A stretch of 64,000 bases of DNA from Gammaproteobacteria bacterium (lineage in GTDB: Bacteria; Pseudomonadota; Gammaproteobacteria; Nevskiales; Nevskiaceae): contig JAHZLQ010000008.1 of assembly GCA_022599775.1 (NCBI GenBank), positions 62,001 through 126,000 of the forward strand, in the 5' to 3' direction. This document shows positions 1 through 64,000 of this stretch, in pieces (position 1 is the first letter of the stretch; each line of letters begins with the position of its first letter). The notes beneath the pieces were generated by a model. That model made no database searches, was not told the origin of the DNA, and saw only the letters and a list, made by a program, of their open reading frames with translations. Made by a program: the position numbers and the translations under genes.

Positions 1-11
1 GACTTGGACAA

Positions 12-794
12 TCACGTCGACCACAAGCCGCCTTCGACGGGAATCATCGCCCCGGATAGGTAGGCGCCGGCTCGTGAACACACTGCAATGCTCATGCCTC
101 CGATGTCGTCGGCGTTGCCGAAGCGACGCGCCGGAACCATTTCTCGGGTCGCTTCACGCGACCCTGGCGCCGCTTCAAACAAGCCGTCCGTCATGTCGGT
201 CGGAAAAAAACCCGGGGCAATGCCATTGACATGAACACCCGCCGATGTCAGGTCGGAGGCGAGTGTGCGCGTCAGCTGGTGCAAGGCCGCCTTGCTGCAA
301 CCATAGGCATAGGCGCCGGTACTCTTGGGCCACAAGGCTGCGATCGAACCGATGTTGAGGACCCGCGCGGGGTCGTTAGGACGGGCAGCGGCAACGAGGT
401 TCGGCAATAGTTGCTGCACGAGAAAAAACGGTGCCCGCACATTGAGCGCCATTTCCGCATCCCAGCGATCCGGATCCACCGAGGCGATATCGCTGGCACT
501 GAAGGCTCCGGCATTGTTGACCAGGATGTGGAGTTCCGGCGCCAGTTCGGCGATGTCGCGCGCGACCTGACGCAAGCTCTCGATGCTGGAAAGGTCGGCC
601 TTCAGGCACCGGCAATTGCTCGCATCAAGCCCGGCACCGATGGTCTCCGGCGAGGCCGGGCTCCGGGATACCGTAATCACCTGCGCGCCGGCGCCAGCGA
701 GGGCGACGGAAATCATCGCACCGATTCCCTTCGCGCCACCGGTAACGACGGCGGTCTTGCCCTTCAGCGAAAACAGTTCTTCGATCATCGACAT
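12..794 (-). CDS. Short-chain dehydrogenase/reductase (SDR)
   Basis: A classical 260-residue SDR that should oxidise or reduce a hydroxyl/ketone with NAD(P). The N-terminal cofactor loop TGGAKGIG, the NNAG motif, the catalytic Ser in LNIGS and the YGCSK (YxxxK) active site are all present. It is the last gene of a leftward operon that starts at 9933, lying 12 bp after the aldehyde dehydrogenase. The start used gives MSMIEELF; an in-frame Met two codons later is equally possible and neither has a strong ribosome-binding site. Family assignment is secure; the substrate cannot be told from sequence. Confidence 0.88.
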   Translation of the reverse strand: MSMIEELFSLKGKTAVVTGGAKGIGAMISVALAGAGAQVITVSRSPASPETIGAGLDASNCRCLKADLSSIESLRQVARDIAELAPELHILVNNAGAFSASDIASVDPDRWDAEMALNVRAPFFLVQQLLPNLVAAARPNDPARVLNIGSIAALWPKSTGAYAYGCSKAALHQLTRTLASDLTSAGVHVNGIAPGFFPTDMTDGLFEAAPGSREATREMVPARRFGNADDIGGMSIAVCSRAGAYLSGAMIPVEGGLWST

Positions 795-806
795 GTCGAA
801 TCGCCC

Positions 807-2207
807 TCAAGCCTTGTTGATGTTGACGACCTTGAGCGCCGTATATTCCAGCAAGCCTTCGCGGCCGGACTCGACACCGATCCCGGAATTTTTCATGGCC
901 GGGAACGGCACCGCCGGATCCAGTGCGCAGTGTTGGTTGATCCACACCGAACCGGCGTCGATCTCACTGGCAACGCGACCGGCCGCAGCCAGGTCGCGCG
1001 ACCATACGGACGCACCCAAACCGTAGGCGGAACGGTTGACGCGGGCAATGACCTCGTCGACATCCGCAAAGCGCACGATCGGCAGCACCGGCCCGAACGG
1101 CTCCTCGTCGACCAGGGCGCTGCCATCCTCGATATCGCGGACCACCGTGAGCGGTACGAAGTAGCCCGGCCTCCGGGGCTCACCGCCACCAGCGATGATG
1201 CGTCCGTCGCGGCGCGCGCCTTCGATATAGCCAAGCACCTTGTCGAACTGGGCCTTGTTCTGTACCGGCCCGAACTGACTATTGGGGTCGAAACCGTCGC
1301 CGAGCACGGCGCCTTCGGCCATGGCTGCCATCTGCTCGCAGACGGCCTCGTATAGATCGGCATGCACATAGAGTCGTTTGATGACCGCGCAGACCTGCCC
1401 ACTGTTGAAAAATGCCATGCCGAACAACGCCGGGGCGATTGCCGCCACGTCCGCGTCCTTCAGCACGATCGCGGCGTCATTGCCGCCCAGCTCCAGCGTG
1501 ATGCGTTTGAGCGAATCCGCTGCGGCCGCCATGATCGCCTTGCCCGTTGCTGTCGAACCGGTAAACGACAGCTTCGCGACCTTGGGATGGGTGGTGAGTT
1601 GCGCACCGATGTTTCCGCCGCCGCTGATGATGTTGACCACACCCGGAGGCACCACCGAGGCGATCAGTTCGCCAAGCCGCAAGGTCGTCAGCGGCGTGGT
1701 GGGCGCGGGCTTGATCACGATGGTATTGCCGGCCGCCAGCGCCGGCGCGATCTTGTTGATCGCCAAATGGATCGGTGCGTTCCAGGGCACGATGCCAGCG
1801 ACCACGCCCAGCGGTACATGATGAACCTCGACCCGCCGCTGCGCGTCATCCGACAGCAGCTCCGGCTCCAGCGATTGCTGGGCGTACCAGTTCAGAAACT
1901 GCGTGGCCAGGCCCATCTCGAACTGCGCCAACGGCATCGGCCGCCCTTGTTCGCGAACCAGCAGTTCCGACAGCTCCGCGCTGTTGTCCTCGATGACGCG
2001 AGCGATCGCGAGCAGCACCTCGCCCCGCGTCGCCTGCGACGAATGGCGCCAGCTCGAAAAGGCCTGCTGCGCCGCATCCACGGCCGCATCGACGATCGCT
2101 GCGTCGGCCACGGGGGCCTGCGCCACCACCGATTCGTCGCTGGGATTGATCACCGCCTCGGTCGAGGTTCCTTGCAACAACTTGCCGCCTACCAGCATTC
2201 CGAACAT
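807..2207 (-). CDS. NAD(P)-dependent aldehyde dehydrogenase
   Basis: Aldehyde dehydrogenase superfamily enzyme of 466 residues, oxidising an aldehyde to an acid. The general-base Glu lies in LELGGN near residue 236 and the nucleophilic Cys in GQVCA near residue 272; an N-terminal PWNAP segment contributes to NAD binding. A GTG at 2210 immediately precedes the ATG at 2207; the ATG sits 6 nt from an AGAGGAG ribosome-binding site and is preferred. It lies between the indolepyruvate oxidoreductase and the SDR on the same strand. The substrate is probably an intermediate of the surrounding catabolic operon, which is inference. Confidence 0.9.
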   Translation of the reverse strand: MFGMLVGGKLLQGTSTEAVINPSDESVVAQAPVADAAIVDAAVDAAQQAFSSWRHSSQATRGEVLLAIARVIEDNSAELSELLVREQGRPMPLAQFEMGLATQFLNWYAQQSLEPELLSDDAQRRVEVHHVPLGVVAGIVPWNAPIHLAINKIAPALAAGNTIVIKPAPTTPLTTLRLGELIASVVPPGVVNIISGGGNIGAQLTTHPKVAKLSFTGSTATGKAIMAAAADSLKRITLELGGNDAAIVLKDADVAAIAPALFGMAFFNSGQVCAVIKRLYVHADLYEAVCEQMAAMAEGAVLGDGFDPNSQFGPVQNKAQFDKVLGYIEGARRDGRIIAGGGEPRRPGYFVPLTVVRDIEDGSALVDEEPFGPVLPIVRFADVDEVIARVNRSAYGLGASVWSRDLAAAGRVASEIDAGSVWINQHCALDPAVPFPAMKNSGIGVESGREGLLEYTALKVVNINKA

Positions 2208-2268
2208 CACAGTCTCCTCTGCTTTCGTGGCGGCGATCGAAGGCTACGCCGCTCTAGTCGTTATTGAA

Positions 2269-5200
2269 TCAGCCCGCCTTGTAGATCCGCGCCGCACCGC
2301 CGGGCTCGGTCTTCGGCGCGGGATTGCGATACTGCTCGACGAGCCTGGCGCGTACCGGTTTTGCCTTTTCCACGTTCGCTTCCTTGATATGCCCGTAACC
2401 GCGAATCATTGCGGGGATCGACGCCAGTTCCACCGCGGTGTCGACGTTGTCCGGCGACAGCGTCGGCAGCAGTTCGCGCATCAGCTGCTCGTATTCATCG
2501 ATCAATTGGCGCTCCATCCGCCGTTCGGCACTGTAGCCGAACAGATCGAAGGCGCTGCCGCGCAAGAACCTGAAGTGCTTGAGCAGCGCGAACGCCGTGC
2601 CCATCCATGAGCCGAACTCGCGCTTGACGAGCTGACCCGTGGTCGGATCACGCTTGGCGAACAGCGGCGGCGCCAGGTTGTACTTGATCTTCACATCACC
2701 TTCGAAACTCGCCTTGAGTTCGGCCTTGACGCTCGGCAGGCAGTGGAGACGCGCCACCTCATATTCATCCTTGTAGGCCATGAGCTTGGCGAAGTTGCGC
2801 GCCACGGCCTTGCTCAGCGCATCGCGATCGGGCGCAACACGCTTCTCGGCGGCACACACCTCATCGACCAGGCGCTTGTAGCGCTGGCTGTAGGCGGCGT
2901 TCTGATAGTCCGTGAGCAACTTGATTCGATGCGACACGATCTCGTCCAGATTCTGCAGCGGCGTGAATTCAGCAAGCGGCCGGCTGTTGGCCACGGCCTT
3001 GGCGATGCGTTCCGGGTCCGCCGCCTGCAGGCGGCCGAGTCTGAAGGCTTCCTGATTGAATTCGACCGCCACACCGTTGATTTCGATGGCGCGCTCGATC
3101 GCGGCCGGCGATACCGGCAACAGCCCGAGCTGCGAGGCATAGCCGAGCAGGAACAGATTGGCGCCAATGGTGTCTCCGAGCAGCGCCAGCGCCAGATTGG
3201 TGGCGTCCACCGTATACAGATGGTCCTCGCCCACGGCATTGCGGAAGCGATTTATCAGGAGTCCGGGATGAATCTTGAGGTCCGGGTTGCGCGCAAAGGC
3301 GGGCGTCGGCGTGACGCGGGTGTTGACCACAGCGCGGGTGCGTTTCGGATCAAGCGTGATCGCCGGCTCCTTGGACAGCGCGCCGACCGCGTCGAAGGCC
3401 AGCGCCACATCGGCTTCGCCCACGCCGACGCGCTGCGCCCCGAGCTTGTCGCTGCTGTGCGCGACGCGCAGATGGCTGAACACGGCGCCGTTCTTCTGTG
3501 ACAAGCCGGTCATGTCGAACACCGAACAGGCTTTGCCCTCCAGGTGCGCAGCCATAGTGATCAGCGCGCCGACGGTGACCACACCGGTACCGCCGATCCC
3601 GGACACCATCAGGTTGTAGCTGGCCTCACCGATCGCGGCGACCGGCGCTTCGGGTAGCGAGAAGTCGCCGTCCATTGCCACCTTGTCGGGCTTGCGCAGG
3701 CCGCCGCCCTCAATCGTGAGGAAACTCGGACAAAAGCCATTCTGGCAGCTGTAGTCCTTGTTGCAGGCGGACTGGTCGATCTGGCGCTTGCGTCCCAGCT
3801 CGGACTCGCGCGGCCACAGGCTGACGCAGTTGGACTTCGCGGAGCAGTCACCGCAGCCCTCGCAGACTTCGGGATTGATGAACAAGCGCTTGGCCGGATC
3901 GGGGAACTGGCCACGCTTGCGGCGCCGGCGCTTCTCGGCCGCGCAGGTCTGCTCGTAGATCACCACTGTCACGCCTTCGATCTCGCGCAGCTCGCGCTGC
4001 ACGCGGTCGTATTCGCTGCGGTGTTCCACACGCACGCCCGGCGCGAGCTTGCTTTCGGCGTTGTAGAGCTCGGGCCGATCGCTGACGACGATGCAGCGCG
4101 TGGCGCCTTCGCTGAGCACCTGATGACTGATCGCGCCGACCGAAATCGGTCCATCCAATGGCTGGCCGCCGGTCATCGCCACCGCATCGTTGTAGAGAAT
4201 GCGGAAGGTGATGTTGACCCCGGCGGCGACCGCGCCGCGAATCGCGAGAATCCCGGAATGGTAGTAGGTGCCATCGCCCATGTTCTGGAACAGATGCGGC
4301 ATTCGGGTGAACTTGGCGAGGCTGTACCAATGCGCGCCCTCGCCCCCCATCTGGGTATTGGCGAGCACACGCTCGTCGCTGTACATGGCCATGGAGTGAC
4401 AGCCGATGCCGCCGCCGACATAGCTGCCGTCCGGCTTGGGCATGCTGGAATTGTGGGGGCAGCCGGAGCAGAAATAGGGGGAACGCACGACGTCGCTGGG
4501 GGTGATGCCGGCGGTCAGCGCCAATTGCCGGCTGAGCTGGTCGACGCGTTCGCGAACCTCGGCCGGCAGCACCACGCCGAGCTTTTCGAGACGGCCGGCG
4601 ATCACCAGCGCCAGCTCGATCGGCTTGAGCTGGACGTCGGTCGGCAGCAGCGGCTGGCCGTCCTCGTCGCGTTTGCCGACGATGCGCGGCGCCTGCGGCT
4701 GGCCGTAGAGGATTTCCTTGGCCTGGCGTTCGGTCACCGGCTCCTTTTCCTCGACGAACAGCAGCTCGGCCTGGTCCCTGGCGAAATCGCTGAGCCCGCG
4801 CGTCGACACCGGAAAGACGCAGCCGAGCTTGTACAGCGAAACACCCAAAGCGGCGGCCCGCTGTTCGTCGAGACCCAGCATCTTCAGCGCCTGCACCGCA
4901 TCCTGCACCGCCTTGCCGGCACTGACGATGCCCAGGCGGCGCGCCGGCGCGTCGATCAAAACGCGGTTGACCGGATTGGCGTCGATGAACTTTTCGATCA
5001 GCGGCCAGCGATAGCGCGTGTGCACGACGATGGAGCGTTCGCGGTCGACGTGGGTCGGGCGGTTGTGCAGGCCCTCGGGCGGCAGTTCGCCTTGATCGGG
5101 ACGCACGATCTCGCGATCGAGCGCGTCCAGGCTCACCGTCATGGTCTGTTCGAGTACTTCGTTAGTGGTGGTGAAGCCCACCCAGGTGCCGCAGTAACGC

Positions 5201-5799
5201 GACAGCGCGAAGCCGAGTAGACCGAGATCGAGCACATCTTCGGCGGTGGAGCAGGCGAATACCGGCATGCCGCAGTGGATCAGCGCCAGTTCGCTTTGGT
5301 GCGCAACCGTCGACGACTTGCCGATGTGGTCGTCGCCCGCCACCACCAGCACGCCGCCATTGGGATGCACGCCGGCGAAGTTGCCGTGGCGAAAGGCGTC
5401 ACAGGAACGATCGACACCCGGCCCCTTGCCGTACCAGATGCCGAACACGCCATCCACGGTGGTGTCGGGAATATGCTGCAGGGTCTGCGCGCCCCAGATC
5501 GCGGTGGCGGCAAGGTCTTCGTTGAGGCCGGGCTGGAAGTGGATCGCCTGCGCGTCGAGATGCTTCTTCGCGCGCCACAGCTCCTGGTCGTAGCCGCCGA
5601 TCGGCGAGCCGCGATAGCCGGAGATATAACCGGCCGTATTGAGACCGGCACGGCGGTCGAATTCGCGTTGCAGCAGGGGCAGCCGCACCAGCGCCTGGGT
5701 GCCGGAGATCATCACGGTACCGGATTCGGCGGTGTATTTGTCGTCGAGTTCGACCTCGCGCAGGGAACCGGGATTCGGGGCAGGTATCGGGGCGTTCAT
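2269..5799 (-). CDS. Fused indolepyruvate:ferredoxin oxidoreductase-family 2-oxoacid oxidoreductase
   Basis: A 1176-residue fusion of the IorA-like thiamine-diphosphate part and the IorB/gamma part. Members oxidatively decarboxylate a 2-oxoacid to an acyl-CoA and pass electrons to ferredoxin. Visible features are the ThDP/Mg motif (GDG near residue 506 followed by YND), a CSGC motif near 441, a cysteine-rich Fe-S cluster region near 643-690 (CEGCGDC and CNKDYSC), and a GIGGTGVV gamma-domain loop near 731. The family is known for aryl- and branched 2-oxoacids. In this operon it follows an FAD-linked hydroxyacid oxidase, which could supply the 2-oxoacid. These enzymes are often oxygen-labile, though long fused forms occur in aerobes. 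Confidence 0.92.
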   Translation of the reverse strand: MNAPIPAPNPGSLREVELDDKYTAESGTVMISGTQALVRLPLLQREFDRRAGLNTAGYISGYRGSPIGGYDQELWRAKKHLDAQAIHFQPGLNEDLAATAIWGAQTLQHIPDTTVDGVFGIWYGKGPGVDRSCDAFRHGNFAGVHPNGGVLVVAGDDHIGKSSTVAHQSELALIHCGMPVFACSTAEDVLDLGLLGFALSRYCGTWVGFTTTNEVLEQTMTVSLDALDREIVRPDQGELPPEGLHNRPTHVDRERSIVVHTRYRWPLIEKFIDANPVNRVLIDAPARRLGIVSAGKAVQDAVQALKMLGLDEQRAAALGVSLYKLGCVFPVSTRGLSDFARDQAELLFVEEKEPVTERQAKEILYGQPQAPRIVGKRDEDGQPLLPTDVQLKPIELALVIAGRLEKLGVVLPAEVRERVDQLSRQLALTAGITPSDVVRSPYFCSGCPHNSSMPKPDGSYVGGGIGCHSMAMYSDERVLANTQMGGEGAHWYSLAKFTRMPHLFQNMGDGTYYHSGILAIRGAVAAGVNITFRILYNDAVAMTGGQPLDGPISVGAISHQVLSEGATRCIVVSDRPELYNAESKLAPGVRVEHRSEYDRVQRELREIEGVTVVIYEQTCAAEKRRRRKRGQFPDPAKRLFINPEVCEGCGDCSAKSNCVSLWPRESELGRKRQIDQSACNKDYSCQNGFCPSFLTIEGGGLRKPDKVAMDGDFSLPEAPVAAIGEASYNLMVSGIGGTGVVTVGALITMAAHLEGKACSVFDMTGLSQKNGAVFSHLRVAHSSDKLGAQRVGVGEADVALAFDAVGALSKEPAITLDPKRTRAVVNTRVTPTPAFARNPDLKIHPGLLINRFRNAVGEDHLYTVDATNLALALLGDTIGANLFLLGYASQLGLLPVSPAAIERAIEINGVAVEFNQEAFRLGRLQAADPERIAKAVANSRPLAEFTPLQNLDEIVSHRIKLLTDYQNAAYSQRYKRLVDEVCAAEKRVAPDRDALSKAVARNFAKLMAYKDEYEVARLHCLPSVKAELKASFEGDVKIKYNLAPPLFAKRDPTTGQLVKREFGSWMGTAFALLKHFRFLRGSAFDLFGYSAERRMERQLIDEYEQLMRELLPTLSPDNVDTAVELASIPAMIRGYGHIKEANVEKAKPVRARLVEQYRNPAPKTEPGGAARIYKAG

Positions 5800-5827
5800 G
5801 GCTTGATCTCGCTATGCGCGGTCGGCT

Positions 5828-6562
5828 TCAGACGGCAACGGGCGGTGCAAACAGGCCGCCGCCAGCGTCGAGTCGATAGGCCGCGCGCTTGGCTTCGAGG
5901 TAGGGAACAAAGGTTTCGAGAAATTCGGCGGCGACGATCCGGGTGCTCGCGCGGGCGTTCATCATCCGGCCCCAGTCGGCGAGACCGGCGATGCGTTCGA
6001 TCAGCGACCAGCCGTAGACCTGGCGCGTCACCCGGTCGCCGACGTCGACGCAGTACAGCGTCATCAGGTCGGCGTGGCTCAGGCGGTCGCCGACCAGAAA
6101 CGGGCCGAACTCGAACAGGCGGCGCAAGGCATCGAGGGTGATTTCGAGCTGGACCGCCACCGCATCGACCGCACCGGGCAGGTGTTCGCTGCCCATCACG
6201 GTGCCCGGATACAGGCGCCGCATCGGCAGGTCGAGATACAGCTGCACGATATTCATGAGCTGCCGCGCACGGGCGCGCCGCAATGGGTCGGCCGGATACA
6301 GTGGCGGCCCGTCGCCGCGTTCCTCCAGGTATTCGAGCATCGGCACGGTTTCGCTGAAACAGCCGGCCGGCGTCTGCAGGAATGGGATCTTGCCCATCGG
6401 ACTGCGCGCCAGGAAAGCCTCGTCGCGACTGGCGCGAACGCGTTCGATGGTAAACGGTACCCCCTTCTCGATCAGCGCGGCACGCACCGTATTGAAGTAG
6501 TTGCTGACCGCATAGCCGTGGAGAACCAGGCTGGCGGCACCGGCTTGCGGTCCGCTCGACAT
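5828..6562 (-). CDS. Glutathione S-transferase family protein
   Basis: A 244-residue cytosolic GST. The N-terminal thioredoxin-like half carries a YFNTVRAAL active-site region, the cis-Pro of KIPFL and the SETVPMLEYLEE glutathione-binding segment; the C-terminal half is helical with the usual LVGDRLSHADL signature near residue 155. It starts 7 bp after the stop of the FAD oxidase gene and lies 28 bp before the indolepyruvate oxidoreductase, so all three are probably co-transcribed. It could conjugate or isomerise a reactive intermediate; no specific substrate can be named. Confidence 0.88.
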   Translation of the reverse strand: MSSGPQAGAASLVLHGYAVSNYFNTVRAALIEKGVPFTIERVRASRDEAFLARSPMGKIPFLQTPAGCFSETVPMLEYLEERGDGPPLYPADPLRRARARQLMNIVQLYLDLPMRRLYPGTVMGSEHLPGAVDAVAVQLEITLDALRRLFEFGPFLVGDRLSHADLMTLYCVDVGDRVTRQVYGWSLIERIAGLADWGRMMNARASTRIVAAEFLETFVPYLEAKRAAYRLDAGGGLFAPPVAV

Positions 6563-6569
6563 CGCGGGC

Positions 6570-8012
6570 TCAGGCCGCCCTGCGGGACGGCGCCTCGCGC
6601 GACCCGAAGATCTTGCCAGGGTTGAGAATGCCGACCGGGTCCATCAACTGCTTGAGCCGCAGCATCAGCTCGATTTCGACCGGACTGCGGCTGATACCGA
6701 GATAGGCGCGCTTTTCCAGGCCAATGCCGTGCTCGGCCGAAACCGATCCGGAAAAAGGCATCAGCGGTTCGTAGACGCAGGACTCCACCGCTTCCCGGTC
6801 CTGCGGGCCGCCGGCGCCGATCGCGATATGCAGATTGCCGTCGCCGACATGACCGAGGAACGCGATCGCCCCGTCCTGCCATTTCTGCTGCAGCAGCGTG
6901 CGCACGCGGACCATGTAGTCCGACATCTCGCCTACCGGCAGGCTCACATCGAAGGCGTAGAACGGCTGGAAGTCGCGCACGATGTGCTGCAGATCCTCGC
7001 GCACCGCCCAGATGTCCGCGCGCTGACGCTCGGAGGTGGCGACCACCGCATCCGCATACAAGCCCTTTTCACCGGCCTCGCCCAGCACGCTTTCGAACAG
7101 CTCGGTGTCGCGTTCCTGATCGGAACCGAGCGCTTCGATGATCGCGTAGAACGGATAGGTCTGCGGCAAGGGCGCGACGTGGCGCGACGGCCCGGTATTG
7201 ACGTTGTAGAAACGGTTGTCGACCAGTTCGAAGGCGCTCAACAGGCCGCCCAGCGCGGCATCGCAGTGCCGCAACAGCTCCACGAGCTGCTCGAAGCTCT
7301 GCGCCGCCACCAGGGCAGTGTTGTTGCTTCGCGGCTGTTCGCGCAGACGCAGCACCAGGCGCGTGATCACACCGAGCGTGCCCTCGCTGCCGATGAACAG
7401 CTGTTTGAGATCATAACCGGTGTTGTTCTTGATCATGCGGTTGAGCGACGACACCACGGTCCCATCCGCCAATACCGCTTCCACGCCCAGCACCTGCTCG
7501 CGCATCATGCCGTAGCGAATCACGCGCATGCCGCCCGCGTTAGTCGCGGCGTTGCCGCCGATATGACAGGAACCCCGCCCGCCCAGATCCAAGGGAAAAC
7601 TCAGCTGAAACGGCTCCAGATGTTCCTGCAGGGTTTGCAGCACCACACCGGCCTGCACGGTCGCGGTGCGATTGACCGGATCGACCTGTTCAATCCGGTC
7701 GAGCCGCTCCAGCGACAGCGCGAGATCGCCGGGACGCGTTTCGGTGGCGCGAACCCAGCCGGACATGCCGCCCTGCACGACCACGGGCTGTCGTTGCGCG
7801 TTGCAAAGCGCCAGCACCCGCGACACCTGTTCGGTATTGGACGGCCGCACCAGGGCGGACGCCTCGATCGAGGACATGAAGTAGCCGGCATAGCGTTCGC
7901 GCACGGCCTCGCCGATGAGCAATCCATCGTCGCCGACAATCTCGCGCAGCGCCTGCAGCATTGCCTCATTCATGACCGGGGCTGCGCCGCCCTCAGAGGA
8001 TGACATAGACAT
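6570..8012 (-). CDS. FAD-linked 2-hydroxyacid oxidase/dehydrogenase (GlcD/D-LDH family)
   Basis: About 480 residues with an N-terminal FAD-binding PCMH domain (GGRGSCHIGGN segment near residues 144-155) and a C-terminal substrate domain ending in the typical AEHGIGLEK motif. The family oxidises D-2-hydroxyacids such as D-lactate, glycolate or D-2-hydroxyglutarate to 2-oxoacids. The start at 8012 has a GAGGA ribosome-binding site 5 nt upstream and overlaps the Rieske ferredoxin gene by 20 bp; an ATG at 7973 is an alternative that avoids the overlap. Its place between a P450/ferredoxin pair and a 2-oxoacid:ferredoxin oxidoreductase suggests it makes the oxoacid used by the latter, which is inference. 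Confidence 0.87.
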   Translation of the reverse strand: MSMSSSEGGAAPVMNEAMLQALREIVGDDGLLIGEAVRERYAGYFMSSIEASALVRPSNTEQVSRVLALCNAQRQPVVVQGGMSGWVRATETRPGDLALSLERLDRIEQVDPVNRTATVQAGVVLQTLQEHLEPFQLSFPLDLGGRGSCHIGGNAATNAGGMRVIRYGMMREQVLGVEAVLADGTVVSSLNRMIKNNTGYDLKQLFIGSEGTLGVITRLVLRLREQPRSNNTALVAAQSFEQLVELLRHCDAALGGLLSAFELVDNRFYNVNTGPSRHVAPLPQTYPFYAIIEALGSDQERDTELFESVLGEAGEKGLYADAVVATSERQRADIWAVREDLQHIVRDFQPFYAFDVSLPVGEMSDYMVRVRTLLQQKWQDGAIAFLGHVGDGNLHIAIGAGGPQDREAVESCVYEPLMPFSGSVSAEHGIGLEKRAYLGISRSPVEIELMLRLKQLMDPVGILNPGKIFGSREAPSRRAA

Positions 8013-8298
8013 CGTCGTCCTCGACGCGCACCGGATAGCACGCCAGGGAAATATCATCCGACTCTTCGCATTCGCCGGTCCTGAGATCGTAGGACCAGCC
8101 ATGCCAGGGACAGCTCAACTTCCCGTCGCAGACCGTGCCGCGGTGTAGCTGACCACCGGCATGGGGACACTTGCCCGCCGTCGCGTAGACCTCGCCCTCG
8201 ACCAGGAACAGCGCCACCGGGTGCTCGCCGACCTTCGCGGCCAGATGCTTGTCCTCCACGAGTTCGGAGAGCTTCGCGATTTTGTGCGCTTCAGCCAT
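7993..8298 (-). CDS. Rieske-type [2Fe-2S] ferredoxin
   Basis: A 101-residue soluble Rieske protein. The cluster ligands are visible as CPHAGG and CPWHGW (C-x-H and C-x2-H), and the rest matches small Rieske ferredoxins of oxygenase systems and NirD-like proteins. Its start codon lies inside the 3' end of the P450 gene (8-bp overlap), so the two are translationally coupled and it is the obvious candidate electron donor for that P450. No ferredoxin reductase gene is in the window. Confidence 0.9.
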   Translation of the reverse strand: MAEAHKIAKLSELVEDKHLAAKVGEHPVALFLVEGEVYATAGKCPHAGGQLHRGTVCDGKLSCPWHGWSYDLRTGECEESDDISLACYPVRVEDDDVYVIL

Positions 8299-9508
8299 GA
8301 ACCGCCTCGCTGACCCGGGCCTTGAAATGCGTCGGCAAGGACTTGGGACCCCGCGCAAAGTAGGAGTCCATCCACTGCACAGTCCCGTCGGCGGCGCGCA
8401 GGGTCTCGAATCGTTCGAACAGAGCTTCCAGCGCAATCCGCGCCTCCATCTTCGACAGGAAGGTGCCCAGGCAGAAATGCGCGCCCTGGCCGAAGGACAT
8501 CGTCTGCCCCGGCGCACGCTCGATATCGAACTCGTCGGCGTGCGCAAACTGACGCTCGTCGCGATTGGCCGATCCCAACAGCGGTAGCACCAGAGAGCCC
8601 TGTGGAATCTCGACTCCGTTGAGCACCGTCGGCTTCAGGGTGTGCCGGAACAGCATCTGCACCGGCGTGTCGTAGCGTAGAACCTCTTCGATGAGATTCG
8701 GGATCAAGGCCGGATTGGCGCGAACCTTCTGTTCGACCTCGGGGCGGTTGCGCAGGTGGAACAGGGTGATGCCGAGCAGGTTGGTGGTCGTTTCCACACC
8801 GCCGATCAGCAGCAGGATCGCCATGTTCATCACTTCGTACTTGCTCAGGTGCTCGCCAGCCACCTCCGCCTGGATGAACGAACTGATCAGATCGTCCCTG
8901 GGCTCGGCCTTGCGGCGCTCGTACAGCTCGTCGAAATATTCGCGCAGAGCGCGGGAACTCTTTTCGATCTGCGCCAGACGCTCGGGCCCATAGGCCGCGC
9001 GATTGCCGGCGGACAGCACGTCGTCGACCCAATGCTTGAACTCGGAGCGACGCTCGACGTCGACGCCGAGCACGTCCGCAACCACGGTCACCGGGAACAG
9101 CGCCGAGAACGACCAGACGAAATCCATGGTTCCGGACTCGCCATGCTCGGCCAGAATGCCGTCGATCAGTTCATCCGCGATCCTGCGAATCTTCGGTGGA
9201 AAACTCGCGATCTTCTTGGGCACGAAAGCGACATTGGCGAGCTTTCGAATGCGCACATGACCCGGCGGGTCCAGGGAGATCATTGGCGGCACTTCCGGCA
9301 CCGGGTCGTATTCACCCAGCAGCGCCGGCCAGAACTGCGACGACGAATAGACGTCGGCGTTCTGCAAAACGGTGAGGATGTCCTCGAATCTCGATACGGC
9401 GAAGCCTTGCATCGATTCGAGCCACTTCACCGGCTCCTTGGCGCGCAGCTCCGCATAGTGCGGATACGGATGAGTCGTGACTGCCGGGTCGAGCGGATCG
9501 TAGCTCAT
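8291..9508 (-). CDS. Cytochrome P450
   Basis: A soluble bacterial P450 of 405 residues. The haem-binding loop SFGQGAHFCLG near residue 345, the K-helix EEVLR (ExxR) and the I-helix GGVETTT near residue 240 are present; the usual Ala before the Gly of the I-helix is Gly here. Bacterial P450s hydroxylate lipophilic substrates using NAD(P)H electrons delivered through a ferredoxin. The gene overlaps the NTF2-like gene upstream (ATGA) and the Rieske ferredoxin downstream. Substrate unknown; the operon suggests a carboxylic acid or its precursor. Confidence 0.95.
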   Translation of the reverse strand: MSYDPLDPAVTTHPYPHYAELRAKEPVKWLESMQGFAVSRFEDILTVLQNADVYSSSQFWPALLGEYDPVPEVPPMISLDPPGHVRIRKLANVAFVPKKIASFPPKIRRIADELIDGILAEHGESGTMDFVWSFSALFPVTVVADVLGVDVERRSEFKHWVDDVLSAGNRAAYGPERLAQIEKSSRALREYFDELYERRKAEPRDDLISSFIQAEVAGEHLSKYEVMNMAILLLIGGVETTTNLLGITLFHLRNRPEVEQKVRANPALIPNLIEEVLRYDTPVQMLFRHTLKPTVLNGVEIPQGSLVLPLLGSANRDERQFAHADEFDIERAPGQTMSFGQGAHFCLGTFLSKMEARIALEALFERFETLRAADGTVQWMDSYFARGPKSLPTHFKARVSEAVHG

Positions 9509-9933
9509 GCCGCTGCCCCCAGCTTGATCGCGTCGAGCTGCTGCAGGACCGCCCAGGCGTCCCAGATGCTGCGTTCGAGGACGATTTTGCCGTTCTCGTC
9601 CCAGCCCATCACGGTGACGCCCTTGGTCCTGGTGACCTTGCCAGCGGCGGGCACGCCGAGAAAATCACCGGCGTGCTTGGTTTCCCAGGTCCACTGGAAG
9701 GAGCCGAGACGGCGATCGCCCACATAGTCGAAGACGTCGAACTTGTTGTAACTCAGCTCAGGGCTTTCGACGATGAATCCAGCCTGGAACGTCTTCATCG
9801 CCGGCAGATCATTTTCGATCCGCACGCCCATGTTGATGTCCTCGAACAGGAACTCCGGCGAGTACAGGCCGATCAATTCGTCCGGTTCTTTCGCGAACAA
9901 GCCGATCCAGTACTGACACCATTCGAGCGTCAT
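9505..9933 (-). CDS. NTF2/SnoaL-like protein
   Basis: A 142-residue protein of the NTF2/SnoaL fold class, judged from the N-terminal helices followed by a W-rich beta sheet (GSFQWTWETKH). Such proteins act as small isomerases or hydrolases, or as ligand-binding subunits. It is the first gene of the leftward P450 operon: a strong AGGAGGAG ribosome-binding site lies 6-7 nt before the ATG, and its stop overlaps the P450 start. Catalytic activity cannot be inferred. Confidence 0.75.
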   Translation of the reverse strand: MTLEWCQYWIGLFAKEPDELIGLYSPEFLFEDINMGVRIENDLPAMKTFQAGFIVESPELSYNKFDVFDYVGDRRLGSFQWTWETKHAGDFLGVPAAGKVTRTKGVTVMGWDENGKIVLERSIWDAWAVLQQLDAIKLGAAA

Positions 9934-10144
9934 AGGGTTCTCCTCCTACCATTCGTTTATCGAGATTGCGGCACTTCTGCGGAATGCCTGACTGGGTACA
10001 TCCTAGGCTGCTGCGACACCAAACCGCGATGGCCGTACAGGCCAATGCTGCGCACTGCGTGCCAATAAGGTGCTTCGCCGCAGCGCAGCAAATTGTCGCG
10101 CTCCGCCCAATTCTGGCAAGGACGGCGCTCCCGCCCGGCGTCGG

Positions 10145-10165
10145 CATACGACATCGTATGGCACA
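10145..10165. promoter_or_regulatory. Putative operator with GTATGGCACA element
   Basis: The 280-bp divergent gap between the NTF2/P450 operon and the rightward SDR contains a perfect inverted repeat CATACG-ACAT-CGTATG (10145-10160) that runs into GTATGGCACA. The GTATGG core recurs in five other promoter regions of the island (19647, 20716, 24339, 30839 on the complementary strand, 34745). Its location 50 bp before the SDR start fits a regulator site. I see no gene in the rest of this gap. Confidence 0.5.
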
Positions 10166-10213
10166 CAACGATAAGCGCCGGGACGCTACTCGCCCGCGAA
10201 CGAGGAGATCACT

Positions 10214-10972
10214 ATGTTCGAACTCAATGGCAAGACCGCGATCGTCACCGGCGGCGGCTCCGGCATCGGCGCGGCCACCGCCCGGCGCCTGCGTCAGGCT
10301 GGCGCCGAAGTCCTGATCGCGGATATCGTCGACGTTGGCGAACAGGCCGCCGAATGGGGCTGCCGCTTCCGCAGAACCGACGTCAGCTCGGCGGACGACG
10401 TCGCCGCGCTGTGCGATGCGGCGCTCGCCATCGATGGCCGGCTGGACATCATGGTCAACAATGCCGGCATCTCGACAGCGCGGGCCTTGGCGCAGTCCGA
10501 ACCGGACCGCTCGCGACGCTTCTGGGAGGTCAATGCCATGGGCGTACAGTCCGGCATCCGCGAGGCGGCGGCGCGCATGAAACCCGGGAGTGCCATCGTC
10601 AACCTGTCCTCGATCACCGCGGTGCGCGGTTTCGCCCAGTGGGGCGAATATGCCGCCACCAAGGGCGCGATCATCTCGCTGACGCAGACCGCCGCGGTCG
10701 AATACGGCCCAGCCGGCATCCGCGTGAACTGCGTCTGCCCCGGCATCATCGACACGCCGATGGCGATGGCCGAGGCGCCGGAGATGGTGGCCAGGAATGC
10801 CGCCGTGTTCTCGCTGCTGGGCCGCATCGGCCGCCCCGAGGAACTGGCGGCGGCGATCCATTTCCTGGTCAGCGACGACGCCGGCTACATCACCGGCCAG
10901 ACGCTGCTGGTCGATGGCGGCTGGAGCACCGGCACCTCGCTCAAGGCGATCGAACTGGCGCTGTCGAGCTGA
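10214..10972 (+). CDS. Short-chain dehydrogenase/reductase (SDR)
   Basis: A complete classical SDR of 252 residues with TGGGSGIG cofactor loop, NNAG, the catalytic Ser of NLSSIT and YAATK (YxxxK). A GAGGAG ribosome-binding site precedes the ATG by 8 nt. It is transcribed alone to the right from the divergent promoter region shared with the P450 operon and faces the AraC gene at 10994. It probably oxidises an alcohol formed by one of the oxygenases; the exact substrate is unknown. Confidence 0.9.
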   Translation: MFELNGKTAIVTGGGSGIGAATARRLRQAGAEVLIADIVDVGEQAAEWGCRFRRTDVSSADDVAALCDAALAIDGRLDIMVNNAGISTARALAQSEPDRSRRFWEVNAMGVQSGIREAAARMKPGSAIVNLSSITAVRGFAQWGEYAATKGAIISLTQTAAVEYGPAGIRVNCVCPGIIDTPMAMAEAPEMVARNAAVFSLLGRIGRPEELAAAIHFLVSDDAGYITGQTLLVDGGWSTGTSLKAIELALSS

Positions 10973-10993
10973 GCCGGCAATCCGCAGCCGCCA

Positions 10994-12019
10994 CTACTCC
11001 CAGCCGAACTCGCGATGGCCCTTGCGCCAGTCGCTGGGCCGCTTGCCGGTCCATTGCACGAAGGCGCGCGAGAAGGTGCTGCTGCTGGAGAACCCCAGCA
11101 GGTCGGCGATACTTTCGATCGAAAGATCGCCGCGCCGCAGATAGTCATAGGCGAGTTCTTCGCGCAGCTTGTCCAGCAGTTCCTTGAAGGTGGTGTTTTC
11201 GTCGTGCAGGCGTCGCAGCAGGGTGCGTTCCGTCATGTTCATCGCCCGTGCCGCCACCGCCTTGCTGGGCTGGCCGTGCGGCAGTTGCGAAATCAGGGTG
11301 TCGCGCACCTGTCGTGAGAAGCGGCGGTCGAAGCGCGTGGCGATGTAACGCGCGGCCATTTCGTCGAGCAGCATCGCCAGCTCCTCGTTGGCTGCCGGTA
11401 TCGCCTGGTCGAGATCGGCCACGGGAAACAGGATGCTGTTGCGGCGCTGGCCGTAGCGAATCGGGCATCGGAAGATCGAGCGGTATTCGCCTTCATCGAC
11501 CGGCCGCGGATGCCGGAACGAGACTTCCAGCGGCGCCAGCGGGTGGTCCACGATCCATTCGCACAGCAGCAGGAAGCCGGCGAGCATGGTGTCGATGGTC
11601 TGGTAGATCGGCGGTTCACCGCCGGTGTTGAGATCGACGACCAGCAGGTAACCGTCGCTGACGGTGTCGAAATCGACCCGCGCCGAATCCGAAATCAGAC
11701 GCGCCGAATGCGCGAAGCGCTCCGCAGCCCGCGCCAGGGTGCCGCTACAGGACATCGCGTAACCGACGACATGAAATGTCGAGGGCCGAACCTGGCGCGC
11801 TACCTTGAGACCGAAGTTCGGGTCGCCGGTGGTCTCGACGGCGAGCTTCCACAGATCGGTGACCTGATGTTGCAGGTAGCGATGATTGAGATCACCGACA
11901 CGGCTCGCATCCATGTCCAGACGCTCCAGCAGCGCCGCATAGTCAACACCTGCCTTTTCGAGCGCATGAACGATCGCCAGCACCCACGCCGACAGCCCCG
12001 TGTGCAGAGACACCGCCAC
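10994..12019 (-). CDS. AraC-family regulator (OruR/ArgR-like, with N-terminal ligand domain)
   Basis: A 341-residue transcription factor. Residues 1-200 resemble the arabinose-binding-like domain of the OruR group, and the C-terminal 90 residues hold the two HTHs of AraC proteins (ERTLLRRLHDE and GFSSSSTFSRAF). OruR-group regulators are usually activators of catabolic genes that respond to a pathway compound. It is the last gene of the leftward oxygenase operon, 80 bp after the SnoaL-like gene, so it may activate that operon or the repeated GTATGG sites. Confidence 0.9.
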   Translation of the reverse strand: MAVSLHTGLSAWVLAIVHALEKAGVDYAALLERLDMDASRVGDLNHRYLQHQVTDLWKLAVETTGDPNFGLKVARQVRPSTFHVVGYAMSCSGTLARAAERFAHSARLISDSARVDFDTVSDGYLLVVDLNTGGEPPIYQTIDTMLAGFLLLCEWIVDHPLAPLEVSFRHPRPVDEGEYRSIFRCPIRYGQRRNSILFPVADLDQAIPAANEELAMLLDEMAARYIATRFDRRFSRQVRDTLISQLPHGQPSKAVAARAMNMTERTLLRRLHDENTTFKELLDKLREELAYDYLRRGDLSIESIADLLGFSSSSTFSRAFVQWTGKRPSDWRKGHREFGWE

Positions 12020-12099
12020 CCCCTCCTCCGCGCGTCAGACCGCACGCAAACGGATTGATCGCGGCGTCTGCTTCCGACGTCGCGAGACAGCCCGATCAC

Positions 12100-12489
12100 T
12101 CAGGCTGTCGGCGGAAGCAGTGGCCGCGGGTCGAAATAGTCGGTCCAGCGCACGATCTTGCCGTCGCGTACGCGCAGGACTCCCGCAAGCGGAAACGATA
12201 GCATGCGGGTTCCCTGCGAATCGTCCATGTGGTCGGTACGCTCGGTGAGCACGGCATTGCCGCTGACCGCCAGCGCGCGCACGTCGATCACCAGGGCATG
12301 CAGAGCGTAGGCGTCGATGAAGCCGCGCATCATCTGCAACATCGCCGCCTTGTCGGGGGCTGACGGCAGACCGGAGTTTTCCCAGACGCAGTCATCCGCC
12401 GCGTACTGCTCCACCGCCTCCATCAGGCGCCCGCCCTTGCCCAGCTCGGCAAAAAATCCGCGGACCACGGCTTCGGGATCGAAATTCAT
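12100..12489 (-). CDS. SnoaL/limonene-epoxide-hydrolase-like protein
   Basis: A 129-residue NTF2-fold protein beginning MNFDPEAVV, preceded by an AGGGAG ribosome-binding site 7 nt upstream. The arrangement (helical start, Asp/Arg-rich core, and a C-terminal VRDGKIVRWTDYFD strand) matches the SnoaL/limonene-1,2-epoxide hydrolase group. Its product could hydrate an epoxide or isomerise a ketone from the neighbouring oxygenase, but catalytic residues cannot be assigned confidently. It lies 13 bp after the DUF3237-like gene in the same operon. Confidence 0.75.
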   Translation of the reverse strand: MNFDPEAVVRGFFAELGKGGRLMEAVEQYAADDCVWENSGLPSAPDKAAMLQMMRGFIDAYALHALVIDVRALAVSGNAVLTERTDHMDDSQGTRMLSFPLAGVLRVRDGKIVRWTDYFDPRPLLPPTA

Positions 12490-12502
12490 CGGGCGGCTCC
12501 CT

Positions 12503-12973
12503 TCATTCGACACGGTGGACCTGATACTCGACGATGCCGCCGGGCCGCAGGCGACCCGCCGCCACGAACAGGCTGTGGTTGACCCAGGCATAGCGCGGGT
12601 CGCCGCACTCGAGACGCGGCGCCGTCCGCAGGTAGGCGTCTTTCAGTTCGGTTCCGACACCGCTCGCCAGCGCGGCGGCCACGGCCTCGTTCATCTGCAG
12701 ATACCCGTGATACTGCACATAGATGAAGGCGCCGTCGTGGGTCTCGATCTGGCCGCGCACGTCGACGCGACCGTAGCCATCGCCGCCGACCATCAACCAG
12801 TCGCCGCCCGAGAGAAAGCGCCCGCGGATGCGTTCGCCGCTGACCTCGCCCGCGCCCATGGTGAAGCACAGGCGGGTGCCCAGCGGGGTCGCGCCCACAT
12901 CCACCGGCGGCTGCACGGCGGCGGTGAACGTGAATTCGTGGGCCAGCGCCGGTAGCGTTCGGGAGTCGTTCAT
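12503..12973 (-). CDS. DUF3237-family protein
   Basis: A 156-residue protein whose pattern (G.RLCFTMGAGEVSGERIRG, followed by GGDWLMVGGDG and a YVNHSLF-like stretch near the end) is that of DUF3237, a small beta-barrel family of unknown function common in aromatic and steroid catabolic clusters. The ATG overlaps the stop of the upstream SnoaL-like gene (ATGA). No catalytic role can be given. Confidence 0.75.
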   Translation of the reverse strand: MNDSRTLPALAHEFTFTAAVQPPVDVGATPLGTRLCFTMGAGEVSGERIRGRFLSGGDWLMVGGDGYGRVDVRGQIETHDGAFIYVQYHGYLQMNEAVAAALASGVGTELKDAYLRTAPRLECGDPRYAWVNHSLFVAAGRLRPGGIVEYQVHRVE

Positions 12974-13368
12974 GGCGTGCACAGCACGCTGTTGGCGTGC
13001 ATGGTGTCGAGATACTCGCGGACGCTGGCAATCTTGCCATCGCGCACGCGAATCAGGAAATGGTAGAGGTTGTTGTAGATGCGGCCGTTGCGCGTCTCGG
13101 TGTACGACTCGGCTTCCAGCGCAACGCGATCGCCCTGGATGGTGTAGTGCTTGGGCGTGATGCGGATCGGACCAGTGCAGGTATCGAGCACCCCGGAGAG
13201 CAGCTGGGTGAATGCCGCCTTGTCGTAGGTACCGGAAATCGGCATCGTGCCGGCGACCCACCAGGTCGCATCGTCGGTCATCATCGCCATCGTCTGCTCG
13301 ACATCGCCGGACGAGAACAGGCGCAGGAATTCACCGACCGTGCGTTCGGTGCTTTGTTCGGGGCTCAT
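12970..13368 (-). CDS. SnoaL-like NTF2-fold protein
   Basis: A 132-residue SnoaL-like protein, recognised by the opening helix (VGEFLRLFSSGDVEQTMAMM), DDATWWV and the final VRDGKIASVREYLDT strand. Start and stop overlap the neighbours by ATGA, so it is translated together with the Rieske ferredoxin and DUF3237 genes. Ring-hydroxylating oxygenase beta subunits also have this fold, so a structural role with the oxygenase at 13758 is conceivable, but the protein is shorter than typical beta subunits (about 160-190 residues). Confidence 0.8.
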   Translation of the reverse strand: MSPEQSTERTVGEFLRLFSSGDVEQTMAMMTDDATWWVAGTMPISGTYDKAAFTQLLSGVLDTCTGPIRITPKHYTIQGDRVALEAESYTETRNGRIYNNLYHFLIRVRDGKIASVREYLDTMHANSVLCTP

Positions 13369-13712
13369 GGTTTCTTGCTCTCCATGCTTGCGTCCGCCCC
13401 GCTCAGGTCGACGAGGATGTCCTCGCCTTCGAGGCAGACTTCATAGGTGCGTATCGGCGCCTTGGCCAAGGTGCCGACGGTGGAGCCGTCGCGCAGATCG
13501 AAGCGCGCGCCATGCTTGGGACAGAACAGATGGTTGCCGCGCATGCGTCCGCCTTCGAGTGTCGCCAGTTGGTGGGTGCAACGGTTATCCACGGCGAAGA
13601 TTCCGCTCTTGGTATGGCACAGCAATACCGAATGCCCGTCGAGCTTGTAGGCTTTGTTGCTGTCGACCGGCAAATCGGCCAGCCGTGCCACCGGCCGCCG
13701 ATGGGCCGTCAC
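13365..13712 (-). CDS. Rieske [2Fe-2S] ferredoxin of the ring-hydroxylating oxygenase
   Basis: A 115-residue Rieske protein with CTH near residue 45 and CPKH near residue 65 as the C-x-H/C-x2-H ligand pairs. It is encoded 45 bp downstream of the Rieske oxygenase alpha subunit and overlaps the following SnoaL-like gene, so it is the likely electron carrier for that oxygenase. No flavoprotein reductase lies nearby and electrons must come from elsewhere. Confidence 0.88.
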   Translation of the reverse strand: MTAHRRPVARLADLPVDSNKAYKLDGHSVLLCHTKSGIFAVDNRCTHQLATLEGGRMRGNHLFCPKHGARFDLRDGSTVGTLAKAPIRTYEVCLEGEDILVDLSGADASMESKKP

Positions 13713-13757
13713 GGTGCATACCCGTGACGGCCCGGACGGCGACCGGCCTTCACGCGA

Positions 13758-15134
13758 TCACTTTTCCCCATCGAGATACCGGTCCAGCTCGCGATGGAAA
13801 TGGCGGATGCGGGCTTCCTGCTCACCCCATAGCGGCCCCTTGAATCCGCGCGAGCGCAGGCCGCGCTGAATGTGTTCGACCGCCTCGTAGTCCTGCATCA
13901 GCACCGGCCCGATTCCGGGCTCCTCACCCGAGGGCCAGCGTTCGATCTCCGGGCGGGTTTCGCCGGTGAGGTCGAGGCCGTCCGGCATCGCCATCCAGGT
14001 CGGCACGTCGTAGTTCGGGTCGTCCACGTGCCGGTACAGCAGGATGTTGTCGTAGTAGAAGCGTTCCGGGTCGGTGGCATGCGGCACGAAGCGCATGATG
14101 AATACGCCTTCGGCGTGCATGCCCATCTGCACGTTCGGAAACAGCCCGGTGATCCAGCCGTCGCTAAGCTGCCCATCGGTGAGGCGATCCGCGCTGCCGA
14201 TGCCCAGACGCTTGGCGCGCTCACGCTTGGCGACCTGAATATCGCGACGCGTCTCGTGAACCTTGCCATCATAGAAGTCGGGATCGATGCCCGCGTCGCG
14301 CAGCATGATCTTCACGCCCTCGTCGAGTTCGCGTTCATCCTCGACTTCGTGACGATGCGACTTGATGCCGAACCACATGATCATGCGGCCGAAGCCGTTC
14401 TTGTAGAGGTCGACCTGGCTGAACTCCTCGATCGAACCCTGGGTCTGCGGGTGCACGTGCGGCAGGTGGTAAGACTCGTAGAAGATATCGACGCCGGTCT
14501 TCCAGTTGCTTTTCCATTCGCTGCGCGTATGGCGCACGAGATTCATCGTGTCCATTTCATAGGCTTCGAGATAGCCTTCGGGCAGGCCCATCCACTCCTT
14601 CAGCGGCGGTGCATTGCCGTCCATGTTGATGAACACCAGGCCGGCCAAGACCTCGGTTCGGACCTCGCTCAACCCCGGACGATGTCCGACCAGCTTGGCG
14701 TTGAAAGTCTCCTTGTCGACGATCTCCTGCAGCTTGCCGTCACAGCCGAATTTCCAGCTGTGGAACGGACAGGTGAAACTGTCGACGGTGCCGCGATCGG
14801 TCTGGCAGACACGGTTCCCGCGATGCGGGCAGCTGTTGTAGAAGGATTTGATCGAGCCATCATCCTGGCGCGCGACGATGAATTCCTCATGCCCGTGCTC
14901 GTAGAGCGTGAAGTCTCCGGGTTCGCGGATGTCGGCGGTCACGGCGGCCAATATCCACACCCGAGGCCACAGCTGCTGGCATTCCTTCGCCATGAATTCC
15001 GGCGTGTAGTAACGCGACGGATCCGGCACATCGAGGCCGTTGTCGATCGGCGGCGCCCGCCCTTCCAGCGAGCCCGGAGGGGCGCCCAGGTCCAGTGGGA
15101 ATTTGAACTCTTGATCTTGCGGATGACTGCCCAT
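13758..15134 (-). CDS. Aromatic-ring-hydroxylating-type Rieske oxygenase, alpha subunit
   Basis: A 458-residue terminal oxygenase. The Rieske cluster is bound by Cys102/His104 and Cys122/His125, and the mononuclear iron by the E220-x2-H223-x4-H228 motif with a late Asp in the DYEAVEHIQ stretch. The chosen ATG (15134) has an AGGAGGAG ribosome-binding site 8 nt upstream, better than the upstream Met at 15188. Enzymes of this type insert one or two oxygen atoms into aromatic, terpenoid or steroid substrates. No canonical beta subunit is adjacent, so it may be an alpha3-type enzyme. Confidence 0.92.
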   Translation of the reverse strand: MGSHPQDQEFKFPLDLGAPPGSLEGRAPPIDNGLDVPDPSRYYTPEFMAKECQQLWPRVWILAAVTADIREPGDFTLYEHGHEEFIVARQDDGSIKSFYNSCPHRGNRVCQTDRGTVDSFTCPFHSWKFGCDGKLQEIVDKETFNAKLVGHRPGLSEVRTEVLAGLVFINMDGNAPPLKEWMGLPEGYLEAYEMDTMNLVRHTRSEWKSNWKTGVDIFYESYHLPHVHPQTQGSIEEFSQVDLYKNGFGRMIMWFGIKSHRHEVEDERELDEGVKIMLRDAGIDPDFYDGKVHETRRDIQVAKRERAKRLGIGSADRLTDGQLSDGWITGLFPNVQMGMHAEGVFIMRFVPHATDPERFYYDNILLYRHVDDPNYDVPTWMAMPDGLDLTGETRPEIERWPSGEEPGIGPVLMQDYEAVEHIQRGLRSRGFKGPLWGEQEARIRHFHRELDRYLDGEK

Positions 15135-15208
15135 TGTGTGACTCCTCCTCTTTTCCAGAACGGCCGCGCGGAATTGGCGCGGCATCATTCATGCGCCGCC
15201 GCGATGCA

Positions 15209-15994
15209 TCAGGTGAACGAGATGCGCACCACGTGGCCGTAATCGACGGGTACGATCGCGCCGTTCATATAGGAACCGGCTTCGCTGGCCAGCAGCAGCA
15301 GCGGGCCGTCCAGCTCTTCCAGCAAGCCAACCCGCTTCGCCGGCAGGTTTTCGACCTCCGACTGACCGTCCGGACTGTCGAAATACCAATCCACCATGGC
15401 CGTTCGGAAATAGCCCGGCGCGATCGAATTGACGCGGATGTTGTGCGGCAACAGGTCGATCGCGAGCTGCTTGGTGAACTGGATCAGGGCGGCCTTGGCG
15501 GTGCCGTAGATCGACAGATAGGCCTTGGTCATCTGGCCGGTGATCGAAGTGATGTTGACGATGCTGCCGGGCTGACCGGCGGCGATCAGACGCTTCGAGA
15601 ATTCGCGCGACATGCGCATCGAACCGTTGAGGTTCACATTCATCAGACCGTCCCACTGTTCATCGGTGATGTCCGGAAACGGCGCGAATATGATCTGACC
15701 GGCATTGTTGACCAGCAGGTCGACCGGCCCGCCCAGCGCGCGCTCGGCGGCGTCGAAGGCCTCGGTCACGCTCTCGGTGCTGCCGATATCGACCTGCACG
15801 GCGTCGGCCTTGCCGCCCTTCTCGCGTATCGCCTTGGCGGCCTCCTCGATCGGCTCGATGCGACGGGCGGCGCAGATCACGTGCGCGCCGGCATCGGCCA
15901 GGGTTTCGACGAAGTGCCGGCCCATGCCGCTGCTGGCCCCCGTCACCAGTGCTCGCCGGCCATCGAGCGAGAAGCGCTCCAGTGCTTTACCCAT
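15209..15994 (-). CDS. Short-chain dehydrogenase/reductase (SDR)
   Basis: A 261-residue SDR with TGASSGMG, NNAG, the catalytic Ser in NITSIT and YGTAK as active site. It lies 74 bp before the Rieske oxygenase gene in the same operon and could oxidise the hydroxylated product. The start at 15994 is preceded by an AGGAGAT ribosome-binding site. Cofactor preference and substrate are not determinable here. Confidence 0.9.
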   Translation of the reverse strand: MGKALERFSLDGRRALVTGASSGMGRHFVETLADAGAHVICAARRIEPIEEAAKAIREKGGKADAVQVDIGSTESVTEAFDAAERALGGPVDLLVNNAGQIIFAPFPDITDEQWDGLMNVNLNGSMRMSREFSKRLIAAGQPGSIVNITSITGQMTKAYLSIYGTAKAALIQFTKQLAIDLLPHNIRVNSIAPGYFRTAMVDWYFDSPDGQSEVENLPAKRVGLLEELDGPLLLLASEAGSYMNGAIVPVDYGHVVRISFT

Positions 15995-16062
15995 TTTTAT
16001 ATCTCCTCCGAAATTGCTTGCGGTTGTTGTTTGATGAAATCGGTTCCGAATACCTCTCGCCT

Positions 16063-16842
16063 CTACGGCGCAGGCTCCAGCAGCAGGTCCTTGAGTGCGT
16101 CGCGCCGTTCGTCACTGAGCTCCAGCGCATCGCACAGATAGGCGTCGTCGGAACCCCAGACCTCATCGATGGTCTGGAATGCCTCAGCCAGATAGGCGGG
16201 ATGCGACCGCGTCAGCGCGGCCATCACCGCCGGGTCCACGGCACCACCGATCTGGAACGTGAGGTCGCGCCGATACTGATTGCTGAGCGCGTAGTCCTCG
16301 GCAATCGTCGAACGCGCGACACCCAGCGCCATCATCACCACGGCGCTGGCGAAACCGGTCCGGTCACGCCCGCTGGTGCAATGGATCAGCAAGGGCACGG
16401 TGTGCTCGTCCAGCACATGCAGCAGGCGTGAATAGGCCTGAGTCTGGTCGGTGACGAAGCGTCGATAGATTTCGCGCACGCGAGCTTCGATTTCCTCGAC
16501 CGAAACGCTGCCGGAACGCGCGTCGGCAAGCAGCGCATCGCCGTTGTGCGGCATGAAGCCGAGGGCATGAACTTGCGGATGCGGGTCGCGCAGGCGGCGA
16601 TTGGGCTTGTGCTCGCGCTCGGATTCGGCACGCAGATCGCAGATCGTACGCAGGCCAAGCCCCGCCAGGGTTTCCAGATCGGCGTCATCGATTTCGGCGA
16701 GCTGGTCCGAGCGGAACAGCATCCCCCAGCGGGTGCGGCGGCCGTCGACGCTGGGATAGCCGCCGAGGTCTCGAAAATTGACGGCACCGCTCAGGCTCAA
16801 TCGCCGAATTCCCATGCCGTCTTCGCGTTGCGCCACGCTCAT
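16063..16842 (-). CDS. Tyrosine-phosphatase-like (PTP/DSP) hydrolase
   Basis: A 259-residue cysteine phosphatase with the P-loop HCTSGRDRTG near residue 154, the NFRDLGGY segment near residue 22, and an acidic general-acid region. This bacterial group (PF13350-type) dephosphorylates proteins or small molecules. It follows the DUF6285-like gene by 2 bp and is therefore coupled with a small-molecule kinase pair, which raises the possibility that it acts on a phosphorylated metabolite, not on protein. That is inference. Confidence 0.88.
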   Translation of the reverse strand: MSVAQREDGMGIRRLSLSGAVNFRDLGGYPSVDGRRTRWGMLFRSDQLAEIDDADLETLAGLGLRTICDLRAESEREHKPNRRLRDPHPQVHALGFMPHNGDALLADARSGSVSVEEIEARVREIYRRFVTDQTQAYSRLLHVLDEHTVPLLIHCTSGRDRTGFASAVVMMALGVARSTIAEDYALSNQYRRDLTFQIGGAVDPAVMAALTRSHPAYLAEAFQTIDEVWGSDDAYLCDALELSDERRDALKDLLLEPAP

Positions 16843-16844
16843 CG

Positions 16845-17393
16845 CTAGACGGCCCCGACCGGCCGCAGCAGAGTTTCCACCGCCGGAACCGCGCCCGGAT
16901 CGGGTTCCCAGCCCTGCATCAGCAGCCAGGAGCGGTCGCGCAGCAGCTGTTCCTTGGACACTTCGAGCACTGTGGCGTCCACCGCGTCACGCACCGAGGG
17001 CTCGGATTCGGCATAGACCGCGCGCACGGTGTCACCGGTCGCACGACGCAACAGACCGACAGCCTCGACGATCTCGGAAGGCTCGGCACGTGCGCGGTCG
17101 AGCACCTCGCGGCCGCTTTCCAGCGCGGCACGCAAGGCCAGCACCGCCTGTTCGGTCTGCGTTCCGCCCTGTGCCTGCTCGCGCAGTTTCGCGGCGGCGT
17201 CGATCAGGCGCGCCAGTTCATCACAGTCGTAACGGTATTCCAGGGGCAGATGCTGGGCGATCATCGTCAGCGTGCCGATCGTCAGCTGAGCGGACTGCAT
17301 GGCCAATTGGTTGGTCTGATCCAAGGCCGGGATTACGTCTTCCATCATCGCCTTGATGATGGTTTGAATCTGGATTTGTGGACGTAGTTGCAT
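16845..17393 (-). CDS. DUF6285-like protein, partner of the adjacent phosphotransferase (LvaB-like)
   Basis: A 182-residue, mostly helical protein that I take to be DUF6285-like from its YDCDELARLI and REQAQGG stretches and its position one base after the phosphotransferase stop. In Pseudomonas putida levulinate catabolism a protein of this kind (LvaB) forms a complex with the kinase LvaA. It is longer than LvaB as I recall it. A DUF6285 domain search would settle the assignment. Confidence 0.65.
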   Translation of the reverse strand: MQLRPQIQIQTIIKAMMEDVIPALDQTNQLAMQSAQLTIGTLTMIAQHLPLEYRYDCDELARLIDAAAKLREQAQGGTQTEQAVLALRAALESGREVLDRARAEPSEIVEAVGLLRRATGDTVRAVYAESEPSVRDAVDATVLEVSKEQLLRDRSWLLMQGWEPDPGAVPAVETLLRPVGAV

Positions 17394-17394
17394 G

Positions 17395-18591
17395 TCAGGG
17401 CCCCTTTTCGATCAGATCACGCATTTCATCGAGCAGCATGTAGCCGACACCCAGCAGCCAGGCCAGCAGTACATCCTGATGAGACTTGCCGTTGCGGGCG
17501 ACGCGATAGCTGGTGCCCAAGGTCATGCCGACCATCGCGTAGGCGTTGAACACTTGGTAGTAGTGCAACGACTTGCGGTCCACGCTCAAGCCGGACGCCT
17601 GCTCGTAGGCCTCAAGAAACTGAGGCTCGGGCATCAGCCCGGACACCAGCAGGGTCTTGCCATCCTCGGCCATGGTCGCGAAGGCGCGGCTGGTGCTCCA
17701 GGCGAGGTCCTGGTGGCGGTCGCCGATGCGCGCAAGCTCCCAATCCAGCCAGGTGGTGATGCGACAGTCCGATTCGTCGAACAGGTAATTGCCGGTACGA
17801 AAATCGCCGTGCACCACCGACAGTTGCTCCACCGCCGGCGCGTGCTTGTGCAGCCACGAGGACGCCAGAGCCACCAGCGGCACCTCCTCATCGGCATCCT
17901 CTTCCCAGACACGGTCCCACCAGTTCACGGCCCAATGGGCGTTCTCGGTACCGGTTTGTGGAATATCGAAGGCACTGAGTTCGGCCTGGCGGAAATCGAA
18001 GGTATGCAGCCTTGCCATGTTTTCCACGAACTGCGGCGCCAGCTTGTTGCGCACGTCCTCGGGCATGTAGGTGCCCAGGCCGGACACGCCGCTTTTGGCG
18101 TTGGACGGCTTGGTCACGCCCTCGGCGAAGCCGTAGACGATGCCCGGATACGGCAGGTGCTCGCCGGTGTTGTCGTACCAGAACACCGGCGGCACCGGCA
18201 GCGTGCCCTTGAGCGCGTTGACGATCTGGAACTCGCGGGCGCGGCTGGTCGCGTGCAGCGCTTCGGCAAGGTCATTGCGCAGCACCATGCGCGTGGTTTC
18301 CCGCCCGACGCCGGGACGGTTCCAGTTGAGGTCGAAGCGCATCTGAAGCTTGGAGGCGCCACCGGCCAGCCAGTGCGGGTTCCTGATATCAAACGGTTCG
18401 CCGTACTGCGAGGCGATCAACGAGCGGACGCCCTCCACCAGCGTGTCCAGCGGCAGCTTGCTGTAGGCCGGCCCGGCCCGCTTTTCCAGCTTGAACGTCA
18501 ACGCCCGGTCGATTTCACGCTCCACCTTGAAGCGTTTGCGCATTTGCGCGATCCACTCGGGCGACGGCTTGTCCTTGTCGATGACCGTCAT
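17395..18591 (-). CDS. Aminoglycoside-phosphotransferase-family kinase (LvaA-like)
   Basis: A 398-residue APH/choline-kinase-fold protein. The catalytic loop VVHGDFRTGNYLFD and the metal-binding WLDWELA motif are intact. In catabolic clusters this group phosphorylates hydroxyacyl-CoA intermediates (LvaA phosphorylates 4-hydroxyvaleryl-CoA) and does not modify antibiotics. It is the second gene of the leftward operon, 31 bp after the lipocalin-like gene, and is followed directly by its likely partner and a phosphatase. No acyl-CoA dehydrogenase of the LvaC/ACAD10 type is in the window. Confidence 0.85.
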   Translation of the reverse strand: MTVIDKDKPSPEWIAQMRKRFKVEREIDRALTFKLEKRAGPAYSKLPLDTLVEGVRSLIASQYGEPFDIRNPHWLAGGASKLQMRFDLNWNRPGVGRETTRMVLRNDLAEALHATSRAREFQIVNALKGTLPVPPVFWYDNTGEHLPYPGIVYGFAEGVTKPSNAKSGVSGLGTYMPEDVRNKLAPQFVENMARLHTFDFRQAELSAFDIPQTGTENAHWAVNWWDRVWEEDADEEVPLVALASSWLHKHAPAVEQLSVVHGDFRTGNYLFDESDCRITTWLDWELARIGDRHQDLAWSTSRAFATMAEDGKTLLVSGLMPEPQFLEAYEQASGLSVDRKSLHYYQVFNAYAMVGMTLGTSYRVARNGKSHQDVLLAWLLGVGYMLLDEMRDLIEKGP

Positions 18592-18622
18592 CGAATCTCC
18601 TCCGCGTTATTGGGTTTTGTAT

Positions 18623-19627
18623 TCATGAGGTGATGTGGCCAGACGACTGCGTCCAGCGGCGCCCGTGCTGACGCGTCAGCGCCTGCAGCGAGGTGATTTC
18701 GGACGCCAGGCCGTAGCCGACGCGGCCGTCGTGCAGCGTCCAGCGGCACTGCGCGGCGTACACCAGCGAAGCCACGTAACAGACCCACGGGCCGCCGACT
18801 TCCGCCATTCCGTGCGCGTGCCACTGCTTGCCGCGCTTGTCGGTGGCAATGAACTCCACCGAATGAATGACGCTGCCGATACGGTGCGTGTAGAGCTTGA
18901 GATCGGTCAGCCCGTGGACCTCGCCATTTTCGAGGACGTAGCCGTGGGCCAGGGACTGCTGCTGGTCCACCGGCTTGCTCGGGTCCCAGTGGTTGATCCA
19001 CTTGATCGCCAGGTCCGGCCCGAAATGGGCATGCGACCAGCCCATCGTCGGTACGAAGATCTCGGCACGATTGCCCCAGCTGTGATCCATGGTCTCGACG
19101 CAGTCGATCTCGTACTCGCGCCCCTGCCACTTGAGGGTTCCCTGGAACTGACCGGTCAGATCGAAGTGACCGCCATAGCCGGAACCCATGCCGGCGCCTG
19201 CGTGCTGCTCCTCGACCGAGGCCTTGGCCATCGGGCTGTGCTCGGGGTCGTGGATATCGAAGGGCTCCATCAGCCCCTTGAAGTCGAACTTGATTTCGGT
19301 GTCGTCATAACCGCGATATTCCACGCGGTAGTCGCGAATGTTGTGCGCCTTGACGTAAAGCCCGTTCGCGGTCTCGTATTCGGACAGCCTGGGCGGGCAC
19401 GGCAGGGCCATCTGTGAATCCAGATAGAGCGTTTCGGCACGGTTGTCGACCAGCGCTCCGTACAGCGAAATGTCACAGGACTGCACGCCGACACCCCGGC
19501 GCGCCACGGTGTAGATCACCCCCATCAGCTTTTCCTTGGGGATGTAGAAGCAGAACCAGTTGGTTTCTGCATGCCGGTGGTCGGCATCCGCGGGCGTGTG
19601 GAATTCGGCGTCCTCAGGCTTGATCAA
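18623..19627 (-). CDS. AttH/CrtC lipocalin-like protein of unknown function
   Basis: A 334-residue protein rich in Trp, His and aromatic residues, with a central ETMDHSWGNR segment and a W-rich C-terminal half. The pattern is similar to the lipocalin-like AttH/CrtC (hydroxyneurosporene synthase-like, DUF7064/7065) group found beside phosphotransferases and CoA genes in steroid and terpenoid degraders. No signal peptide or membrane span is visible. It is the first gene of the operon; an AGGAG ribosome-binding site lies before the ATG. Function unknown; a hydrolase or isomerase role on hydrophobic CoA esters is only a guess. Confidence 0.6.
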   Translation of the reverse strand: MIKPEDAEFHTPADADHRHAETNWFCFYIPKEKLMGVIYTVARRGVGVQSCDISLYGALVDNRAETLYLDSQMALPCPPRLSEYETANGLYVKAHNIRDYRVEYRGYDDTEIKFDFKGLMEPFDIHDPEHSPMAKASVEEQHAGAGMGSGYGGHFDLTGQFQGTLKWQGREYEIDCVETMDHSWGNRAEIFVPTMGWSHAHFGPDLAIKWINHWDPSKPVDQQQSLAHGYVLENGEVHGLTDLKLYTHRIGSVIHSVEFIATDKRGKQWHAHGMAEVGGPWVCYVASLVYAAQCRWTLHDGRVGYGLASEITSLQALTRQHGRRWTQSSGHITS

Positions 19628-19646
19628 GACTTTCCTCCTGTGATCG

Positions 19647-19660
19647 GTATGGCTGCATAC
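19647..19660. promoter_or_regulatory. Putative operator GTAT-GGCTGC-ATAC
   Basis: A perfect inverted repeat with 4-bp arms extended to GTATG-GCTG-CATAC, placed 20 bp before the start of the leftward operon that begins at 19627 and 130 bp before the rightward araC gene. It has the same arm spacing as the site at 30839. It is one of the GTATGG-containing sites shared by promoters of this island. Confidence 0.5.
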
Positions 19661-19788
19661 GAATTTCGCTCTATGCTAGGCTCGACGCCGGCCGCGATCT
19701 GTCGAAATCGGACCGTCCGGTTGTTGAAAACGTGCTGAACGTGGTCAACAATCCAGCGGTGCGCGGCCGCAGGTCGTGAGGAGAAACA

Positions 19789-20676
19789 ATGAACAAAGCG
19801 ACTCCAATGAGGGCGCTAGAGGCTTTTAGCCGCGGAATCGGCATTGGCCCGGTCCGGTCCAGCGATGGTCAGGCCTGTGGCGGTCTGGCCGTGTGCGAGT
19901 GGGAGCTGCCCTGGCTCGACGGGTTTCAGCTGTCGAAGAATGACGATCTGGTGATCGCCTATCACAGCGCCGGTTCGCGCAAGGTGCGCGCAGCCTGCGA
20001 AGGCCCCTGGATCGACCGTAATTCCACGCCCGGGCTGATCAGCGTGATCCCGCCGGGGCGCAGTGTCGACTACCGCATCGAAGGCAAGGTGTCGTTTTCG
20101 TCGATCCACATCCCGCGCCGCGCAGTGGCTGGTCTGGCCGGCCTGCGCACACCGGGATCCGAGCAGTTCCAGTTCGCGTTCCGCGACAGCTTCGCCAGCG
20201 CCTGCATCGAGACCCTGCTTTCGGAAGACCGCAACGCCGGAGCACGCAACGTGCCCTACCTGACGGCGGTCACCCGGGCGCTACTGGTCCACCTCGCCCA
20301 TCGGGCGGAGACGGACCGGTCACTGGCGGCCGCGAAGACGCCACCCCCCGGACAGGCCAGGGGCATGCCGCTCGCGTCGATCCTCGAATTCATCGACTCG
20401 CATCTCGATCAGGATCTCAGCCTCGGCGAACTCGCACACCAGGCTGGACTCAGCCGTGCCCATTTCGCGCGGCAGTTCCATGCCGCTACGGGCGTGTCGC
20501 CGCATCGTTACGTCACGCTTCGCCGCATCGAGAGAGCCAAGCACCTGCTCAGCAGTACGGACCGGGATGTTGCGCAGATTACTTACGAAGTGGGCTTCAA
20601 CAATCAATCCCACTTCACCCAGGTCTTCCATACGGCGACCGGGCAAACACCCTGCCAGTACCGGCGGGTGAGCTGA
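19789..20676 (+). CDS. AraC-family transcriptional regulator
   Basis: A 295-residue regulator whose C-terminal 100 residues form the paired HTHs (SLGELAHQAGLSRAHFARQF and the second helix pair ending GQTPCQYR). The N-terminal 170 residues are a cupin-like sensor domain with no close assignment. A GTGAGGAGAAACA leader gives a good ribosome-binding site. It is divergent from the lipocalin/kinase operon and lies directly before the acyl-CoA ligase gene, whose promoter has two direct GTATGG repeats 21 bp apart, the spacing AraC proteins often use. Confidence 0.9.
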   Translation: MNKATPMRALEAFSRGIGIGPVRSSDGQACGGLAVCEWELPWLDGFQLSKNDDLVIAYHSAGSRKVRAACEGPWIDRNSTPGLISVIPPGRSVDYRIEGKVSFSSIHIPRRAVAGLAGLRTPGSEQFQFAFRDSFASACIETLLSEDRNAGARNVPYLTAVTRALLVHLAHRAETDRSLAAAKTPPPGQARGMPLASILEFIDSHLDQDLSLGELAHQAGLSRAHFARQFHAATGVSPHRYVTLRRIERAKHLLSSTDRDVAQITYEVGFNNQSHFTQVFHTATGQTPCQYRRVS

Positions 20677-20713
20677 TAACCGACGCTCATTGAAGAGCGC
20701 CCAAATCGCAATT

Positions 20714-20748
20714 TAGTATGGCACACTACCATTTCGGTATGGTGCACA
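20714..20748 (+). promoter_or_regulatory. Tandem GTATGG sites upstream of the acyl-CoA ligase
   Basis: Two copies of the island's promoter element lie in the 117-bp gap before the ligase gene: TAGTATGGCACACTA at 20714-20728, itself nearly palindromic, and GGTATGGTGCACA from 20736. The GTATGG cores are 21 bp apart, two helical turns, as expected for a protein binding both on one face. They lie about 50-80 bp before the start codon. Confidence 0.55.
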
Positions 20749-20793
20749 ACTAAACCGCCACGCAGCTGGCGGTACGCGATCAGGAGGAGAAGG

Positions 20794-22764
20794 ATGACTC
20801 AAGCTACGTCGGTGGCGCAGGACGCTTCGGGCTCGCCATGGTTACCGGGCTGCGAGCCTGGCCCGGGGCGCCTCGCACGCGCCTATATCCGTTCCCAGGA
20901 TGACATTCAGGCCGTCGAAGCCGTCGCGCCGGAATCGGTCTTGCCCGGGAACACGATCTACGAGTGCATCCGCTACTCGACCGCCCAGAATCCGCAAAAG
21001 CCGGCTTTCCTGCACCTGCTTTCAGCCGATACCGGCGTTGAGCCTCGCAGCATCAGCTATGCGGAACTGCTGGACCAGGTCGAACGCAGTGCCAACCTGT
21101 TCAAGCGTCTTGCCGGCGATGAGCGCAGTTCGGTTTCGATCATTCTGCCGATGCTGCCAGAAGCGCTGATCGCGGCCTGGGGCGCGACGACGGCGGGTAT
21201 CGCCAACCCGATCAATCCGTATCTGGAAGTCGGGCAGATTGCGTCGATCATGAACGCGGCCAAGGCCACCGTGTTGGTGACGACCGTGAGTCGCTACGGC
21301 CCCGGCGCCTGGGACAAGCTGGCTGACCTGACGAGCCTGGTTCCGAGCCTGAAGAAGGTGTTGTTCGTGGACGCCAGCGACGGGGTCGATGACTTCGCCG
21401 CCGCCGTGGCCGCCTGCCCGGCCGGTCTGGAGTTCGTACCGGGAAGCGACCCTCAGGCCGAGGCCGTCTACCTGCCCACGGGTGGCACCACGGCAGCACC
21501 CAAGCTGGTGCGCCAGACCCATTTCGGGCAGTTGCTGAATGCCTGGATCACCGGCGCGATGGCCGGTTCCAGGCCGGAAGGCGTAGTCGGCCATGCCATG
21601 CCGAACTTTCATGTTGGCGGCGCGGTGATGCTGTCGCTGCGCGCGATTGTGTACGGCCAGACGGTGCTGACGCTAACCACAGACGGTTTCCGCAATACCC
21701 AGATCGTGAGCAATTTCTGGGATGTTGCCCGGCACTACCGCATGACCTCGCTGATCGCGACGCCAGCCACGGCGGCGGCGATACTCGCCACGCCCAAGGC
21801 CGATTCGGAAGGGCACTGCATCCGCAGCTTCAACTCCGGCGGCAGCACCATTCCGGTCGAGCTGCTGCGCGGCTTCCATGAACGCTTCGGGGTCTGGCTG
21901 CGCGAGGTCTGGGGCATGTCCGAAATTCACGGCGCGGTTTCCGGCCACCCCGACGACGGACGCGAGCCGGTGGCCGGTTCGGTCGGCGTCCACCTGCCCT
22001 GGCACCCGGTCAAGGCGATCGAGGTCGACGAAAACAATCGCTTCGTCCGTGATTGCGCGCCCGGCGAACGCGGCGTGCTGGCGATCGGCGGACCCGGTGT
22101 GGTACCCGGCTATGTGGATTCGCGGCTGGATGGCGACTTCTTCGTCAAGGACACGCCGGACGGCCAGCGCTGGGCCAACACCGGCGATCTCGGCATGGTC
22201 GACGAAAACGGTCGTATCTGGATGTTCGGCCGCGCCAAGGACGTCATCGTTCGTGGCGGGCACAACCTCGACCCGAAGATGATCGAAGAAGTTCTGGTCT
22301 GCCATCCCTCCGTGCAGATCGCCGCAGCGATCGGCCGCCCGGACCCCGCCAAGGGCGAAATGCCCATCGCCTACGTGCAACTCAAGGAAGGCCATCAGGC
22401 CGAAGCCGGTGAACTGCTGGAACTGTGCAGGAAGAAGGTTCAGGAACGTGCCGCGATACCGGTGGAAATCCACCTCGTGGACCGCATTCCGATGACAGCG
22501 GTCGGCAAGATCAACAAACCGGCATTACGTGTCGACACCATGCGGCGCGTGGCCTCCGAGGTCGCCCTGCGCGTGGTCTGCGAGGACGCCCGCTGCGAGG
22601 TGGAGACCGATGAAACCGGGCCGCGGCCACGGGTGATTCTGCGCCTGTCGGGCTGCCGCGTCGAATCGCAGGCGCTGGAGTCCAGACTCAAAGATGCATT
22701 CCGGACCTACGAGTTCCTGACCGTTTTCGAGTTTCAGCCGGCCGATGCCAGCGTCGCATCCTGA
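20794..22764 (+). CDS. AMP-forming acyl-CoA synthetase with C-terminal extension
   Basis: A 656-residue member of the ANL superfamily, which activates a carboxylic acid to its CoA thioester through an acyl-adenylate. Motifs: the phosphate-binding loop LPTGGTTAAPK near residue 228, WGMSE near 371, GDLGMVDENGR near 466 and the catalytic Lys in TAVGKINKPAL near 571. After the usual end there are about 75 further residues (from MRRVASEV) with no recognised domain. An AGGAGGAG ribosome-binding site precedes the ATG. It is probably controlled through the tandem GTATGG sites upstream. Confidence 0.9.
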   Translation: MTQATSVAQDASGSPWLPGCEPGPGRLARAYIRSQDDIQAVEAVAPESVLPGNTIYECIRYSTAQNPQKPAFLHLLSADTGVEPRSISYAELLDQVERSANLFKRLAGDERSSVSIILPMLPEALIAAWGATTAGIANPINPYLEVGQIASIMNAAKATVLVTTVSRYGPGAWDKLADLTSLVPSLKKVLFVDASDGVDDFAAAVAACPAGLEFVPGSDPQAEAVYLPTGGTTAAPKLVRQTHFGQLLNAWITGAMAGSRPEGVVGHAMPNFHVGGAVMLSLRAIVYGQTVLTLTTDGFRNTQIVSNFWDVARHYRMTSLIATPATAAAILATPKADSEGHCIRSFNSGGSTIPVELLRGFHERFGVWLREVWGMSEIHGAVSGHPDDGREPVAGSVGVHLPWHPVKAIEVDENNRFVRDCAPGERGVLAIGGPGVVPGYVDSRLDGDFFVKDTPDGQRWANTGDLGMVDENGRIWMFGRAKDVIVRGGHNLDPKMIEEVLVCHPSVQIAAAIGRPDPAKGEMPIAYVQLKEGHQAEAGELLELCRKKVQERAAIPVEIHLVDRIPMTAVGKINKPALRVDTMRRVASEVALRVVCEDARCEVETDETGPRPRVILRLSGCRVESQALESRLKDAFRTYEFLTVFEFQPADASVAS

Positions 22765-22772
22765 TGCGGATG

Positions 22773-22820
22773 CCGGAACGCCGATCAAGCGCCGCGACTT
22801 GCGGTTGATCGGCGTTCCGG
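22773..22820. terminator. Long hairpin between convergent genes
   Basis: Perfect 16-bp arms (CCGGAACGCCGATCAA at 22773-22788 and its complement at 22805-22820) enclose a smaller CCGC/GCGG stem. It lies exactly between the convergent ligase and aldehyde dehydrogenase genes, so a bidirectional terminator is likely even though no long T-run follows. Confidence 0.7.
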
Positions 22821-22837
22821 CCTTCGCTCCGGCGCGC

Positions 22838-24271
22838 TCAGCCGGTCAGATAGATCGACTGAATATGCTGATAGGCCGCCAGCGACTCCGGCCCCAGCTC
22901 ACGCCCGATACCGCTGGACTTGACCCCGCCGAACGGCGCGGCAATATCGATCACATAACCATTGATGCCGATCGTGCCGGTTTCGACGCGACGCGCCAGC
23001 GCGATGGCGCGCTCGCGGTCGGTCGACCAGACCGTGCCGCCGAGACCGAAATCCGAATCGTTGGCGATCTTCACCGCCTCGTCCTCGTCGCTGTAGGGGA
23101 TGATCCCCAGCACCGGACCGAAGATTTCCTCGCGCGCGATGGTGTCCGAGTTTTCCACGTCGGCGAAAACGGTCGGCTCGACAAACCAGCCGCGGTCCCG
23201 CCCACGCCCGCCGCCGGCCACCAGCTTGGCCTCCGACTTGCCCTTGGCGATGTAGCCTTCGACGCGTTCACGATGGACGGCGGACGCCAGCGGCCCGACC
23301 TGGGTATTCGCGTCCAGCGAATCACCTAGCACCAGCGACGATGCCATGTTGGCAACCGCCTCCACCACCTCGCCATAACGGCTGCGCGGCGCGAGAATGC
23401 GCGTGCACGCTGCGCAAGTCTGGCCGTTGTTCGCCAGCGAGGCGAAGTTCATGCCGGGAATCACCACATCGAGATCGGCATCTTCGAGAATGATGGCGGC
23501 GGACTTGCCGCCGAGTTCCAGACTGACCGGCCGCAACAGCCGACCGCAGGCCTCGCCGATCGCGCGGCCGGCGTTGGTCGAACCGGTGAACGCGACCTTG
23601 TCCACCTTGGGATGGGATACCAAATAGGCACCGACACCGCGATCGCCCGGCACCCAGTTCAATACACCCGGCGGAATCCCCGCCTCTTCGGCCGCCTCGG
23701 CCAGGATGTAGCTGTCCAGCACCGTGCCCGGCGAGGGCTTGAGCACCATCGTGCAGCCGGTCGCCAAGGCTGGCGCGATCTTCATCATCGACAGCGTGAC
23801 CGGGTAGTTCCAGGGCACGATGGCGCCGACCACGCCCGCCGGCTTGCGCCGCACCAGGGTGTCGAAGCCCAGCGGCGAAGGCCTGCGCTCCTCGGTCTGC
23901 AGGGCGTTGGCCAAGTCGGCGTAGTAGCGCAGCATGCCGAGCACGAAGTCGCCTTCGAAGGCCTCGGCGAGGCTGATCGGCATGCCGTTCTGCATGCTGA
24001 TGGCACGCGCCAGCGGCGCCTTGCGTTTTTCCAGGGCATCGGCGAAACGAGCCAGCGCCGCACCGCGTTCGGCGGGCGCGGCCGTGGCCCAGCCGGAACG
24101 ATCGAACGCATGGCGCGCAGCATTCACGGCCCGATCGATATCGGCTTCAGCGGCCTCGGGAACGCTGCCGATGGTCTCCTCGTTGCTCGCGTTGATCACC
24201 GTGATGCGCTTGGATGTGGAGGGCTTGACCCACTCGCCTCCAATGAAGAATGCCTGCTTGTCCATCGACAT
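22838..24271 (-). CDS. NAD(P)-dependent aldehyde dehydrogenase
   Basis: A 477-residue aldehyde dehydrogenase with the catalytic Glu of LELGGKSAA near residue 250 and the nucleophilic Cys in NNGQTCAA near residue 285. The start at 24271 (MSMDKQAFF) has AGAGGAG 7 nt upstream, whereas the open frame continues far 5' without a start signal. It is divergent from the SDR at 24389 and shares the GTATGG promoter element with it. With the alcohol dehydrogenase at 29588 it could turn an alcohol into the acid that the ligases activate. Confidence 0.92.
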   Translation of the reverse strand: MSMDKQAFFIGGEWVKPSTSKRITVINASNEETIGSVPEAAEADIDRAVNAARHAFDRSGWATAAPAERGAALARFADALEKRKAPLARAISMQNGMPISLAEAFEGDFVLGMLRYYADLANALQTEERRPSPLGFDTLVRRKPAGVVGAIVPWNYPVTLSMMKIAPALATGCTMVLKPSPGTVLDSYILAEAAEEAGIPPGVLNWVPGDRGVGAYLVSHPKVDKVAFTGSTNAGRAIGEACGRLLRPVSLELGGKSAAIILEDADLDVVIPGMNFASLANNGQTCAACTRILAPRSRYGEVVEAVANMASSLVLGDSLDANTQVGPLASAVHRERVEGYIAKGKSEAKLVAGGGRGRDRGWFVEPTVFADVENSDTIAREEIFGPVLGIIPYSDEDEAVKIANDSDFGLGGTVWSTDRERAIALARRVETGTIGINGYVIDIAAPFGGVKSSGIGRELGPESLAAYQHIQSIYLTG

Positions 24272-24337
24272 GAACGATCTCCTCTCGTTGTATTGTTGAC
24301 GCTCGCCGTCCGGGCGGCCGTCCGCGCCTGCAAAACT

Positions 24338-24354
24338 AGTATGGCACAATATTA
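24338..24354 (+). promoter_or_regulatory. Putative operator, AGTATGGCACAATATTA element
   Basis: In the 117-bp gap between the divergent aldehyde dehydrogenase and SDR genes. The 18-bp stretch starting at 24338 matches the complementary strand of the site at 30839 in 16 of 18 positions. A TATTAT hexamer at 24349 could serve as a -10 element for the SDR gene; no good -35 is visible, which would suit an activated promoter. Confidence 0.5.
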
Positions 24355-24388
24355 TTTCATTACCGATGCGCAGTGGCGCCGAGACTCC

Positions 24389-25186
24389 ATGACCGATCGC
24401 ACGAAAATCACCGTCCATTCCTTTGCCGACAGCACCGTCCTGATCACCGGAGGAACGTCCGGCGTGGGACTCGCCAGCGCCAAGCTGTTCGCAAGCCGCG
24501 GCGTGCGCAAGATCGCGCTGGTCGGCCGCAATGCGGAGCGCGGCGAGCAGGCCTGCCGTGCGGTACGGGAAATCTCACCGCAGGCCGAGGTGACGTTTGT
24601 CGCCGCCGACGCCAACCAGCTGGATCAGGCCGTGAGCGCCGCCGGGCAGGTCCGCGAACGCTTCGGCAGCGTGGACATTCTGGTGAACTCCACCATCGGC
24701 CTGTATACCCCGAACCCGCTGCAGGACATCCCGCTGGAGGACATCCAGCCGATCATTCTGCAGACGGTCCTGGCGCCGATGCTGATGAGCCGCATCGTGC
24801 TGCCGTGGATGCGCGAGCGCGGCGGCGGCTGCATCATCAACATGGCCTCGGACGCCGCCAAGGTACCGACACCGGGCGAGACCATCCTCGGCGCGGCGAT
24901 GTCGGCGATCGTGCTGTTCTCGCGCACCCTGTCGATGGAAGCCAAGCGCTTCGGCGTACGCGTGAACGTCCTCACGCCCTCGCTGATCACGGGCACGCCG
25001 ACCGCCGAGCGCGTGCAGAAGGAAGGCTTCAGCGCCAAGCTGTTCGCCACCGTCGCCAAGCTGGCCGATCTCGGCGTGGTCGAACCGCATGAAGTGGCCG
25101 AACTGATCGTGTTCCTGGCGAGCCCGCAGGCCTCCAAGATCACCGGCCAGACGGTCAGCATCAACGGCGGCATCTCGGCGGGCTGA
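24389..25186 (+). CDS. SDR-fold protein lacking the catalytic Tyr and Lys
   Basis: A 265-residue SDR-fold protein. The cofactor loop TGGTSGVG (residues 20-27) and the catalytic Ser154 (NMAS) are kept, but the YxxxK positions read L167 and M171, and NNAG is replaced by NSTIG. The C-terminal end (GQTVSINGGISAG) is normal. The DNA is in frame and shows no sign of decay, so the losses look like real changes of function. It may bind cofactor or act as a partner, or use another mechanism. It is divergent from the aldehyde dehydrogenase and convergent with tetR. Confidence 0.85.
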   Translation: MTDRTKITVHSFADSTVLITGGTSGVGLASAKLFASRGVRKIALVGRNAERGEQACRAVREISPQAEVTFVAADANQLDQAVSAAGQVRERFGSVDILVNSTIGLYTPNPLQDIPLEDIQPIILQTVLAPMLMSRIVLPWMRERGGGCIINMASDAAKVPTPGETILGAAMSAIVLFSRTLSMEAKRFGVRVNVLTPSLITGTPTAERVQKEGFSAKLFATVAKLADLGVVEPHEVAELIVFLASPQASKITGQTVSINGGISAG

Positions 25187-25210
25187 TCGCCACCAGAGCG
25201 GCAAGAGTGC

Positions 25211-25918
25211 CTAGGACGCAGCGCGGTCCGGTTGCTCCAGCCGCAGCAGCGCCGCCTCGATCCGCCGGGCGGCGGCCTCCAGTCGGGCCGTCGCCGCTTC
25301 GGCATCGCCCACGGCAACGCGCAGCGCCATGCCGCGATAGAGAATCTTGGCAATCTGCTCGGCTACGTCGTCCACCGAAAAGTCGCCCTCCCCCCTGAGA
25401 AACGCCCAGGTGCGGTGCTCGATGGCGCCGTGCAGCATGTCGCGCAGCATCGCCGGCGAGATGTCGTCGTAGAACTCGCCGCTGGCGATCGCCTCCCGGC
25501 AGACTTCCATGACCTCGTGGGTGAAACGACGGTTCAGTTCGAAGAACGGCGTCGCCCGGTAGTTGGGGTCCGGGCGCAGTTCCATCAACATGAAACGACT
25601 CAGTACCGGCTCGCGCTTGATGATGCTCAGGGTGCGCCACGCCAGATATTGCAGCTTGTTCTGCACACCTTGAATCGAGTCGAGCTGAGAGTCCGATGTC
25701 AGCTGCTCGCTGAACCAGACTTCGGCGACCTTGATCAGCAGATCCCGCTTGTTGTGGAAATAGCGGTAGATCGTGCCTTCGACGACGCCGGCACGCTTGG
25801 CGATATCGGCGATCAGGGTCTTCTCGTAGCCCTTCTCCGCAATCACCTCCCGTGCCGCGGCCATGATGTGGGCGGTGCGTCCATCGGAGGTCTGGCGGGT
25901 GGTCGTTTTACGGGGCAT
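25211..25918 (-). CDS. TetR-family transcriptional repressor
   Basis: A TetR protein of about 235 residues: the N-terminal HTH (AHIMAAAREVIAEKGYEKTLIADIAKRAGVVEGTIYRYFHNKRDLL) is complete, followed by a helical ligand domain. The start used gives MPRKTTTRQ; an upstream ATG at 25954 is in frame but has no ribosome-binding site. It is divergent from the benzoyl-CoA-reductase-like operon across an AT-rich gap carrying two identical-architecture inverted repeats, its probable operators, so it likely represses that operon and itself. Confidence 0.9.
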   Translation of the reverse strand: MPRKTTTRQTSDGRTAHIMAAAREVIAEKGYEKTLIADIAKRAGVVEGTIYRYFHNKRDLLIKVAEVWFSEQLTSDSQLDSIQGVQNKLQYLAWRTLSIIKREPVLSRFMLMELRPDPNYRATPFFELNRRFTHEVMEVCREAIASGEFYDDISPAMLRDMLHGAIEHRTWAFLRGEGDFSVDDVAEQIAKILYRGMALRVAVGDAEAATARLEAAARRIEAALLRLEQPDRAAS

Positions 25919-25956
25919 ACGCAAATCTACCTGCAAGACCACTGGTCGGTCCATTC

Positions 25957-25971
25957 ATGAATTCACTTCAT
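25957..25971. promoter_or_regulatory. TetR operator candidate 1 (ATGAA-N5-TTCAT)
   Basis: A perfect inverted repeat, arms ATGAA and TTCAT with a 5-bp spacer, placed just before tetR. A second copy with the same arms and spacer lies at 26058-26072, before the divergent operon. A weak leftward promoter (TTGATA at 25975-25980 on the complementary strand) would be covered by it. Confidence 0.6.
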
Positions 25972-26048
25972 TACTATCAATAAAACATTAGATAATTGTT
26001 TTTATTATATTTTTTGTATTTATACCTCATCTATAACACAATCTCTTA

Positions 26049-26077
26049 TTGACTTTAATGAACTGACTTCATAGTGT
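26049..26077 (+). promoter_or_regulatory. Promoter with embedded TetR operator candidate 2
   Basis: TTGACT at 26049-26054 and TAGTGT at 26072-26077 are 17 bp apart and could be the -35 and -10 of the reductase-like operon. The inverted repeat ATGAA-CTGAC-TTCAT (26058-26072) fills the space between them, the classic place for a repressor to block RNA polymerase. The surrounding 150 bp are very AT-rich compared with the rest of the window. Confidence 0.55.
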
Positions 26078-26109
26078 GGTCGGCAACGCTTCGAGGAGGA
26101 GTCCACCGC

Positions 26110-27282
26110 GTGAACTCAAAAGAGATTTTTGCCGAGCTGGAATACGCAGCCGAGCATCCACTGGAAAGCTCCAAGGCCTGGAAGGAGGCGCACGGCACCC
26201 CCGTCGTCGGCTCGTTCCCGATGCACTTTCCCGGTGAGATGGCGCACGCCGCCGGCGCACTGCCGGTGATCCTGCAGGAGAACCACGACCCGATCACGGT
26301 CGGTCACGGGATGATCTTCCCGTTCTACTGCGGCTATACGCGCAGCGTGGTCGATCAGGCCTGCAAGGGCGACTACGACTTCCTCGACGCGATCATGTTC
26401 GGCGATCACTGCGTGCAGGTGCTCGGCGCTGCGGACGTAGTGCGCAGCCGCCTGCCGAATACGCGCGTGCACTTCTATCAGCTGATCTCGTCGATGAGCG
26501 ATCCCTGGTCACTCGGCCGGGCGCGCGAAACCTTCCTCAACCTCAAGGAAGGGCTCGAAGAGATGATCGGCCATCCGATCGAGGATGAAGCGATCCGCGA
26601 CAGCATTCGCCTGTTCAACAAGAACCGGAAGATGCTGCGCCAGCTCTACGAGATGCGCCGCGCCGGCAAGGTCCGCCTCACGGCCAAGCAGATGCAGCTT
26701 GCCGTCAAGTCCAGCATGGTCATGGACAAGGCCAAGCACAACGAAACCCTGGAGGCGCTGATCGCCGCGCTGGAAGCCGAAAGCTCCACCGCGCAGAAGG
26801 GCGTCCGCGTCTACCTGTCGGGCCATTTCTGCCAGGCGCCGAAGGTCGAACTGCTCGACATGATCGAGGACTGTGGCGCGGTGGTCGTCGACGACGACCT
26901 CTACCACGGCCAGCGTTTCATCGCGACCGATGTGCGCGAGGACGGCGACCCGCTGGATGCGCTCGCCGAATGGTATCTGGCGCGCAATCTCAAGGTACCG
27001 TGCCCGACCCGTGTGGATCAGAACGCCGATTGGGAGAACTACCTGATCGATGCCATGGACCGATCCAATGCCGACGGCATGATCGTGCTGATGGCCAAGT
27101 TCTGCGAACCGCACATGTTCTATTACCCGGAAATCAAGGAAGCCTTCGAGCGCCGCGGTGTGCCGCATCTGCTGATCGAGACCGAGCACGAATTGACCGC
27201 GCTGGAAGGATTGAAAACCCGCGTCGAAACGTTTTTGGAAGTCACCAAGCGCCAGACCCGAGCCAGGAGTGCCGCCGCATGA
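26110..27282 (+). CDS. Benzoyl-CoA reductase/2-hydroxyacyl-CoA dehydratase family subunit (BcrC/HgdB-like)
   Basis: A 390-residue subunit of the radical enzyme family that reduces aromatic acyl-CoA rings or dehydrates 2-hydroxyacyl-CoA. Typical features are the N-terminal FPMHFPGEMAHAAGALP stretch, conserved cysteines (C74, C101 and the C of the late KFCEPHMFYYPE motif) that can bind a [4Fe-4S] cluster, and the C-terminal GVPHLLIETE segment. The GTG at 26110 follows GGAGGAG by 8 nt; an upstream GTG at 26074 has no such signal. It overlaps the next gene by ATGA. Whether it is a reductase or a dehydratase cannot be decided from sequence alone. Confidence 0.88.
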   Translation: MNSKEIFAELEYAAEHPLESSKAWKEAHGTPVVGSFPMHFPGEMAHAAGALPVILQENHDPITVGHGMIFPFYCGYTRSVVDQACKGDYDFLDAIMFGDHCVQVLGAADVVRSRLPNTRVHFYQLISSMSDPWSLGRARETFLNLKEGLEEMIGHPIEDEAIRDSIRLFNKNRKMLRQLYEMRRAGKVRLTAKQMQLAVKSSMVMDKAKHNETLEALIAALEAESSTAQKGVRVYLSGHFCQAPKVELLDMIEDCGAVVVDDDLYHGQRFIATDVREDGDPLDALAEWYLARNLKVPCPTRVDQNADWENYLIDAMDRSNADGMIVLMAKFCEPHMFYYPEIKEAFERRGVPHLLIETEHELTALEGLKTRVETFLEVTKRQTRARSAAA

Positions 27283-28622
27283 GCCAGACCATCGCATTGC
27301 CGAAGAAAGCCAACCGTCTGAGGACGGCCTCGCTGAACAACAAACTCGTCAACGACTACTGGACCGAAGTCTTCGAGGCGCCAAAGGTCGGCCGCAAGGT
27401 CTGCTGGTACGAAGGCGTGGCGATCAACCCGCTGATGCAGGCCGCAGATGTGGCCTGGGTACACGGCGAGGCCTGGTCCGCCCTGCTGGCGGCCCGCAAC
27501 AACGAGGAACCGGCACAGCAGGCCTCGGAAAATCGCGGCTATCTCAAGGATCTGTGCTCTTACGCGCGTACTCATATCGGCTGCGGCGTGATGGCGCAGA
27601 ACAAGGGCGAGGCCTCCGGCGCCAGCTTCTCCGACGCGCTGGGCGCCAATGCCCTGGCCGACAATGTGCCGGCGCCCGACATGTTCATCAGCGCCTACCC
27701 CTATTGCAGCACCGGGCAGCAGTGGGACGAGATGCTGTATCGCCTGTTCAAGAAGAAAGTGCCGATCTTCAATATCTCGGTGCCGTGGGTCTGGGGCAAC
27801 AAGCCGGATTCGGTCTACCTCGGCGGCAGCGAGTTCCGCGAAGCCGTGGAATACATGAAGCGCCAGCTGCGCGAATGCGTGAAGTTCATCGAGGCGCAGA
27901 CCGGCAAGCCCTACGACTGGGACAAGCTGCACGAAATCATGCATTACACCAAGCAGGCCGGCCAGCTGCGCATGGAGGCGATGGAGATGTGCGCCACCAA
28001 GCCCGCGCCGGCCAGCTTCTTCGACTGGACCACCAGCCTGGCGCCGGTCAACTTCGTGCCGGGCGGGCCGGCGATCGTCGATTATTTCGAGAAGGTCAAG
28101 CTCGAGATCGCCGAGCGCATCGCCAACGGCGAAGGCACGGTGCCGAAGGAACGCTATCGCCTGTTCTGGGACGGCATCATGAACTGGAACAAGATCGGCT
28201 GGCTGGCCAATAAGTTCGCCAGCTACGACGCCGCCATGGTGGCCGGCCGCTATACCCACATGGGCTTCTGGCACGAGCACGAGTGCATCGACGCCAACGA
28301 TCCACTCGAAGGCATGGCCATCAACTACCTGGTCTGCCCGATCAACCTGTCCGCGCCGCTGATGATCGAGCAGATCATCAAGCTCTGTAAGTTCTACGAG
28401 ATCGACGGTGTGGTGCTGCATGCCGCACGCACCTGCCGCGCCTTCTCCAACCCGCAGTACATGATCGCCGAAGCCGTCGCCCGCCGGCTCAACCTGCCGG
28501 TGGCGATGATCGAAGGCGACATGGTAGACGAATCCTTCTACAAGGACGAAGTCGTCAGCAGCCGCATCGAAGCCATGCTTGAAGCGATTGAAAGTCGCAA
28601 GCGAGCGGGCATCGCGGCCTGA
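27279..28622 (+). CDS. Benzoyl-CoA reductase/2-hydroxyacyl-CoA dehydratase family subunit (BcrB/HgdA-like)
   Basis: A 447-residue partner subunit, about the length of BcrB/BzdO. Conserved cysteines occur in THIGCGVMA, AYPYCSTGQQW and HAARTCRAF, and the C-terminal EGDMVDESFY...SRIEAMLEAI matches the family's end. It starts at the ATG overlapping the stop of the first subunit; the open frame extends further 5' but only as a shadow of that gene. The two chains would form the catalytic heterodimer that receives low-potential electrons from the ATPase encoded next. Confidence 0.88.
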   Translation: MSQTIALPKKANRLRTASLNNKLVNDYWTEVFEAPKVGRKVCWYEGVAINPLMQAADVAWVHGEAWSALLAARNNEEPAQQASENRGYLKDLCSYARTHIGCGVMAQNKGEASGASFSDALGANALADNVPAPDMFISAYPYCSTGQQWDEMLYRLFKKKVPIFNISVPWVWGNKPDSVYLGGSEFREAVEYMKRQLRECVKFIEAQTGKPYDWDKLHEIMHYTKQAGQLRMEAMEMCATKPAPASFFDWTTSLAPVNFVPGGPAIVDYFEKVKLEIAERIANGEGTVPKERYRLFWDGIMNWNKIGWLANKFASYDAAMVAGRYTHMGFWHEHECIDANDPLEGMAINYLVCPINLSAPLMIEQIIKLCKFYEIDGVVLHAARTCRAFSNPQYMIAEAVARRLNLPVAMIEGDMVDESFYKDEVVSSRIEAMLEAIESRKRAGIAA

Positions 28623-28669
28623 TGCAAGGACACGAACGGGCCGTCCAAGAGGCAGCCAAGGAGTCACAG

Positions 28670-29581
28670 ATGAAAGCCTACGTGATGGGTATCGATTTCG
28701 GTTCCACGACCGCCAAGACGGTGATTCTGGACCGCAAGGGCAAGATGGTGGCCTGGAGCGTGGGTCAGAAGGGCTCGGTCAGCGATGCCGGCGTGCGCGA
28801 ATCCATGGCCAATGCTTTCGAGAAGGCCGGGATCACCCAGGCCGATATCGCCCGTACCGTCAGCACCGGCTACGGTCGGCGCATGATCGACGTGGCCGAC
28901 CAGTCCTACACCGAGATCACCTGCCATGCGCGCGGCGCCGTCCACATGTGCCCTGAAGCCCGTCTGGTCATCGATATCGGCGGGCAGGACAGCAAGGTGA
29001 TTGCCGTGGACGCGAACGGCCTGGTGTCGCAGTTCGCGATGAACGACCGCTGCGCCGCCGGCACCGGCAAGTTTCTGGAAACGCTGGCGCGCGCGGTGGA
29101 AGTGCCGATCGAGGAGATGGGACCGCTGGCGCTGACCGCCAACGAAGCCCTGAAGATCAGCAGCATGTGCGCAACCTTCGCGGAGACCGAGGTCATCGGG
29201 CTGCTCGCCGAAGGCAAGCAGAAGCCGGAGGTTCTCGGAGCGGTGCATGCCTCGATCGCACAACGCACCATCGGCCTGGTGGCACGGGTCGGCAAGCGCT
29301 CACCGGTCATCATGACGGGCGGTGTCGCCAAGAACTCCGCGGCCGTGCATCACATCGCCAAGGCCTTGGAAGTCGAGCTGATCATCCCCGACTTCCCGCA
29401 GATCGCCGGTGCACTCGGCGCCGCGCTGTTCGCACTCGACGAGGTCACCGGCCAAGTGGACGCGCCGAAAACCGATGAAGACGACCTGGTGGATGAAGAG
29501 GCCATGAGCAATTCGCGCGGCTGCGCCACCAAGCCCTGCCAGAACGGCCCCAAGGAGCAGCCGCTCCTCGGGCCGTTCTGA
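28670..29581 (+). CDS. ATP-dependent activator of the acyl-CoA reductase/dehydratase (BadF/HgdC family)
   Basis: A 303-residue actin-fold ATPase (BadF/BadG/BcrA/BcrD/HgdC family) that uses ATP hydrolysis to pump an electron into the catalytic subunits. DFGSTTAK (residues 9-16), DIGGQDSK and MTGGVAKN are the nucleotide-binding motifs; Cys128 (NDRCAAGTG) and Cys167 (SSMCATF) should bind the dimer-bridging [4Fe-4S] cluster and nearly coincide with HgdC of Acidaminococcus. The C-terminal tail has two further cysteines. AAGGAG lies 6 nt before the ATG at 28670. Only one activator is encoded, as in dehydratases; benzoyl-CoA reductases usually have two different ones. Confidence 0.9.
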   Translation: MKAYVMGIDFGSTTAKTVILDRKGKMVAWSVGQKGSVSDAGVRESMANAFEKAGITQADIARTVSTGYGRRMIDVADQSYTEITCHARGAVHMCPEARLVIDIGGQDSKVIAVDANGLVSQFAMNDRCAAGTGKFLETLARAVEVPIEEMGPLALTANEALKISSMCATFAETEVIGLLAEGKQKPEVLGAVHASIAQRTIGLVARVGKRSPVIMTGGVAKNSAAVHHIAKALEVELIIPDFPQIAGALGAALFALDEVTGQVDAPKTDEDDLVDEEAMSNSRGCATKPCQNGPKEQPLLGPF

Positions 29582-29587
29582 GCCCCT

Positions 29588-30703
29588 TCAGAAGATCAGT
29601 ACCGGTTTGATCACCTCGCCGGACTCGGACGAATGAACCGCCTCATTGATCTGCTCGAACGGGAACTTCCGGATCAGCTTGTCGAACGGGAACTTCCCGG
29701 CCTGATACCAGCCCACCATGCGCGGGATGAATTCCTGCGGGTCGGAATCGCCTTCGACGACGTACTTCACGCCCACGCCGCGCACCAGCATGCTCATCAT
29801 GTTGGCCGGCACTGTGGCCTCGGCCGGCGGCACTCCCAGCAACGCCAATTCGCCGCGCGGCAACATCGTCTCCGCGGCGACGGCAACGACATCCGGGATA
29901 CCCGTGGTGTCGAGCGCGTAGTTCACGCCGCCACCGCTGAGTTCCTTGATCGTGGCGAGCACGTCTGCGGTTTCCTTGGGATTGATTACGTGCGTAGCGC
30001 CAAGCTCCAGCGCCAGTTCGCGACGCCCGGCGTTCGGCTCGACGATGATGACCATGCCAGCCCCGACCGCCTTGGCACCCAGCATCGCGCTGAGTCCGAC
30101 GGCACCGCCGCCGAACACGGCCAGCGACTCACCGGATCGAATGCCGAGCGCGTTGACGGCCGCCCCGGCTCCGGTCTGAATGCCGCAGCCCAGCGGCCCC
30201 ATGATTTCCAGCGGCAGGGACTTGTCCACCGGCACGGTGTTGACTTCCCGTGCCAGCGCATAGGTGGAAAACGACGACTGGCAGAAGAACACCGCGTTGA
30301 GCGGCTCGCCGTCGGCCGTGATTACGGTGGACGAACCGTCGGACTTGCGCGTGCCGGCCACATTGCGCGGGTAGAAGTCGTAACAGTACGCCGGTTGATG
30401 GTCGTGGCAATTGCGACATTCACCGCAGGAGTCGAAGCTCAGCACGACATGGTCGCCCGGTTTGACTCGCGTGACGTCGGAGCCGACCGACTCGACGACG
30501 CCGGAGCCTTCGTGCCCGAGCACGATCGGCATCGGAACCGGGAAACCGTCACGGCAGGCGATGTCCGTGTGGCAGATGCCGGTTCCCACCAGGCGGATCA
30601 ACACCTCGTCCTCACGAGGCGCGGACACTTCCACGTCCTCGATCGTCCAGGGCGCCCCGAGGGAACGCATCACCGCCGCACGTGCTTTGATTCGGCCTTC
30701 CAT
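29588..30703 (-). CDS. Zinc-dependent aryl/benzyl-alcohol dehydrogenase-like (MDR family)
   Basis: A 371-residue medium-chain dehydrogenase. Catalytic zinc ligands C44 and H64 (GHEGSG), structural zinc cysteines at 93, 96, 99 and 107, and a Rossmann FGGGAVGLSA loop are present. Length and motifs match XylB-type benzyl-alcohol and related allylic-alcohol dehydrogenases. GGAGG lies 6 nt before the ATG at 30703. It is divergent from the AlkB-like monooxygenase, across a region holding a perfect 20-bp palindromic operator, so the two may be coregulated and act in series: hydroxylation, then alcohol oxidation. Confidence 0.9.
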   Translation of the reverse strand: MEGRIKARAAVMRSLGAPWTIEDVEVSAPREDEVLIRLVGTGICHTDIACRDGFPVPMPIVLGHEGSGVVESVGSDVTRVKPGDHVVLSFDSCGECRNCHDHQPAYCYDFYPRNVAGTRKSDGSSTVITADGEPLNAVFFCQSSFSTYALAREVNTVPVDKSLPLEIMGPLGCGIQTGAGAAVNALGIRSGESLAVFGGGAVGLSAMLGAKAVGAGMVIIVEPNAGRRELALELGATHVINPKETADVLATIKELSGGGVNYALDTTGIPDVVAVAAETMLPRGELALLGVPPAEATVPANMMSMLVRGVGVKYVVEGDSDPQEFIPRMVGWYQAGKFPFDKLIRKFPFEQINEAVHSSESGEVIKPVLIF

Positions 30704-30838
30704 CACATTCCTCCATGTTGGCTCCGGCCACCCGGCCGGAGTGGTTTGAATTCTTTATTTTTCACCGCGATGCAGCCGATAACCGGCGGCTTCGCGGCAG
30801 CGTCAGGGGATGCGACATTCCGTCGCCACCCTCGACAT

Positions 30839-30858
30839 ATAGTATTGTTCCATACTAT
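30839..30858. promoter_or_regulatory. Perfect operator palindrome ATAGTAT-N6-ATACTAT
   Basis: A 7-bp-arm perfect inverted repeat with a 6-bp spacer (TGTTCC, complement GGAACA) in the 275-bp gap between the divergent alcohol dehydrogenase and AlkB-like genes. It is the best example of the element found at 10156, 19647, 20716, 24339 and 34745 and defines its probable full form AGTAT-N6-ATACT. The remainder of the gap shows no gene. Confidence 0.65.
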
Positions 30859-30978
30859 CATGGAACGAAACGCGTCGCCGGCGATTCGGTCCCGACTGAT
30901 ACGGTACGGAAACCATCGCATGCGAAGTTCAGTGCGCAAATTGTCGGGGCCAGGACCCCGGTGAGGAGATCTGTAATC

Positions 30979-32100
30979 ATGTCTGACTATCTCAAATACT
31001 ATGCTGCCGGGTTGCTGCTGGCAGCGGGCTTTGCCGGCTACATGCTGGGCGGCAACTGGGTCTGGCTGGGGTTCGCGACTTTCCCGATCGTCGTTGGCCT
31101 GGACGTACTCCTGCCGCGCGACTTCAGCGAACGAAACATGAACTCGCCCTTCTGGGCGGCCGTGCCGGTCTGGATCGGCGCTTTGGGTCCGATCGTGCTG
31201 TTTCTTGCCTTTGCCTGGCGCATGTCGGTCGAGCAGCTCAGCGCCATGCAACTGTTCGGCGGCACCATGAGTGCGGCCTGGCTGGCACTGGTTCCCGGCA
31301 TCGCGGCCCAGCACGAGATGTTTCATGCCCGCGGACCGCTGACTCGCACGATCGGCCGTTACGCGCAGTTCACGCTGTTCGACGGCATGCGCGACATCGA
31401 ACACGTGATCTACCATCACATCGACGTGTCGACGCCGGCCGACCTGAGCACGGCGCCGCGCGGCACCTCGATCTATGCGTTCACGCCCAAGGCGGTCTGG
31501 GGCACGATCAGCTATGCGCTCAAGGCCGAAAGCGGTGCGCTACGCAAGCGCGGTCTCAGCGGCTGGAACTGGCGCCATCGCGTCTGGAAGATTCTGGCCA
31601 TTCAGATCGTGTTCCAGAGCATCGTGTTCGCCTTGGCGGGTTGGGGTGGTGTGGCCTGCGTATTGATCGCGATGTTCATCGCCAAGGCCTGGACCGAATC
31701 GTTCAGCTATTTCCAGCATTACGGTCAGGTCCGTGTGCCCGGCACGCCGATCGGTCGGCGCCATGTCTGGAACCACCTCGGCGCGGTGACCCGCTTGGTC
31801 GGTTTCGAGCTGACCAATCACGCGGATCATCACCAGAACTCGTACCAGCCCTATTACAAGCTGGTACCGCACAAGGACGCGGTGGAAATGCCCAGCGTCT
31901 TCGTCTGCTTCCTGGCCGCGCTGATCCCGCCGGTGTGGGAACAATTCATCATCAAACCGGCCCTCAGGCGCTGGGACATGGAGTTTGCGACGCCCGGCGA
32001 ACGCAAGCTTGCGCGTGAGCAGAACCTGGCCGCGGGTTGGGAAGACTGGTTCGACAACCAGAATTCCTGGCCGGCCTCCTCGGCGACCATGGGCATCTGA
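30979..32100 (+). CDS. AlkB/XylM-like membrane diiron monooxygenase
   Basis: A 373-residue membrane hydroxylase of the fatty-acid-desaturase/alkane-monooxygenase superfamily. The histidine boxes that bind the diiron centre are HEMFH (112-116), EHVIYHH (141-147), QHYG (246-249) and NHADHH (280-285), placed among about six hydrophobic segments. Such enzymes hydroxylate terminal methyl groups of alkanes, terpenes or methylarenes and need a rubredoxin or ferredoxin, not seen nearby. The ATG at 30979 has GAGGAG upstream; the longer open frame 5' of it runs through the promoter region. Confidence 0.88.
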   Translation: MSDYLKYYAAGLLLAAGFAGYMLGGNWVWLGFATFPIVVGLDVLLPRDFSERNMNSPFWAAVPVWIGALGPIVLFLAFAWRMSVEQLSAMQLFGGTMSAAWLALVPGIAAQHEMFHARGPLTRTIGRYAQFTLFDGMRDIEHVIYHHIDVSTPADLSTAPRGTSIYAFTPKAVWGTISYALKAESGALRKRGLSGWNWRHRVWKILAIQIVFQSIVFALAGWGGVACVLIAMFIAKAWTESFSYFQHYGQVRVPGTPIGRRHVWNHLGAVTRLVGFELTNHADHHQNSYQPYYKLVPHKDAVEMPSVFVCFLAALIPPVWEQFIIKPALRRWDMEFATPGERKLAREQNLAAGWEDWFDNQNSWPASSATMGI

Positions 32101-32117
32101 GCCACATGGTCTACCGG

Positions 32118-32159
32118 AGCTTAGGGCCAGCACTGCGAGGGCAGTGCTGGCCCTAAGCT
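32118..32159. terminator. Perfect 19-bp hairpin after the monooxygenase gene
   Basis: Two perfectly complementary 19-bp arms (32118-32136 and 32141-32159) with a 4-nt loop start 18 bp after the monooxygenase stop codon. No T-run follows, so it may be a factor-dependent terminator or an mRNA-stabilising structure limiting expression of the next gene. Confidence 0.6.
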
Positions 32160-32239
32160 TGGCCGGAATGCCCGAAGCCATCGGGCCGAGACACTGAAAA
32201 GGCAATGGCACTGCGTGCCTCAGCCAAGAGGTTTGATCC

Positions 32240-33037
32240 ATGATCGCCAGCGCTCCGATTGACCACCCGCTCAATCTGCTCACCCAGACCATCCTGACCG
32301 CCGGCAGTTACGCGATCTGGATCGGAATGATGATTCTCGCCGTCCGCATGGGGATCCGTCAGCGCACACCCTTCTTCGTGCTGATTCTTCTCGCGGCCGC
32401 ATTCGGCGGAATATTCGAACCGCTCTACGATGAGGGCTTGGCACTGTGGTTCTACGCGCCGGGGCAATGGACCGCCTATACCTCGTTCGGTATACCGCAG
32501 CCGGTGTGGGTCTACAGCGGTTACGTCACCCTGTACGGCGCGACCGCGCTGTTCATCTGCGACCGGATCGGCAAAGGCGAAATGACGCGCGGCCTGCTCT
32601 ACAAATGGGCGGCGGTCGAGTTCGTCTGCTCCTGTACCTTTGAGATGATCGGCATCAACGGCGGCGCCTACGAATACTGGGGGCCGCACGTTTTCCGGGT
32701 GTTCGAATACCCGCTGGTGATCGGCGTTCTCGAAACCGCACAGGTCATCTGCTTCAGCCTCGCCGCGGCGGAACTGCGCCGCCGCAGCCAGGGATGGGTG
32801 TCGCTGCTTGGCCTGTTCGTCCTGTTCCCTTGCACCTTCTACTTCGCGAACTTCGGCGCTGGCGCGCCGACGATCGTGGCGCTGCATCTCGACCAACCCT
32901 CGGCGCTGCTGGTAACGATCGCCACCATGATCAGCATCGTATTCTCGCTGTTGTTGATTCGCGCCTGCGCCTCCCTGCTGCCCGTGGGGGCGAAAAACAC
33001 CGCGGTGTTTGTGGGCAACAAGCAACTCGTCACCTGA
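32240..33037 (+). CDS. Multi-spanning membrane protein of unknown function
   Basis: A 265-residue hydrophobic protein with about seven predicted membrane segments (starting at the TAGSYAIWIGMMILAV stretch and including LGLFVLFPCTFYF). I do not recognise a family. Conserved-looking polar residues in the segments (E and D in FEPLYDEG, E in TFEMIGIN) could be functional. It has an AAGAGG ribosome-binding site and lies between the AlkB-like gene and the CoA ligase, 35 bp before the latter, so a role in uptake or oxidation of the same hydrophobic substrate is possible but unproven. Confidence 0.7.
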   Translation: MIASAPIDHPLNLLTQTILTAGSYAIWIGMMILAVRMGIRQRTPFFVLILLAAAFGGIFEPLYDEGLALWFYAPGQWTAYTSFGIPQPVWVYSGYVTLYGATALFICDRIGKGEMTRGLLYKWAAVEFVCSCTFEMIGINGGAYEYWGPHVFRVFEYPLVIGVLETAQVICFSLAAAELRRRSQGWVSLLGLFVLFPCTFYFANFGAGAPTIVALHLDQPSALLVTIATMISIVFSLLLIRACASLLPVGAKNTAVFVGNKQLVT

Positions 33038-33072
33038 GCGGACTCGCCGACCCGTCATCGAGGAGCGCAAGG

Positions 33073-34656
33073 ATGTGGCTGCACGCAGAAGTCGACACCC
33101 TCGGAGACATCCCGCGGTACTACGCCCGCCATTGTCCTGAACGCACAGCCTTGATCGATGGCGCCGGCAAGCTCAGCTTCGGCGAGCTGGATGCGATTTC
33201 GGACCGTATTGCGGCGGCACTCGCAGCACGCCTGGACACGGTCAAGCATGTCGGCTTTCTCGGCAAGAATTCCTCGCGCTATTTTCAGGTGCTGTTCGGC
33301 GCCGCGAAAGCGGGCTGGGCCGTCACGCCGCTGAACTGGCGCCTGCCGCCGGCCGAACTGGCACCGATCATCGACGATGCGCAGTGCTCGCTGGTATGGG
33401 TGGATCACGATTTTGCCGCCGTCTTCGGCGAAACCGCATCCCGCTGCCGGCAGACCTGCGAAATGGTGGCCTTCGATTCATCCAGTGCAGAAGACGCCGC
33501 CTTGCTGTCCTGGTTGGCGTCGAGCCCCTCACGGGAACCGGAGCCACGAATCCACCCGGACGACACCGTCGCGCTGATCTACACCTCCGGCACCACCGGC
33601 TGCCCCAAGGGCGTGCAGCTGACCCACCGCACGTTTGCCGGAATCCGCCTGTGCGAACACCTGGAACCGGCGCTGGATTTCCAGGACGGCGACGTCATGC
33701 TGACCGTGATGCCGGTGTTCCACCTCGTCGGCACCGGCCTGTCGGTGCAGGCGCTGTACAACGGCGCCGCGGTCTCGCTACTGCCGGCCCTGGAGCCGGA
33801 GAAACTGCTGGAGCTGATCGAGCGCGACCGTCCCAGCATCTGCGCGCTGGTGCCCACGGCGATTCAGATGATGCTCGATCATCCCAAAGCGAAAACCACC
33901 GATTTTTCCTCGCTGCGGCTGGTGATGTACGCCGGCTCTCCGATCAGCGCCGCCCTGCTGAAGCGGGCCATGGCGGAAATGAAATGCAAGCTGATGCAGT
34001 TCTACGGCTCCACCGAGGCGTCGGGCGCCCTGACCCTGTTGCGCCCCGAGCAGCATGATCTGCACAACGAGGAAAAGCTGAAGTCCTGCGGGACGCCGCT
34101 GCCGCTGATCGAATTTCGCGTCGTCGACGACCAGGGCCAGGAAGTTCCGGACGGGCAGCGCGGCGAATTCATGGTCCGCGGCCCCAACATGTTTCGGGGT
34201 TACTGGAACGCTCCCGAAGCCAGCCGCGCGGTCCTCAAGGACGGCTGGTACCGCACGGGCGACGCGGGATATCGCGACAAGGACGGTTTGCTGTACATCG
34301 TCGACCGGGTCAAGGACATGATCGTCACCGGCGGGGAGAACGTGTATTCAGCCGAAGTCGAACAGGTTCTGTACAAGCACCCGGCGGTCAAGACCTGCGC
34401 GGTGGTCGGCCTGCCGGACGAACGCTGGGGCGAACGCATCACCGCCGTGATCATTCCCGCTTCGGGCGAGCCACCGGACGCCGCGGCGATCATCGCGCAT
34501 TGCCGCGAACACATCGCCGGCTACAAGGTGCCCAAGGAGATACGCTTCGTCGACAGCCTGCCGGTCACACCGACCGGAAAGGTGCAGAAGCGCATGCTTC
34601 GCGAGCAGCTATCGGCAACCGCAGTGTCGGTCATGCCGTCCTCCCTGCACCGCTGA
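33073..34656 (+). CDS. AMP-forming acyl-CoA synthetase
   Basis: A 527-residue ANL-superfamily ligase. The adenylate-forming loop YTSGTTGCPKG near residue 171, YGSTEASG near 313, the TGDAGYRDKDG hinge near 395 and the catalytic Lys of TPTGKVQKR near 508 are intact. Start ATG at 33073 is 7 nt after GGAG; the frame continues upstream only as a shadow of the membrane-protein gene. It should activate a medium-length or cyclic/aromatic acid, perhaps the acid formed by the monooxygenase/dehydrogenase steps encoded upstream. Confidence 0.9.
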   Translation: MWLHAEVDTLGDIPRYYARHCPERTALIDGAGKLSFGELDAISDRIAAALAARLDTVKHVGFLGKNSSRYFQVLFGAAKAGWAVTPLNWRLPPAELAPIIDDAQCSLVWVDHDFAAVFGETASRCRQTCEMVAFDSSSAEDAALLSWLASSPSREPEPRIHPDDTVALIYTSGTTGCPKGVQLTHRTFAGIRLCEHLEPALDFQDGDVMLTVMPVFHLVGTGLSVQALYNGAAVSLLPALEPEKLLELIERDRPSICALVPTAIQMMLDHPKAKTTDFSSLRLVMYAGSPISAALLKRAMAEMKCKLMQFYGSTEASGALTLLRPEQHDLHNEEKLKSCGTPLPLIEFRVVDDQGQEVPDGQRGEFMVRGPNMFRGYWNAPEASRAVLKDGWYRTGDAGYRDKDGLLYIVDRVKDMIVTGGENVYSAEVEQVLYKHPAVKTCAVVGLPDERWGERITAVIIPASGEPPDAAAIIAHCREHIAGYKVPKEIRFVDSLPVTPTGKVQKRMLREQLSATAVSVMPSSLHR

Positions 34657-34657
34657 C

Positions 34658-34701
34658 GAGAAAAAAGCCCGACCGATCGCATTGATCGCCCGGCCTTTCT
34701 C
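34658..34701 (+). terminator. Rho-independent terminator after the CoA ligase
   Basis: An imperfect stem around the loop GCATT (GAGAAAAAAGCC...CGATC pairing with GATCG...GGCCTTTCTC) begins directly after the ligase stop, and a run of seven T follows a few bases later. This is a convincing intrinsic terminator for the rightward transcript. Confidence 0.7.
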
Positions 34702-35246
34702 AGCGATTTTTTTCGTTATGGCGCGGAAACCTCAGGACATCTTAGTATGGCCACATATCTTTATCCAGGCACCATTCTTCGTTGCTGGAGGTTTCGGCGC
34801 AGGAACAATGAAGCGCCGAGAGGCTCCCGGAGCGGCCCATCCCGCCACATTGGCGCCTCATCAACAACGCGGATGAGCCCGAAGCGGGCATGCCCGAACA
34901 AACTCGCTGGGCCTGCAGAAATCGAGAAGGCGTAGTCAGGCGAACGGCTACGGTGCCGCCGGGCCGCCTTGCGGACTTATCGCGCCACCGCAGCTTGCAA
35001 TGATCTTGATCGGTGCGCCACGGACGATGGTCCCTACCGCCAAGCCCGGCGAGTTTCCGACGATGAGGTGCAGCCATAACGGAAACCTGCGAATTCTCTG
35101 TTTGCGTCCAACGGGAATCCTCAACTTCACGTCCGCCGCCAATCGCCTCGAAACCGCCGAGCTCAGCGCGGACCTGGAGCTCCATGAGCTTGCGGTCGAA
35201 CAGTCACGGCAGACCGAAGTGCAAGTTTCGGCGACCGGCAACAGGC
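34702..35246. other. Gene-poor stretch with an orphan GTATGG element
   Basis: About 545 bp between the convergent CoA ligase and thiolase genes. Several open frames up to 147 codons cross it, but they have Ser/Arg/Cys-rich, low-complexity translations and no ribosome-binding sites, so I annotate no gene. The only notable site is TAGTATGGCCACATATC from 34743, matching the island's promoter element without an evident gene behind it. The stretch could be a decayed gene. Confidence 0.5.
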
Positions 35247-36545
35247 TCAGCCCTCAAGGAGGGCCACTACACCCAGCCCGCCGGCGGCGCAGGCTGAAAT
35301 CAGCGTACGTCCCGATTTTCCCGTCTCCACACGATGTCTGGCCAGTTGTTTGGCCGCCGACGCAACAATCCGCGCACCGGTGGCGGCGAACGGGTGGCCC
35401 ATGCCGACCGAACCGCCGTTGACGTTGAGCTTGCTGCGATCGATCGGCCCCAGAGCCGAATCGAGCCCGAGTTTGGTCCGGCAATAGGTTTCGTCCTCCC
35501 ATGCCTTCAGCGTGCACAACACCTGTCCGGCGAAGGCTTCGTGAATTTCGTAGTAGTCGAAGTCCTGCAGACTCAGGCCGTTGCGGGTCAGCAGTCGCGG
35601 CACAGCATAGGCCGGCGCCATCAGCAAGCCTTCCGGGTCCGGACCGTAAAAATCCACCGCAGCGGATTCGGCATCCACCAGCCAGGCCTGGACATCGAAG
35701 CCCTGCTCGGCGGCCCAGGTCTCGGAAGACAACAGCACCGCGGCGGCGCCATCGGTCAGCGGCGTGGAATTGCCGGCCGTGAGCGTGCCCTTGCCACTGC
35801 TCTTGTCGAAGGCAGGCTTGAGACCTGCGAGCTTTTCCAGGCTGCTGTCCGGACGCAGGTTGTTGTCGCGCGTCAGTCCCAGAAACGGCACGATCAAGTC
35901 ATCGTAAAAGCCGCGCTCATAGGCACGCGCAGCATTGAGATGGCTTGCCAGTGTGAGTTCGTCCTGCGCTTCCCGACTGATGTTCCACTGCTGGACCATC
36001 AGCTCGCAGTGCTGCCCCATGCTCATGCCGGTGCGACGCTCGTTCACGTTGGGCACATCGGGCCTCAACATGTCCGGACGGAAACTCGATAGCAGCTTGA
36101 AACGTTCAGCACGCGACTTGCTGCGACTGAGCCTGAGGATCAACGCACGCAGCTTTTCGCTGACGGCGACGGGTGCATCGGAGGATGAATCCACACCGCC
36201 GGCAATGCCGACCTCGATCTGACCCAGCGCGATCTTGTTGCCGACCAGAATCGTGGACTCCAGCGAGGTGGCGCAGGCCTGCTGCACGTCGTAGGCCGGG
36301 GTCTGCGGCGCCAGCCGGCTTTGCATCACGGCTTCGCGACTGATGTTGGCGTCGCGCGAATGCTTGAGCACCGCGCCGGCCGCGACCTCGCCCAGACGCT
36401 GGCCTTGCAGACCGAATCGGTCAACGAGGCCATCGATCGCCGCGGTAAGCATGTCAATGTTGTTGCTATTCACATAGGCGGAGTTCTGTCGGGCAAACGG
36501 AATGCGTGATCCGCCGAGAATCGCGGCACGTTGCAGGGTTTTCAT
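35247..36545 (-). CDS. Acetyl-CoA C-acyltransferase (thiolase, FadI-like)
   Basis: A 432-residue thiolase that cleaves 3-oxoacyl-CoA with CoA in beta-oxidation. The acyl-accepting Cys91 lies in QQACATSLES, the catalytic His in EIHEAFAGQ and GHPFAATGAR, and the second Cys in SACAAGGLG. The length is that of the FadI/trifunctional beta-subunit branch. It is transcribed alone, divergent from the spermidine-synthase-like gene, with two overlapping palindromes in the promoter gap. It supplies the last step of chain shortening for acids activated by the ligases of the island. Confidence 0.92.
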   Translation of the reverse strand: MKTLQRAAILGGSRIPFARQNSAYVNSNNIDMLTAAIDGLVDRFGLQGQRLGEVAAGAVLKHSRDANISREAVMQSRLAPQTPAYDVQQACATSLESTILVGNKIALGQIEVGIAGGVDSSSDAPVAVSEKLRALILRLSRSKSRAERFKLLSSFRPDMLRPDVPNVNERRTGMSMGQHCELMVQQWNISREAQDELTLASHLNAARAYERGFYDDLIVPFLGLTRDNNLRPDSSLEKLAGLKPAFDKSSGKGTLTAGNSTPLTDGAAAVLLSSETWAAEQGFDVQAWLVDAESAAVDFYGPDPEGLLMAPAYAVPRLLTRNGLSLQDFDYYEIHEAFAGQVLCTLKAWEDETYCRTKLGLDSALGPIDRSKLNVNGGSVGMGHPFAATGARIVASAAKQLARHRVETGKSGRTLISACAAGGLGVVALLEG

Positions 36546-36604
36546 TGTCGGGCTCCGTATTGTTGCTTCGCGTCTGGCGCACGCAGGCTCAAAATATTTC
36601 GACC

Positions 36605-36628
36605 ATCATATTATATGATGCGCATCAT
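36605..36628. promoter_or_regulatory. Overlapping palindromes upstream of the thiolase gene
   Basis: ATCATAT-T-ATATGAT (36605-36619) overlaps ATGATG-CG-CATCAT (36615-36628) in the gap between the divergent thiolase and spermidine-synthase-like genes. Both are perfect. They suggest one dimeric repressor with two registers or two different regulators; no regulator gene is adjacent. Confidence 0.5.
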
Positions 36629-36729
36629 TCATGAATACAAGGGTTGCCCGTACCCGGCGTTTGGGAGTGCCTGTGAATCGTGCGGCTCAGGTAGTCTCCC
36701 CTGTTTCCGGATCGACCAAGGGTCGTGCC

Positions 36730-37443
36730 ATGAGCCTGTTGTTCGAGGAGCTGGACTACCGCGAAACGCCGATCGGCGCACTCAGCCTGCGCCGCCGTCG
36801 CGAGCTGCGGCTGGGCGTGGACGTGTTCGAAATCAAGCTGGGCGACGAATTTCTGATGACCAGCCTGTTCACCGCCTCCGAGATCGCGTTGGCGACGCTG
36901 GGACTGGCCGAACTGTCCGGCGACGGGCTCGACGTGGTGGTCGGCGGCCTGGGCCTGGGTTACACCGCGCAGGCGGTGCTGGAGCATGACAAGGTTGGTT
37001 CGCTGCTCGTGGTCGACGCTCTGGATGCGGTCATCGACTGGCATCGGCAAGGACTGCTGCCGTTGGGGCCGGGCCTGAGCACGGACCCGCGCTGCCGCTT
37101 CGTGCTAGGGGATTTCTTTGCGCTATCCGCATCCAATGCCGGATTCGATCCGGAAACAGCGGAACGAAAGTTCCACGCCATCCTGCTGGACATCGACCAT
37201 TCACCGGACTACGTGCTCAATCCGCGCCACGCTCCGTTCTACCAGCCCGACGGACTGCGCCAGCTGGCCACCCATCTGCACCCCGGCGGCATCTTCGGGC
37301 TGTGGTCCAACGAACTGCCGGACGACGCGTTCACGGAACGGCTGGCCGGGATCTTCCAGGAAGCCCGCGCCGAACTCGTGCGCTTCCATAATCCGCTTCA
37401 GGATCGGGAATTCGTGCAGACGGTCTATCTGGCAAGAAGCTGA
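36730..37443 (+). CDS. Spermidine-synthase-like SAM-dependent protein
   Basis: A 237-residue class I methyltransferase-fold protein. GGLGLGYTA near residue 72 is the SAM/decarboxy-SAM-binding loop, followed by the acidic VVDALD strand end and DIDHSPDY near residue 158. Such spermidine-synthase-like proteins (without the full polyamine-site signature) are widespread and poorly characterised. The ATG at 36730 has only a weak AAGGG signal; an upstream ATG at 36631 is possible. It is convergent with the broken tetR gene. Confidence 0.75.
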   Translation: MSLLFEELDYRETPIGALSLRRRRELRLGVDVFEIKLGDEFLMTSLFTASEIALATLGLAELSGDGLDVVVGGLGLGYTAQAVLEHDKVGSLLVVDALDAVIDWHRQGLLPLGPGLSTDPRCRFVLGDFFALSASNAGFDPETAERKFHAILLDIDHSPDYVLNPRHAPFYQPDGLRQLATHLHPGGIFGLWSNELPDDAFTERLAGIFQEARAELVRFHNPLQDREFVQTVYLARS

Positions 37444-37471
37444 GCGGGCCATAGGCCAGGCGCAAAAGCGG

Positions 37472-37957
37472 TCAGCCCGCGTCGCCGCGCTGCGTGGCGT
37501 AAAAGCCCAGGAACATATCCACGCAATCACGCATCACCTGCTGCTGCTCGGTCGTGCCCAGTGGCGGCTGACCCAGCGCCAACTGCGGCCAGAACGCGAA
37601 TGCCTTAACCATCGCCTGTAATTGGTGCACTGCGTGACCGGACTCCACATCGGAGCGAATCCGTCCATCGCCTTGAGCGTCACGCACCCAATGAACCAGG
37701 CCTTCCTCTTTTTCGGAGAGCCGATCGAGCAAGCCGTGTGCGCGATCCGGCGCGTGCACCAGTTCAGCCATCGCCACGCGTGAAAGCTCGATAAAACCGG
37801 CGTCGCCGAGCAGTCGCATCTTGCCTTGCAAGAAAACCAACAACTGTGCGCGCAACGGCGTATCGGCGCCATAGACCGGCGGCGCCACCGTCTGGCTCTG
37901 TTCCCACAACTGCCACAGAATTGCCTCGAACAAATCATCCTTGCTGGCAAAGTGGTC
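37472..37957 (-). pseudogene. 5'-truncated tetR-family gene
   Basis: The frame reads HFASKDDLFEAILWQLWEQ and then a TetR ligand domain (AefR-like) to a normal stop. HFASKDDLF is the end of the TetR DNA-binding domain, so the first roughly 45 residues with the HTH are missing. Upstream of the breakpoint the same frame meets a stop within a few codons and the DNA belongs to another gene. The remaining open frame (from Met at 37933, 153 residues) cannot make a DNA-binding protein. Confidence 0.8.
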
Positions 37958-38157
37958 TAGACCTCAAGGGCAAGGTGCTGATGCCGATTCACAACGGCAC
38001 CCTCGACCTATCGATGCGTCCATGGACCGAGCCGTTCGACCGAATCAGCGCGTTGGCCATGCAGCAAGATGTGCCGCTGGTAACACCACGCCTGGGCGAA
38101 CGACTGGACGTGAGCCAGCCGGGACAGACCGAGGCTTGGTGGCACCAAGCGCGCTAA
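37958..38157 (+). pseudogene. 3' remnant of a UlaG-type metallo-beta-lactamase-fold hydrolase
   Basis: The translation LDLKGKVLMPIHNGTLDLS followed by WTEPFDRI and LVTPRLGERLD is the C-terminal end of the MBL-fold UlaG/YycJ-like group, including the late metal-ligand His of MPIHNG. About three quarters of the protein is missing 5'. It abuts the truncated tetR gene head to head at about 37957, consistent with one deletion that removed both starts and the promoter between them. Confidence 0.75.
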
Positions 38158-38176
38158 GCCGCTCCTGTGCCCCCCC

Positions 38177-38213
38177 ATTGTTCCGGACAAGCCACAGGCT
38201 CGACCCGGAATCC
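38177..38213. repeat. REP-like palindromic repeat, copy 1
   Basis: A degenerate palindrome (TTCCGGACAAGCC and GGCTCGACCCGGAA) of the intergenic repeat type that also occurs at 42738 and 46239. It occupies the gap between the hydrolase remnant and the capsule-type gene. Confidence 0.7.
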
Positions 38214-38269
38214 GTGCTCCAGCCCGGTGACTTGGTACTGACTTCTCTGTCTCCGATACTGCGGAATCC

Positions 38270-39664
38270 ATGTCCCGTCCGCAGAAACTCGCCTTTATCG
38301 ATCCGGGCCTGCGCAAGGCACCGTTCTTTCTGGAGCTGCGCCGTGCGCTCGCACCTCGGATCGACTGTGTCTACTACTCGCGCCGCCGGCTGGTGCGGGC
38401 GCATGTGCGCAGCGTCGATGCGCTCCTGTTTCCAAACCGGACCTCGGGCAAGCGGCCGCTCCACACCATCAGCGATGTCGAACTGCGCGAAGCCATTGGT
38501 GAAAAGGAATGGCAGTTGCGGCGAGACAAGGCACTACGCAAAGCACCCTGGCTGTTGGGCGAGCTCGCCGCTTTCCTCGACGAGCAGGCCGTCGACGCCT
38601 TGCTGATCTGGAATGGCGGAAACCTGTGCGGCGCCCTGGCGATCTGGCTGGCACGCCAGCGCGGGCTGCCGGTGATCTTCGCGGAGCATGGCTACCTGCC
38701 CCGCACCACCCAGCTCGATCTCAAGGGTGTGAACGTACTTTCGTCGCTCACGCAGGCCGTGCACGACGGCACCGCCATGCTCGCACCGGACCCGGACGTC
38801 GATGCCGCGCTTGACGCCGACATCGATGCCTACCGCTCCGGCCGTCCGATGCGTCTCGCGGACGCACGCATCCCGGACATTCACCTGCGTGACCCCTGGG
38901 TACGCCTATCACGCCGCATCATCAGTTTCGTGAAATCGACGCTGCGCGGACGCTCCGCGGCAGCCGTGCTGCCGGGCACGCCGGAGGCTCCGGACTTGCC
39001 GCCGTTCCTGCTGCTGCCGTTCCAGGTCCGCAAGGACACGCAGCTTGCGCTGCATTCGCCGCTGCTCGGCAACGACATGCGCCGATTCCTGGCCGTCGCC
39101 GATGAAGCCCGTCGATCGGTGGCGCCGGACCTGCCGCTGGTCGTCAAACTGCACCCCTACGAACACATCAAGGTGCTGCGGCAATACCGCGATCTGCCGA
39201 CGCAGTTCCCGCAGGTTCACTTCGTCAGCCGTGAACCGATCACCGCGCTGCTGCCCAGATGCGCCGCCGTGATCACGATCAACTCCACCGTCGGCTTCGA
39301 AGCCATGCTGTTCGACAAGCCCGTGGTCGCGCTCGGCCACAACTTCTACACCGCGCCCGGTCTGGTCGAACCGGTGACCTCATTGGACATGCTGCCCGAC
39401 GCGCTGCGACGTGCCCTGACGCAGCCCGTCGACCACGCGCGCCGACGCGCCTTCCTGCGCTACGTCCATGCACGCTTTCTGGTCTTTGGCAGCTACGACG
39501 ACTTCAGCGAGCGCAGCGTGCAGGCCGTGGCTACACGGATCGCGGAGCTGTTGCCTGCGATCAACAGCAGGGCCGCTGAACCGGCAGCGGCTTTGCCCGA
39601 GGCCGGACGGAGTGAAGGCTCCGTGCGTGTCGAGGCAATGCAGCCGGCGGTGCTGCGCGGATAG
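38270..39664 (+). CDS. Capsule polysaccharide biosynthesis-type glycosyltransferase (KpsC/KpsS-like)
   Basis: A 464-residue cytoplasmic protein of the capsule polysaccharide biosynthesis family (PF05159-like). Clues are the N-terminal FIDPGLRKAPFFLELRRAL, the FAEHGYLPRTTQLD segment with a His near residue 143, LPLVVKLHPYEH near 294 and ITINSTVGFEAMLFDKPVVALGHNFY near 342, which form the nucleotide-sugar pocket. KpsC/KpsS enzymes add Kdo to a phospholipid anchor. It is a lone gene with no other capsule genes in the window; the C-terminal 40 residues are low-complexity. Confidence 0.8.
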   Translation: MSRPQKLAFIDPGLRKAPFFLELRRALAPRIDCVYYSRRRLVRAHVRSVDALLFPNRTSGKRPLHTISDVELREAIGEKEWQLRRDKALRKAPWLLGELAAFLDEQAVDALLIWNGGNLCGALAIWLARQRGLPVIFAEHGYLPRTTQLDLKGVNVLSSLTQAVHDGTAMLAPDPDVDAALDADIDAYRSGRPMRLADARIPDIHLRDPWVRLSRRIISFVKSTLRGRSAAAVLPGTPEAPDLPPFLLLPFQVRKDTQLALHSPLLGNDMRRFLAVADEARRSVAPDLPLVVKLHPYEHIKVLRQYRDLPTQFPQVHFVSREPITALLPRCAAVITINSTVGFEAMLFDKPVVALGHNFYTAPGLVEPVTSLDMLPDALRRALTQPVDHARRRAFLRYVHARFLVFGSYDDFSERSVQAVATRIAELLPAINSRAAEPAAALPEAGRSEGSVRVEAMQPAVLRG

Positions 39665-39759
39665 CGCTGTTTCGGCGGGCGCGCCGATCGACTGGCGCCT
39701 ACGCTTCGTATTCGGGTTCCCGCCCGGAACTTGTCGATCACCGGGCAAAGGCGCCACCG

Positions 39760-40335
39760 TCAGGCCTGCACGATCAGCCGTTCGATCTGTCCCGCTACCG
39801 TGTCGAACGGCGCAATGCTTCGTTGCGCACGACACAAGACGATGGCGCCCTCCACGCTCGCGATGACGAGTATCGCGAGTGACGAAGCCGACGCCGGATC
39901 GCGTCCCTGCGCCGCCAGCGCAGCCGCGATCTGAGCCGCCCAGTCGTCAAAAACCCCGGCAGCCGCCTCCAGGGCCGCTTCCGCGACGTCATCGATGGGC
40001 TCCTCCGCCACCGCGGCCATCACCGGGCACCCGATCCTGAAGTCCGATCGCACCAGGATGGCTCTCCACATCGCCAGAAACCCTCGCACTCCGGCCATGC
40101 CGCCGGCTTGCAGGTGGCGATCCAGATCCCGGCTGACTCGCGCACCGGCGAGTTGCACAGCCTCGACCACGACCTGCTGCTTGCCGCCAGGAAAGTGGTG
40201 GTAGATCGAGCCCAGCGGCGCTTCGGCGCGCTTGGTCATCTCGCGCACGCTCGTGGCGTTCAGGCCATGCCGCGCCAGCATTTCGGCGGCGGCCGCCACC
40301 ACACGCTGACGGGCATCGGATTGACGAGGGCTCAT
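39760..40335 (-). CDS. TetR-family repressor (LmrA/YxaF-like)
   Basis: A 191-residue TetR protein with an intact N-terminal HTH (ATSVREMTKRAEAPLGSIYHHFPGGKQ) and a C-terminal domain like that of the LmrA/YxaF group (GCPVMAAVAEE). It is divergent from an alpha/beta-hydrolase gene, and the 75-bp gap holds two inverted repeats with the same spacer, its likely operators. It therefore probably represses both transcripts. Confidence 0.92.
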   Translation of the reverse strand: MSPRQSDARQRVVAAAAEMLARHGLNATSVREMTKRAEAPLGSIYHHFPGGKQQVVVEAVQLAGARVSRDLDRHLQAGGMAGVRGFLAMWRAILVRSDFRIGCPVMAAVAEEPIDDVAEAALEAAAGVFDDWAAQIAAALAAQGRDPASASSLAILVIASVEGAIVLCRAQRSIAPFDTVAGQIERLIVQA

Positions 40336-40348
40336 TGCTCAACTCTTG

Positions 40349-40399
40349 CTATGACAGTCGTCATAGTCTAGCGTATCCGGACTATTACAGTCGTTATAG
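40349..40399. promoter_or_regulatory. Twin TetR operators CTATGAC-AGTC-GTCATAG and variant
   Basis: A perfect inverted repeat (40349-40366) and a second, one-mismatch copy CTATTAC-AGTC-GTTATAG (40382-40399) lie 33 bp apart centre to centre, three helical turns, in the tetR/hydrolase divergent promoter. Both keep the spacer AGTC. This is the natural binding site for the TetR encoded at 39760. Confidence 0.75.
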
Positions 40400-40410
40400 A
40401 ACAAAATCCA

Positions 40411-41283
40411 GTGACTACCGCTGCACAGCCTCTCGACCTCACCGCCGCCGACGGATACATCCTCGGCGGCACCCGCTACCCTGCCCGCGCGACGCCGCAG
40501 GGACGCCTCGTCGTGGCGGGTGCCACGGCGGTGCCGCAGGGCTTCTACAAGCGGTTCGCCGAATTCGCCAGCGCCCGCGGTTTCGACACGCTGATCTTCG
40601 ACTACCGGGGTATCGGACGTTCGTCGCCGCCATCGCTCAAGGGATTCCGCATGGACCTGCTTGATTGGGCGCGGCTGGATCTGGCAGCCGCCATCGAAGC
40701 GATGGCATCCGACGCCGTTCCCCTGTACCTCGTCGGTCATTCGTTTGGCGGGCATGCCTTCGGACTCCTGCCCAATCACCACAAGGTGACCGGCTTCTAC
40801 GTCTTCGGCACCGGTGCCGGCTGGCATGGCTACATGCCCATGGCCGAACAACTGCGCGTGCTGACGATGTGGAATCTGGTGCTGCCGCCCCTCACCTGGT
40901 GGAAGGGCTACTGTCCCTGGAAAATGCTGGGCTTGGGCGAGAACCTGCCGCTGGATGTGTTCCGGCAATGGCGGTACTGGTGCCGATTCCCCCACTACTA
41001 CTTCGACGATCCCGGGATGCGCGGAATCGAGCAGAGCTATGCACGGATTCACACCCCGATCATCGCCGCCAATGCGCTGGATGACCTCTGGGCCTCCCCG
41101 GCATCCCGTGACGCCTTCGTCCGCGGCTACCGCAATGCACCGCTGACCCGGATAGACCTGGATCCGAAAATGCTGGGCGGCACAATCGGCCACATGGGCT
41201 ACTTCCGACAGACAGCGGAACCGCTCTGGGAGAACGCATTGACATGGTTCACGAACCTGCCGCAGGCGGTCCCGACGCCATGA
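40411..41283 (+). CDS. Alpha/beta-hydrolase (S33-like)
   Basis: A 290-residue alpha/beta-hydrolase with GTG start. The nucleophile elbow GHSFGG lies near residue 112, and candidate acid and His residues are in NALDDLWAS and GHMGYFRQ. Its N-terminal region (GTRYPARATPQGRLVVAGATAV) fits small esterase/serine-aminopeptidase-like proteins. It overlaps the following membrane-protein gene by ATGA and is probably repressed by the divergent TetR. Confidence 0.85.
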   Translation: MTTAAQPLDLTAADGYILGGTRYPARATPQGRLVVAGATAVPQGFYKRFAEFASARGFDTLIFDYRGIGRSSPPSLKGFRMDLLDWARLDLAAAIEAMASDAVPLYLVGHSFGGHAFGLLPNHHKVTGFYVFGTGAGWHGYMPMAEQLRVLTMWNLVLPPLTWWKGYCPWKMLGLGENLPLDVFRQWRYWCRFPHYYFDDPGMRGIEQSYARIHTPIIAANALDDLWASPASRDAFVRGYRNAPLTRIDLDPKMLGGTIGHMGYFRQTAEPLWENALTWFTNLPQAVPTP

Positions 41284-41684
41284 GCGCATCGCCGCGCTGG
41301 CAACACCAGCTGAAGTGGCTGCTGCTCGCCACAGTTGCGGCAAGCATCCTTCATTACGCGGACAACCTGCTGTACTTCGAGCAGTATCCCGAACCGCCCT
41401 GGATCAACCGCTCCATGGTCGATGCGTTCTGGTTCATGATGACGCCGCTGGCCTGGATCGGATACGGCCTGATCCGCTCCGGCTGCCACCACAGCGGCAC
41501 GCTGGCTCTGCTGGCATACGCCGCCGGCAACCTGCTCAGTCTGGGGCACTATCGCTATGCGCCGATGTGCAGCATCGATCCGCGCATCAACACGCTGATC
41601 CTGCTCGAAGCCGTGCTCGCATGCGCGCTGGTGAGCTTTCTGGTCGTCCCTTATTGGCTCACGCGTGGACTGGCCAGAACCTAG
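41280..41684 (+). CDS. Small membrane protein of unknown function
   Basis: A 134-residue hydrophobic protein with about four membrane segments and no motif I recognise. The ATG at 41280 overlaps the hydrolase stop codon, so the two genes are translationally coupled. Several His and Tyr residues at segment ends (LGHYRYAPM) are notable but not diagnostic. It converges with the next hydrolase gene and their stops overlap. Confidence 0.75.
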   Translation: MSASPRWQHQLKWLLLATVAASILHYADNLLYFEQYPEPPWINRSMVDAFWFMMTPLAWIGYGLIRSGCHHSGTLALLAYAAGNLLSLGHYRYAPMCSIDPRINTLILLEAVLACALVSFLVVPYWLTRGLART

Positions 41685-42478
41685 CGCCCGCTGTCCAGCG
41701 CGTCCAGAAAGCGGTCAATCGCCGCATTGACCGGCTCCGGATGCGTGAGATTCGCCGCATGCCCCGCACCCCGAACCACCACGAGTTGCGAATGCGGCAA
41801 GCGCTCCGCCATGTCCTGCGCGCGATCGAGCGAGATCGCCACGTCGGCGTCGCCGTGCACGACCAGCGCCGGCACCCCGATCTCGCCGAGCCGGCTGCTG
41901 ATGTCGTCCCGCGACACCAGCGCCTGGAAGCTCGCCATCACATTGTGCCCCCGCCATTGACGCCACTTGTTCTGCCACTGCGCGGCGCCGGCCCAGCCCG
42001 GTCCGAGGATGATCTGGGCGATGGTGTCGGCCACCGGCTGTGACAAGCCCTGCTGCGCCCAGGCTTCGATCAGCTGCCGGTAGCCGGCGGTCTTCTCGGC
42101 GTCTTCGGTTCGAGCCTGCGTGTCGATCAGGATCAGTCCACGGACCCTGTCGGGATGGTGCAAGGCCGCCCGCAGCGACAGATAGCCGCCCTGACTCATG
42201 CCGGCGAGCACTGCGGATTCGATGCCCAAGTGATCGAGCAGCGCCACAAGATCGTCTGCCGAGTCGTAGTAGCTGAACGGCGCAATCGATTCGCCCGCCG
42301 TTCGGCCATGCCCGCGCTCATCCCAGACGATGCAGCGGTAACGCGCGCGCAGCGCGGCCACCTGCGGCTCGAACATGGCCTGATCCATCAGCAGACCGTG
42401 CGAGAACACCACGACCGGGCCGCTGGCTCCGCTGTCCTCGTAGTAAACGGTCTGACCGTTGACGGCGGCATAGGGCAT
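41681..42478 (-). CDS. Alpha/beta-hydrolase (haloperoxidase/esterase type)
   Basis: A 265-residue alpha/beta-hydrolase starting MPYAAVNGQ, with GAGGAG 6-7 nt before the ATG. The oxyanion HG of FSHGLLMD, nucleophile AGMSQGG near residue 97, Asp of VHGDADVAI and His of GAGHAANL form the expected catalytic triad. This type includes enol-lactone hydrolases, esterases and cofactor-free haloperoxidases. The longer open frame upstream lacks a start signal. No regulator is adjacent. Confidence 0.88.
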   Translation of the reverse strand: MPYAAVNGQTVYYEDSGASGPVVVFSHGLLMDQAMFEPQVAALRARYRCIVWDERGHGRTAGESIAPFSYYDSADDLVALLDHLGIESAVLAGMSQGGYLSLRAALHHPDRVRGLILIDTQARTEDAEKTAGYRQLIEAWAQQGLSQPVADTIAQIILGPGWAGAAQWQNKWRQWRGHNVMASFQALVSRDDISSRLGEIGVPALVVHGDADVAISLDRAQDMAERLPHSQLVVVRGAGHAANLTHPEPVNAAIDRFLDALDSGR

Positions 42479-42647
42479 GGGGGTCTCCTCGTTATGATTG
42501 TTTGAATGGCCACGAACACGGCCATGTCGTGTCAATCTGCGCGTGGCCGGAGTCTGATCAGCGTGTCACGCAAGGACCGGGACTTCGTCCAATACTCTTA
42601 TAAATAGTGCTTTTGTTCCATTCGCTGTCGCCACCCGGAGCCCTTGC

Positions 42648-42690
42648 GTGGATTCCGGGTTCCCGCTGCGCGGGCCCCGGAATGACGGGG
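42648..42690. repeat. REP-like palindromic repeat, copy 2
   Basis: GTGGATTCCGGGTTCCCGCT, then GCGCGGGCCCCGGAATGACG: a palindrome typical of intergenic repeats of many proteobacteria. A nearly identical copy is at 42883, differing mainly in the centre. These copies dominate the 545-bp gene-free gap between 42479 and 43023, in which I see nothing else coding. Confidence 0.8.
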
Positions 42691-42737
42691 CGATGGGAAG
42701 TCCGCATGAGCCTGCCTGTTCGCCGCCACCGTACATC

Positions 42738-42776
42738 CGTCATTCCGGACAAGTCGCAGACTTGATCCGGAATCCA
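42738..42776. repeat. REP-like palindromic repeat, copy 3
   Basis: CGTCATTCCGGACAAGTCGC and its near-complement GATCCGGAATCC form the second variant of the repeat. It is almost the same as the copy at 46239 and related to that at 38177. It lies between the copies at 42648 and 42883 in the opposite variant form. Confidence 0.8.
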
Positions 42777-42882
42777 TGCAACGTCCCATCGGCGCACCAA
42801 CAATGTGACTCGTGCGTCACCGCTCCAGCGTGATGGGCGTCGCCGATTCGCGGCCGAACGCTGCGATATGAGGTACCGGTGC

Positions 42883-42925
42883 GTGGATTCCGGGTTCCCG
42901 CTGCGCGGGCCGCGGAATGACGGGG
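42883..42925. repeat. REP-like palindromic repeat, copy 4
   Basis: Same variant as the copy at 42648: GTGGATTCCGGG on the left, CGGAATGACGGGG on the right. The distance from the first copy is 235 bp; the DNA between holds the other repeat variant and no gene. Confidence 0.8.
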
Positions 42926-42983
42926 CGGTGGGGAGCGGCATGAGCTTGCTTGGACGCGGTTCGAACAGCGCACTTCCGCGAAT

Positions 42984-43008
42984 GCGGCGCCGTCTTGTAC
43001 GGCGCCGC
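42984..43008. terminator. Hairpin downstream of the HiPIP gene
   Basis: Perfect 10-bp arms GCGGCGCCGT and ACGGCGCCGC with a 5-nt loop, 15 bp after the HiPIP stop on the leftward transcript. It lacks a T-run but its position fits a terminator. Confidence 0.6.
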
Positions 43009-43023
43009 GATTCCGAGCCAGGC

Positions 43024-43356
43024 TCAAGCCGGCTTGGCAACCCAGGCAGCGCACCAACCGGCCTTGGCGACGAGCTTGCCGCCGAAGGCGCCACACGGCG
43101 CGAAGCCGTCGGCTTCGGCGTCGGTCTGATAGAGCATGCAGTTACCGCAGTGGCTGCCTTCCTGATAGGTCGGCGCCGCGGCCTTGTCGAGCGTGCTGGC
43201 ATCCTCGGTGTAATGCAGGGCCTGCGCGGTGGGGTCGCTCAGCGCGAGCTTCTCCTGGGCCAGAGCCCGCGTGGTCCAGGCTCCGCCGACCGCGATGGCG
43301 GCCATCGAAGTGCCGGCGGTCTTGATGAAATGACGACGATCAAACTGCTTGTGCAT
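43024..43356 (-). CDS. High-potential iron-sulfur protein, Tat-exported
   Basis: A 110-residue HiPIP precursor. The twin-arginine signal (R7-R8 with HFIKTAG) and an Ala-x-Ala-like cleavage region near residue 33 send the folded protein to the periplasm. Cys70, Cys73, Cys88 and Cys102 are the ligands of the [4Fe-4S] cluster, with the usual GWCAAW end. HiPIPs carry electrons between periplasmic enzymes and oxidases. The ATG at 43356 follows AGGAG by 7 nt. It may donate electrons to the respiratory chain, though no partner is next to it. Confidence 0.92.
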   Translation of the reverse strand: MHKQFDRRHFIKTAGTSMAAIAVGGAWTTRALAQEKLALSDPTAQALHYTEDASTLDKAAAPTYQEGSHCGNCMLYQTDAEADGFAPCGAFGGKLVAKAGWCAAWVAKPA

Positions 43357-43551
43357 ACCCGTCTCCTGTAGGCCCGTAGGTTCAGAACGTGGTGGAGCCG
43401 CATGATAGCGGCAATGATGCGAACCAAGTCGCGCATATACGGCGCAGAGGCGTCCGCGCCGGGCTCTATTGAAAGGCATCGTGGCGTAGCCTGCCATGAC
43501 CGCGCTCAATTCGTCGCCGCCCGTGTGGAGCCTGCCGGCGGCCGGCGGCCG

Positions 43552-44463
43552 CTACCGGCCACCCAGGGCATTCGCCGAATCGGCGATGTGCTCTCGCAAC
43601 CACTGATGCGCAGGATCACGATGCGCGCGCTCGTGCCAGAGCATGGCGATTTCGAAACCCGGCAGCTCCACCGGCGCACCGACCACACGCAACTCCTCGT
43701 GCCCAGCCACCAGGCGGGCGGGCAGCATCGCCACCAGATCGGAACCGGCGACGGCGGAAACCGCCGACCGAAAGCGCGGAACGGACAGCACCACCCGGCG
43801 GGACAGACCGGCCTGCGTCAGCAACTGATCGGTGACACCGACGAAACCGCCCCCATCGGGCGACACGACCACATGCTCCAAGGCGCGAAACTGCTTCAGG
43901 CTGGGGCGGCGCCGGAGCTTCGGGTGGCCGGCTCGGCCAACCAGCACGTAGTGTTCCTTGAACAGAGTGCGACTGCGCAGCCCGGACGGCGCGTCATGGC
44001 TCGTGTGCAGACACAGATCAAGTTCACCGTTTCCCATGGAGGTCGCGATCTTCGACGGCTGCAAGGGCAGTATCGCCAGACGGCTGCCCGGCGCCGCGGT
44101 ACGCAATTGCGGCAATGCCGGAATCAGGATCACGCCTTCACCGTAGTCCGCGGCCGCGACGCGCCAGCTGCGGTCGGCGCGCGCGGGATCAAACGCCGAC
44201 GATTGCAGGACCGCGCTGTCGAGTTCCGTCAGCGCCAGACGCAAGGGCTCCGCAAGCGCCAGTGCACGTGTGGTGGGGCGCATGCCTCGCGGCCCCGGCA
44301 ACAGCAGCGGATCACCGAAGTAATCCCGCAATTTGGCGAGCTGCACGCTGACCGAAGGTTGCGACAGGTGCAGGCGTTCCGCAGCCCGCGTGACGTTGCG
44401 CTCGGCCAGCAGTACGTCCAACGTGATCAACAGGTTCAGGTCGAGCCTGCGAAAATTGTTCAT
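43552..44463 (-). CDS. LysR-family transcriptional regulator
   Basis: A 303-residue LysR protein, with the HTH at the N-terminus (NVTRAAERLHLSQPSVSVQLAKLRDYFGDPLLL) and a two-lobed co-inducer domain. It resembles the NodD/NahR-like branch by its opening MNNFRRLDLNLL. It is divergent from a NAD(P)H:quinone oxidoreductase-like gene, which it most likely activates through the palindrome in the 91-bp gap. Confidence 0.92.
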   Translation of the reverse strand: MNNFRRLDLNLLITLDVLLAERNVTRAAERLHLSQPSVSVQLAKLRDYFGDPLLLPGPRGMRPTTRALALAEPLRLALTELDSAVLQSSAFDPARADRSWRVAAADYGEGVILIPALPQLRTAAPGSRLAILPLQPSKIATSMGNGELDLCLHTSHDAPSGLRSRTLFKEHYVLVGRAGHPKLRRRPSLKQFRALEHVVVSPDGGGFVGVTDQLLTQAGLSRRVVLSVPRFRSAVSAVAGSDLVAMLPARLVAGHEELRVVGAPVELPGFEIAMLWHERAHRDPAHQWLREHIADSANALGGR

Positions 44464-44481
44464 GACAATAGCTGATATTTC

Positions 44482-44495
44482 TGAAATTCATTTCA
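44482..44495. promoter_or_regulatory. LysR binding-site candidate TGAAAT-TC-ATTTCA
   Basis: A perfect palindrome with 6-bp arms within the 91-bp gap between the divergent lysR and NQO-like genes. The larger context has T-N11-A character, which suits LysR regulators. Confidence 0.6.
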
Positions 44496-44554
44496 ACTAT
44501 ATCTACCACAGCCCTAGCCTGGCTCGCACCGCGTCGGAACTCGAGAGTGCTGCC

Positions 44555-45337
44555 ATGAACGTACTGATTGTCCATGCCCATCCGGAACCCGCATCCCTGA
44601 ACGGGTCACTCAAGACCCACATGGTCGAACAACTCCAGCGTGCCGGCCATGCGGTGAACGTTTCCGACCTGTACCGCATGCGCTGGAAATCGCCGCTGGA
44701 TGCCTCGGATTTTGTCGAACGACCAGCCGGCACTCGTTTCGAGCCGGCCATGGATTCAGGCCGCGCGTATAGCGAAGGCACACAGCCCGCCGATGTCGCG
44801 GAAGAACAGCGCAAGTTGCTGTGGGCGAACCTGCTGATTCTTCAGTTCCCGCTGTGGTGGTTCTCGATGCCCGCGATCCTCAAGGGCTGGGTGGATCGCG
44901 TGTATGCGAACGGCTTTGCCTACGGCATTGGCGAGCACTCCGAGCGGCGCTGGGGCGACCGCTATGGCGAGGGCGTGATGGCCGGCAAGCGTGCGATGCT
45001 GGTGGTGAGTACCGGCGGCTGGGAATCCCACTACGGCCCGCGCGGCATCAATGGTCCGATCGACGATCTGCTGTTTCCGATTCAGCACGGCATCCTGTAC
45101 TACCCGGGATTCGAGGTGCTGCCACCATACATCGTGCACCACGCCGGCTCCGTGGACGCTGCGGCCTTCACTCGGCATACGGCGGCTCTGACTCAGCGGC
45201 TGGATACGCTAGAGACCACGCTCCCCATCGCCTTCCGCCAACAGAACGGCGGCGACTACGAGATTCCGGCGATGACGCTACGCAGCGACCTCGCGCCCGG
45301 CCGGGACGGATTCTCGGTACACGTGCAGACGGACTGA
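44555..45337 (+). CDS. NAD(P)H:quinone oxidoreductase-like flavodoxin-fold protein
   Basis: A 260-residue flavodoxin-fold enzyme of the NQO1/KefF family. VHAHPEPASLNGSL (FMN/FAD-binding, residues 6-19), QFPLWWFSMPAILKGWVDRV (residues 97-116) and STGGWESHYGP are typical. These enzymes reduce quinones by two electrons and protect against electrophiles. The chosen start follows the divergent promoter; only a weak ribosome-binding site is visible. The neighbouring LigB-type dioxygenase suggests a link to aromatic compounds. Confidence 0.9.
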   Translation: MNVLIVHAHPEPASLNGSLKTHMVEQLQRAGHAVNVSDLYRMRWKSPLDASDFVERPAGTRFEPAMDSGRAYSEGTQPADVAEEQRKLLWANLLILQFPLWWFSMPAILKGWVDRVYANGFAYGIGEHSERRWGDRYGEGVMAGKRAMLVVSTGGWESHYGPRGINGPIDDLLFPIQHGILYYPGFEVLPPYIVHHAGSVDAAAFTRHTAALTQRLDTLETTLPIAFRQQNGGDYEIPAMTLRSDLAPGRDGFSVHVQTD

Positions 45338-45401
45338 GGCCGCCCAAGACCGCAGACCAACGTCCATGTGGACGATGCGCTTGGCGGGTCATAATGGCGC
45401 G

Positions 45402-46226
45402 ATGAGCACCCACGAAGATAACGCCAACGAGCGCATGCCGAGCTTCTTCATCCCGCATGGCGGCGGCCCCTGCTTCTTCATGGATTGGGATCCCGCCGAC
45501 ACTTGGAAAACGATGGAGGCCTTCCTGCGCGGGATCGCGGACAGCCTACCCCGCCCGCCCAGCGCGATCCTGATCGTCTCCGGGCACTGGACGCCAGATC
45601 GATTCACGGTGAACGCCGCGACACACCCCGGCTTGCTGTTCGACTACTACGGCTTTCCGCCGCATACGTACCAGTTGCGCTACGACGCACCAGGACTACC
45701 GGCCCTGGCCGAAACCGTGCGCCAGACCCTGAGCGAGGCCGGTTTCGAGACCGACAGCATCGATGATCGCGGCCTGGACCACGGCGTGTTCATCCCCCTG
45801 CTGCTGATGTTTCCCGACGCGCAGATTCCGGTGTTGCAGCTGTCCTTGCGCGGCGACCTGAATCCCAAGGTGCACATCGACGCTGGCCATGCGCTGGAAG
45901 CACTACGTGACCAGGACGTACTGATCGTGGGTAGCGGCATGAGCTTCCACAACATGCGCGCCTATGGCGACCCACGCTTCACGCCGGTGGCGGACGCCTT
46001 CGACGAGTGGCTGACGGCCACGGTGGAGGCACCGCCGGCCGAGCGCGAAGCCCGGCTGGCCGCCTGGGAGCACGCGCCGCAGGCGCGGCAATGCCATCCG
46101 CCAGCGGCCGAGGAACACCTGATTCCGTTGATGGTGGCGGCTGGCGCCGGCGGCCAAGGCAGGGGCCGACGCGTATTCAGCGATCGCGTGCTCGAGACAC
46201 GCGTATCCGGCTATCGCTTCGACTGA
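45402..46226 (+). CDS. LigB/DODA-type class III extradiol dioxygenase-like protein
   Basis: A 274-residue LigB-superfamily protein of the 4,5-DOPA-dioxygenase-extradiol branch. The metal ligands are likely the His of PHGGGPC, of SGHWT and of the GLDHGVF stretch; a further His is in EEHLIPL. The family opens catechol-type rings or oxidises similar phenols with non-haem metal. Start ATG at 45402 is chosen as the first after the NQO-like gene; the Met of MPSFFIPHGG at 45435 is an alternative. A REP-like repeat follows the stop. Confidence 0.9.
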   Translation: MSTHEDNANERMPSFFIPHGGGPCFFMDWDPADTWKTMEAFLRGIADSLPRPPSAILIVSGHWTPDRFTVNAATHPGLLFDYYGFPPHTYQLRYDAPGLPALAETVRQTLSEAGFETDSIDDRGLDHGVFIPLLLMFPDAQIPVLQLSLRGDLNPKVHIDAGHALEALRDQDVLIVGSGMSFHNMRAYGDPRFTPVADAFDEWLTATVEAPPAEREARLAAWEHAPQARQCHPPAAEEHLIPLMVAAGAGGQGRGRRVFSDRVLETRVSGYRFD

Positions 46227-46238
46227 CCGGTCCGCTCC

Positions 46239-46278
46239 CGTCATTCCGGACAAGTCGCAGACCTGATCCGGAATCCAG
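46239..46278. repeat. REP-like palindromic repeat, copy 5
   Basis: Nearly the same 40 bp as copy 3 at 42738 (CGTCATTCCGGACAAGTCGC on the left, GATCCGGAATCCAG on the right). It fills the gap between the convergent dioxygenase and fnr-like genes. Confidence 0.8.
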
Positions 46279-46289
46279 CCGGCGCCACC

Positions 46290-46973
46290 TCAGGCCAGGG
46301 CGCACAGGGCATCGCGGTCGACCACCTCGCAGCGCGTGCCCTGCTTGCGCAGAACCTTGCGTGACTGCAACCGGGTGAAGACGCGCGACACGGTTTCCGT
46401 CGCCAGGTCCAGATAGCGTCCGAGATCGACGCGCGACATCGGCAGTTCGATCTCGCTGCCCGGCGTGACCGTGGCGTCGAGCTGGCTCAGCAGGAACGCG
46501 GCGACGCGCTGGTCGGCGCTGCAGCGTTCGCGATGCAGCATGCCGTGCAGGCGGTCGAATTCATGGCCCAGGGCGCTGAGTATCCGGTCCCGGAACCGCA
46601 CGGTTTCGAGCATGCGTGCGCGCACCGCGGCAATCGGCAGCCGGCACACCCAGGTTCGCGACAAGGCGCGCGCACTGGCGCGAAATTCCGGATTGCAGAT
46701 CGCATCCAGCCCGACGATGTCCTCGGCCAACTGAAAGCCGCGGATTTCCTCGTCGCCGTCGGCGGACACCACATAGGTTTTCAGCGCACCGCCGCGCACC
46801 AGATACAGGTGTTCGGCCCGATCGCCGATGCGGTACAGGTGCTCACCCTTGTCGAGTACGGTACGACTCACCCCGGTGGACTGCGTCTGTGCGGGCGTCA
46901 TGCCTTCGACCAGCAGACCGCCGAGACAGCGGCTTTGACGCGGACAATCGGTGCAGGGTGCGGTGGCGGACAT
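46290..46973 (-). CDS. fnr: FNR/ANR-type oxygen-sensing regulator
   Basis: A 227-residue Crp/Fnr protein with the features of an oxygen sensor: Cys7, Cys10 and Cys16 (C-x2-C-x5-C, as in E. coli FNR) plus a central Cys93 can bind the oxygen-labile [4Fe-4S] cluster. The recognition helix contains ETVSR, the E-x2-S-R pattern that reads TTGAT half-sites. Such sites occur before hemN, ccoN, the catalase and the dksA-like gene. The start at 46973 has GGAG 7 nt upstream. It is the last gene of the hemN-fixLJ operon, with its own FixJ-like sites. Confidence 0.92.
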   Translation of the reverse strand: MSATAPCTDCPRQSRCLGGLLVEGMTPAQTQSTGVSRTVLDKGEHLYRIGDRAEHLYLVRGGALKTYVVSADGDEEIRGFQLAEDIVGLDAICNPEFRASARALSRTWVCRLPIAAVRARMLETVRFRDRILSALGHEFDRLHGMLHRERCSADQRVAAFLLSQLDATVTPGSEIELPMSRVDLGRYLDLATETVSRVFTRLQSRKVLRKQGTRCEVVDRDALCALA

Positions 46974-47066
46974 GGCGGGCTCCGTGAGACAGGCTGAATT
47001 CGAGGTGCCCCAGTGTGTTGTCCTGCCGCATCCGCCACCATTCGGTGTTACGCGTAGCCCCCTTGC

Positions 47067-47093
47067 GGAAACCACGTACGGGAAACTACGTAT
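47067..47093 (-). promoter_or_regulatory. Tandem FixJ-like boxes upstream of fnr
   Basis: On the complementary strand the motifs ATACGTAGTTTCC and GTACGTGGTTTCC repeat with a 14-bp period, about 95-120 bp before the fnr start. Each differs by one base from GTAMGTAG, the core reported for Sinorhizobium FixJ. The adjacent genes are fixL and fixJ, so direct FixJ activation of fnr is plausible. Confidence 0.5.
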
Positions 47094-47571
47094 CGGCGGC
47101 GTCGCTCGGTGCTGCCTGACCGCTCAGACAGCCCTGCACCGCACTCTGAAACGCATCGTCTCCAAACGGCTTTTGCAGCACCTCGTATACGCCCAGCCGA
47201 CGCACACGCTCCAGTTGCGCGCCGCTGCGATCGCCGGTGATGACCAGCACCGGCAGCCCCGAGCCACGCTCACGCAGGCGACGCAGCACGGTCTCGCCGT
47301 CCATTTGCGGCATGTTGAGGTCGAGCACCAGACAGCTGCCGGCTTCGTGGATCTCGCTGTCGAGGAACTCGCGGCCGCTGGCGAAGCTGCAGGCGCGCCA
47401 ACCGCAGCAGCGCGCCAGCAGATCCAGCGCGGACCGGACCGCCGAATCGTCTTCCACGATATAGACGACGGCATTCGGGTCCGGTCTGGGCGAAGTGGCG
47501 GCAATCAGGGCGGGGTTCGCAATCACGGTTAAGGATGAAAGGTCGACGACCCTGCGAGAATGAGCAGGCAT
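47086..47571 (-). CDS. Single-domain response regulator (receiver only)
   Basis: A 161-residue CheY-like receiver with a long N-terminal leader. Phospho-acceptor Asp84 (LDLNMP), the acidic EDD pocket near residue 40 and Lys134 (LQKPF) are intact, and there is no output domain. It lies 24 bp after fixJ. A stand-alone receiver beside FixL/FixJ may act as a phosphate sink or alternative FixL partner. The true start may lie further in, near residue 30, because the first 30 residues are not family-like. Confidence 0.85.
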   Translation of the reverse strand: MPAHSRRVVDLSSLTVIANPALIAATSPRPDPNAVVYIVEDDSAVRSALDLLARCCGWRACSFASGREFLDSEIHEAGSCLVLDLNMPQMDGETVLRRLRERGSGLPVLVITGDRSGAQLERVRRLGVYEVLQKPFGDDAFQSAVQGCLSGQAAPSDAADT

Positions 47572-47594
47572 TGGACGTCAGAAGCCGCAGCGGC

Positions 47595-48224
47595 TCATTG
47601 ACCTGCGTCAGTACCCGATTCGGCGCGCAGCACGAGATGAACCAGCTGGGCCACCGAACGGCAGTCGAGCTTCTCCATGCAGCGTGCGCGATGCAGTTCG
47701 ATCGTGCGTTCGCTGATGCCGAGTTCGGCGGCGATCACCTTGTTGGCCTCACCGCGTACCAGATGGCGCATGACCTCGTGTTCGCGCGTGGTCAGCCGGG
47801 CCAGCCTGTCGCGCAGGGCGGCGGCCTCCCGTTGCTGGCCACGGCACTCACTGTCGCGCTGCAAGGCGGCGTTGATCCGGTCCAGCAGAAACTGGTCGTT
47901 GAACGGTTTCTGGATGAAGTCGAAGGCGCCGCGCTTCATCGCGCGCACCGCCATCGGTACGTCGCCGTGGCCGGTGAGTATGATCACCGGCAGGGTGACG
48001 CCCTTGGCGATCAGACGTTCGTGCAGATCGAGCCCGGACAGGCCCGGCATGCGCACGTCCAGCAACAGGCAGCCGCCCTGCTCGGGCGTGGCCGCCTCCA
48101 GAAACTCCAGCGCGTTGCCGTAGCAGCGCGAGTCCAGCCCAGCCGAGGCCAGCAGCATGCGCAGACCACTGCGCACGGCCTCGTCGTCATCGACGACGAA
48201 CACCACCGGGGTCTGCTGCGTCAC
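47595..48224 (-). CDS. fixJ: FixJ-family response regulator
   Basis: A 209-residue response regulator: receiver domain with Asp56, Thr84 and Lys106, then a LuxR/FixJ HTH (LTTREHEVMRHLVRGEANKVIAAELGISERTIELHRARCMEKL). It overlaps fixL by ATGA. FixJ, phosphorylated by FixL under low oxygen, activates microaerobic genes such as fixK/fnr. The fnr-type gene downstream has two FixJ-like boxes. Confidence 0.92.
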   Translation of the reverse strand: MTQQTPVVFVVDDDEAVRSGLRMLLASAGLDSRCYGNALEFLEAATPEQGGCLLLDVRMPGLSGLDLHERLIAKGVTLPVIILTGHGDVPMAVRAMKRGAFDFIQKPFNDQFLLDRINAALQRDSECRGQQREAAALRDRLARLTTREHEVMRHLVRGEANKVIAAELGISERTIELHRARCMEKLDCRSVAQLVHLVLRAESGTDAGQ

Positions 48225-49372
48225 GTCAGCTGCACCTGCGGCAGCACGAATTGCAGCCGTGCACTGCCGCTGTCGCTGACTTCGGCCGCGATGTGGCCAT
48301 CATGCGTTTCGATGATCGAACGACAGATCGAAAGGCCCTGTCCCAGTCCGTCCGGCTTGGTCGTGAAATAGGCATCGAACAGACGCGCCGGGTCCAGTCC
48401 GCCGAAGCCGGGACCGCTGTCCTGCACGCAAAAACGGATCGCCGGCGCCTCGCGCCATTGCGCACTCGAGGTGTACAGCGTGAGCCGGCGCTGAGCGGCG
48501 GGCGTCTGCGCCATCGCTTCGATGGCATTGCGCACCAGATTGAAGACCACCTGCTCGACCTGCACACGATCCATCTGCGCCGCCGGCAGATTGTCCTCCA
48601 GTTGCAGGTCCACTTCGATCTGCGCCGCCTTGATCTCGTGTCCCACCAGCCACAACACATCGCGCACGACGGCGTTGAGATCGTCCTCGCGGAAGGCCAT
48701 TTCCCCCTTTCTGACGAAGCCGCGCAGACGCTTGATCACCTCACCGGCGCGTTCGCCCTGGCGCGCGATCTGTTGCAGGGATTCGCGCATCAGCGCCTCA
48801 TCCGCGTGGCCGCTGCCGAGCATGCGCAGACAGGCCGAGGCATGGCTGATGATGGCCGTCAGCGGCTGATTGACCTCGTGCGCAAGGCCGGTCGCCATCT
48901 CGCCGAGCGCGGTCAGCCGGGAGGTGTGCGCCAGGTCATTGAGCCGGCGGCGCCCTTCCGCCTCCACCGCCTTACGGTCGGAAATATCGCGAGTGATGCC
49001 GGTGAACAGCAGGCGCTCCGGCAGATGCACCGCCCCCACCGCGAGGTCCATCGGAAACACCGTGCCGTCCTTGCGCAAGCCTTCGACCTCGCGGCCGATG
49101 CCGATGATCCTGGCCTGCCCGGTCGACAGATAGTTCTCAATGTACTGGTCATGATCGCGACGATAGGGCTGCGGCATCAGCAGCCGGATGTTGCGCCCGA
49201 TCACCTCGTCGGCGGCATAGCCGAACATCCGCTCGGCGGCATGGTTGAAACTCTCGATGATGCCGCGATCATCGATGGTGATGATGCCGTCCACCGCCGT
49301 ATCCAGAATCGCCCGGTGGCGTTCCAGAGCTTCGGCCAGCGCGGCGGTGTTTTGGGCAACGGGAGGGCTCAT
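48221..49372 (-). CDS. fixL: Oxygen-sensing histidine kinase FixL
   Basis: A soluble 383-residue FixL. The haem PAS domain (residues about 15-135) has the haem-proximal His74 in PYRRDHDQYI and Arg94 in IIGIGR, matching His200 and Arg220 of Bradyrhizobium FixL, followed by KDGTVFPMDL. The kinase part has phospho-acceptor His165 (LAHEVNQPLTAI) and the N and G boxes (NLVRNAIEAM, DSGPGFGG, GLGQGLSI). No membrane spans are present. Oxygen on the haem should block autophosphorylation. It is followed by fixJ with an ATGA overlap. Confidence 0.93.
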   Translation of the reverse strand: MSPPVAQNTAALAEALERHRAILDTAVDGIITIDDRGIIESFNHAAERMFGYAADEVIGRNIRLLMPQPYRRDHDQYIENYLSTGQARIIGIGREVEGLRKDGTVFPMDLAVGAVHLPERLLFTGITRDISDRKAVEAEGRRRLNDLAHTSRLTALGEMATGLAHEVNQPLTAIISHASACLRMLGSGHADEALMRESLQQIARQGERAGEVIKRLRGFVRKGEMAFREDDLNAVVRDVLWLVGHEIKAAQIEVDLQLEDNLPAAQMDRVQVEQVVFNLVRNAIEAMAQTPAAQRRLTLYTSSAQWREAPAIRFCVQDSGPGFGGLDPARLFDAYFTTKPDGLGQGLSICRSIIETHDGHIAAEVSDSGSARLQFVLPQVQLT

Positions 49373-49450
49373 CCGTGCAAGGATGCCACAGCCCTCCCGG
49401 CAGTCGAAGCCGCCGCGAGCCTTCAGAGCCTGTGAACGGTGTCGGCCGCT

Positions 49451-50833
49451 TCAGGCCAGCTTGGAATAGCGCGTCGCCGGCACTTCGGCGCGCCCGAGAT
49501 GGGCGTCGAAGACCATCGCCACCACACGCAGCAGGCTGCGTCCCGCTTCCGAGACACGCAGGCCCCATGGCCCGCATTCGAGCCAGGTGTGCGCGGGATC
49601 GAGTGCCCGCAGGCGTTCCAGTTCCGGCGCAAAGCGGCCAGACGGCAGTTCCGAGAAATCGGCCTCACCGCGGCACATGATCGACTCGATGACGGCGGCG
49701 CGAAGCCGGTCCTCGTCGGTGAGACGATAGCCGCGCGCGACCGGATAATGTCCGGTATCGACTGCCAGACGATAGCCTTGCTCGGTCGCCTCGTTCTGGG
49801 CGTAGCAGCCGCCGAGCCTGGAAATGGCGCTGGCGCCCAGGCCCAGCAGCTCGCAGTCCGGCCGGGTCGAATAGCCTTGGAAATTGCGGTGCAGACGGCC
49901 GCCGGCAAAGGCGCGCGCCAGCTCGTCACCCGGCAGGGCGTAGTGGTCCAGACCGATGGCGACATAACCGGCCTGGCGCAGACGCTGATGGATGCGTTCC
50001 CGCAGCCACTGCCGCTGCGTCTGGTTCGGCAGGCATTGCTCGTCGATAGCCCGCTGCGCCGGGAAGCGCGCTGGCAGATGCGCATAGTGATAGGCAGCGA
50101 CTCGATCGGGCCGCTGTGCCAGCACGAAGTCCAGCGTGGCCTCGAAGCGCGCCGGCGACTGCATCGGCAGGCCGTAGACCAGATCGTAGTTGAGGCTGGA
50201 AAAGCCCGCCTGTCGCGCGGCGGCGGTGAGTTCGGCCAGATGCAGGCTGCTCTGCCGACGATTGATCGCGGTCTGCACCACCGCATCGACATCCTGCACG
50301 CCGAACGACAGACGATTGAAGCCGAGCTCGCGCCAGGCGTCGATGTCCGCCGAGGTGGCGAGGCGCGGATCGACTTCCATCGAGCACTCCAGCCGCGCCT
50401 CCGGGGCGAAGCGGAAATGACTGCGCAAGGCCTCCAGCAGGACCGCGAGTTCGCCGGTCGACAGACTGTTCGGCGTACCGCCGCCCAGGTGCAGTTGCAG
50501 CACTTCGGGCGAAGGCTGCATCAGCCGCGACTGCATTTCGATCTCGTGCAGCAGGGACTCCAGATAGCCGCGGATGCGCGTGCGCGAACGCGAGATCACA
50601 CGCTTGCAGCCGCAATAGAAGCAGTTGCTGGCACAGAACGGAATGTGCACGTACAGCGACAGGGCCTGGCCACCGCGCGCCGAGACGCGGGCCGCCTGAC
50701 ACCAGTCGGCCACACCGAAACGGGTATCGAAGACCAGGGCCGTGGGATAAGAGGTGTAGCGCGGGCCGCGCATTTCCCGCGCGAGCAAGTCGGCGGGCAG
50801 CGCGGCGGACGGGGTGAGTTCGGCGGTGGTCAT
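49451..50833 (-). CDS. hemN: Oxygen-independent coproporphyrinogen III oxidase
   Basis: A 460-residue radical SAM enzyme that decarboxylates coproporphyrinogen III without oxygen during haem synthesis. YVHIPFCASNCFYCGC gives the C-x3-C-x2-C cluster (Cys67, 71, 74) plus the extra Cys76 of HemN proteins. The length is as expected for HemN (about 455-460). The ATG at 50833 is chosen over an upstream frame that runs through the promoter. FNR boxes 52 and 91 bp upstream fit induction under low oxygen. Confidence 0.93.
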   Translation of the reverse strand: MTTAELTPSAALPADLLAREMRGPRYTSYPTALVFDTRFGVADWCQAARVSARGGQALSLYVHIPFCASNCFYCGCKRVISRSRTRIRGYLESLLHEIEMQSRLMQPSPEVLQLHLGGGTPNSLSTGELAVLLEALRSHFRFAPEARLECSMEVDPRLATSADIDAWRELGFNRLSFGVQDVDAVVQTAINRRQSSLHLAELTAAARQAGFSSLNYDLVYGLPMQSPARFEATLDFVLAQRPDRVAAYHYAHLPARFPAQRAIDEQCLPNQTQRQWLRERIHQRLRQAGYVAIGLDHYALPGDELARAFAGGRLHRNFQGYSTRPDCELLGLGASAISRLGGCYAQNEATEQGYRLAVDTGHYPVARGYRLTDEDRLRAAVIESIMCRGEADFSELPSGRFAPELERLRALDPAHTWLECGPWGLRVSEAGRSLLRVVAMVFDAHLGRAEVPATRYSKLA

Positions 50834-50884
50834 CGGCGTTCCTGATTGCGGCCGCAAGCCTGGGCCGACCTCGCGCCCAGCGCA

Positions 50885-50898
50885 TTGATCCGGGTCAA
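50885..50898. promoter_or_regulatory. FNR box TTGAT-CCGG-GTCAA
   Basis: In the gap between hemN and the AhpD-like gene; nine of ten half-site positions match TTGAT-N4-ATCAA. It lies about 52 bp before the hemN start. Confidence 0.7.
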
Positions 50899-50923
50899 GC
50901 GCAGCCGCATCACGGGCTTGCGA

Positions 50924-50937
50924 TTGATGCCGGTCAA
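50924..50937. promoter_or_regulatory. FNR box TTGAT-GCCG-GTCAA
   Basis: Second FNR-type site in the same gap, 39 bp from the first and about 72 bp before the AhpD-like gene. Two sites suggest control of both divergent genes. Confidence 0.65.
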
Positions 50938-51008
50938 TGCGGCCGCAGCTGAGGTACCGGAACCTGTTGCGGACCCCACCGTCAGAGCGCTTCAGGACAC
51001 CCCGCCCC

Positions 51009-51356
51009 ATGAGCAAGAGCTATCGCAGCATCACGCATGACGTTTCCAAGTCGCTGGCGAAACTTCGCGGGGACATTCCGGAGGTCATGAAAGGCTTCGG
51101 TGCCCTGGCGCAGGCCGCCGGCAAGGACGGCGCGCTGGACGCCAAGACCAAGGAGCTGATCGCGCTGGCCCTGGGCGTGGCGGCGCGCTGCGATGCCTGC
51201 ATCGGCTTCCATACCCAGGCGCTGATCAAGCACGGCACCACGCGCGCGGAGTTCGAGGAAACGCTGGGCATGGCGGTCTACATGGGCGGCGGCCCCTCGC
51301 TGATGTACGCAGCCGACGCGCTCACCGCCTACGAGGAACTCAGCGCCCCCGCCTGA
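51009..51356 (+). CDS. AhpD/carboxymuconolactone-decarboxylase-like protein
   Basis: A 115-residue helical protein with the redox motif Cys61-x2-Cys64 in ARCDACIGFHTQAL, typical of the AhpD-like CMD family. Such proteins use the CxxC pair in peroxide or thiol metabolism. It stands between the divergent hemN promoter and ccoN. The ribosome-binding site is weak. A role in protecting microaerobic enzymes is plausible but unproven. Confidence 0.85.
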   Translation: MSKSYRSITHDVSKSLAKLRGDIPEVMKGFGALAQAAGKDGALDAKTKELIALALGVAARCDACIGFHTQALIKHGTTRAEFEETLGMAVYMGGGPSLMYAADALTAYEELSAPA

Positions 51357-51414
51357 GCATCGGCGCAGGCAACCGTCCTGCACGCCGGAATCACCCAGGG
51401 CTCGGGGCTCGGTA

Positions 51415-51428
51415 TTGATCGCCGTCAA
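51415..51428. promoter_or_regulatory. FNR box TTGAT-CGCC-GTCAA upstream of ccoN
   Basis: Lies 60 bp before the chosen ccoN start. A class II FNR promoter would start near 51463, leaving a short leader before the GTG at 51488; this argues against the upstream ATG at 51428, which would overlap the box. Confidence 0.75.
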
Positions 51429-51487
51429 TGTCCGCCCGCCGCCCTGAACCGACACTCCACGCCGAACCTGTAGCCGAGAGTCTTTTC

Positions 51488-52933
51488 GTGTCCAATTTCT
51501 CTACCGCGAGCGTAGTCCACCACTACGACGACGAGGTCGTCCGCCGCTTCGCCTTGACCACGGTGCTCTGGGGCATCGTCGGCATGTCGGTCGGCGTGCT
51601 CATCGCCTCGCAGTTGCTGTGGCCGGCGCTGAACTTCGATGTGCCCTATCTCACGTATTCACGACTGCGCCCACTGCATACCAATGCCGTGATCTTCGCT
51701 TTCGGCGGTTCGGCGCTGTTCGCCACCTCGTACTACGTGGTGCAACGCACCTGCCAGGCCCGGCTGTTCCTGCCGCGTCTGGCGATGTTCACGTTCTGGG
51801 GCTGGCAGCTGGTGATCGTGGCCGCCGCCATCACCCTGCCGATGGGCATCACCCAGAGCCGCGAATACGCGGAACTGGAATGGCCGATCGACATCCTCAT
51901 CGCAGTGGTCTGGGTCAGTTACGCGGTGGTGTTCTTCGGCACGATCGTGAAACGCAAGGTGGACCACATCTACGTGGCCAACTGGTTCTTCGGCGCCTTC
52001 ATTCTGGCGGTGGCGATCCTGCACATCGTCAACAACATCGTCATCCCGTTCTCGGCCACGCAGTCGTATCCGATCTACGGTGGCACCGTGGATGCCATGG
52101 TGCAGTGGTGGTACGGCCACAACGCGGTGGGCTTCTTCCTGACCGCCGGCTTCCTTGGAATGATGTACTACTTCGTGCCCAAGCAGGTGGGCAAGCCGAT
52201 CTACAGCTACCGGCTTTCGATCGTGCATTTCTGGGCGCTGATCTCCACCTACATGTGGGCCGGCCCGCACCATCTGCTGTACACCTCGCTGCCCGACTGG
52301 GTGCAGAGCGTGGGCATGGTGTTCTCGCTGATCCTGCTGGCGCCGAGCTGGGGCGGCATGATCAATGGCGTGATGACGCTGTCCGGCGCCTGGCACAAGC
52401 TGCGCACCGATCCCATCATCAAATTCCTGATCGTGTCGCTGTCGTTCTACGGCATGAGCACCTTCGAGGGGCCGATGATGGCGGTCAAGACCGTCAATGC
52501 ACTGTCCCACTACACGGACTGGACCATCGGCCATGTGCATTCGGGTGCACTGGGCTGGGTCGGCCTGATCTCGATCGGTTCGCTGTACGCGCTGATCCCG
52601 CGCCTTTACGGCAAACACGAGATGCACTCTGTACCGGCGATCAACCTGCACTTCTGGCTGGCGACCATCGGCATCGTGCTCTACATCGTGGCGATGTGGA
52701 TCGCCGGTGTGATGCAGGGCCTGATGTGGCGTGCGGTGGATGCCGACGGAACGCTCAGCTACAGCTTCGTCGAATCGCTGCGCGCCACCTATCCCTACTA
52801 CGCGGTGCGCCTGCTCGGCGGCGTCCTGTATCTGTCCGGCATGTTCATCATGGCCTGGAACGTCTGGCGCACGGTGCAGCCGGAACGACTGGCGACCCCA
52901 AGTGAACACGCCCTGCTTGGAGTCGCGAAATGA
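51488..52933 (+). CDS. ccoN: Cytochrome cbb3 oxidase subunit I
   Basis: A 481-residue, twelve-span haem-copper oxidase subunit with the haem b and b3/CuB histidines visible in [28 protein letters not shown] and [13 protein letters not shown]. It reduces oxygen to water with high affinity and pumps protons. The GTG start at 51488 ([16 protein letters not shown]) is preferred over the ATG at 51428, which sits on the FNR box; its ribosome-binding site is weak. Downstream ccoO overlaps by ATGA. Regulation by FNR is likely. Confidence 0.95.
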
Positions 52934-53577
52934 GTGCCGGTCACGAGAAGGTCGAACGCAATATCGGCTTGATGGCGGTGCTGATCGCCGGGGTAATTGC
53001 CGTCGGCGGTTTCGTCGAGATCGTGCCGCTGATGCTGGGCAGCCATCTCGACGAACCGGCGCCCGGCGTGAAGCCGCTGAGCCCGTTGCAGGTGGCCGGT
53101 CGCGAAGTCTACGTCCGCGAAGGCTGCTACGGCTGCCACTCGCAACAGGTGCGTTCGCTGCACGAGGAAACCCTGCGCTACGGCCCCTACTCGATCGCCG
53201 GTGAATCGGTCTACGACCATCCGTTCCAGTGGGGCTCCAAGCGCACCGGGCCGGACCTGTCCCGCGTCGGCGGCCGCTATTCAGACCAGTGGCACCGTAT
53301 GCATCTGATGAACCCACGCGACCTCGTGCCCGAATCCAACATGCCGGGTTATCCCTGGCTGGCCGAACAGTGGTTCGGCGGCGAGCAGGTGCAGGCGATG
53401 ATGCGCGCACTCAAACGCAGCGGCGTGCCCTACACCGAGGACGACATCGCGGCGGCGCCGGAGGCCGTCAAGGGCGAAACCAAGCTCACCGCGCTGATCG
53501 CCTTCCTACAAAGTCTTAAAGCCTCGCCGAGGGACCCGGTCCCGAGCGCCGGGGCCACAACGGAGGCCGCGCCATGA
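52930..53577 (+). CDS. ccoO: Cytochrome cbb3 oxidase subunit II (monohaem cytochrome c)
   Basis: A 215-residue subunit with one N-terminal membrane anchor and the haem c motif Cys66-YG-Cys69-His70; the axial Met is expected in [10 protein letters not shown]. It passes electrons from CcoP to CcoN. ATGA overlaps tie it to ccoN upstream and ccoQ downstream. Length and sequence are fully normal for CcoO. Confidence 0.95.
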
Positions 53578-53723
53578 TGGACGGACTGCTGCAGGGCCTG
53601 GTCACGGTCTTCGCCTTTGCCACTTTTCTCGGCATTTGCGTCTACGCCTATTCCCCCTCCCGCAAAAGCACTTTCGAAGAGGCGGCGCAGCTGCCGCTCG
53701 ACGACTCGGAGTCGGAGTCATGA
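53574..53723 (+). CDS. ccoQ: CcoQ-type small cbb3 subunit
   Basis: A 49-residue single-span protein ([20 protein letters not shown], then a short acidic tail). Its place between ccoO and ccoP, its size and its one hydrophobic helix identify it as CcoQ, which stabilises the complex. The second ATG at 53577 may be the real start. It overlaps both neighbours. Confidence 0.85.
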   Translation: MMDGLLQGLVTVFAFATFLGICVYAYSPSRKSTFEEAAQLPLDDSESES

Positions 53724-54640
53724 CGTCCACCTGGAGTCTCGTCGTTGCCGCTGTGGTCATCGCCAACATCGTCGCCTGCTTGTGGCTGCTGATCTGGACC
53801 TCGCGCCGCCGTCCCGACGAGGTCGCCGAAGGCGCCGAGACCGGGCATGTCTGGGATGACGATCTGCGCGAATACAACAACCCGCTGCCACGCTGGTGGC
53901 TCAACCTGTTCGTGCTGACGATCATCTTCGGACTGGGCTATCTGCTGTTCTATCCGGGCCTCGGCAACTTCGCCGGACGTCTGGGCTGGACCTCGCATCA
54001 GCAACACAACGAGCGCCTCGCCGAAGTCGAGGCGCGGCGTCATGCGGTCTATGCCCGCTACGACGATCTCGGCATCGAACAGCTCAAGGATCACGCCGGT
54101 GCGCGCAGCATGGGCGCCAAGCTGTTCACCAACAATTGCGCCGGCTGCCACGGCGACGATGCGCACGGTGCGATCGGATTTCCGAACCTCAGCGACGACG
54201 ACTGGCTGTACGGCGGTTCCGCCGAACAGGTGTACACCACGATCAGCCAGGGGCGGCGCGGCCAGATGCCCACATTCCTTACGGCGCTCACGCCCGAGGA
54301 GGTGAGCGGACTGGTGGCCTATGTCAGCAAACTGCACACGGGCGAGGAACCGCGTCGTGCCGACGAACAGCTTGGCCAGAAGAAGTTCGCGATCACCTGT
54401 GCCGCCTGCCACTCGGCGGACGGCAGCGGCAACCTCGCCCTGGGCGCACCGCGACTGAACGATGACACCTGGCTGCACGGCGGCTCGCCCGACCAGATTC
54501 GCCAGACCATCCTGTTCGGCCAGAAGAGCGAAATGCCGGCCTTCGGCGAATTGCTGACGGACACCGAACGGCGTCTGCTGGCGGCCTATGTGCTGGGTCT
54601 TTCGTCCGACGCCGGCGCCGCAGTGGCGCGCGCGCCATGA
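53720..54640 (+). CDS. ccoP: Cytochrome cbb3 oxidase subunit III (dihaem cytochrome c)
   Basis: A 306-residue subunit with two N-terminal membrane segments and two periplasmic cytochrome c domains, CAGCH at 140-144 and CAACH near 227. It accepts electrons from soluble cytochromes. The start at 53720 overlaps the ccoQ stop by ATGA. The two WWLN/WDDDL segments between the spans are typical for CcoP. Confidence 0.95.
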   Translation: MTSTWSLVVAAVVIANIVACLWLLIWTSRRRPDEVAEGAETGHVWDDDLREYNNPLPRWWLNLFVLTIIFGLGYLLFYPGLGNFAGRLGWTSHQQHNERLAEVEARRHAVYARYDDLGIEQLKDHAGARSMGAKLFTNNCAGCHGDDAHGAIGFPNLSDDDWLYGGSAEQVYTTISQGRRGQMPTFLTALTPEEVSGLVAYVSKLHTGEEPRRADEQLGQKKFAITCAACHSADGSGNLALGAPRLNDDTWLHGGSPDQIRQTILFGQKSEMPAFGELLTDTERRLLAAYVLGLSSDAGAAVARAP

Positions 54641-54903
54641 CCTCGGTCGAACCCCGCGACGCACGCGCGGCCTGGAGCCGCCCGCGGCGCATGACCGCGG
54701 TGCTGCTGTGGTGCAGCTTCTGGACCGCGCTGCTGTCGACGATGCTGCTGCTGTTTCTGCCGCCGGCCATGGACGTCAACGGGCACTACACGATGGAGAC
54801 GCTGACGCTCTGGTTCCTGCTGAGCTGGGCGCTGGCGAGCGCACCGATGGCGTTCCTGATGTTGCTGCTCGCCACGCCGGCGCGCGGACCGCACATGCCA
54901 TGA
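54637..54903 (+). CDS. Small two-span membrane protein in the cco operon
   Basis: An 88-residue protein with two hydrophobic segments (AVLLWCSFWTALLSTMLLLF and LWFLLSWALASAPMAFLML), joined by a short HYTMETL loop. Start and stop both overlap neighbours by ATGA, so it belongs to the operon, between ccoP and ccoG where no standard subunit is encoded. I do not recognise a family. It may be an additional assembly or stabilising subunit. Confidence 0.75.
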   Translation: MTSVEPRDARAAWSRPRRMTAVLLWCSFWTALLSTMLLLFLPPAMDVNGHYTMETLTLWFLLSWALASAPMAFLMLLLATPARGPHMP

Positions 54904-56270
54904 GCGAGACACCGGCGGCCACGCAGTCGCTCTACGCCTCGGCGGAGAAGATCTACCCGCGCAAGGTCAAGGGCCGTTACGCACAGCTGCGCCGCATCGC
55001 GGCGTTGGTGCTGCTCGGCCTGTTCTATCTGCTGCCCTGGCTGAGCTGGAACGGACAGCCGCTGGTGTTGTTCGATCTGCCGGCGCGCCGCTTCCATATC
55101 CTCGGCCTGACGCTGTTCCCGCAGGACCTGATTCTGCTCACGCTGATGCTGGCCACGGCGGCGATGACGCTGTTCTTCTTCACCACCCTGGCCGGCCGGC
55201 TGTGGTGCGGCTTCGCCTGCCCGCAGACGGTGTGGACCGAGGCCTTCCTGTGGATCGAGCAGCGCATCGAAGGCGACCGCCATCAGCGCCAGAAGCTCGA
55301 CGCCGCGCCCTGGGGGCCACGCAAGCTCGGCATCAAGGGCGCCAAGCACCTCGCCTGGCTGCTGTTCGCCTTGTGGACCGGCCTGAGCTTCGTCGCCTTC
55401 TTCGTGCCGGCACGCGAACTGTTCCCGGCCGCGGCCAGCCTGCAGCTCTCCGGCTGGCCCCTGTTCTGGTCGCTGTTCTACGGCTTCGCCACCTGGGGCA
55501 ACGCCGGCTTCATGCGCGAGCAGGTCTGCAAGTACATGTGCCCCTATGCCCGCTTCCAGTCGGCGATGTTCGACAAGGACACGCTGATCATCGGCTACGA
55601 CGCCGCGCGCGGCGAGCCGCGCAAGGGCTTGGCCAAGCTGGCCGAGCTGCCGCCGGGCGACTGCGTGGACTGCACCCTGTGCGTACAGGTCTGCCCGGTG
55701 GGCATCGACATCCGCGAAGGCCTGCAATACGAGTGCATCGCCTGCGCCGCCTGCGTGGATGCCTGCAACGGCGTGATGGATCACGTCGGCAAGCCGCGCG
55801 GCCTGGTGCGCTACACCAGCGAACGCCACGAGCAGGAAGGCCGCTTCCGCATGCTGCGCCCGCGCAGCATCGGCTACGGCGTGATCTGGCTGATCCTTCT
55901 TTGCGGCCTCGCCGCCACCGTGCTGTTGCGTTCGCCGCTGGAACTGGACGTACTGCGCGACCGCCGCCAGCTCTATCGCGAAATGGCCGACGGCAGCATC
56001 GTCAACGTCTACACCCTGAAGATCGGCAACAAGAGCGAGGCGGCGCACACGCTGAACATTCGTGCGCTGCGCGAGGATGGCTCGGCCGTGGAGCTGAGCG
56101 TCAACGAGGTCGAGGTCCAGCCCGAAGAGACACGCTCGGTGATCCTCAGCGCGCGCATGTCCCCGGAGGGCTTGCCGCCGGCACAGACGATCGAGTTCGA
56201 GGTCGCCGCCAGCGGGCAGCCCGACATCCACCGGCGCCGCGAGGCGCGATTCTTCGGAGCTTCGCCATGA
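54900..56270 (+). CDS. ccoG: Cytochrome oxidase accessory Fe-S protein CcoG
   Basis: A 456-residue membrane iron-sulfur protein. Five or so hydrophobic segments surround the GRLWCGFACPQT and EQVCKYMCPYARFQ motifs, and two ferredoxin-like clusters follow (CVDCTLCVQVCP and CIACAACVDACN). CcoG reduces copper for CuB insertion into the cbb3 oxidase. The C-terminal 120 residues form the periplasmic Ig-like domain typical of the family. Overlapping starts and stops keep it in the operon. Confidence 0.93.
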   Translation: MSETPAATQSLYASAEKIYPRKVKGRYAQLRRIAALVLLGLFYLLPWLSWNGQPLVLFDLPARRFHILGLTLFPQDLILLTLMLATAAMTLFFFTTLAGRLWCGFACPQTVWTEAFLWIEQRIEGDRHQRQKLDAAPWGPRKLGIKGAKHLAWLLFALWTGLSFVAFFVPARELFPAAASLQLSGWPLFWSLFYGFATWGNAGFMREQVCKYMCPYARFQSAMFDKDTLIIGYDAARGEPRKGLAKLAELPPGDCVDCTLCVQVCPVGIDIREGLQYECIACAACVDACNGVMDHVGKPRGLVRYTSERHEQEGRFRMLRPRSIGYGVIWLILLCGLAATVLLRSPLELDVLRDRRQLYREMADGSIVNVYTLKIGNKSEAAHTLNIRALREDGSAVELSVNEVEVQPEETRSVILSARMSPEGLPPAQTIEFEVAASGQPDIHRRREARFFGASP

Positions 56271-56473
56271 GCGCGCATGATCCTGTCCCGCCTGGTACCG
56301 AACCTGCGCCGCGCGTCTGGTCGCTGGAACTGGTGCTGGTGATCCTGCTGCCGATATCCGCGGTGATCGCGGGCTTCGTCACGCTGGCGCTGGCGATCCA
56401 CTCGCCGTCCCACGACACCCCGCAGCGGGTGGACCGCTTCGGCCATGTCATCGAGGATCAGCCCGAAAAATGA
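56267..56473 (+). CDS. Short single-span protein at the ccoH/fixH position
   Basis: A 68-residue protein with one membrane helix (LVLVILLPISAVIAGFVTLA) near residues 23-42. It occupies the ccoH/fixH position between ccoG and ccoI and overlaps both by ATGA, but it is less than half the usual FixH length (about 150-170 residues) and lacks the periplasmic domain. It could be a reduced FixH or an unrelated small assembly factor. Confidence 0.7.
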   Translation: MSAHDPVPPGTEPAPRVWSLELVLVILLPISAVIAGFVTLALAIHSPSHDTPQRVDRFGHVIEDQPEK

Positions 56474-58689
56474 GCGCGCCCCGCGACTGGTCGCTCTACG
56501 ACGCAGCGGACACGCTGGAGGCCGTGAGCCACCGTCGCGCCGACGGCCGGCGCGAGATGATCCTGCGCATCGAAGGCATGCACTGCCAGAACTGCGTGCG
56601 CCATATCCAGGACGCGCTGGCGCCGCTGACGCGCAGCGCCCGCGTGAACCTGTCCACCGGCACCGCCGAACTGGTCTGGGACGAACGCGCGGCGCGCGCC
56701 TCGCAGCTGTTTGCCGCCGTCGAGCAGGCCGGATTCACGCCGGGTCCGCTCAATCCCGAACCCTCGCTGCGCGGTCAGCAGCGTGAACGCGGCGCGATGC
56801 TGCTGCGTCTCGGCAGCGCCGGTCTGCTCGGCATGCAGGTGATGATGCTGGCCGCCACCCAATACTTCATCGACGCACCGCTGGAACCCGCGATCGAGCT
56901 GCTGATGCGCTACGCGCAATGGATCATGGCGACACCGGTGCTGCTCTACTGCGCCTGGCCGCTGCTTGACAGCGCCGCGCGCGCCCTGCGCGAACGCCGC
57001 GTCAACATGGACGTGCCGGTCAGCCTGGCCCTGCTGATGGCCTACGCCGCGAGCTGCGTCAACGTGCTGCGCGGCAGTGGCCACGTCTATTTCGATTCGG
57101 TGACGATGTTCGTGTTCCTGCTACTGGTGGCGCGCTGGTTCGAGGGACAGGGCCGCGCCGAAGCCACGGCGCGGCTGCGTACGCTGGCTTCGGCGCAGCC
57201 GCTCACCGCCCTGCGGGAAGATCAGGACGGTCTGGCGGAGGTTTCGAGCGCCTCGCTCGCGATCGGTGACGTCATCGTGGTGCCGCCTGGCGCGGCGCTG
57301 GCCGCCGACGGTCAATTGCTTTGCGCCGTGGCCGAACTCGACGAATCGCTGCTCAGCGGCGAAGCCGATCCCGCCGTGCGGCACGCCGGCGACGCGGTCT
57401 ACGCCGGCGCCGTCAATCTCGGCGGCGCACCGCTGCGGCTGCGCGTCAGCGCGGCACAGCAATCGACCACGCTGTCGCACATCAACCGCATGATCCATCA
57501 CGCGCAGACGCAGCAGCCCCGCGTCCAGATCCTGGCCGACCGCGTCGCCGGCCGGATCGTGATCGCGGTGCTGCTGGCCGCGGCCGGCGGCGCGCTGTAC
57601 TGGTATCCGCAGAGTCCCGAGGCGGCCTTTCAGGTGGCGCTCGCAGTGCTGGTGGTGACCTGCCCCTGCGCGCTGTCGCTGGCCACCCCGGTGGTGCTGG
57701 CCGCGGCCTCCTCGCGCCTCGCCGCCAGCGGACTGCTGCTGAGCCGCGCCGACGCGCTGCTGCGGCTGCCGCAGATCGACCATGTCTGTTTCGACAAGAC
57801 CGGTACCCTCACCACCGGCGAGATGCGGCAGGTGCATCTCTGGGTCTGCGACGGCGAGGACGAAACGCGCATGCTCGAAATCGCCGCCGCACTGGAACGC
57901 GGCATCCGCCATCCGGTGGCCACGGCCTTCGCCGGCATGTCCACCGCATTGCGCGCCGAAGCGCAGGAATCCCTGCCCGGCCTCGGCGTGTGCGGACGCA
58001 TCGACGGCATCGAATACCGTCTGCTGGCGGATCCGGGCAGCGACGACGATCTGACCTGGATCGCGCTGTACGCGGGCGAACGCCGTCTCGCGCGCTTCGG
58101 CCTGGCGCACGCCCTGCGGCCCGAAGCCGTCGGCGTGGTCCAGCAACTCATGACGCAAGGCCTGCGGGTCTCGATCCTCAGCGGCGACAGCGAGCGCGCC
58201 GTGGCCGAGACCGCCGCCCGCCTCGGCGTCGACGACTACCTGGCCCAGCTCAAGCCCGACCAGAAACTCACCGAACTGCAGATGATGCGCGCCCAGGGCG
58301 AACGGCTGTGGATGGTCGGCGATGGCATCAATGACGCACCCACACTGGCGGCCGCCGACGTCTCCACCGCGCTCGCCTCGGGCGCCGCGCTGGCGCAATC
58401 GCAGGCCGATCTGCTGATCACCGGCAGCGGCCTCGATGGGCTGCCCGAAGCCCTGGCGGTCGCACGCGAGGCGCAGCAGCGCATTCGCGAGAATCTGGTC
58501 TGGGCCGTGGGCTACAACCTGGCCGCCGTTCCGCTGGCGCTGATGGGTATGGTCACCCCCTGGATCGCGGCGCTGGGCATGGGCATCAGCTCGGTCACCG
58601 TGGTGCTCAATGCCTTGCGCCTGGCACGCCGGCCGGCGACCAAGGCCGTCGACTGGACGCCGCAATCCACCCCGGAGCACGCCGCATGA
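56470..58689 (+). CDS. ccoI: Copper-translocating P-type ATPase CcoI
   Basis: A 739-residue P1B-type ATPase that delivers copper for cbb3 oxidase assembly. An N-terminal heavy-metal-associated domain has GMHCQNC (Cys39/Cys42); the metal-channel CPC motif is near residues 398-400 and the phosphorylated Asp of DKTGT near 442. A GDGINDAP hinge and eight membrane segments complete the protein. The start overlaps the preceding small gene. Confidence 0.93.
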   Translation: MSAPRDWSLYDAADTLEAVSHRRADGRREMILRIEGMHCQNCVRHIQDALAPLTRSARVNLSTGTAELVWDERAARASQLFAAVEQAGFTPGPLNPEPSLRGQQRERGAMLLRLGSAGLLGMQVMMLAATQYFIDAPLEPAIELLMRYAQWIMATPVLLYCAWPLLDSAARALRERRVNMDVPVSLALLMAYAASCVNVLRGSGHVYFDSVTMFVFLLLVARWFEGQGRAEATARLRTLASAQPLTALREDQDGLAEVSSASLAIGDVIVVPPGAALAADGQLLCAVAELDESLLSGEADPAVRHAGDAVYAGAVNLGGAPLRLRVSAAQQSTTLSHINRMIHHAQTQQPRVQILADRVAGRIVIAVLLAAAGGALYWYPQSPEAAFQVALAVLVVTCPCALSLATPVVLAAASSRLAASGLLLSRADALLRLPQIDHVCFDKTGTLTTGEMRQVHLWVCDGEDETRMLEIAAALERGIRHPVATAFAGMSTALRAEAQESLPGLGVCGRIDGIEYRLLADPGSDDDLTWIALYAGERRLARFGLAHALRPEAVGVVQQLMTQGLRVSILSGDSERAVAETAARLGVDDYLAQLKPDQKLTELQMMRAQGERLWMVGDGINDAPTLAAADVSTALASGAALAQSQADLLITGSGLDGLPEALAVAREAQQRIRENLVWAVGYNLAAVPLALMGMVTPWIAALGMGISSVTVVLNALRLARRPATKAVDWTPQSTPEHAA

Positions 58690-58826
58690 GCAGCCTGTTC
58701 GTGCTGATTCCGCTGGGCCTGCTGTTCACCGCACTGGCCGGCGGCTTCCTGTTCATGGCCGTGCGCAGCGGACAGTTCGAAGACCTCAAGCAGATCGGCC
58801 AGCGCATGCCCGACGACGAGGACTGA
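58686..58826 (+). CDS. ccoS: cbb3 oxidase maturation protein CcoS
   Basis: A 46-residue single-span protein (LFVLIPLGLLFTALAGGFLF, then a short acidic tail, GQFEDLKQIGQRMPDDED), the classical size and pattern of CcoS, needed for cofactor insertion. It overlaps ccoI by ATGA. Confidence 0.9.
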   Translation: MSSLFVLIPLGLLFTALAGGFLFMAVRSGQFEDLKQIGQRMPDDED

Positions 58827-58834
58827 GCTTCACC

Positions 58835-59482
58835 GTGTCCGTCGCAGCCACCGCCCTGAGCGTGCCCGCGCTGTTCGCATTGGGACTCGCCAGCAGCCCG
58901 CACTGCGCGCTGATGTGCGCGCCGCTGGCACAGCTCGGAAGCCGGCCGGGCCACGGGCTCGACACCATGCGCCTGCATCTGGGCCGGCTCAGCGCCTACA
59001 TGCTGCTGGGTGCCATCGCCGGCGCGCTCGGCGGCGGCATCCTCTGGCAGATGGAGCGCCTGGGTCTGCTCAGCGGCCTGCGCTGGGCGGCGGCGATCGG
59101 CCTGGTGCTGCTGGCCGGGTGGCGCTGGCGCACACCAGGCCAGCAGCCCGCCTGTTGCACACCGACACCGGCGGCGGGCCGGCGACTCCCCGCCTATGTG
59201 CGCGGCCTGCTGTGGGGGCTGCTGCCCTGTGGCCTGCTGTATGGCGTATTGGGACTGGCCGCCCTCAGCGGCGGCGGCGTCCACGGCGCCGCGCTGAGCC
59301 TGGCCTTCGGCATCGGCGCCTCGCCCTTGCTGCTGGCCTCGGGACGTCTCGGCCGAATGCTGCGCGCACGCGTGCCACGCGGTCTGGAGTCCAGGCTGCA
59401 AGCCCTGCTGCTGCTCGCCAGCGGCGTCTGGATCGTCGCGTGGACACCCGCGAGCCGCTGGATCGCCGGCTTCTGCGGCTGA
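58835..59482 (+). CDS. TauE/SafE/CcoH-like membrane transporter
   Basis: A 215-residue protein with about six membrane segments of the sulfite-exporter/DsbD-like type. [13 protein letters not shown] near residue 20 and LLPCGLLYG near 129 are the family's small-residue motifs. Members next to cco genes (often called CcoH or SafE-like) take part in copper delivery to cbb3. It uses a GTG start 8 bp after ccoS. Confidence 0.8.
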
Positions 59483-59517
59483 GTCCAGATCGGCACGATC
59501 AAGAAAATGCGCCCGAC

Positions 59518-59531
59518 TTGACCGAGGTCAA
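59518..59531. promoter_or_regulatory. FNR-type box TTGAC-CGAG-GTCAA
   Basis: Between the TauE-like gene and the catalase, 57 bp before the catalase start. It fits TTGAT-N4-ATCAA with one mismatch in each half. Confidence 0.55.
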
Positions 59532-59588
59532 TGCCGCACGCCGAATCATGGCCCAGGTTGTTTGGCTCCAAAGGGGTGGAGCCAAAAC

Positions 59589-61031
59589 ATGAACGATTGT
59601 CCCTATCAGACGACGACGGCCGGCGCGCCGATCGCCGACAACCAGAACAGCCTGACGGCCGGACCGCGCGGGCCGACCCTGCTGCAGGACTGGCAACTGC
59701 TCGAAAAGCTCGCCCACCAGAACCGCGAGCGGATTCCCGAACGCGTGGTGCACGCCAAGGGTTGCGGCGCCTACGGAACCTTCACCGTCACCCACGACAT
59801 CACGCGCTACACACGCGCCAGGCTGTTCGAGACGATCGGCAAGCAGACCGAGATGATCGGCCGATTCTCGACGGTGGCCGGCGAACAGGGCGCGGCGGAC
59901 GCCGAGCGTGACGTGCGCGGCTTCGCGCTGAAGTTCTATACCGAGCAGGGCAACTGGGACATGGTCGGCAACAACACGCCGGTGTTCTTCGTGCGCGACG
60001 CGATCAAGTTTCCGGACTTCATCCACACCCAGAAGCGCCATCCACGAACCAACCTGCGTTCACCGACGGCGATGTGGGACTTCTGGTCGCAATCGCCCGA
60101 ATCGCTGCACCAGCTCACCACGCTGTTCTCCGACCGCGGCCTGCCGATCGGCGTACGCCATATCAATGGCTACGGCTCGCATACCTATTCGTTCTGGAAC
60201 GCGGCCGGCGAGCGCCACTGGGTCAAGTTCCACTTCAAGACGCAGCAGGGTCACAAGCACTGGACCAACGCCGAAGCCGAGCAGATCGTCGGCAGGACGC
60301 GCGAATCGGCGCAGGAAGACCTCTACGGCGCCATCCAGCGCGGCGAGTTTCCGAAATGGACGATGTACGTGCAGCTGATGCCCGAACTCGACGCCGACAA
60401 GACGCCCTACAACCCCTTCGATCTGACCAAGGTGTGGCCGCACAAGGACTATCCGCTGGTCGAGGTCGGCGTGTTCGAACTCAACCGGATACCGGACAAC
60501 TACTTCGCCGAAATCGAGCAGCTCGCCTTCAGCCCGAGCAATGCAGTGCCCGGGATCGGGTTTTCGCCGGACAAGATGCTGCAGGCGCGCATCTTCAGCT
60601 ACCCGGATTCGCACCGCTACCGCCTCGGCACGCACTACGAGGCACTGCCGGTCAACCGGCCGCGCTGCCCGGTGCACCACTATCACAAGGACGGGCCGAT
60701 GCGCTTCGCGCCGAACTTTCCGAATGCGGATGCGTTCTACGAGCCGAACTCCTTCGGCGGCCCGCTGGCGAATCCCGAAATGGCCGAGCCGCCGCTGCGC
60801 ATCTCCGGCGACGCCGCGCGCTACGACCACCGCGAGGGCAATGACGACTTCGGCCAGCCGCGCGCGTTGTTCAATCTGTTCGATGCCGCGCAGAAGCAGC
60901 GGCTGTTCGGCAATATCGCTGCGGCGATGCAGGGCGTTCCCGTCGAAATTGTGGAGCGGCAGCTGGCGCTGTTCGACCAGGTGCATCCGGACTACGGCAG
61001 CGGCGTGCGGCAGGCGTTGCAAACGGGCTGA
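59589..61031 (+). CDS. Monofunctional haem catalase
   Basis: A 480-residue small-subunit catalase that dismutates hydrogen peroxide. Catalytic His55 lies in [12 protein letters not shown], Asn128 in GNNTPVFF, and the haem-ligand Tyr near 337 in [14 protein letters not shown]. The ATG at 59589 has GGTGGAG 7 nt upstream; an earlier ATG at 59562 adds nine residues without a signal. It lies after the cbb3 maturation genes with an FNR-type box before it, so it may be induced in low oxygen. Confidence 0.95.
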
Positions 61032-61039
61032 CTGCAAAC

Positions 61040-61067
61040 AGGCCCGCCGATTCATTCCGGCGGGCCT
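61040..61067. terminator. Bidirectional hairpin between catalase and dksA-like gene
   Basis: AGGCCCGCCG and CGGCGGGCCT form a perfect 10-bp stem with an 8-nt loop, between two convergent genes. Confidence 0.75.
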
Positions 61068-61089
61068 CAGCGGGCCGGCCATGCCTTGT

Positions 61090-61452
61090 TCAGTCGGCCG
61101 GGGCCGCCTGCACGCAGCGGCGACAGGCAGTGGCATACGGCACCGCATGCAACCGGTCGTCCTCGATGGCGCCACCGCAGACCTCGCACACGCCGAATTC
61201 GTCGTGTTCCAGGCGCGCAAGCGCATGCTGAATCTGCGCCAGTTCCGCGCGTGTGCTGTCGGCAAGCCGATCCAGCACCTCGTCGTTGGCGCGCCGGACG
61301 GCCTGGTCGGCGAAGTCGGCCGGCAAGCCCTCGTCGCGGCGGCCGCGATCGATTTCGATGCGTTCCAGACGGTCGCTGAGTTCGGATTGCAGCAGCGCGA
61401 GCTTGCGTGAGATCACTGGGTTCTTCATCGGCGTTCCGGAGGATTTTGCCAT
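61090..61452 (-). CDS. DksA/TraR-family zinc-finger protein
   Basis: A 120-residue protein: a helical coiled-coil-like N-terminal part (LALLQSELSDRLERIEIDRG) and a C4 zinc finger CEVCGGAIEDDRLHAVPYA with CRRC. The DksA/TraR group binds RNA polymerase's secondary channel and modulates promoters. It lacks part of the long DksA coiled coil and is close to YbiI-like short forms. ATGs at 61452 and 61428 are both possible starts. An FNR-type box lies in the gap with the alcohol dehydrogenase. Confidence 0.85.
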   Translation of the reverse strand: MAKSSGTPMKNPVISRKLALLQSELSDRLERIEIDRGRRDEGLPADFADQAVRRANDEVLDRLADSTRAELAQIQHALARLEHDEFGVCEVCGGAIEDDRLHAVPYATACRRCVQAAPAD

Positions 61453-61483
61453 TGCATTGTCGCGACGCATCCGCCGCCGGACA

Positions 61484-61497
61484 TTGACCCGCATCAA
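61484..61497. promoter_or_regulatory. FNR-type box TTGAC-CCGC-ATCAA
   Basis: In the gap between the divergent dksA-like and alcohol dehydrogenase genes, 88 bp before the latter. One mismatch to TTGAT-N4-ATCAA. Confidence 0.6.
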
Positions 61498-61584
61498 TGC
61501 GGCCGCCGCGGCGAACCGGGATGCTGGCCGCACCATGAAGCCCGAGTGGCTTCGCACATCGGCAGCCGCAGCAGGAGAATCACC

Positions 61585-62634
61585 ATGGACACCATGAAAG
61601 CACTCGTCTACCAGGGCCCCGGCAAGAAAGCCTGGCAGGACAAGGCCAGGCCCGAAATCAGCAAACCCGGCGATGCGATCGTGCGCATCGTGCACACCAC
61701 GATCTGCGGCACCGATCTGCACATCCTCAAGGGTGACGTGCCGGCCGTGACGCCCGGCCGCACCCTGGGCCATGAAGGCCTGGGCGTGATCGAACAGGTC
61801 GGCGAGGGCGTGACCAACTTCAAGCCCGGCGATCGCGTGCTGATCTCCTGCATCACCTCCTGCGGGCGCTGCGGCTATTGCAAGAAGCAGCTGTACTCGC
61901 ATTGCGAGGACGGCGGCTGGATCCTCGGCCACCTGATCGATGGCACCCAGGCCGAATACGTGCGCATCCCGCATGCCGACAACAGCCTCTACCCGGTACC
62001 CGAAGGCGCCGACGAAGAGGCGCTGGTGATGCTCAGCGACATCCTGCCCACCGGCTTCGAGATCGGCGTACTCAACGGCCAGGTCAAGCCCGGCGACAGC
62101 ATCGCCATCGTCGGTGCCGGACCGATCGGCATGGCCACGCTGCTGACCGCGCAGTTCTACGCGCCGGCCCGCATCATCGTCACCGATGTGGACGCCAGCC
62201 GGCTCGAGATGGCCAAAAGCCTGGGCGCCACGGATCTGGTCGATGCCAGCGCCGGCGACGCGATCGAACAGATCATGGCGCTGACCGGCGGCAAGGGCGT
62301 GGACGTGGCGATCGAAGCGGTCGGCGTACCGGCGACCTTCGATGTCTGCCAGGAGATCGTCGGTGCCGGCGGTCATGTCGCCAACGTCGGCGTGCACGGC
62401 AAGAGCGTGGAACTCAAGCTCGAAAAGCTGTGGATCCGCAACGTCACGATCACCACCGGGCTGGTCAACACCAATACCACGCCGATGCTGCTGCAGACCG
62501 TCCAGGCCGGCACGATCAAGCCGGGCAGTCTGGTCACGCACCGATTCGCGCTCGACGATATCGGGGAAGCCTATCGCGTGTTCGGCCACGCGGCCGAGGA
62601 AAAAGCGATGAAGGTGATTCTCAGCGCCGGCTGA
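61585..62634 (+). CDS. Zinc-dependent alcohol dehydrogenase
   Basis: A 349-residue medium-chain dehydrogenase. Catalytic zinc ligands Cys41 and His63, structural zinc cysteines 93, 96, 99 and 107, and a VGAGPIGMA Rossmann loop are present. It resembles the Tdh/AdhP-like group used in reductive alcohol metabolism. AGGAG lies 7 nt before the ATG at 61585. The FNR-type box upstream suggests use under low oxygen. Confidence 0.92.
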   Translation: MDTMKALVYQGPGKKAWQDKARPEISKPGDAIVRIVHTTICGTDLHILKGDVPAVTPGRTLGHEGLGVIEQVGEGVTNFKPGDRVLISCITSCGRCGYCKKQLYSHCEDGGWILGHLIDGTQAEYVRIPHADNSLYPVPEGADEEALVMLSDILPTGFEIGVLNGQVKPGDSIAIVGAGPIGMATLLTAQFYAPARIIVTDVDASRLEMAKSLGATDLVDASAGDAIEQIMALTGGKGVDVAIEAVGVPATFDVCQEIVGAGGHVANVGVHGKSVELKLEKLWIRNVTITTGLVNTNTTPMLLQTVQAGTIKPGSLVTHRFALDDIGEAYRVFGHAAEEKAMKVILSAG

Positions 62635-62662
62635 GTCGCACATGCACGGGCATACCCGGGAC

Positions 62663-62878
62663 ATGAACGCCTCCAGTTCCTCCGACGCCGTCTGGAACAG
62701 CCTGCATGAGGACATGCAGCGACTGTTCGGACGCGGTCAACGAAGCGGCGATTCACACGCGAACGACTGCGCCGTGCCGGCGCCGCGGATATGGATCAGC
62801 GGGCGCGAGGGCGCCTACGCGATGAGCCGGCACCAGTTCGAACAATGGCGCCAGGGGTTCACGACCGCACGGCGGTGA
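62663..62878 (+). CDS. Small protein of unknown function
   Basis: A 71-residue, charged and soluble protein (MNASSSSDAVWNSLHEDMQR and on). It lies between the alcohol dehydrogenase and the membrane-protein gene on the same strand, 8 bp before the latter's start. No ribosome-binding site or motif stands out; an alternative start is at 62642. Reality is uncertain. Confidence 0.45.
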   Translation: MNASSSSDAVWNSLHEDMQRLFGRGQRSGDSHANDCAVPAPRIWISGREGAYAMSRHQFEQWRQGFTTARR

Positions 62879-62885
62879 GCAGGCG

Positions 62886-63572
62886 GTGAATACCGGGTCC
62901 GCCCCTGCTCAAACGGCGGCTGACGCGCCGCCCCGCGCCGACCGCACCACACTGGCCTTCGCGCTGACGTTCGCGGCGGTGTGGCTCGCCTGCGCATGGC
63001 AACCGGCCTATCGGCAGGACTGGGCGCTGGAAAACCTGCTGGCGCTGGCGGCGGTATGGGGCCTGCTGCGCCTGCACCGCTGCAGTCCCTTGAGCCACGC
63101 CGCCTACGCGATGCTGCTGGCATTCGGCATCGTCCACGAGCTGGGGGCGCACTACACCTATTCGGAAGTCCCTTACGAACGCTGGACGCAGGCCATGTTC
63201 GGCATCTCCCTGAACGAACTGCTGGGCCTGTCGCGCAACCACTACGACCGTCTGGTGCACTTCCTGTTCGGCCTGCTGTGGTATCGCCCATTGCGCGAGC
63301 TGCTCGCCCCGCGGCTGCCGCTCCGGTCGGCGGTGTCGCGCTTCGCGCCGATCACCGTGGTGGCCACGGTGTCCCTGGTCTACGAGCTGATCGAATGGGC
63401 GGTCGCCATGATCTTCGGTGGCGATCTCGGTCAGGCCTACCTGGGCATGCAAGGCGACGTCTGGGATTCGCAGAAGGACTCGGGACTTGCCCTGGCCGGT
63501 GCCCTCATCGCTTGCGCGCTGGGCCTGATCCACCGCCGCCTGAATACGCTGCGGCAAGACGGGTCCCGCTGA
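62886..63572 (+). CDS. YjdF/DUF2238-family inner-membrane protein
   Basis: A 228-residue membrane protein with about six hydrophobic segments and the family's sequence pattern HELGAHYTYSEVPYERW near residues 81-97 and MQGDVWDSQKDSGLA near 187-201. Function unknown; a GTG start at 62886 is used. It probably belongs to the transcript beginning at the alcohol dehydrogenase. Confidence 0.85.
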   Translation: MNTGSAPAQTAADAPPRADRTTLAFALTFAAVWLACAWQPAYRQDWALENLLALAAVWGLLRLHRCSPLSHAAYAMLLAFGIVHELGAHYTYSEVPYERWTQAMFGISLNELLGLSRNHYDRLVHFLFGLLWYRPLRELLAPRLPLRSAVSRFAPITVVATVSLVYELIEWAVAMIFGGDLGQAYLGMQGDVWDSQKDSGLALAGALIACALGLIHRRLNTLRQDGSR

Positions 63573-63587
63573 GACCGGCTTGAATCC

Positions 63588-64000
63588 TCAGCCGGCGGCT
63601 GTGGTATCGGCCTTGCGCGTTTCGTGCAGACAGATGAATTCGTCCGCGAGTTCATCGTAGCGCCGCGCCAGACCGGCCGGTGCCGTGCACACCGCGATCA
63701 CCACCGAGGCCGGGCGCAGCGAGCGCAGCGCGTACACCGCCGCCTGCATCGTGGCACCGGAGCTGATGCCTTCGTCGACGAGGATCACTGTGGCGCCCTC
63801 GACCGCCAGCGGGGGCCGGGGACCGCGGTGGCGGCGTTCGTCCTTGCGCAGTTGTTCGGTCTCGCTGGCGATGATCGGCTCGAGCACGCCGGCGCCCAGG
63901 TCCAGTGCCTGGACCTGGGTCTCGTCGATGTGCAGGGCGCCGCCGGAGGTGACGGCACCGAGCACGCGCCCGGGCCGCGACGGCACACTCAGGCCACGCA
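63588..64000 (-). CDS. Phosphoribosyltransferase-domain protein (partial, 5' end beyond window)
   Basis: The visible 137 residues belong to the PRTase-like family found with erythromycin-esterase and dienelactone-hydrolase genes. The PRPP loop reads VILVDEGISSGATM, where VDDGIATGAT is usual. The frame runs off the window without a start. It is convergent with the DUF2238 gene. The N-terminal sequence (GLSVPSRPGRVLGAVTSGG) differs a little from the usual KLGVPGHPELALGAVASGG pattern. Confidence 0.75.
   Translation of the reverse strand, partial: RGLSVPSRPGRVLGAVTSGGALHIDETQVQALDLGAGVLEPIIASETEQLRKDERRHRGPRPPLAVEGATVILVDEGISSGATMQAAVYALRSLRPASVVIAVCTAPAGLARRYDELADEFICLHETRKADTTAAG

Follow-up and report, generated by a model that had tools for sequence, protein, structure and literature searches.

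A candidate aerobe-associated branch of the benzoyl-CoA reductase/2-hydroxyacyl-CoA dehydratase family beside genes for methyl oxidation and ring cleavage

The enzymes described for the benzoyl-CoA reductase/2-hydroxyacyl-CoA dehydratase (BCR/HAD) family come from organisms living in the absence of oxygen, and air inactivates them. An operon for two catalytic subunits (A and B) and an activator of this family, found together with oxygenase genes in a 64,000-nucleotide stretch of a Nevskiaceae genome (the window; contig JAHZLQ010000008.1, positions 62,001 to 126,000), raises the question of what such an enzyme does in this setting.

The operon is real. Both subunits match Pfam HGD-D (PF06050) with 260 bits (A) and 197 bits (B) against a cut-off of 28.4, and the activator, a PF01869 ASKHA protein with two bridging cysteines, scores 251 bits with NCBIfam CoA_E_activ (cut-off 125). 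A Shine-Dalgarno-like GAGGAGG run precedes the GTG start of A, the A and B reading frames overlap by ATGA, and GC3 is of the coding type in all three genes. These scores, the overlap and the intact frames confirm the compact operon of two catalytic subunits and a single HgdC-like ATPase described in the original prediction; the activator residues named there, Cys128 and Cys167, are both invariant among the activator's relatives. One A/B pair and one activator make up the full complement of the genome.

Table 1 Features of the window, with positions counted from its first nucleotide.
Feature	Position	Strand	Remarks
Indolepyruvate:ferredoxin-oxidoreductase-like gene	2269-5799		
P450	8291-9508		
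Rieske oxygenase	13758-15188		
Acyl-CoA synthetase (PRK07529-like)	20794..22764	+	Conserved
Aldehyde dehydrogenase	22838..24418	-	Nearest NCBIfam StyD, below cut-off; conserved, including Rhodococcus loci
SDR dehydrogenase	24389..25186	+	Most constant partner, 64/79 clade loci
TetR-type regulator	25211..25954	-	Divergent from operon; conserved
Presumed promoter/operator	25955..26109	.	AT-rich intergenic region between TetR gene and operon
Subunit A (HadC/BzdN-like)	26110..27282	+	390 aa, GTG start; Cys74, Cys101, Cys298, Cys332 invariant
Subunit B (HadB/BzdO-like, catalytic [4Fe-4S] side)	27279..28622	+	447 aa; Cys93, Cys143, Cys386, Glu64; clade motif CSTGQQW
Activator ATPase (HgdC/HadI-like)	28670..29581	+	303 aa; Cys128/Cys167; C-terminal tail with Cys pair (CATKPC)
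Zn alcohol dehydrogenase, benzyl-alcohol-dehydrogenase type	29588..30706	-	1f8f, 370 bits
XylM-type membrane methyl hydroxylase	30883..32100	+	
Membrane protein without family	32240..33037	+	265 aa; conserved in the window's subclade
Second AMP-forming acyl-CoA ligase	33061..34656	+	57% to Hydrocarboniphaga locus

In family trees of both subunits, A and B form a separate clade with an SH-aLRT value of 100; the trees came from quick searches with SH-aLRT as their only support, left out FldBC and Acidaminococcus HgdAB and, as similarity searches supplied the clade loci, speak to separation from the references rather than to completeness of the clade. In both trees the subunits lie outside the HadBC/Hgd clade (165 and 183 bits against model cut-offs of 750 and 700), as well as outside the Bcr, Bzd and Mbd clades, and their scores stay well under every bcr and bzd equivalog cut-off. 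About 100 loci of the clade turned up when 84,980 species were scanned. The hosts listed, which include Rhodococcus, Nocardia, Pseudonocardia, Solimonas and Novosphingobium, belong mostly to genera that, going by their names, we take to be aerobic, many presumably strictly so, and we know of no strictly anaerobic genus among these names. The original prediction of an unassigned family member thus stands, since A and B fall outside the reference clades that were included and their hosts are not strict anaerobes only. The operon appears to represent a branch of its own within the BCR/HAD family, associated with aerobes; in the open-access papers searched, no aerobic member of the family was found.

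The cysteine sets of the two subunits resemble those of dehydratases. The iron-sulfur cysteines of A follow the dehydratase pattern, with P-C-C-x-C-C as in HadC, and B has the three-Cys catalytic cluster, a combination that characterizes the Had, Hgd and Fld enzymes; B is also closest to HadB by both sequence and fold. HadBC with HadI from C. difficile (PDB 3o3m, 4eht) shares with the window's set a like fold (TM 0.80/0.89 for subunit B), a three-Cys [4Fe-4S] site with a Glu in B, a four-Cys pattern in A and a single activator, HadI being 42% identical to that of the window. However, HadBC is an (R)-2-hydroxyisocaproyl-CoA dehydratase from whose clade A and B are excluded, the identity of subunit B is only about 25%, and HadB reads CNQVIKW where the clade has its own motif. 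The window's set further differs in an insertion after the first Cys region and in the Cys-pair tail of its activator, and its clade in aerobic hosts and ring-catabolism neighbors.

The class I benzoyl-CoA reductases BcrCBAD, BzdNOPQ and MbdONPQ belong to the same superfamily, and the gene surroundings, with CoA ligase, SDR, a BadI-like hydrolase and CHC-CoA-dehydrogenase-like genes, recall the bad/ali clusters. By contrast, these reductases form separate clades and use two different activator subunits, whereas only one activator gene is present in the window's own genome, and the double-cubane Cys set, a feature of the Bzd type only, is missing: of the six BzdN cysteines, which include C36 and C263 (PMC11971306), these two positions are Pro and Tyr in subunit A. 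The double-cubane cluster protein, a homodimer with six Cys per subunit, was likewise rejected for this heterodimeric operon with four Cys. The mixture of a dehydratase-like activator with reductase-like subunits that had been proposed finds no support in this comparison, as subunit length is not diagnostic and both the Cys pattern of A and the nearest fold of B are dehydratase-like. The P-C-C-x-C-C motif is nevertheless no proof of dehydration, because a Bcr-like pair with two activators has it too, and sequence does not tell ring reduction from dehydration. The activator, which as a single gene product matches the Had, Hgd and Fld arrangement and would act as a homodimer, ends in a tail with a Cys pair that is found in 71 of 72 clade activators and in 0 of 29 reference activators. 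This tail is a new mark of the clade and may have a role in oxygen tolerance.

The neighborhood of the operon was compared across clade loci. Of 79 loci, 67 have a CoA ligase or CoA transferase and 10 have BadI-like genes, which in Nocardioides directly adjoin A. Nevskiaceae-type loci keep XylM, alcohol dehydrogenase, aldehyde dehydrogenase and ligase around the operon; XylM is there in each of the six further loci that make up the window's subclade, and the fetched stretch of five holds one or both dehydrogenases. Actinomycetota loci, including those of Rhodococcus, carry CYP108 in place of XylM together with the same dehydrogenase types, and CYP108N12 hydroxylates p-cymene, limonene and p-xylene (PMC11279926). 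Loci of Mesorhizobium, Paracoccus and Rhizobiales pair the operon with CaiB and a branched-chain-type (Liv-type) ABC transporter and contain no oxygenase; substrates thus probably differ across the clade, as many of its loci are of this kind. A HadA/FldA-type transferase was rejected for CaiB, whose best NCBIfam match, mesaconate CoA-transferase, lies far below cut-off. As to the oxygenase-rich island first proposed, the P450, Rieske and AlkB-like genes are all present and the catabolic setting is oxygenase-linked, but the last is of the XylM type (about 42% to plasmid XylM), XylM relatives scoring far better than AlkB alkane hydroxylases, and the first two are not conserved operon partners: at the thresholds chosen, no relatives of the P450, Rieske, GlcD or IOR genes were found by other clade operons, and all four were dismissed as conserved partners. 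The microaerobic use first proposed may or may not apply: many of the clade's hosts belong to genera regarded as strict aerobes, although this genome also has, 20 kb downstream, a cluster for a cbb3-type oxidase.

On the same contig, 10-15 kb upstream of the window, mrcH-G-F-E-D-like genes stand side by side with a XylA-type reductase, so that both parts of a XylMA-type hydroxylase are encoded, the reductase outside the window. The mrc genes were called from their order, with a BadI-like MrcE, and from comparison with those Azoarcus genes that PMC4109377 gives as relatives of Mrc, the tie to Castellaniella being one of gene order, not of its sequences. MrcE-like and MrcD-like proteins are 85% and 81% identical to those of Azoarcus KH32C, where A, B and activator genes lie about 27 kb from the mrcE/mrcD relatives on the same plasmid; in Solimonas aquatica, mrcFGH-like genes are a few kb from the operon. 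The ctm/geo/mrc island of Castellaniella defragrans has the same mrcHGFED order, BadI-like MrcE and alcohol and aldehyde dehydrogenases and, as here, CoA transferase, thiolase and transporter genes. Unlike the present locus with its XylM, that island begins with an oxygen-independent limonene dehydrogenase, and it lists no acyl-CoA reductase or dehydratase (PMC4109377).

Family, clade, cysteine sets and synteny are established; the substrate, reaction and electron donor set out below are proposals. The starting compound would be a ring hydrocarbon with a methyl group, of either p-menthane or alkylarene type (p-cymene, xylene, cyclic monoterpenes), which the XylM/XylA-type hydroxylase, the alcohol and aldehyde dehydrogenases and an acyl-CoA ligase would convert to a ring-carboxyl-CoA. 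The homodimeric [4Fe-4S] activator would spend ATP to fire electrons, possibly supplied by the indolepyruvate:ferredoxin-oxidoreductase-like gene product, into the A/B heterodimer, where the cluster of B, with one open site, would reduce the thioester to a ketyl-type radical. The product would pass, with the SDR, to MrcF/D/E (perillyl-CoA hydratase, dehydrogenase and BadI-like hydrolase). We give even chances to this general reading, in which a ring-carboxyl-CoA from methyl oxidation undergoes an ATP-dependent radical step that feeds perillyl-CoA-type ring cleavage. Known XylMA and CYP108 pathways share the XylM- and XylA-type parts, the benzyl-alcohol-type dehydrogenase and the aldehyde dehydrogenase, but lead to ring dioxygenases rather than to a radical enzyme.

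For the radical step itself, we rank highest a reduction that turns an alkylbenzoyl-CoA-type ring into a cyclohexene or cyclohexadiene carboxyl-CoA, with dehydration of a ring hydroxyacyl-CoA a close second. A cyclohexene-type ring such as that of limonene, once its methyl is oxidized, can enter the mrc route without A and B, as in Castellaniella, whereas an aromatic ring could not. Ring reduction is weakened by the dehydratase Cys pattern of A in place of the BzdN six-Cys set, by the presence of a single activator gene in contrast to the two of known class I reductases, and by the proximity of B to HadB; moreover, with oxygenase routes for aromatic acids at their disposal, aerobes have no obvious need of reduction. 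A true 2-hydroxyacyl-CoA dehydratase, which we hold to be a substantial though minority possibility, would act on a ring hydroxylated next to the thioester, e.g., 1-hydroxycyclohexane-carboxyl-CoA from a p-menthane with oxygenated C1, and by ketyl-radical water loss with catalytic ATP would yield the cyclohex-1-ene-carboxyl-CoA accepted by MrcF. The HadC-type motif of A, the single activator and the HadB/HadI-type best folds are consistent with it, and the set of SDR, CoA transferase or ligase, activator and A/B resembles the Had/Fld gene sets in composition. Yet XylM and CYP108 type hydroxylases act on benzylic or allylic methyls and would give no 2-hydroxy acid, the neighboring CaiB is far from the HadA/FldA model, and the motif recurs in the Bcr-like two-activator pair.

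The oxygenase-free loci with CaiB and transporter would suit an operon that serves another ring acid, e.g., imported plant acids, and is a mere passenger beside XylM; this seems improbable given the constancy of XylM in the subclade, mostly with one or both dehydrogenases, and the pairing of the operon, in another phylum, with CYP108 and the same dehydrogenase types. That the genes are a relic without function, or stem from a contaminating anaerobe, would accord with the oxygen sensitivity of the characterized relatives, but is scarcely credible, as all invariant cysteines are present in intact, coding-type frames, the genome is 99% complete with 0.3% contamination, the same operon occurs in many aerobe genera, and the synteny with XylM is conserved.

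Chemistry held to require the absence of oxygen may thus take place in aerobes. More specifically, and tentatively, aerobes may dearomatize alkylbenzoyl-CoA esters by means of a BCR-like enzyme that is adapted to oxygen and has a single activator, the Cys-pair tail of which is protective or electron-relaying; an upper pathway started by oxygenases would then lead, within one cell, into a reductive ring pathway of the anaerobic style. If the proposal is true, low-potential radical chemistry would run in respiring aerobes, partly tied to oxygenases, and would add a new branch to the catabolism of alkylarenes and monoterpenes. The clade would also offer air-tolerant candidate biocatalysts for ring reduction or dehydration and a natural model of cluster survival in oxygen, with the activator tail as a handle.

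The three genes form one plus-strand operon encoding subunit A, subunit B and the activator, which confirms the observation made in the original prediction. By Pfam and NCBIfam, both catalytic subunits belong to the HGD-D family, and the activator is a member of the acyl-CoA dehydratase activase group; the equivalog models BcrB/C, BzdN/O, HadB/C, double-cubane protein, BcrA/D and BzdQ were all far under cut-off for the operon proteins. In maximum-likelihood trees containing reference sequences that were solved or defined by models (HadBC, Mbd, Bzd, Bcr, double-cubane proteins and a Fusobacterium pair) and pairs from an Actinomycetota survey, coriobacterial in look, the window's proteins and their relatives formed one group with a support of 100 for subunit A and for subunit B; as clade members were gathered by similarity, the trees show separation from the references, not absence of the clade from every anaerobe. 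The proposed novelty within the family was borne out by this placement outside the reference clades and by the equivalog results. Because the 4.27-Mb genome, at 99% completeness, holds in all one A/B pair and a single activator gene, the activator should act as a homodimer.

Coordinates of the operon and other features (window positions unless marked)
Feature	Position	Strand	Remarks
Subunit A	26110-27282	+	390 aa; GTG start, good ribosome-binding run ahead
Subunit B	27279-28622	+	447 aa; ATGA overlap with subunit A
Activator ATPase	28670-29581	+	303 aa
IOR-like (indolepyruvate:ferredoxin oxidoreductase) protein	2269-5799	-	1176 aa; 1541 bits; sole copy in genome
Limonene-epoxide-hydrolase-like (LEH/SnoaL) protein	12100-12591	-	65% to one in genome G003 (L098)
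Tyrosine-phosphatase-like, 182-aa, APH-type phosphotransferase and DUF7064 proteins	16063-19627	-	
Low-oxygen respiration cluster	48221-61031		FixL-like PAS histidine kinase, radical-SAM protein, cbb3-type oxidase genes (COX1, FixO, FixG-like), P-type ATPase, catalase
MaoC, MaoC, enoyl-CoA hydratase, BadI-like hydrolase, BadH-like SDR, then XylA-type reductase	C8:47322-52275 (window's contig)		~10-15 kb upstream of window base 1
L011, distant single 2-hydroxyacyl-CoA-dehydratase-like gene	11833-13134 (Novosphingobium sp. ES2-1 plasmid)		TRAP transporter, CoA transferase and TonB genes as neighbours; no activator nearby in the fetched stretch
L096, Bcr/Mbd-like pair with two activators	G251:C33:203000-213996		under bcr cut-off

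A clade-motif scan across 84,980 species returned ~100 relatives. Hosts of the 76 listed loci include Rhodococcus, Nocardia, Gordonia, Nocardioides, Pseudonocardia, Amycolatopsis, Paracoccus, Mesorhizobium, Novosphingobium, Sphingopyxis, Zhongshania, Solimonas, Hydrocarboniphaga and Aromatoleum, among other genera. Aerobes predominate in this list, which also has some denitrifiers; to our knowledge none of the genera is strictly anaerobic. The expectation that the enzyme is not confined to anaerobes therefore holds, while the suggested microaerobic use found no support. Some genomes carry two A/B operons, tandem or close together (L037 / L038 / L046 / L047 / L012), suggesting substrate-specific paralogues, and ~730-780 aa open frames of an Aromatoleum diolicum contig (L100) and Azoarcus pAZKH (L103), in which activator and HGD-D matches share a frame, are possible activator-subunit fusions.

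Clade activators extend past the conserved ATPase core by a ~58-residue tail with a Cys pair, present in 71 of 72 (70 by script plus L079, where the pair is visible) and in 0 of 29 reference activators; this tail is a new mark of the clade. The pair is C-x2-C in Actinomycetota and C-x3-C or C-x4-C in most Pseudomonadota. AlphaFold predicted the tail at low confidence, so it is probably flexible; that it helps the protein to tolerate oxygen, binds metal or lets electrons in would be a guess.

Neighbours of 79 clade loci were counted out to 10 kb, a distance widened to as much as 20 kb at a few loci on plasmids. A CoA ligase or CoA transferase accompanied 67 and an SDR 64, with PaaX-type (34/79) and TetR (29/79) regulators, a BadI-like ring hydrolase (10/79), a CYP108-type P450 (7/79) and XylM (6/79). 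Relatives of the window's P450, Rieske oxygenase, IOR or GlcD occurred near 0 of the 79, leaving the claimed P450 and Rieske partners unsupported. The oxygenase-linked setting itself stood, through XylM in the window's subclade and CYP108 in Actinomycetota. In the subclade, the operon is accompanied by a TetR gene, an XylM-type hydroxylase, a benzyl-alcohol-type ADH, an ALDH, an SDR and a ligase. The window's XylM-type protein is ~42% identical to plasmid XylM and shares 50% with proteins from Sphingopyxis macrogoltabida and Novosphingobium resinovorum. The window's ADH scores 370 bits against benzyl alcohol dehydrogenase 1f8f and 246 against the liver ADH group. A CYP108-type P450 (681 bits to P450tol, 464 to P450terp) replaces XylM in Rhodococcus, Nocardia, Nocardioides and Pseudonocardia; CYP108N12 hydroxylates methyl groups of p-cymene, limonene and p-xylene (PMC11279926; PMC11889516). 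The window's LEH/SnoaL protein agrees with the terpene theme. A tyrosine-phosphatase and phosphotransferase set similar to the window's is annotated near the S. macrogoltabida XylM genes (L153), and both the Castellaniella island and the Azoarcus plasmid include a tyrosine phosphatase.

The genes upstream of the window are arranged as mrcH-G-F-E-D are in the monoterpene ring-cleavage (mrc) island of Castellaniella (PMC4109377). Their BadI-like and BadH-like products share 85% and 81% identity, respectively, with the Azoarcus KH32C counterparts, which correspond by gene order to the proteins listed at 88% identity to MrcE and 85% to MrcD (PMC4109377). KH32C carries A-B-activator genes ~27 kb from its BadI-like/BadH-like genes on the same plasmid, in Solimonas aquatica only a few kb separate the operon from mrcFGH-like genes and a CoA transferase gene, and one S. 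macrogoltabida plasmid holds a BadI-like gene together with A/B, XylM, an XylA-type reductase, ADH and ALDH. The XylA-type reductase adjoining mrcD ties the two pathway halves together.

In the pathway we propose, XylM/XylA or CYP108 would convert a methyl group to the alcohol, which would pass through aldehyde and acid to the acyl-CoA; A/B would take this with activator and ATP, and the product would go to the SDR and MrcF/D/E. Reduced ferredoxin might come from the window's only IOR-like 2-oxoacid oxidoreductase, a possible source of low-potential electrons without synteny support. Ring reduction is ranked first as the A/B reaction, and tentatively, because the acid formed from cymene or xylene has an aromatic ring, whereas one formed from limonene is already a cyclohexene carboxylate and, as Castellaniella shows, does not need A/B.

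Dehydration of a ring hydroxyacyl-CoA, ranked a close second and likewise tentative, draws on the active site. By the residue numbering of the BzdNO structure paper (PMC11971306), subunit B keeps cluster Cys 93, 143 and 386 and Glu 64, with Gly at the BzdO His131 position inside the invariant motif CSTGQQW. The six double-cubane positions of subunit A read Pro-Cys-Cys-Tyr-Cys-Cys, as in HadC, whereas BzdN and double-cubane proteins have six Cys there, and BcrC and MbdN three against the four of subunit A. In AlphaFold models of subunit B and the activator (pLDDT 83 each), the nearest fold to B was HadB (TM 0.80/0.89), then MbdO and BzdO, and those to the activator were HadI, the MbdQ-type chain 9gba_D and HgdC. 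With this Cys pattern and these folds, the predicted machine resembles a dehydratase in parts, and the reductase-like subunits of the original prediction were not supported. The reaction cannot be read from the four-Cys pattern by itself, since this pattern recurs in the Bcr-like pair of L096, possibly another unassigned reductase. The operon is best classed as an aerobe-associated new variant within the benzoyl-CoA reductase/2-hydroxyacyl-CoA dehydratase family, not as a Had or Bcr member.
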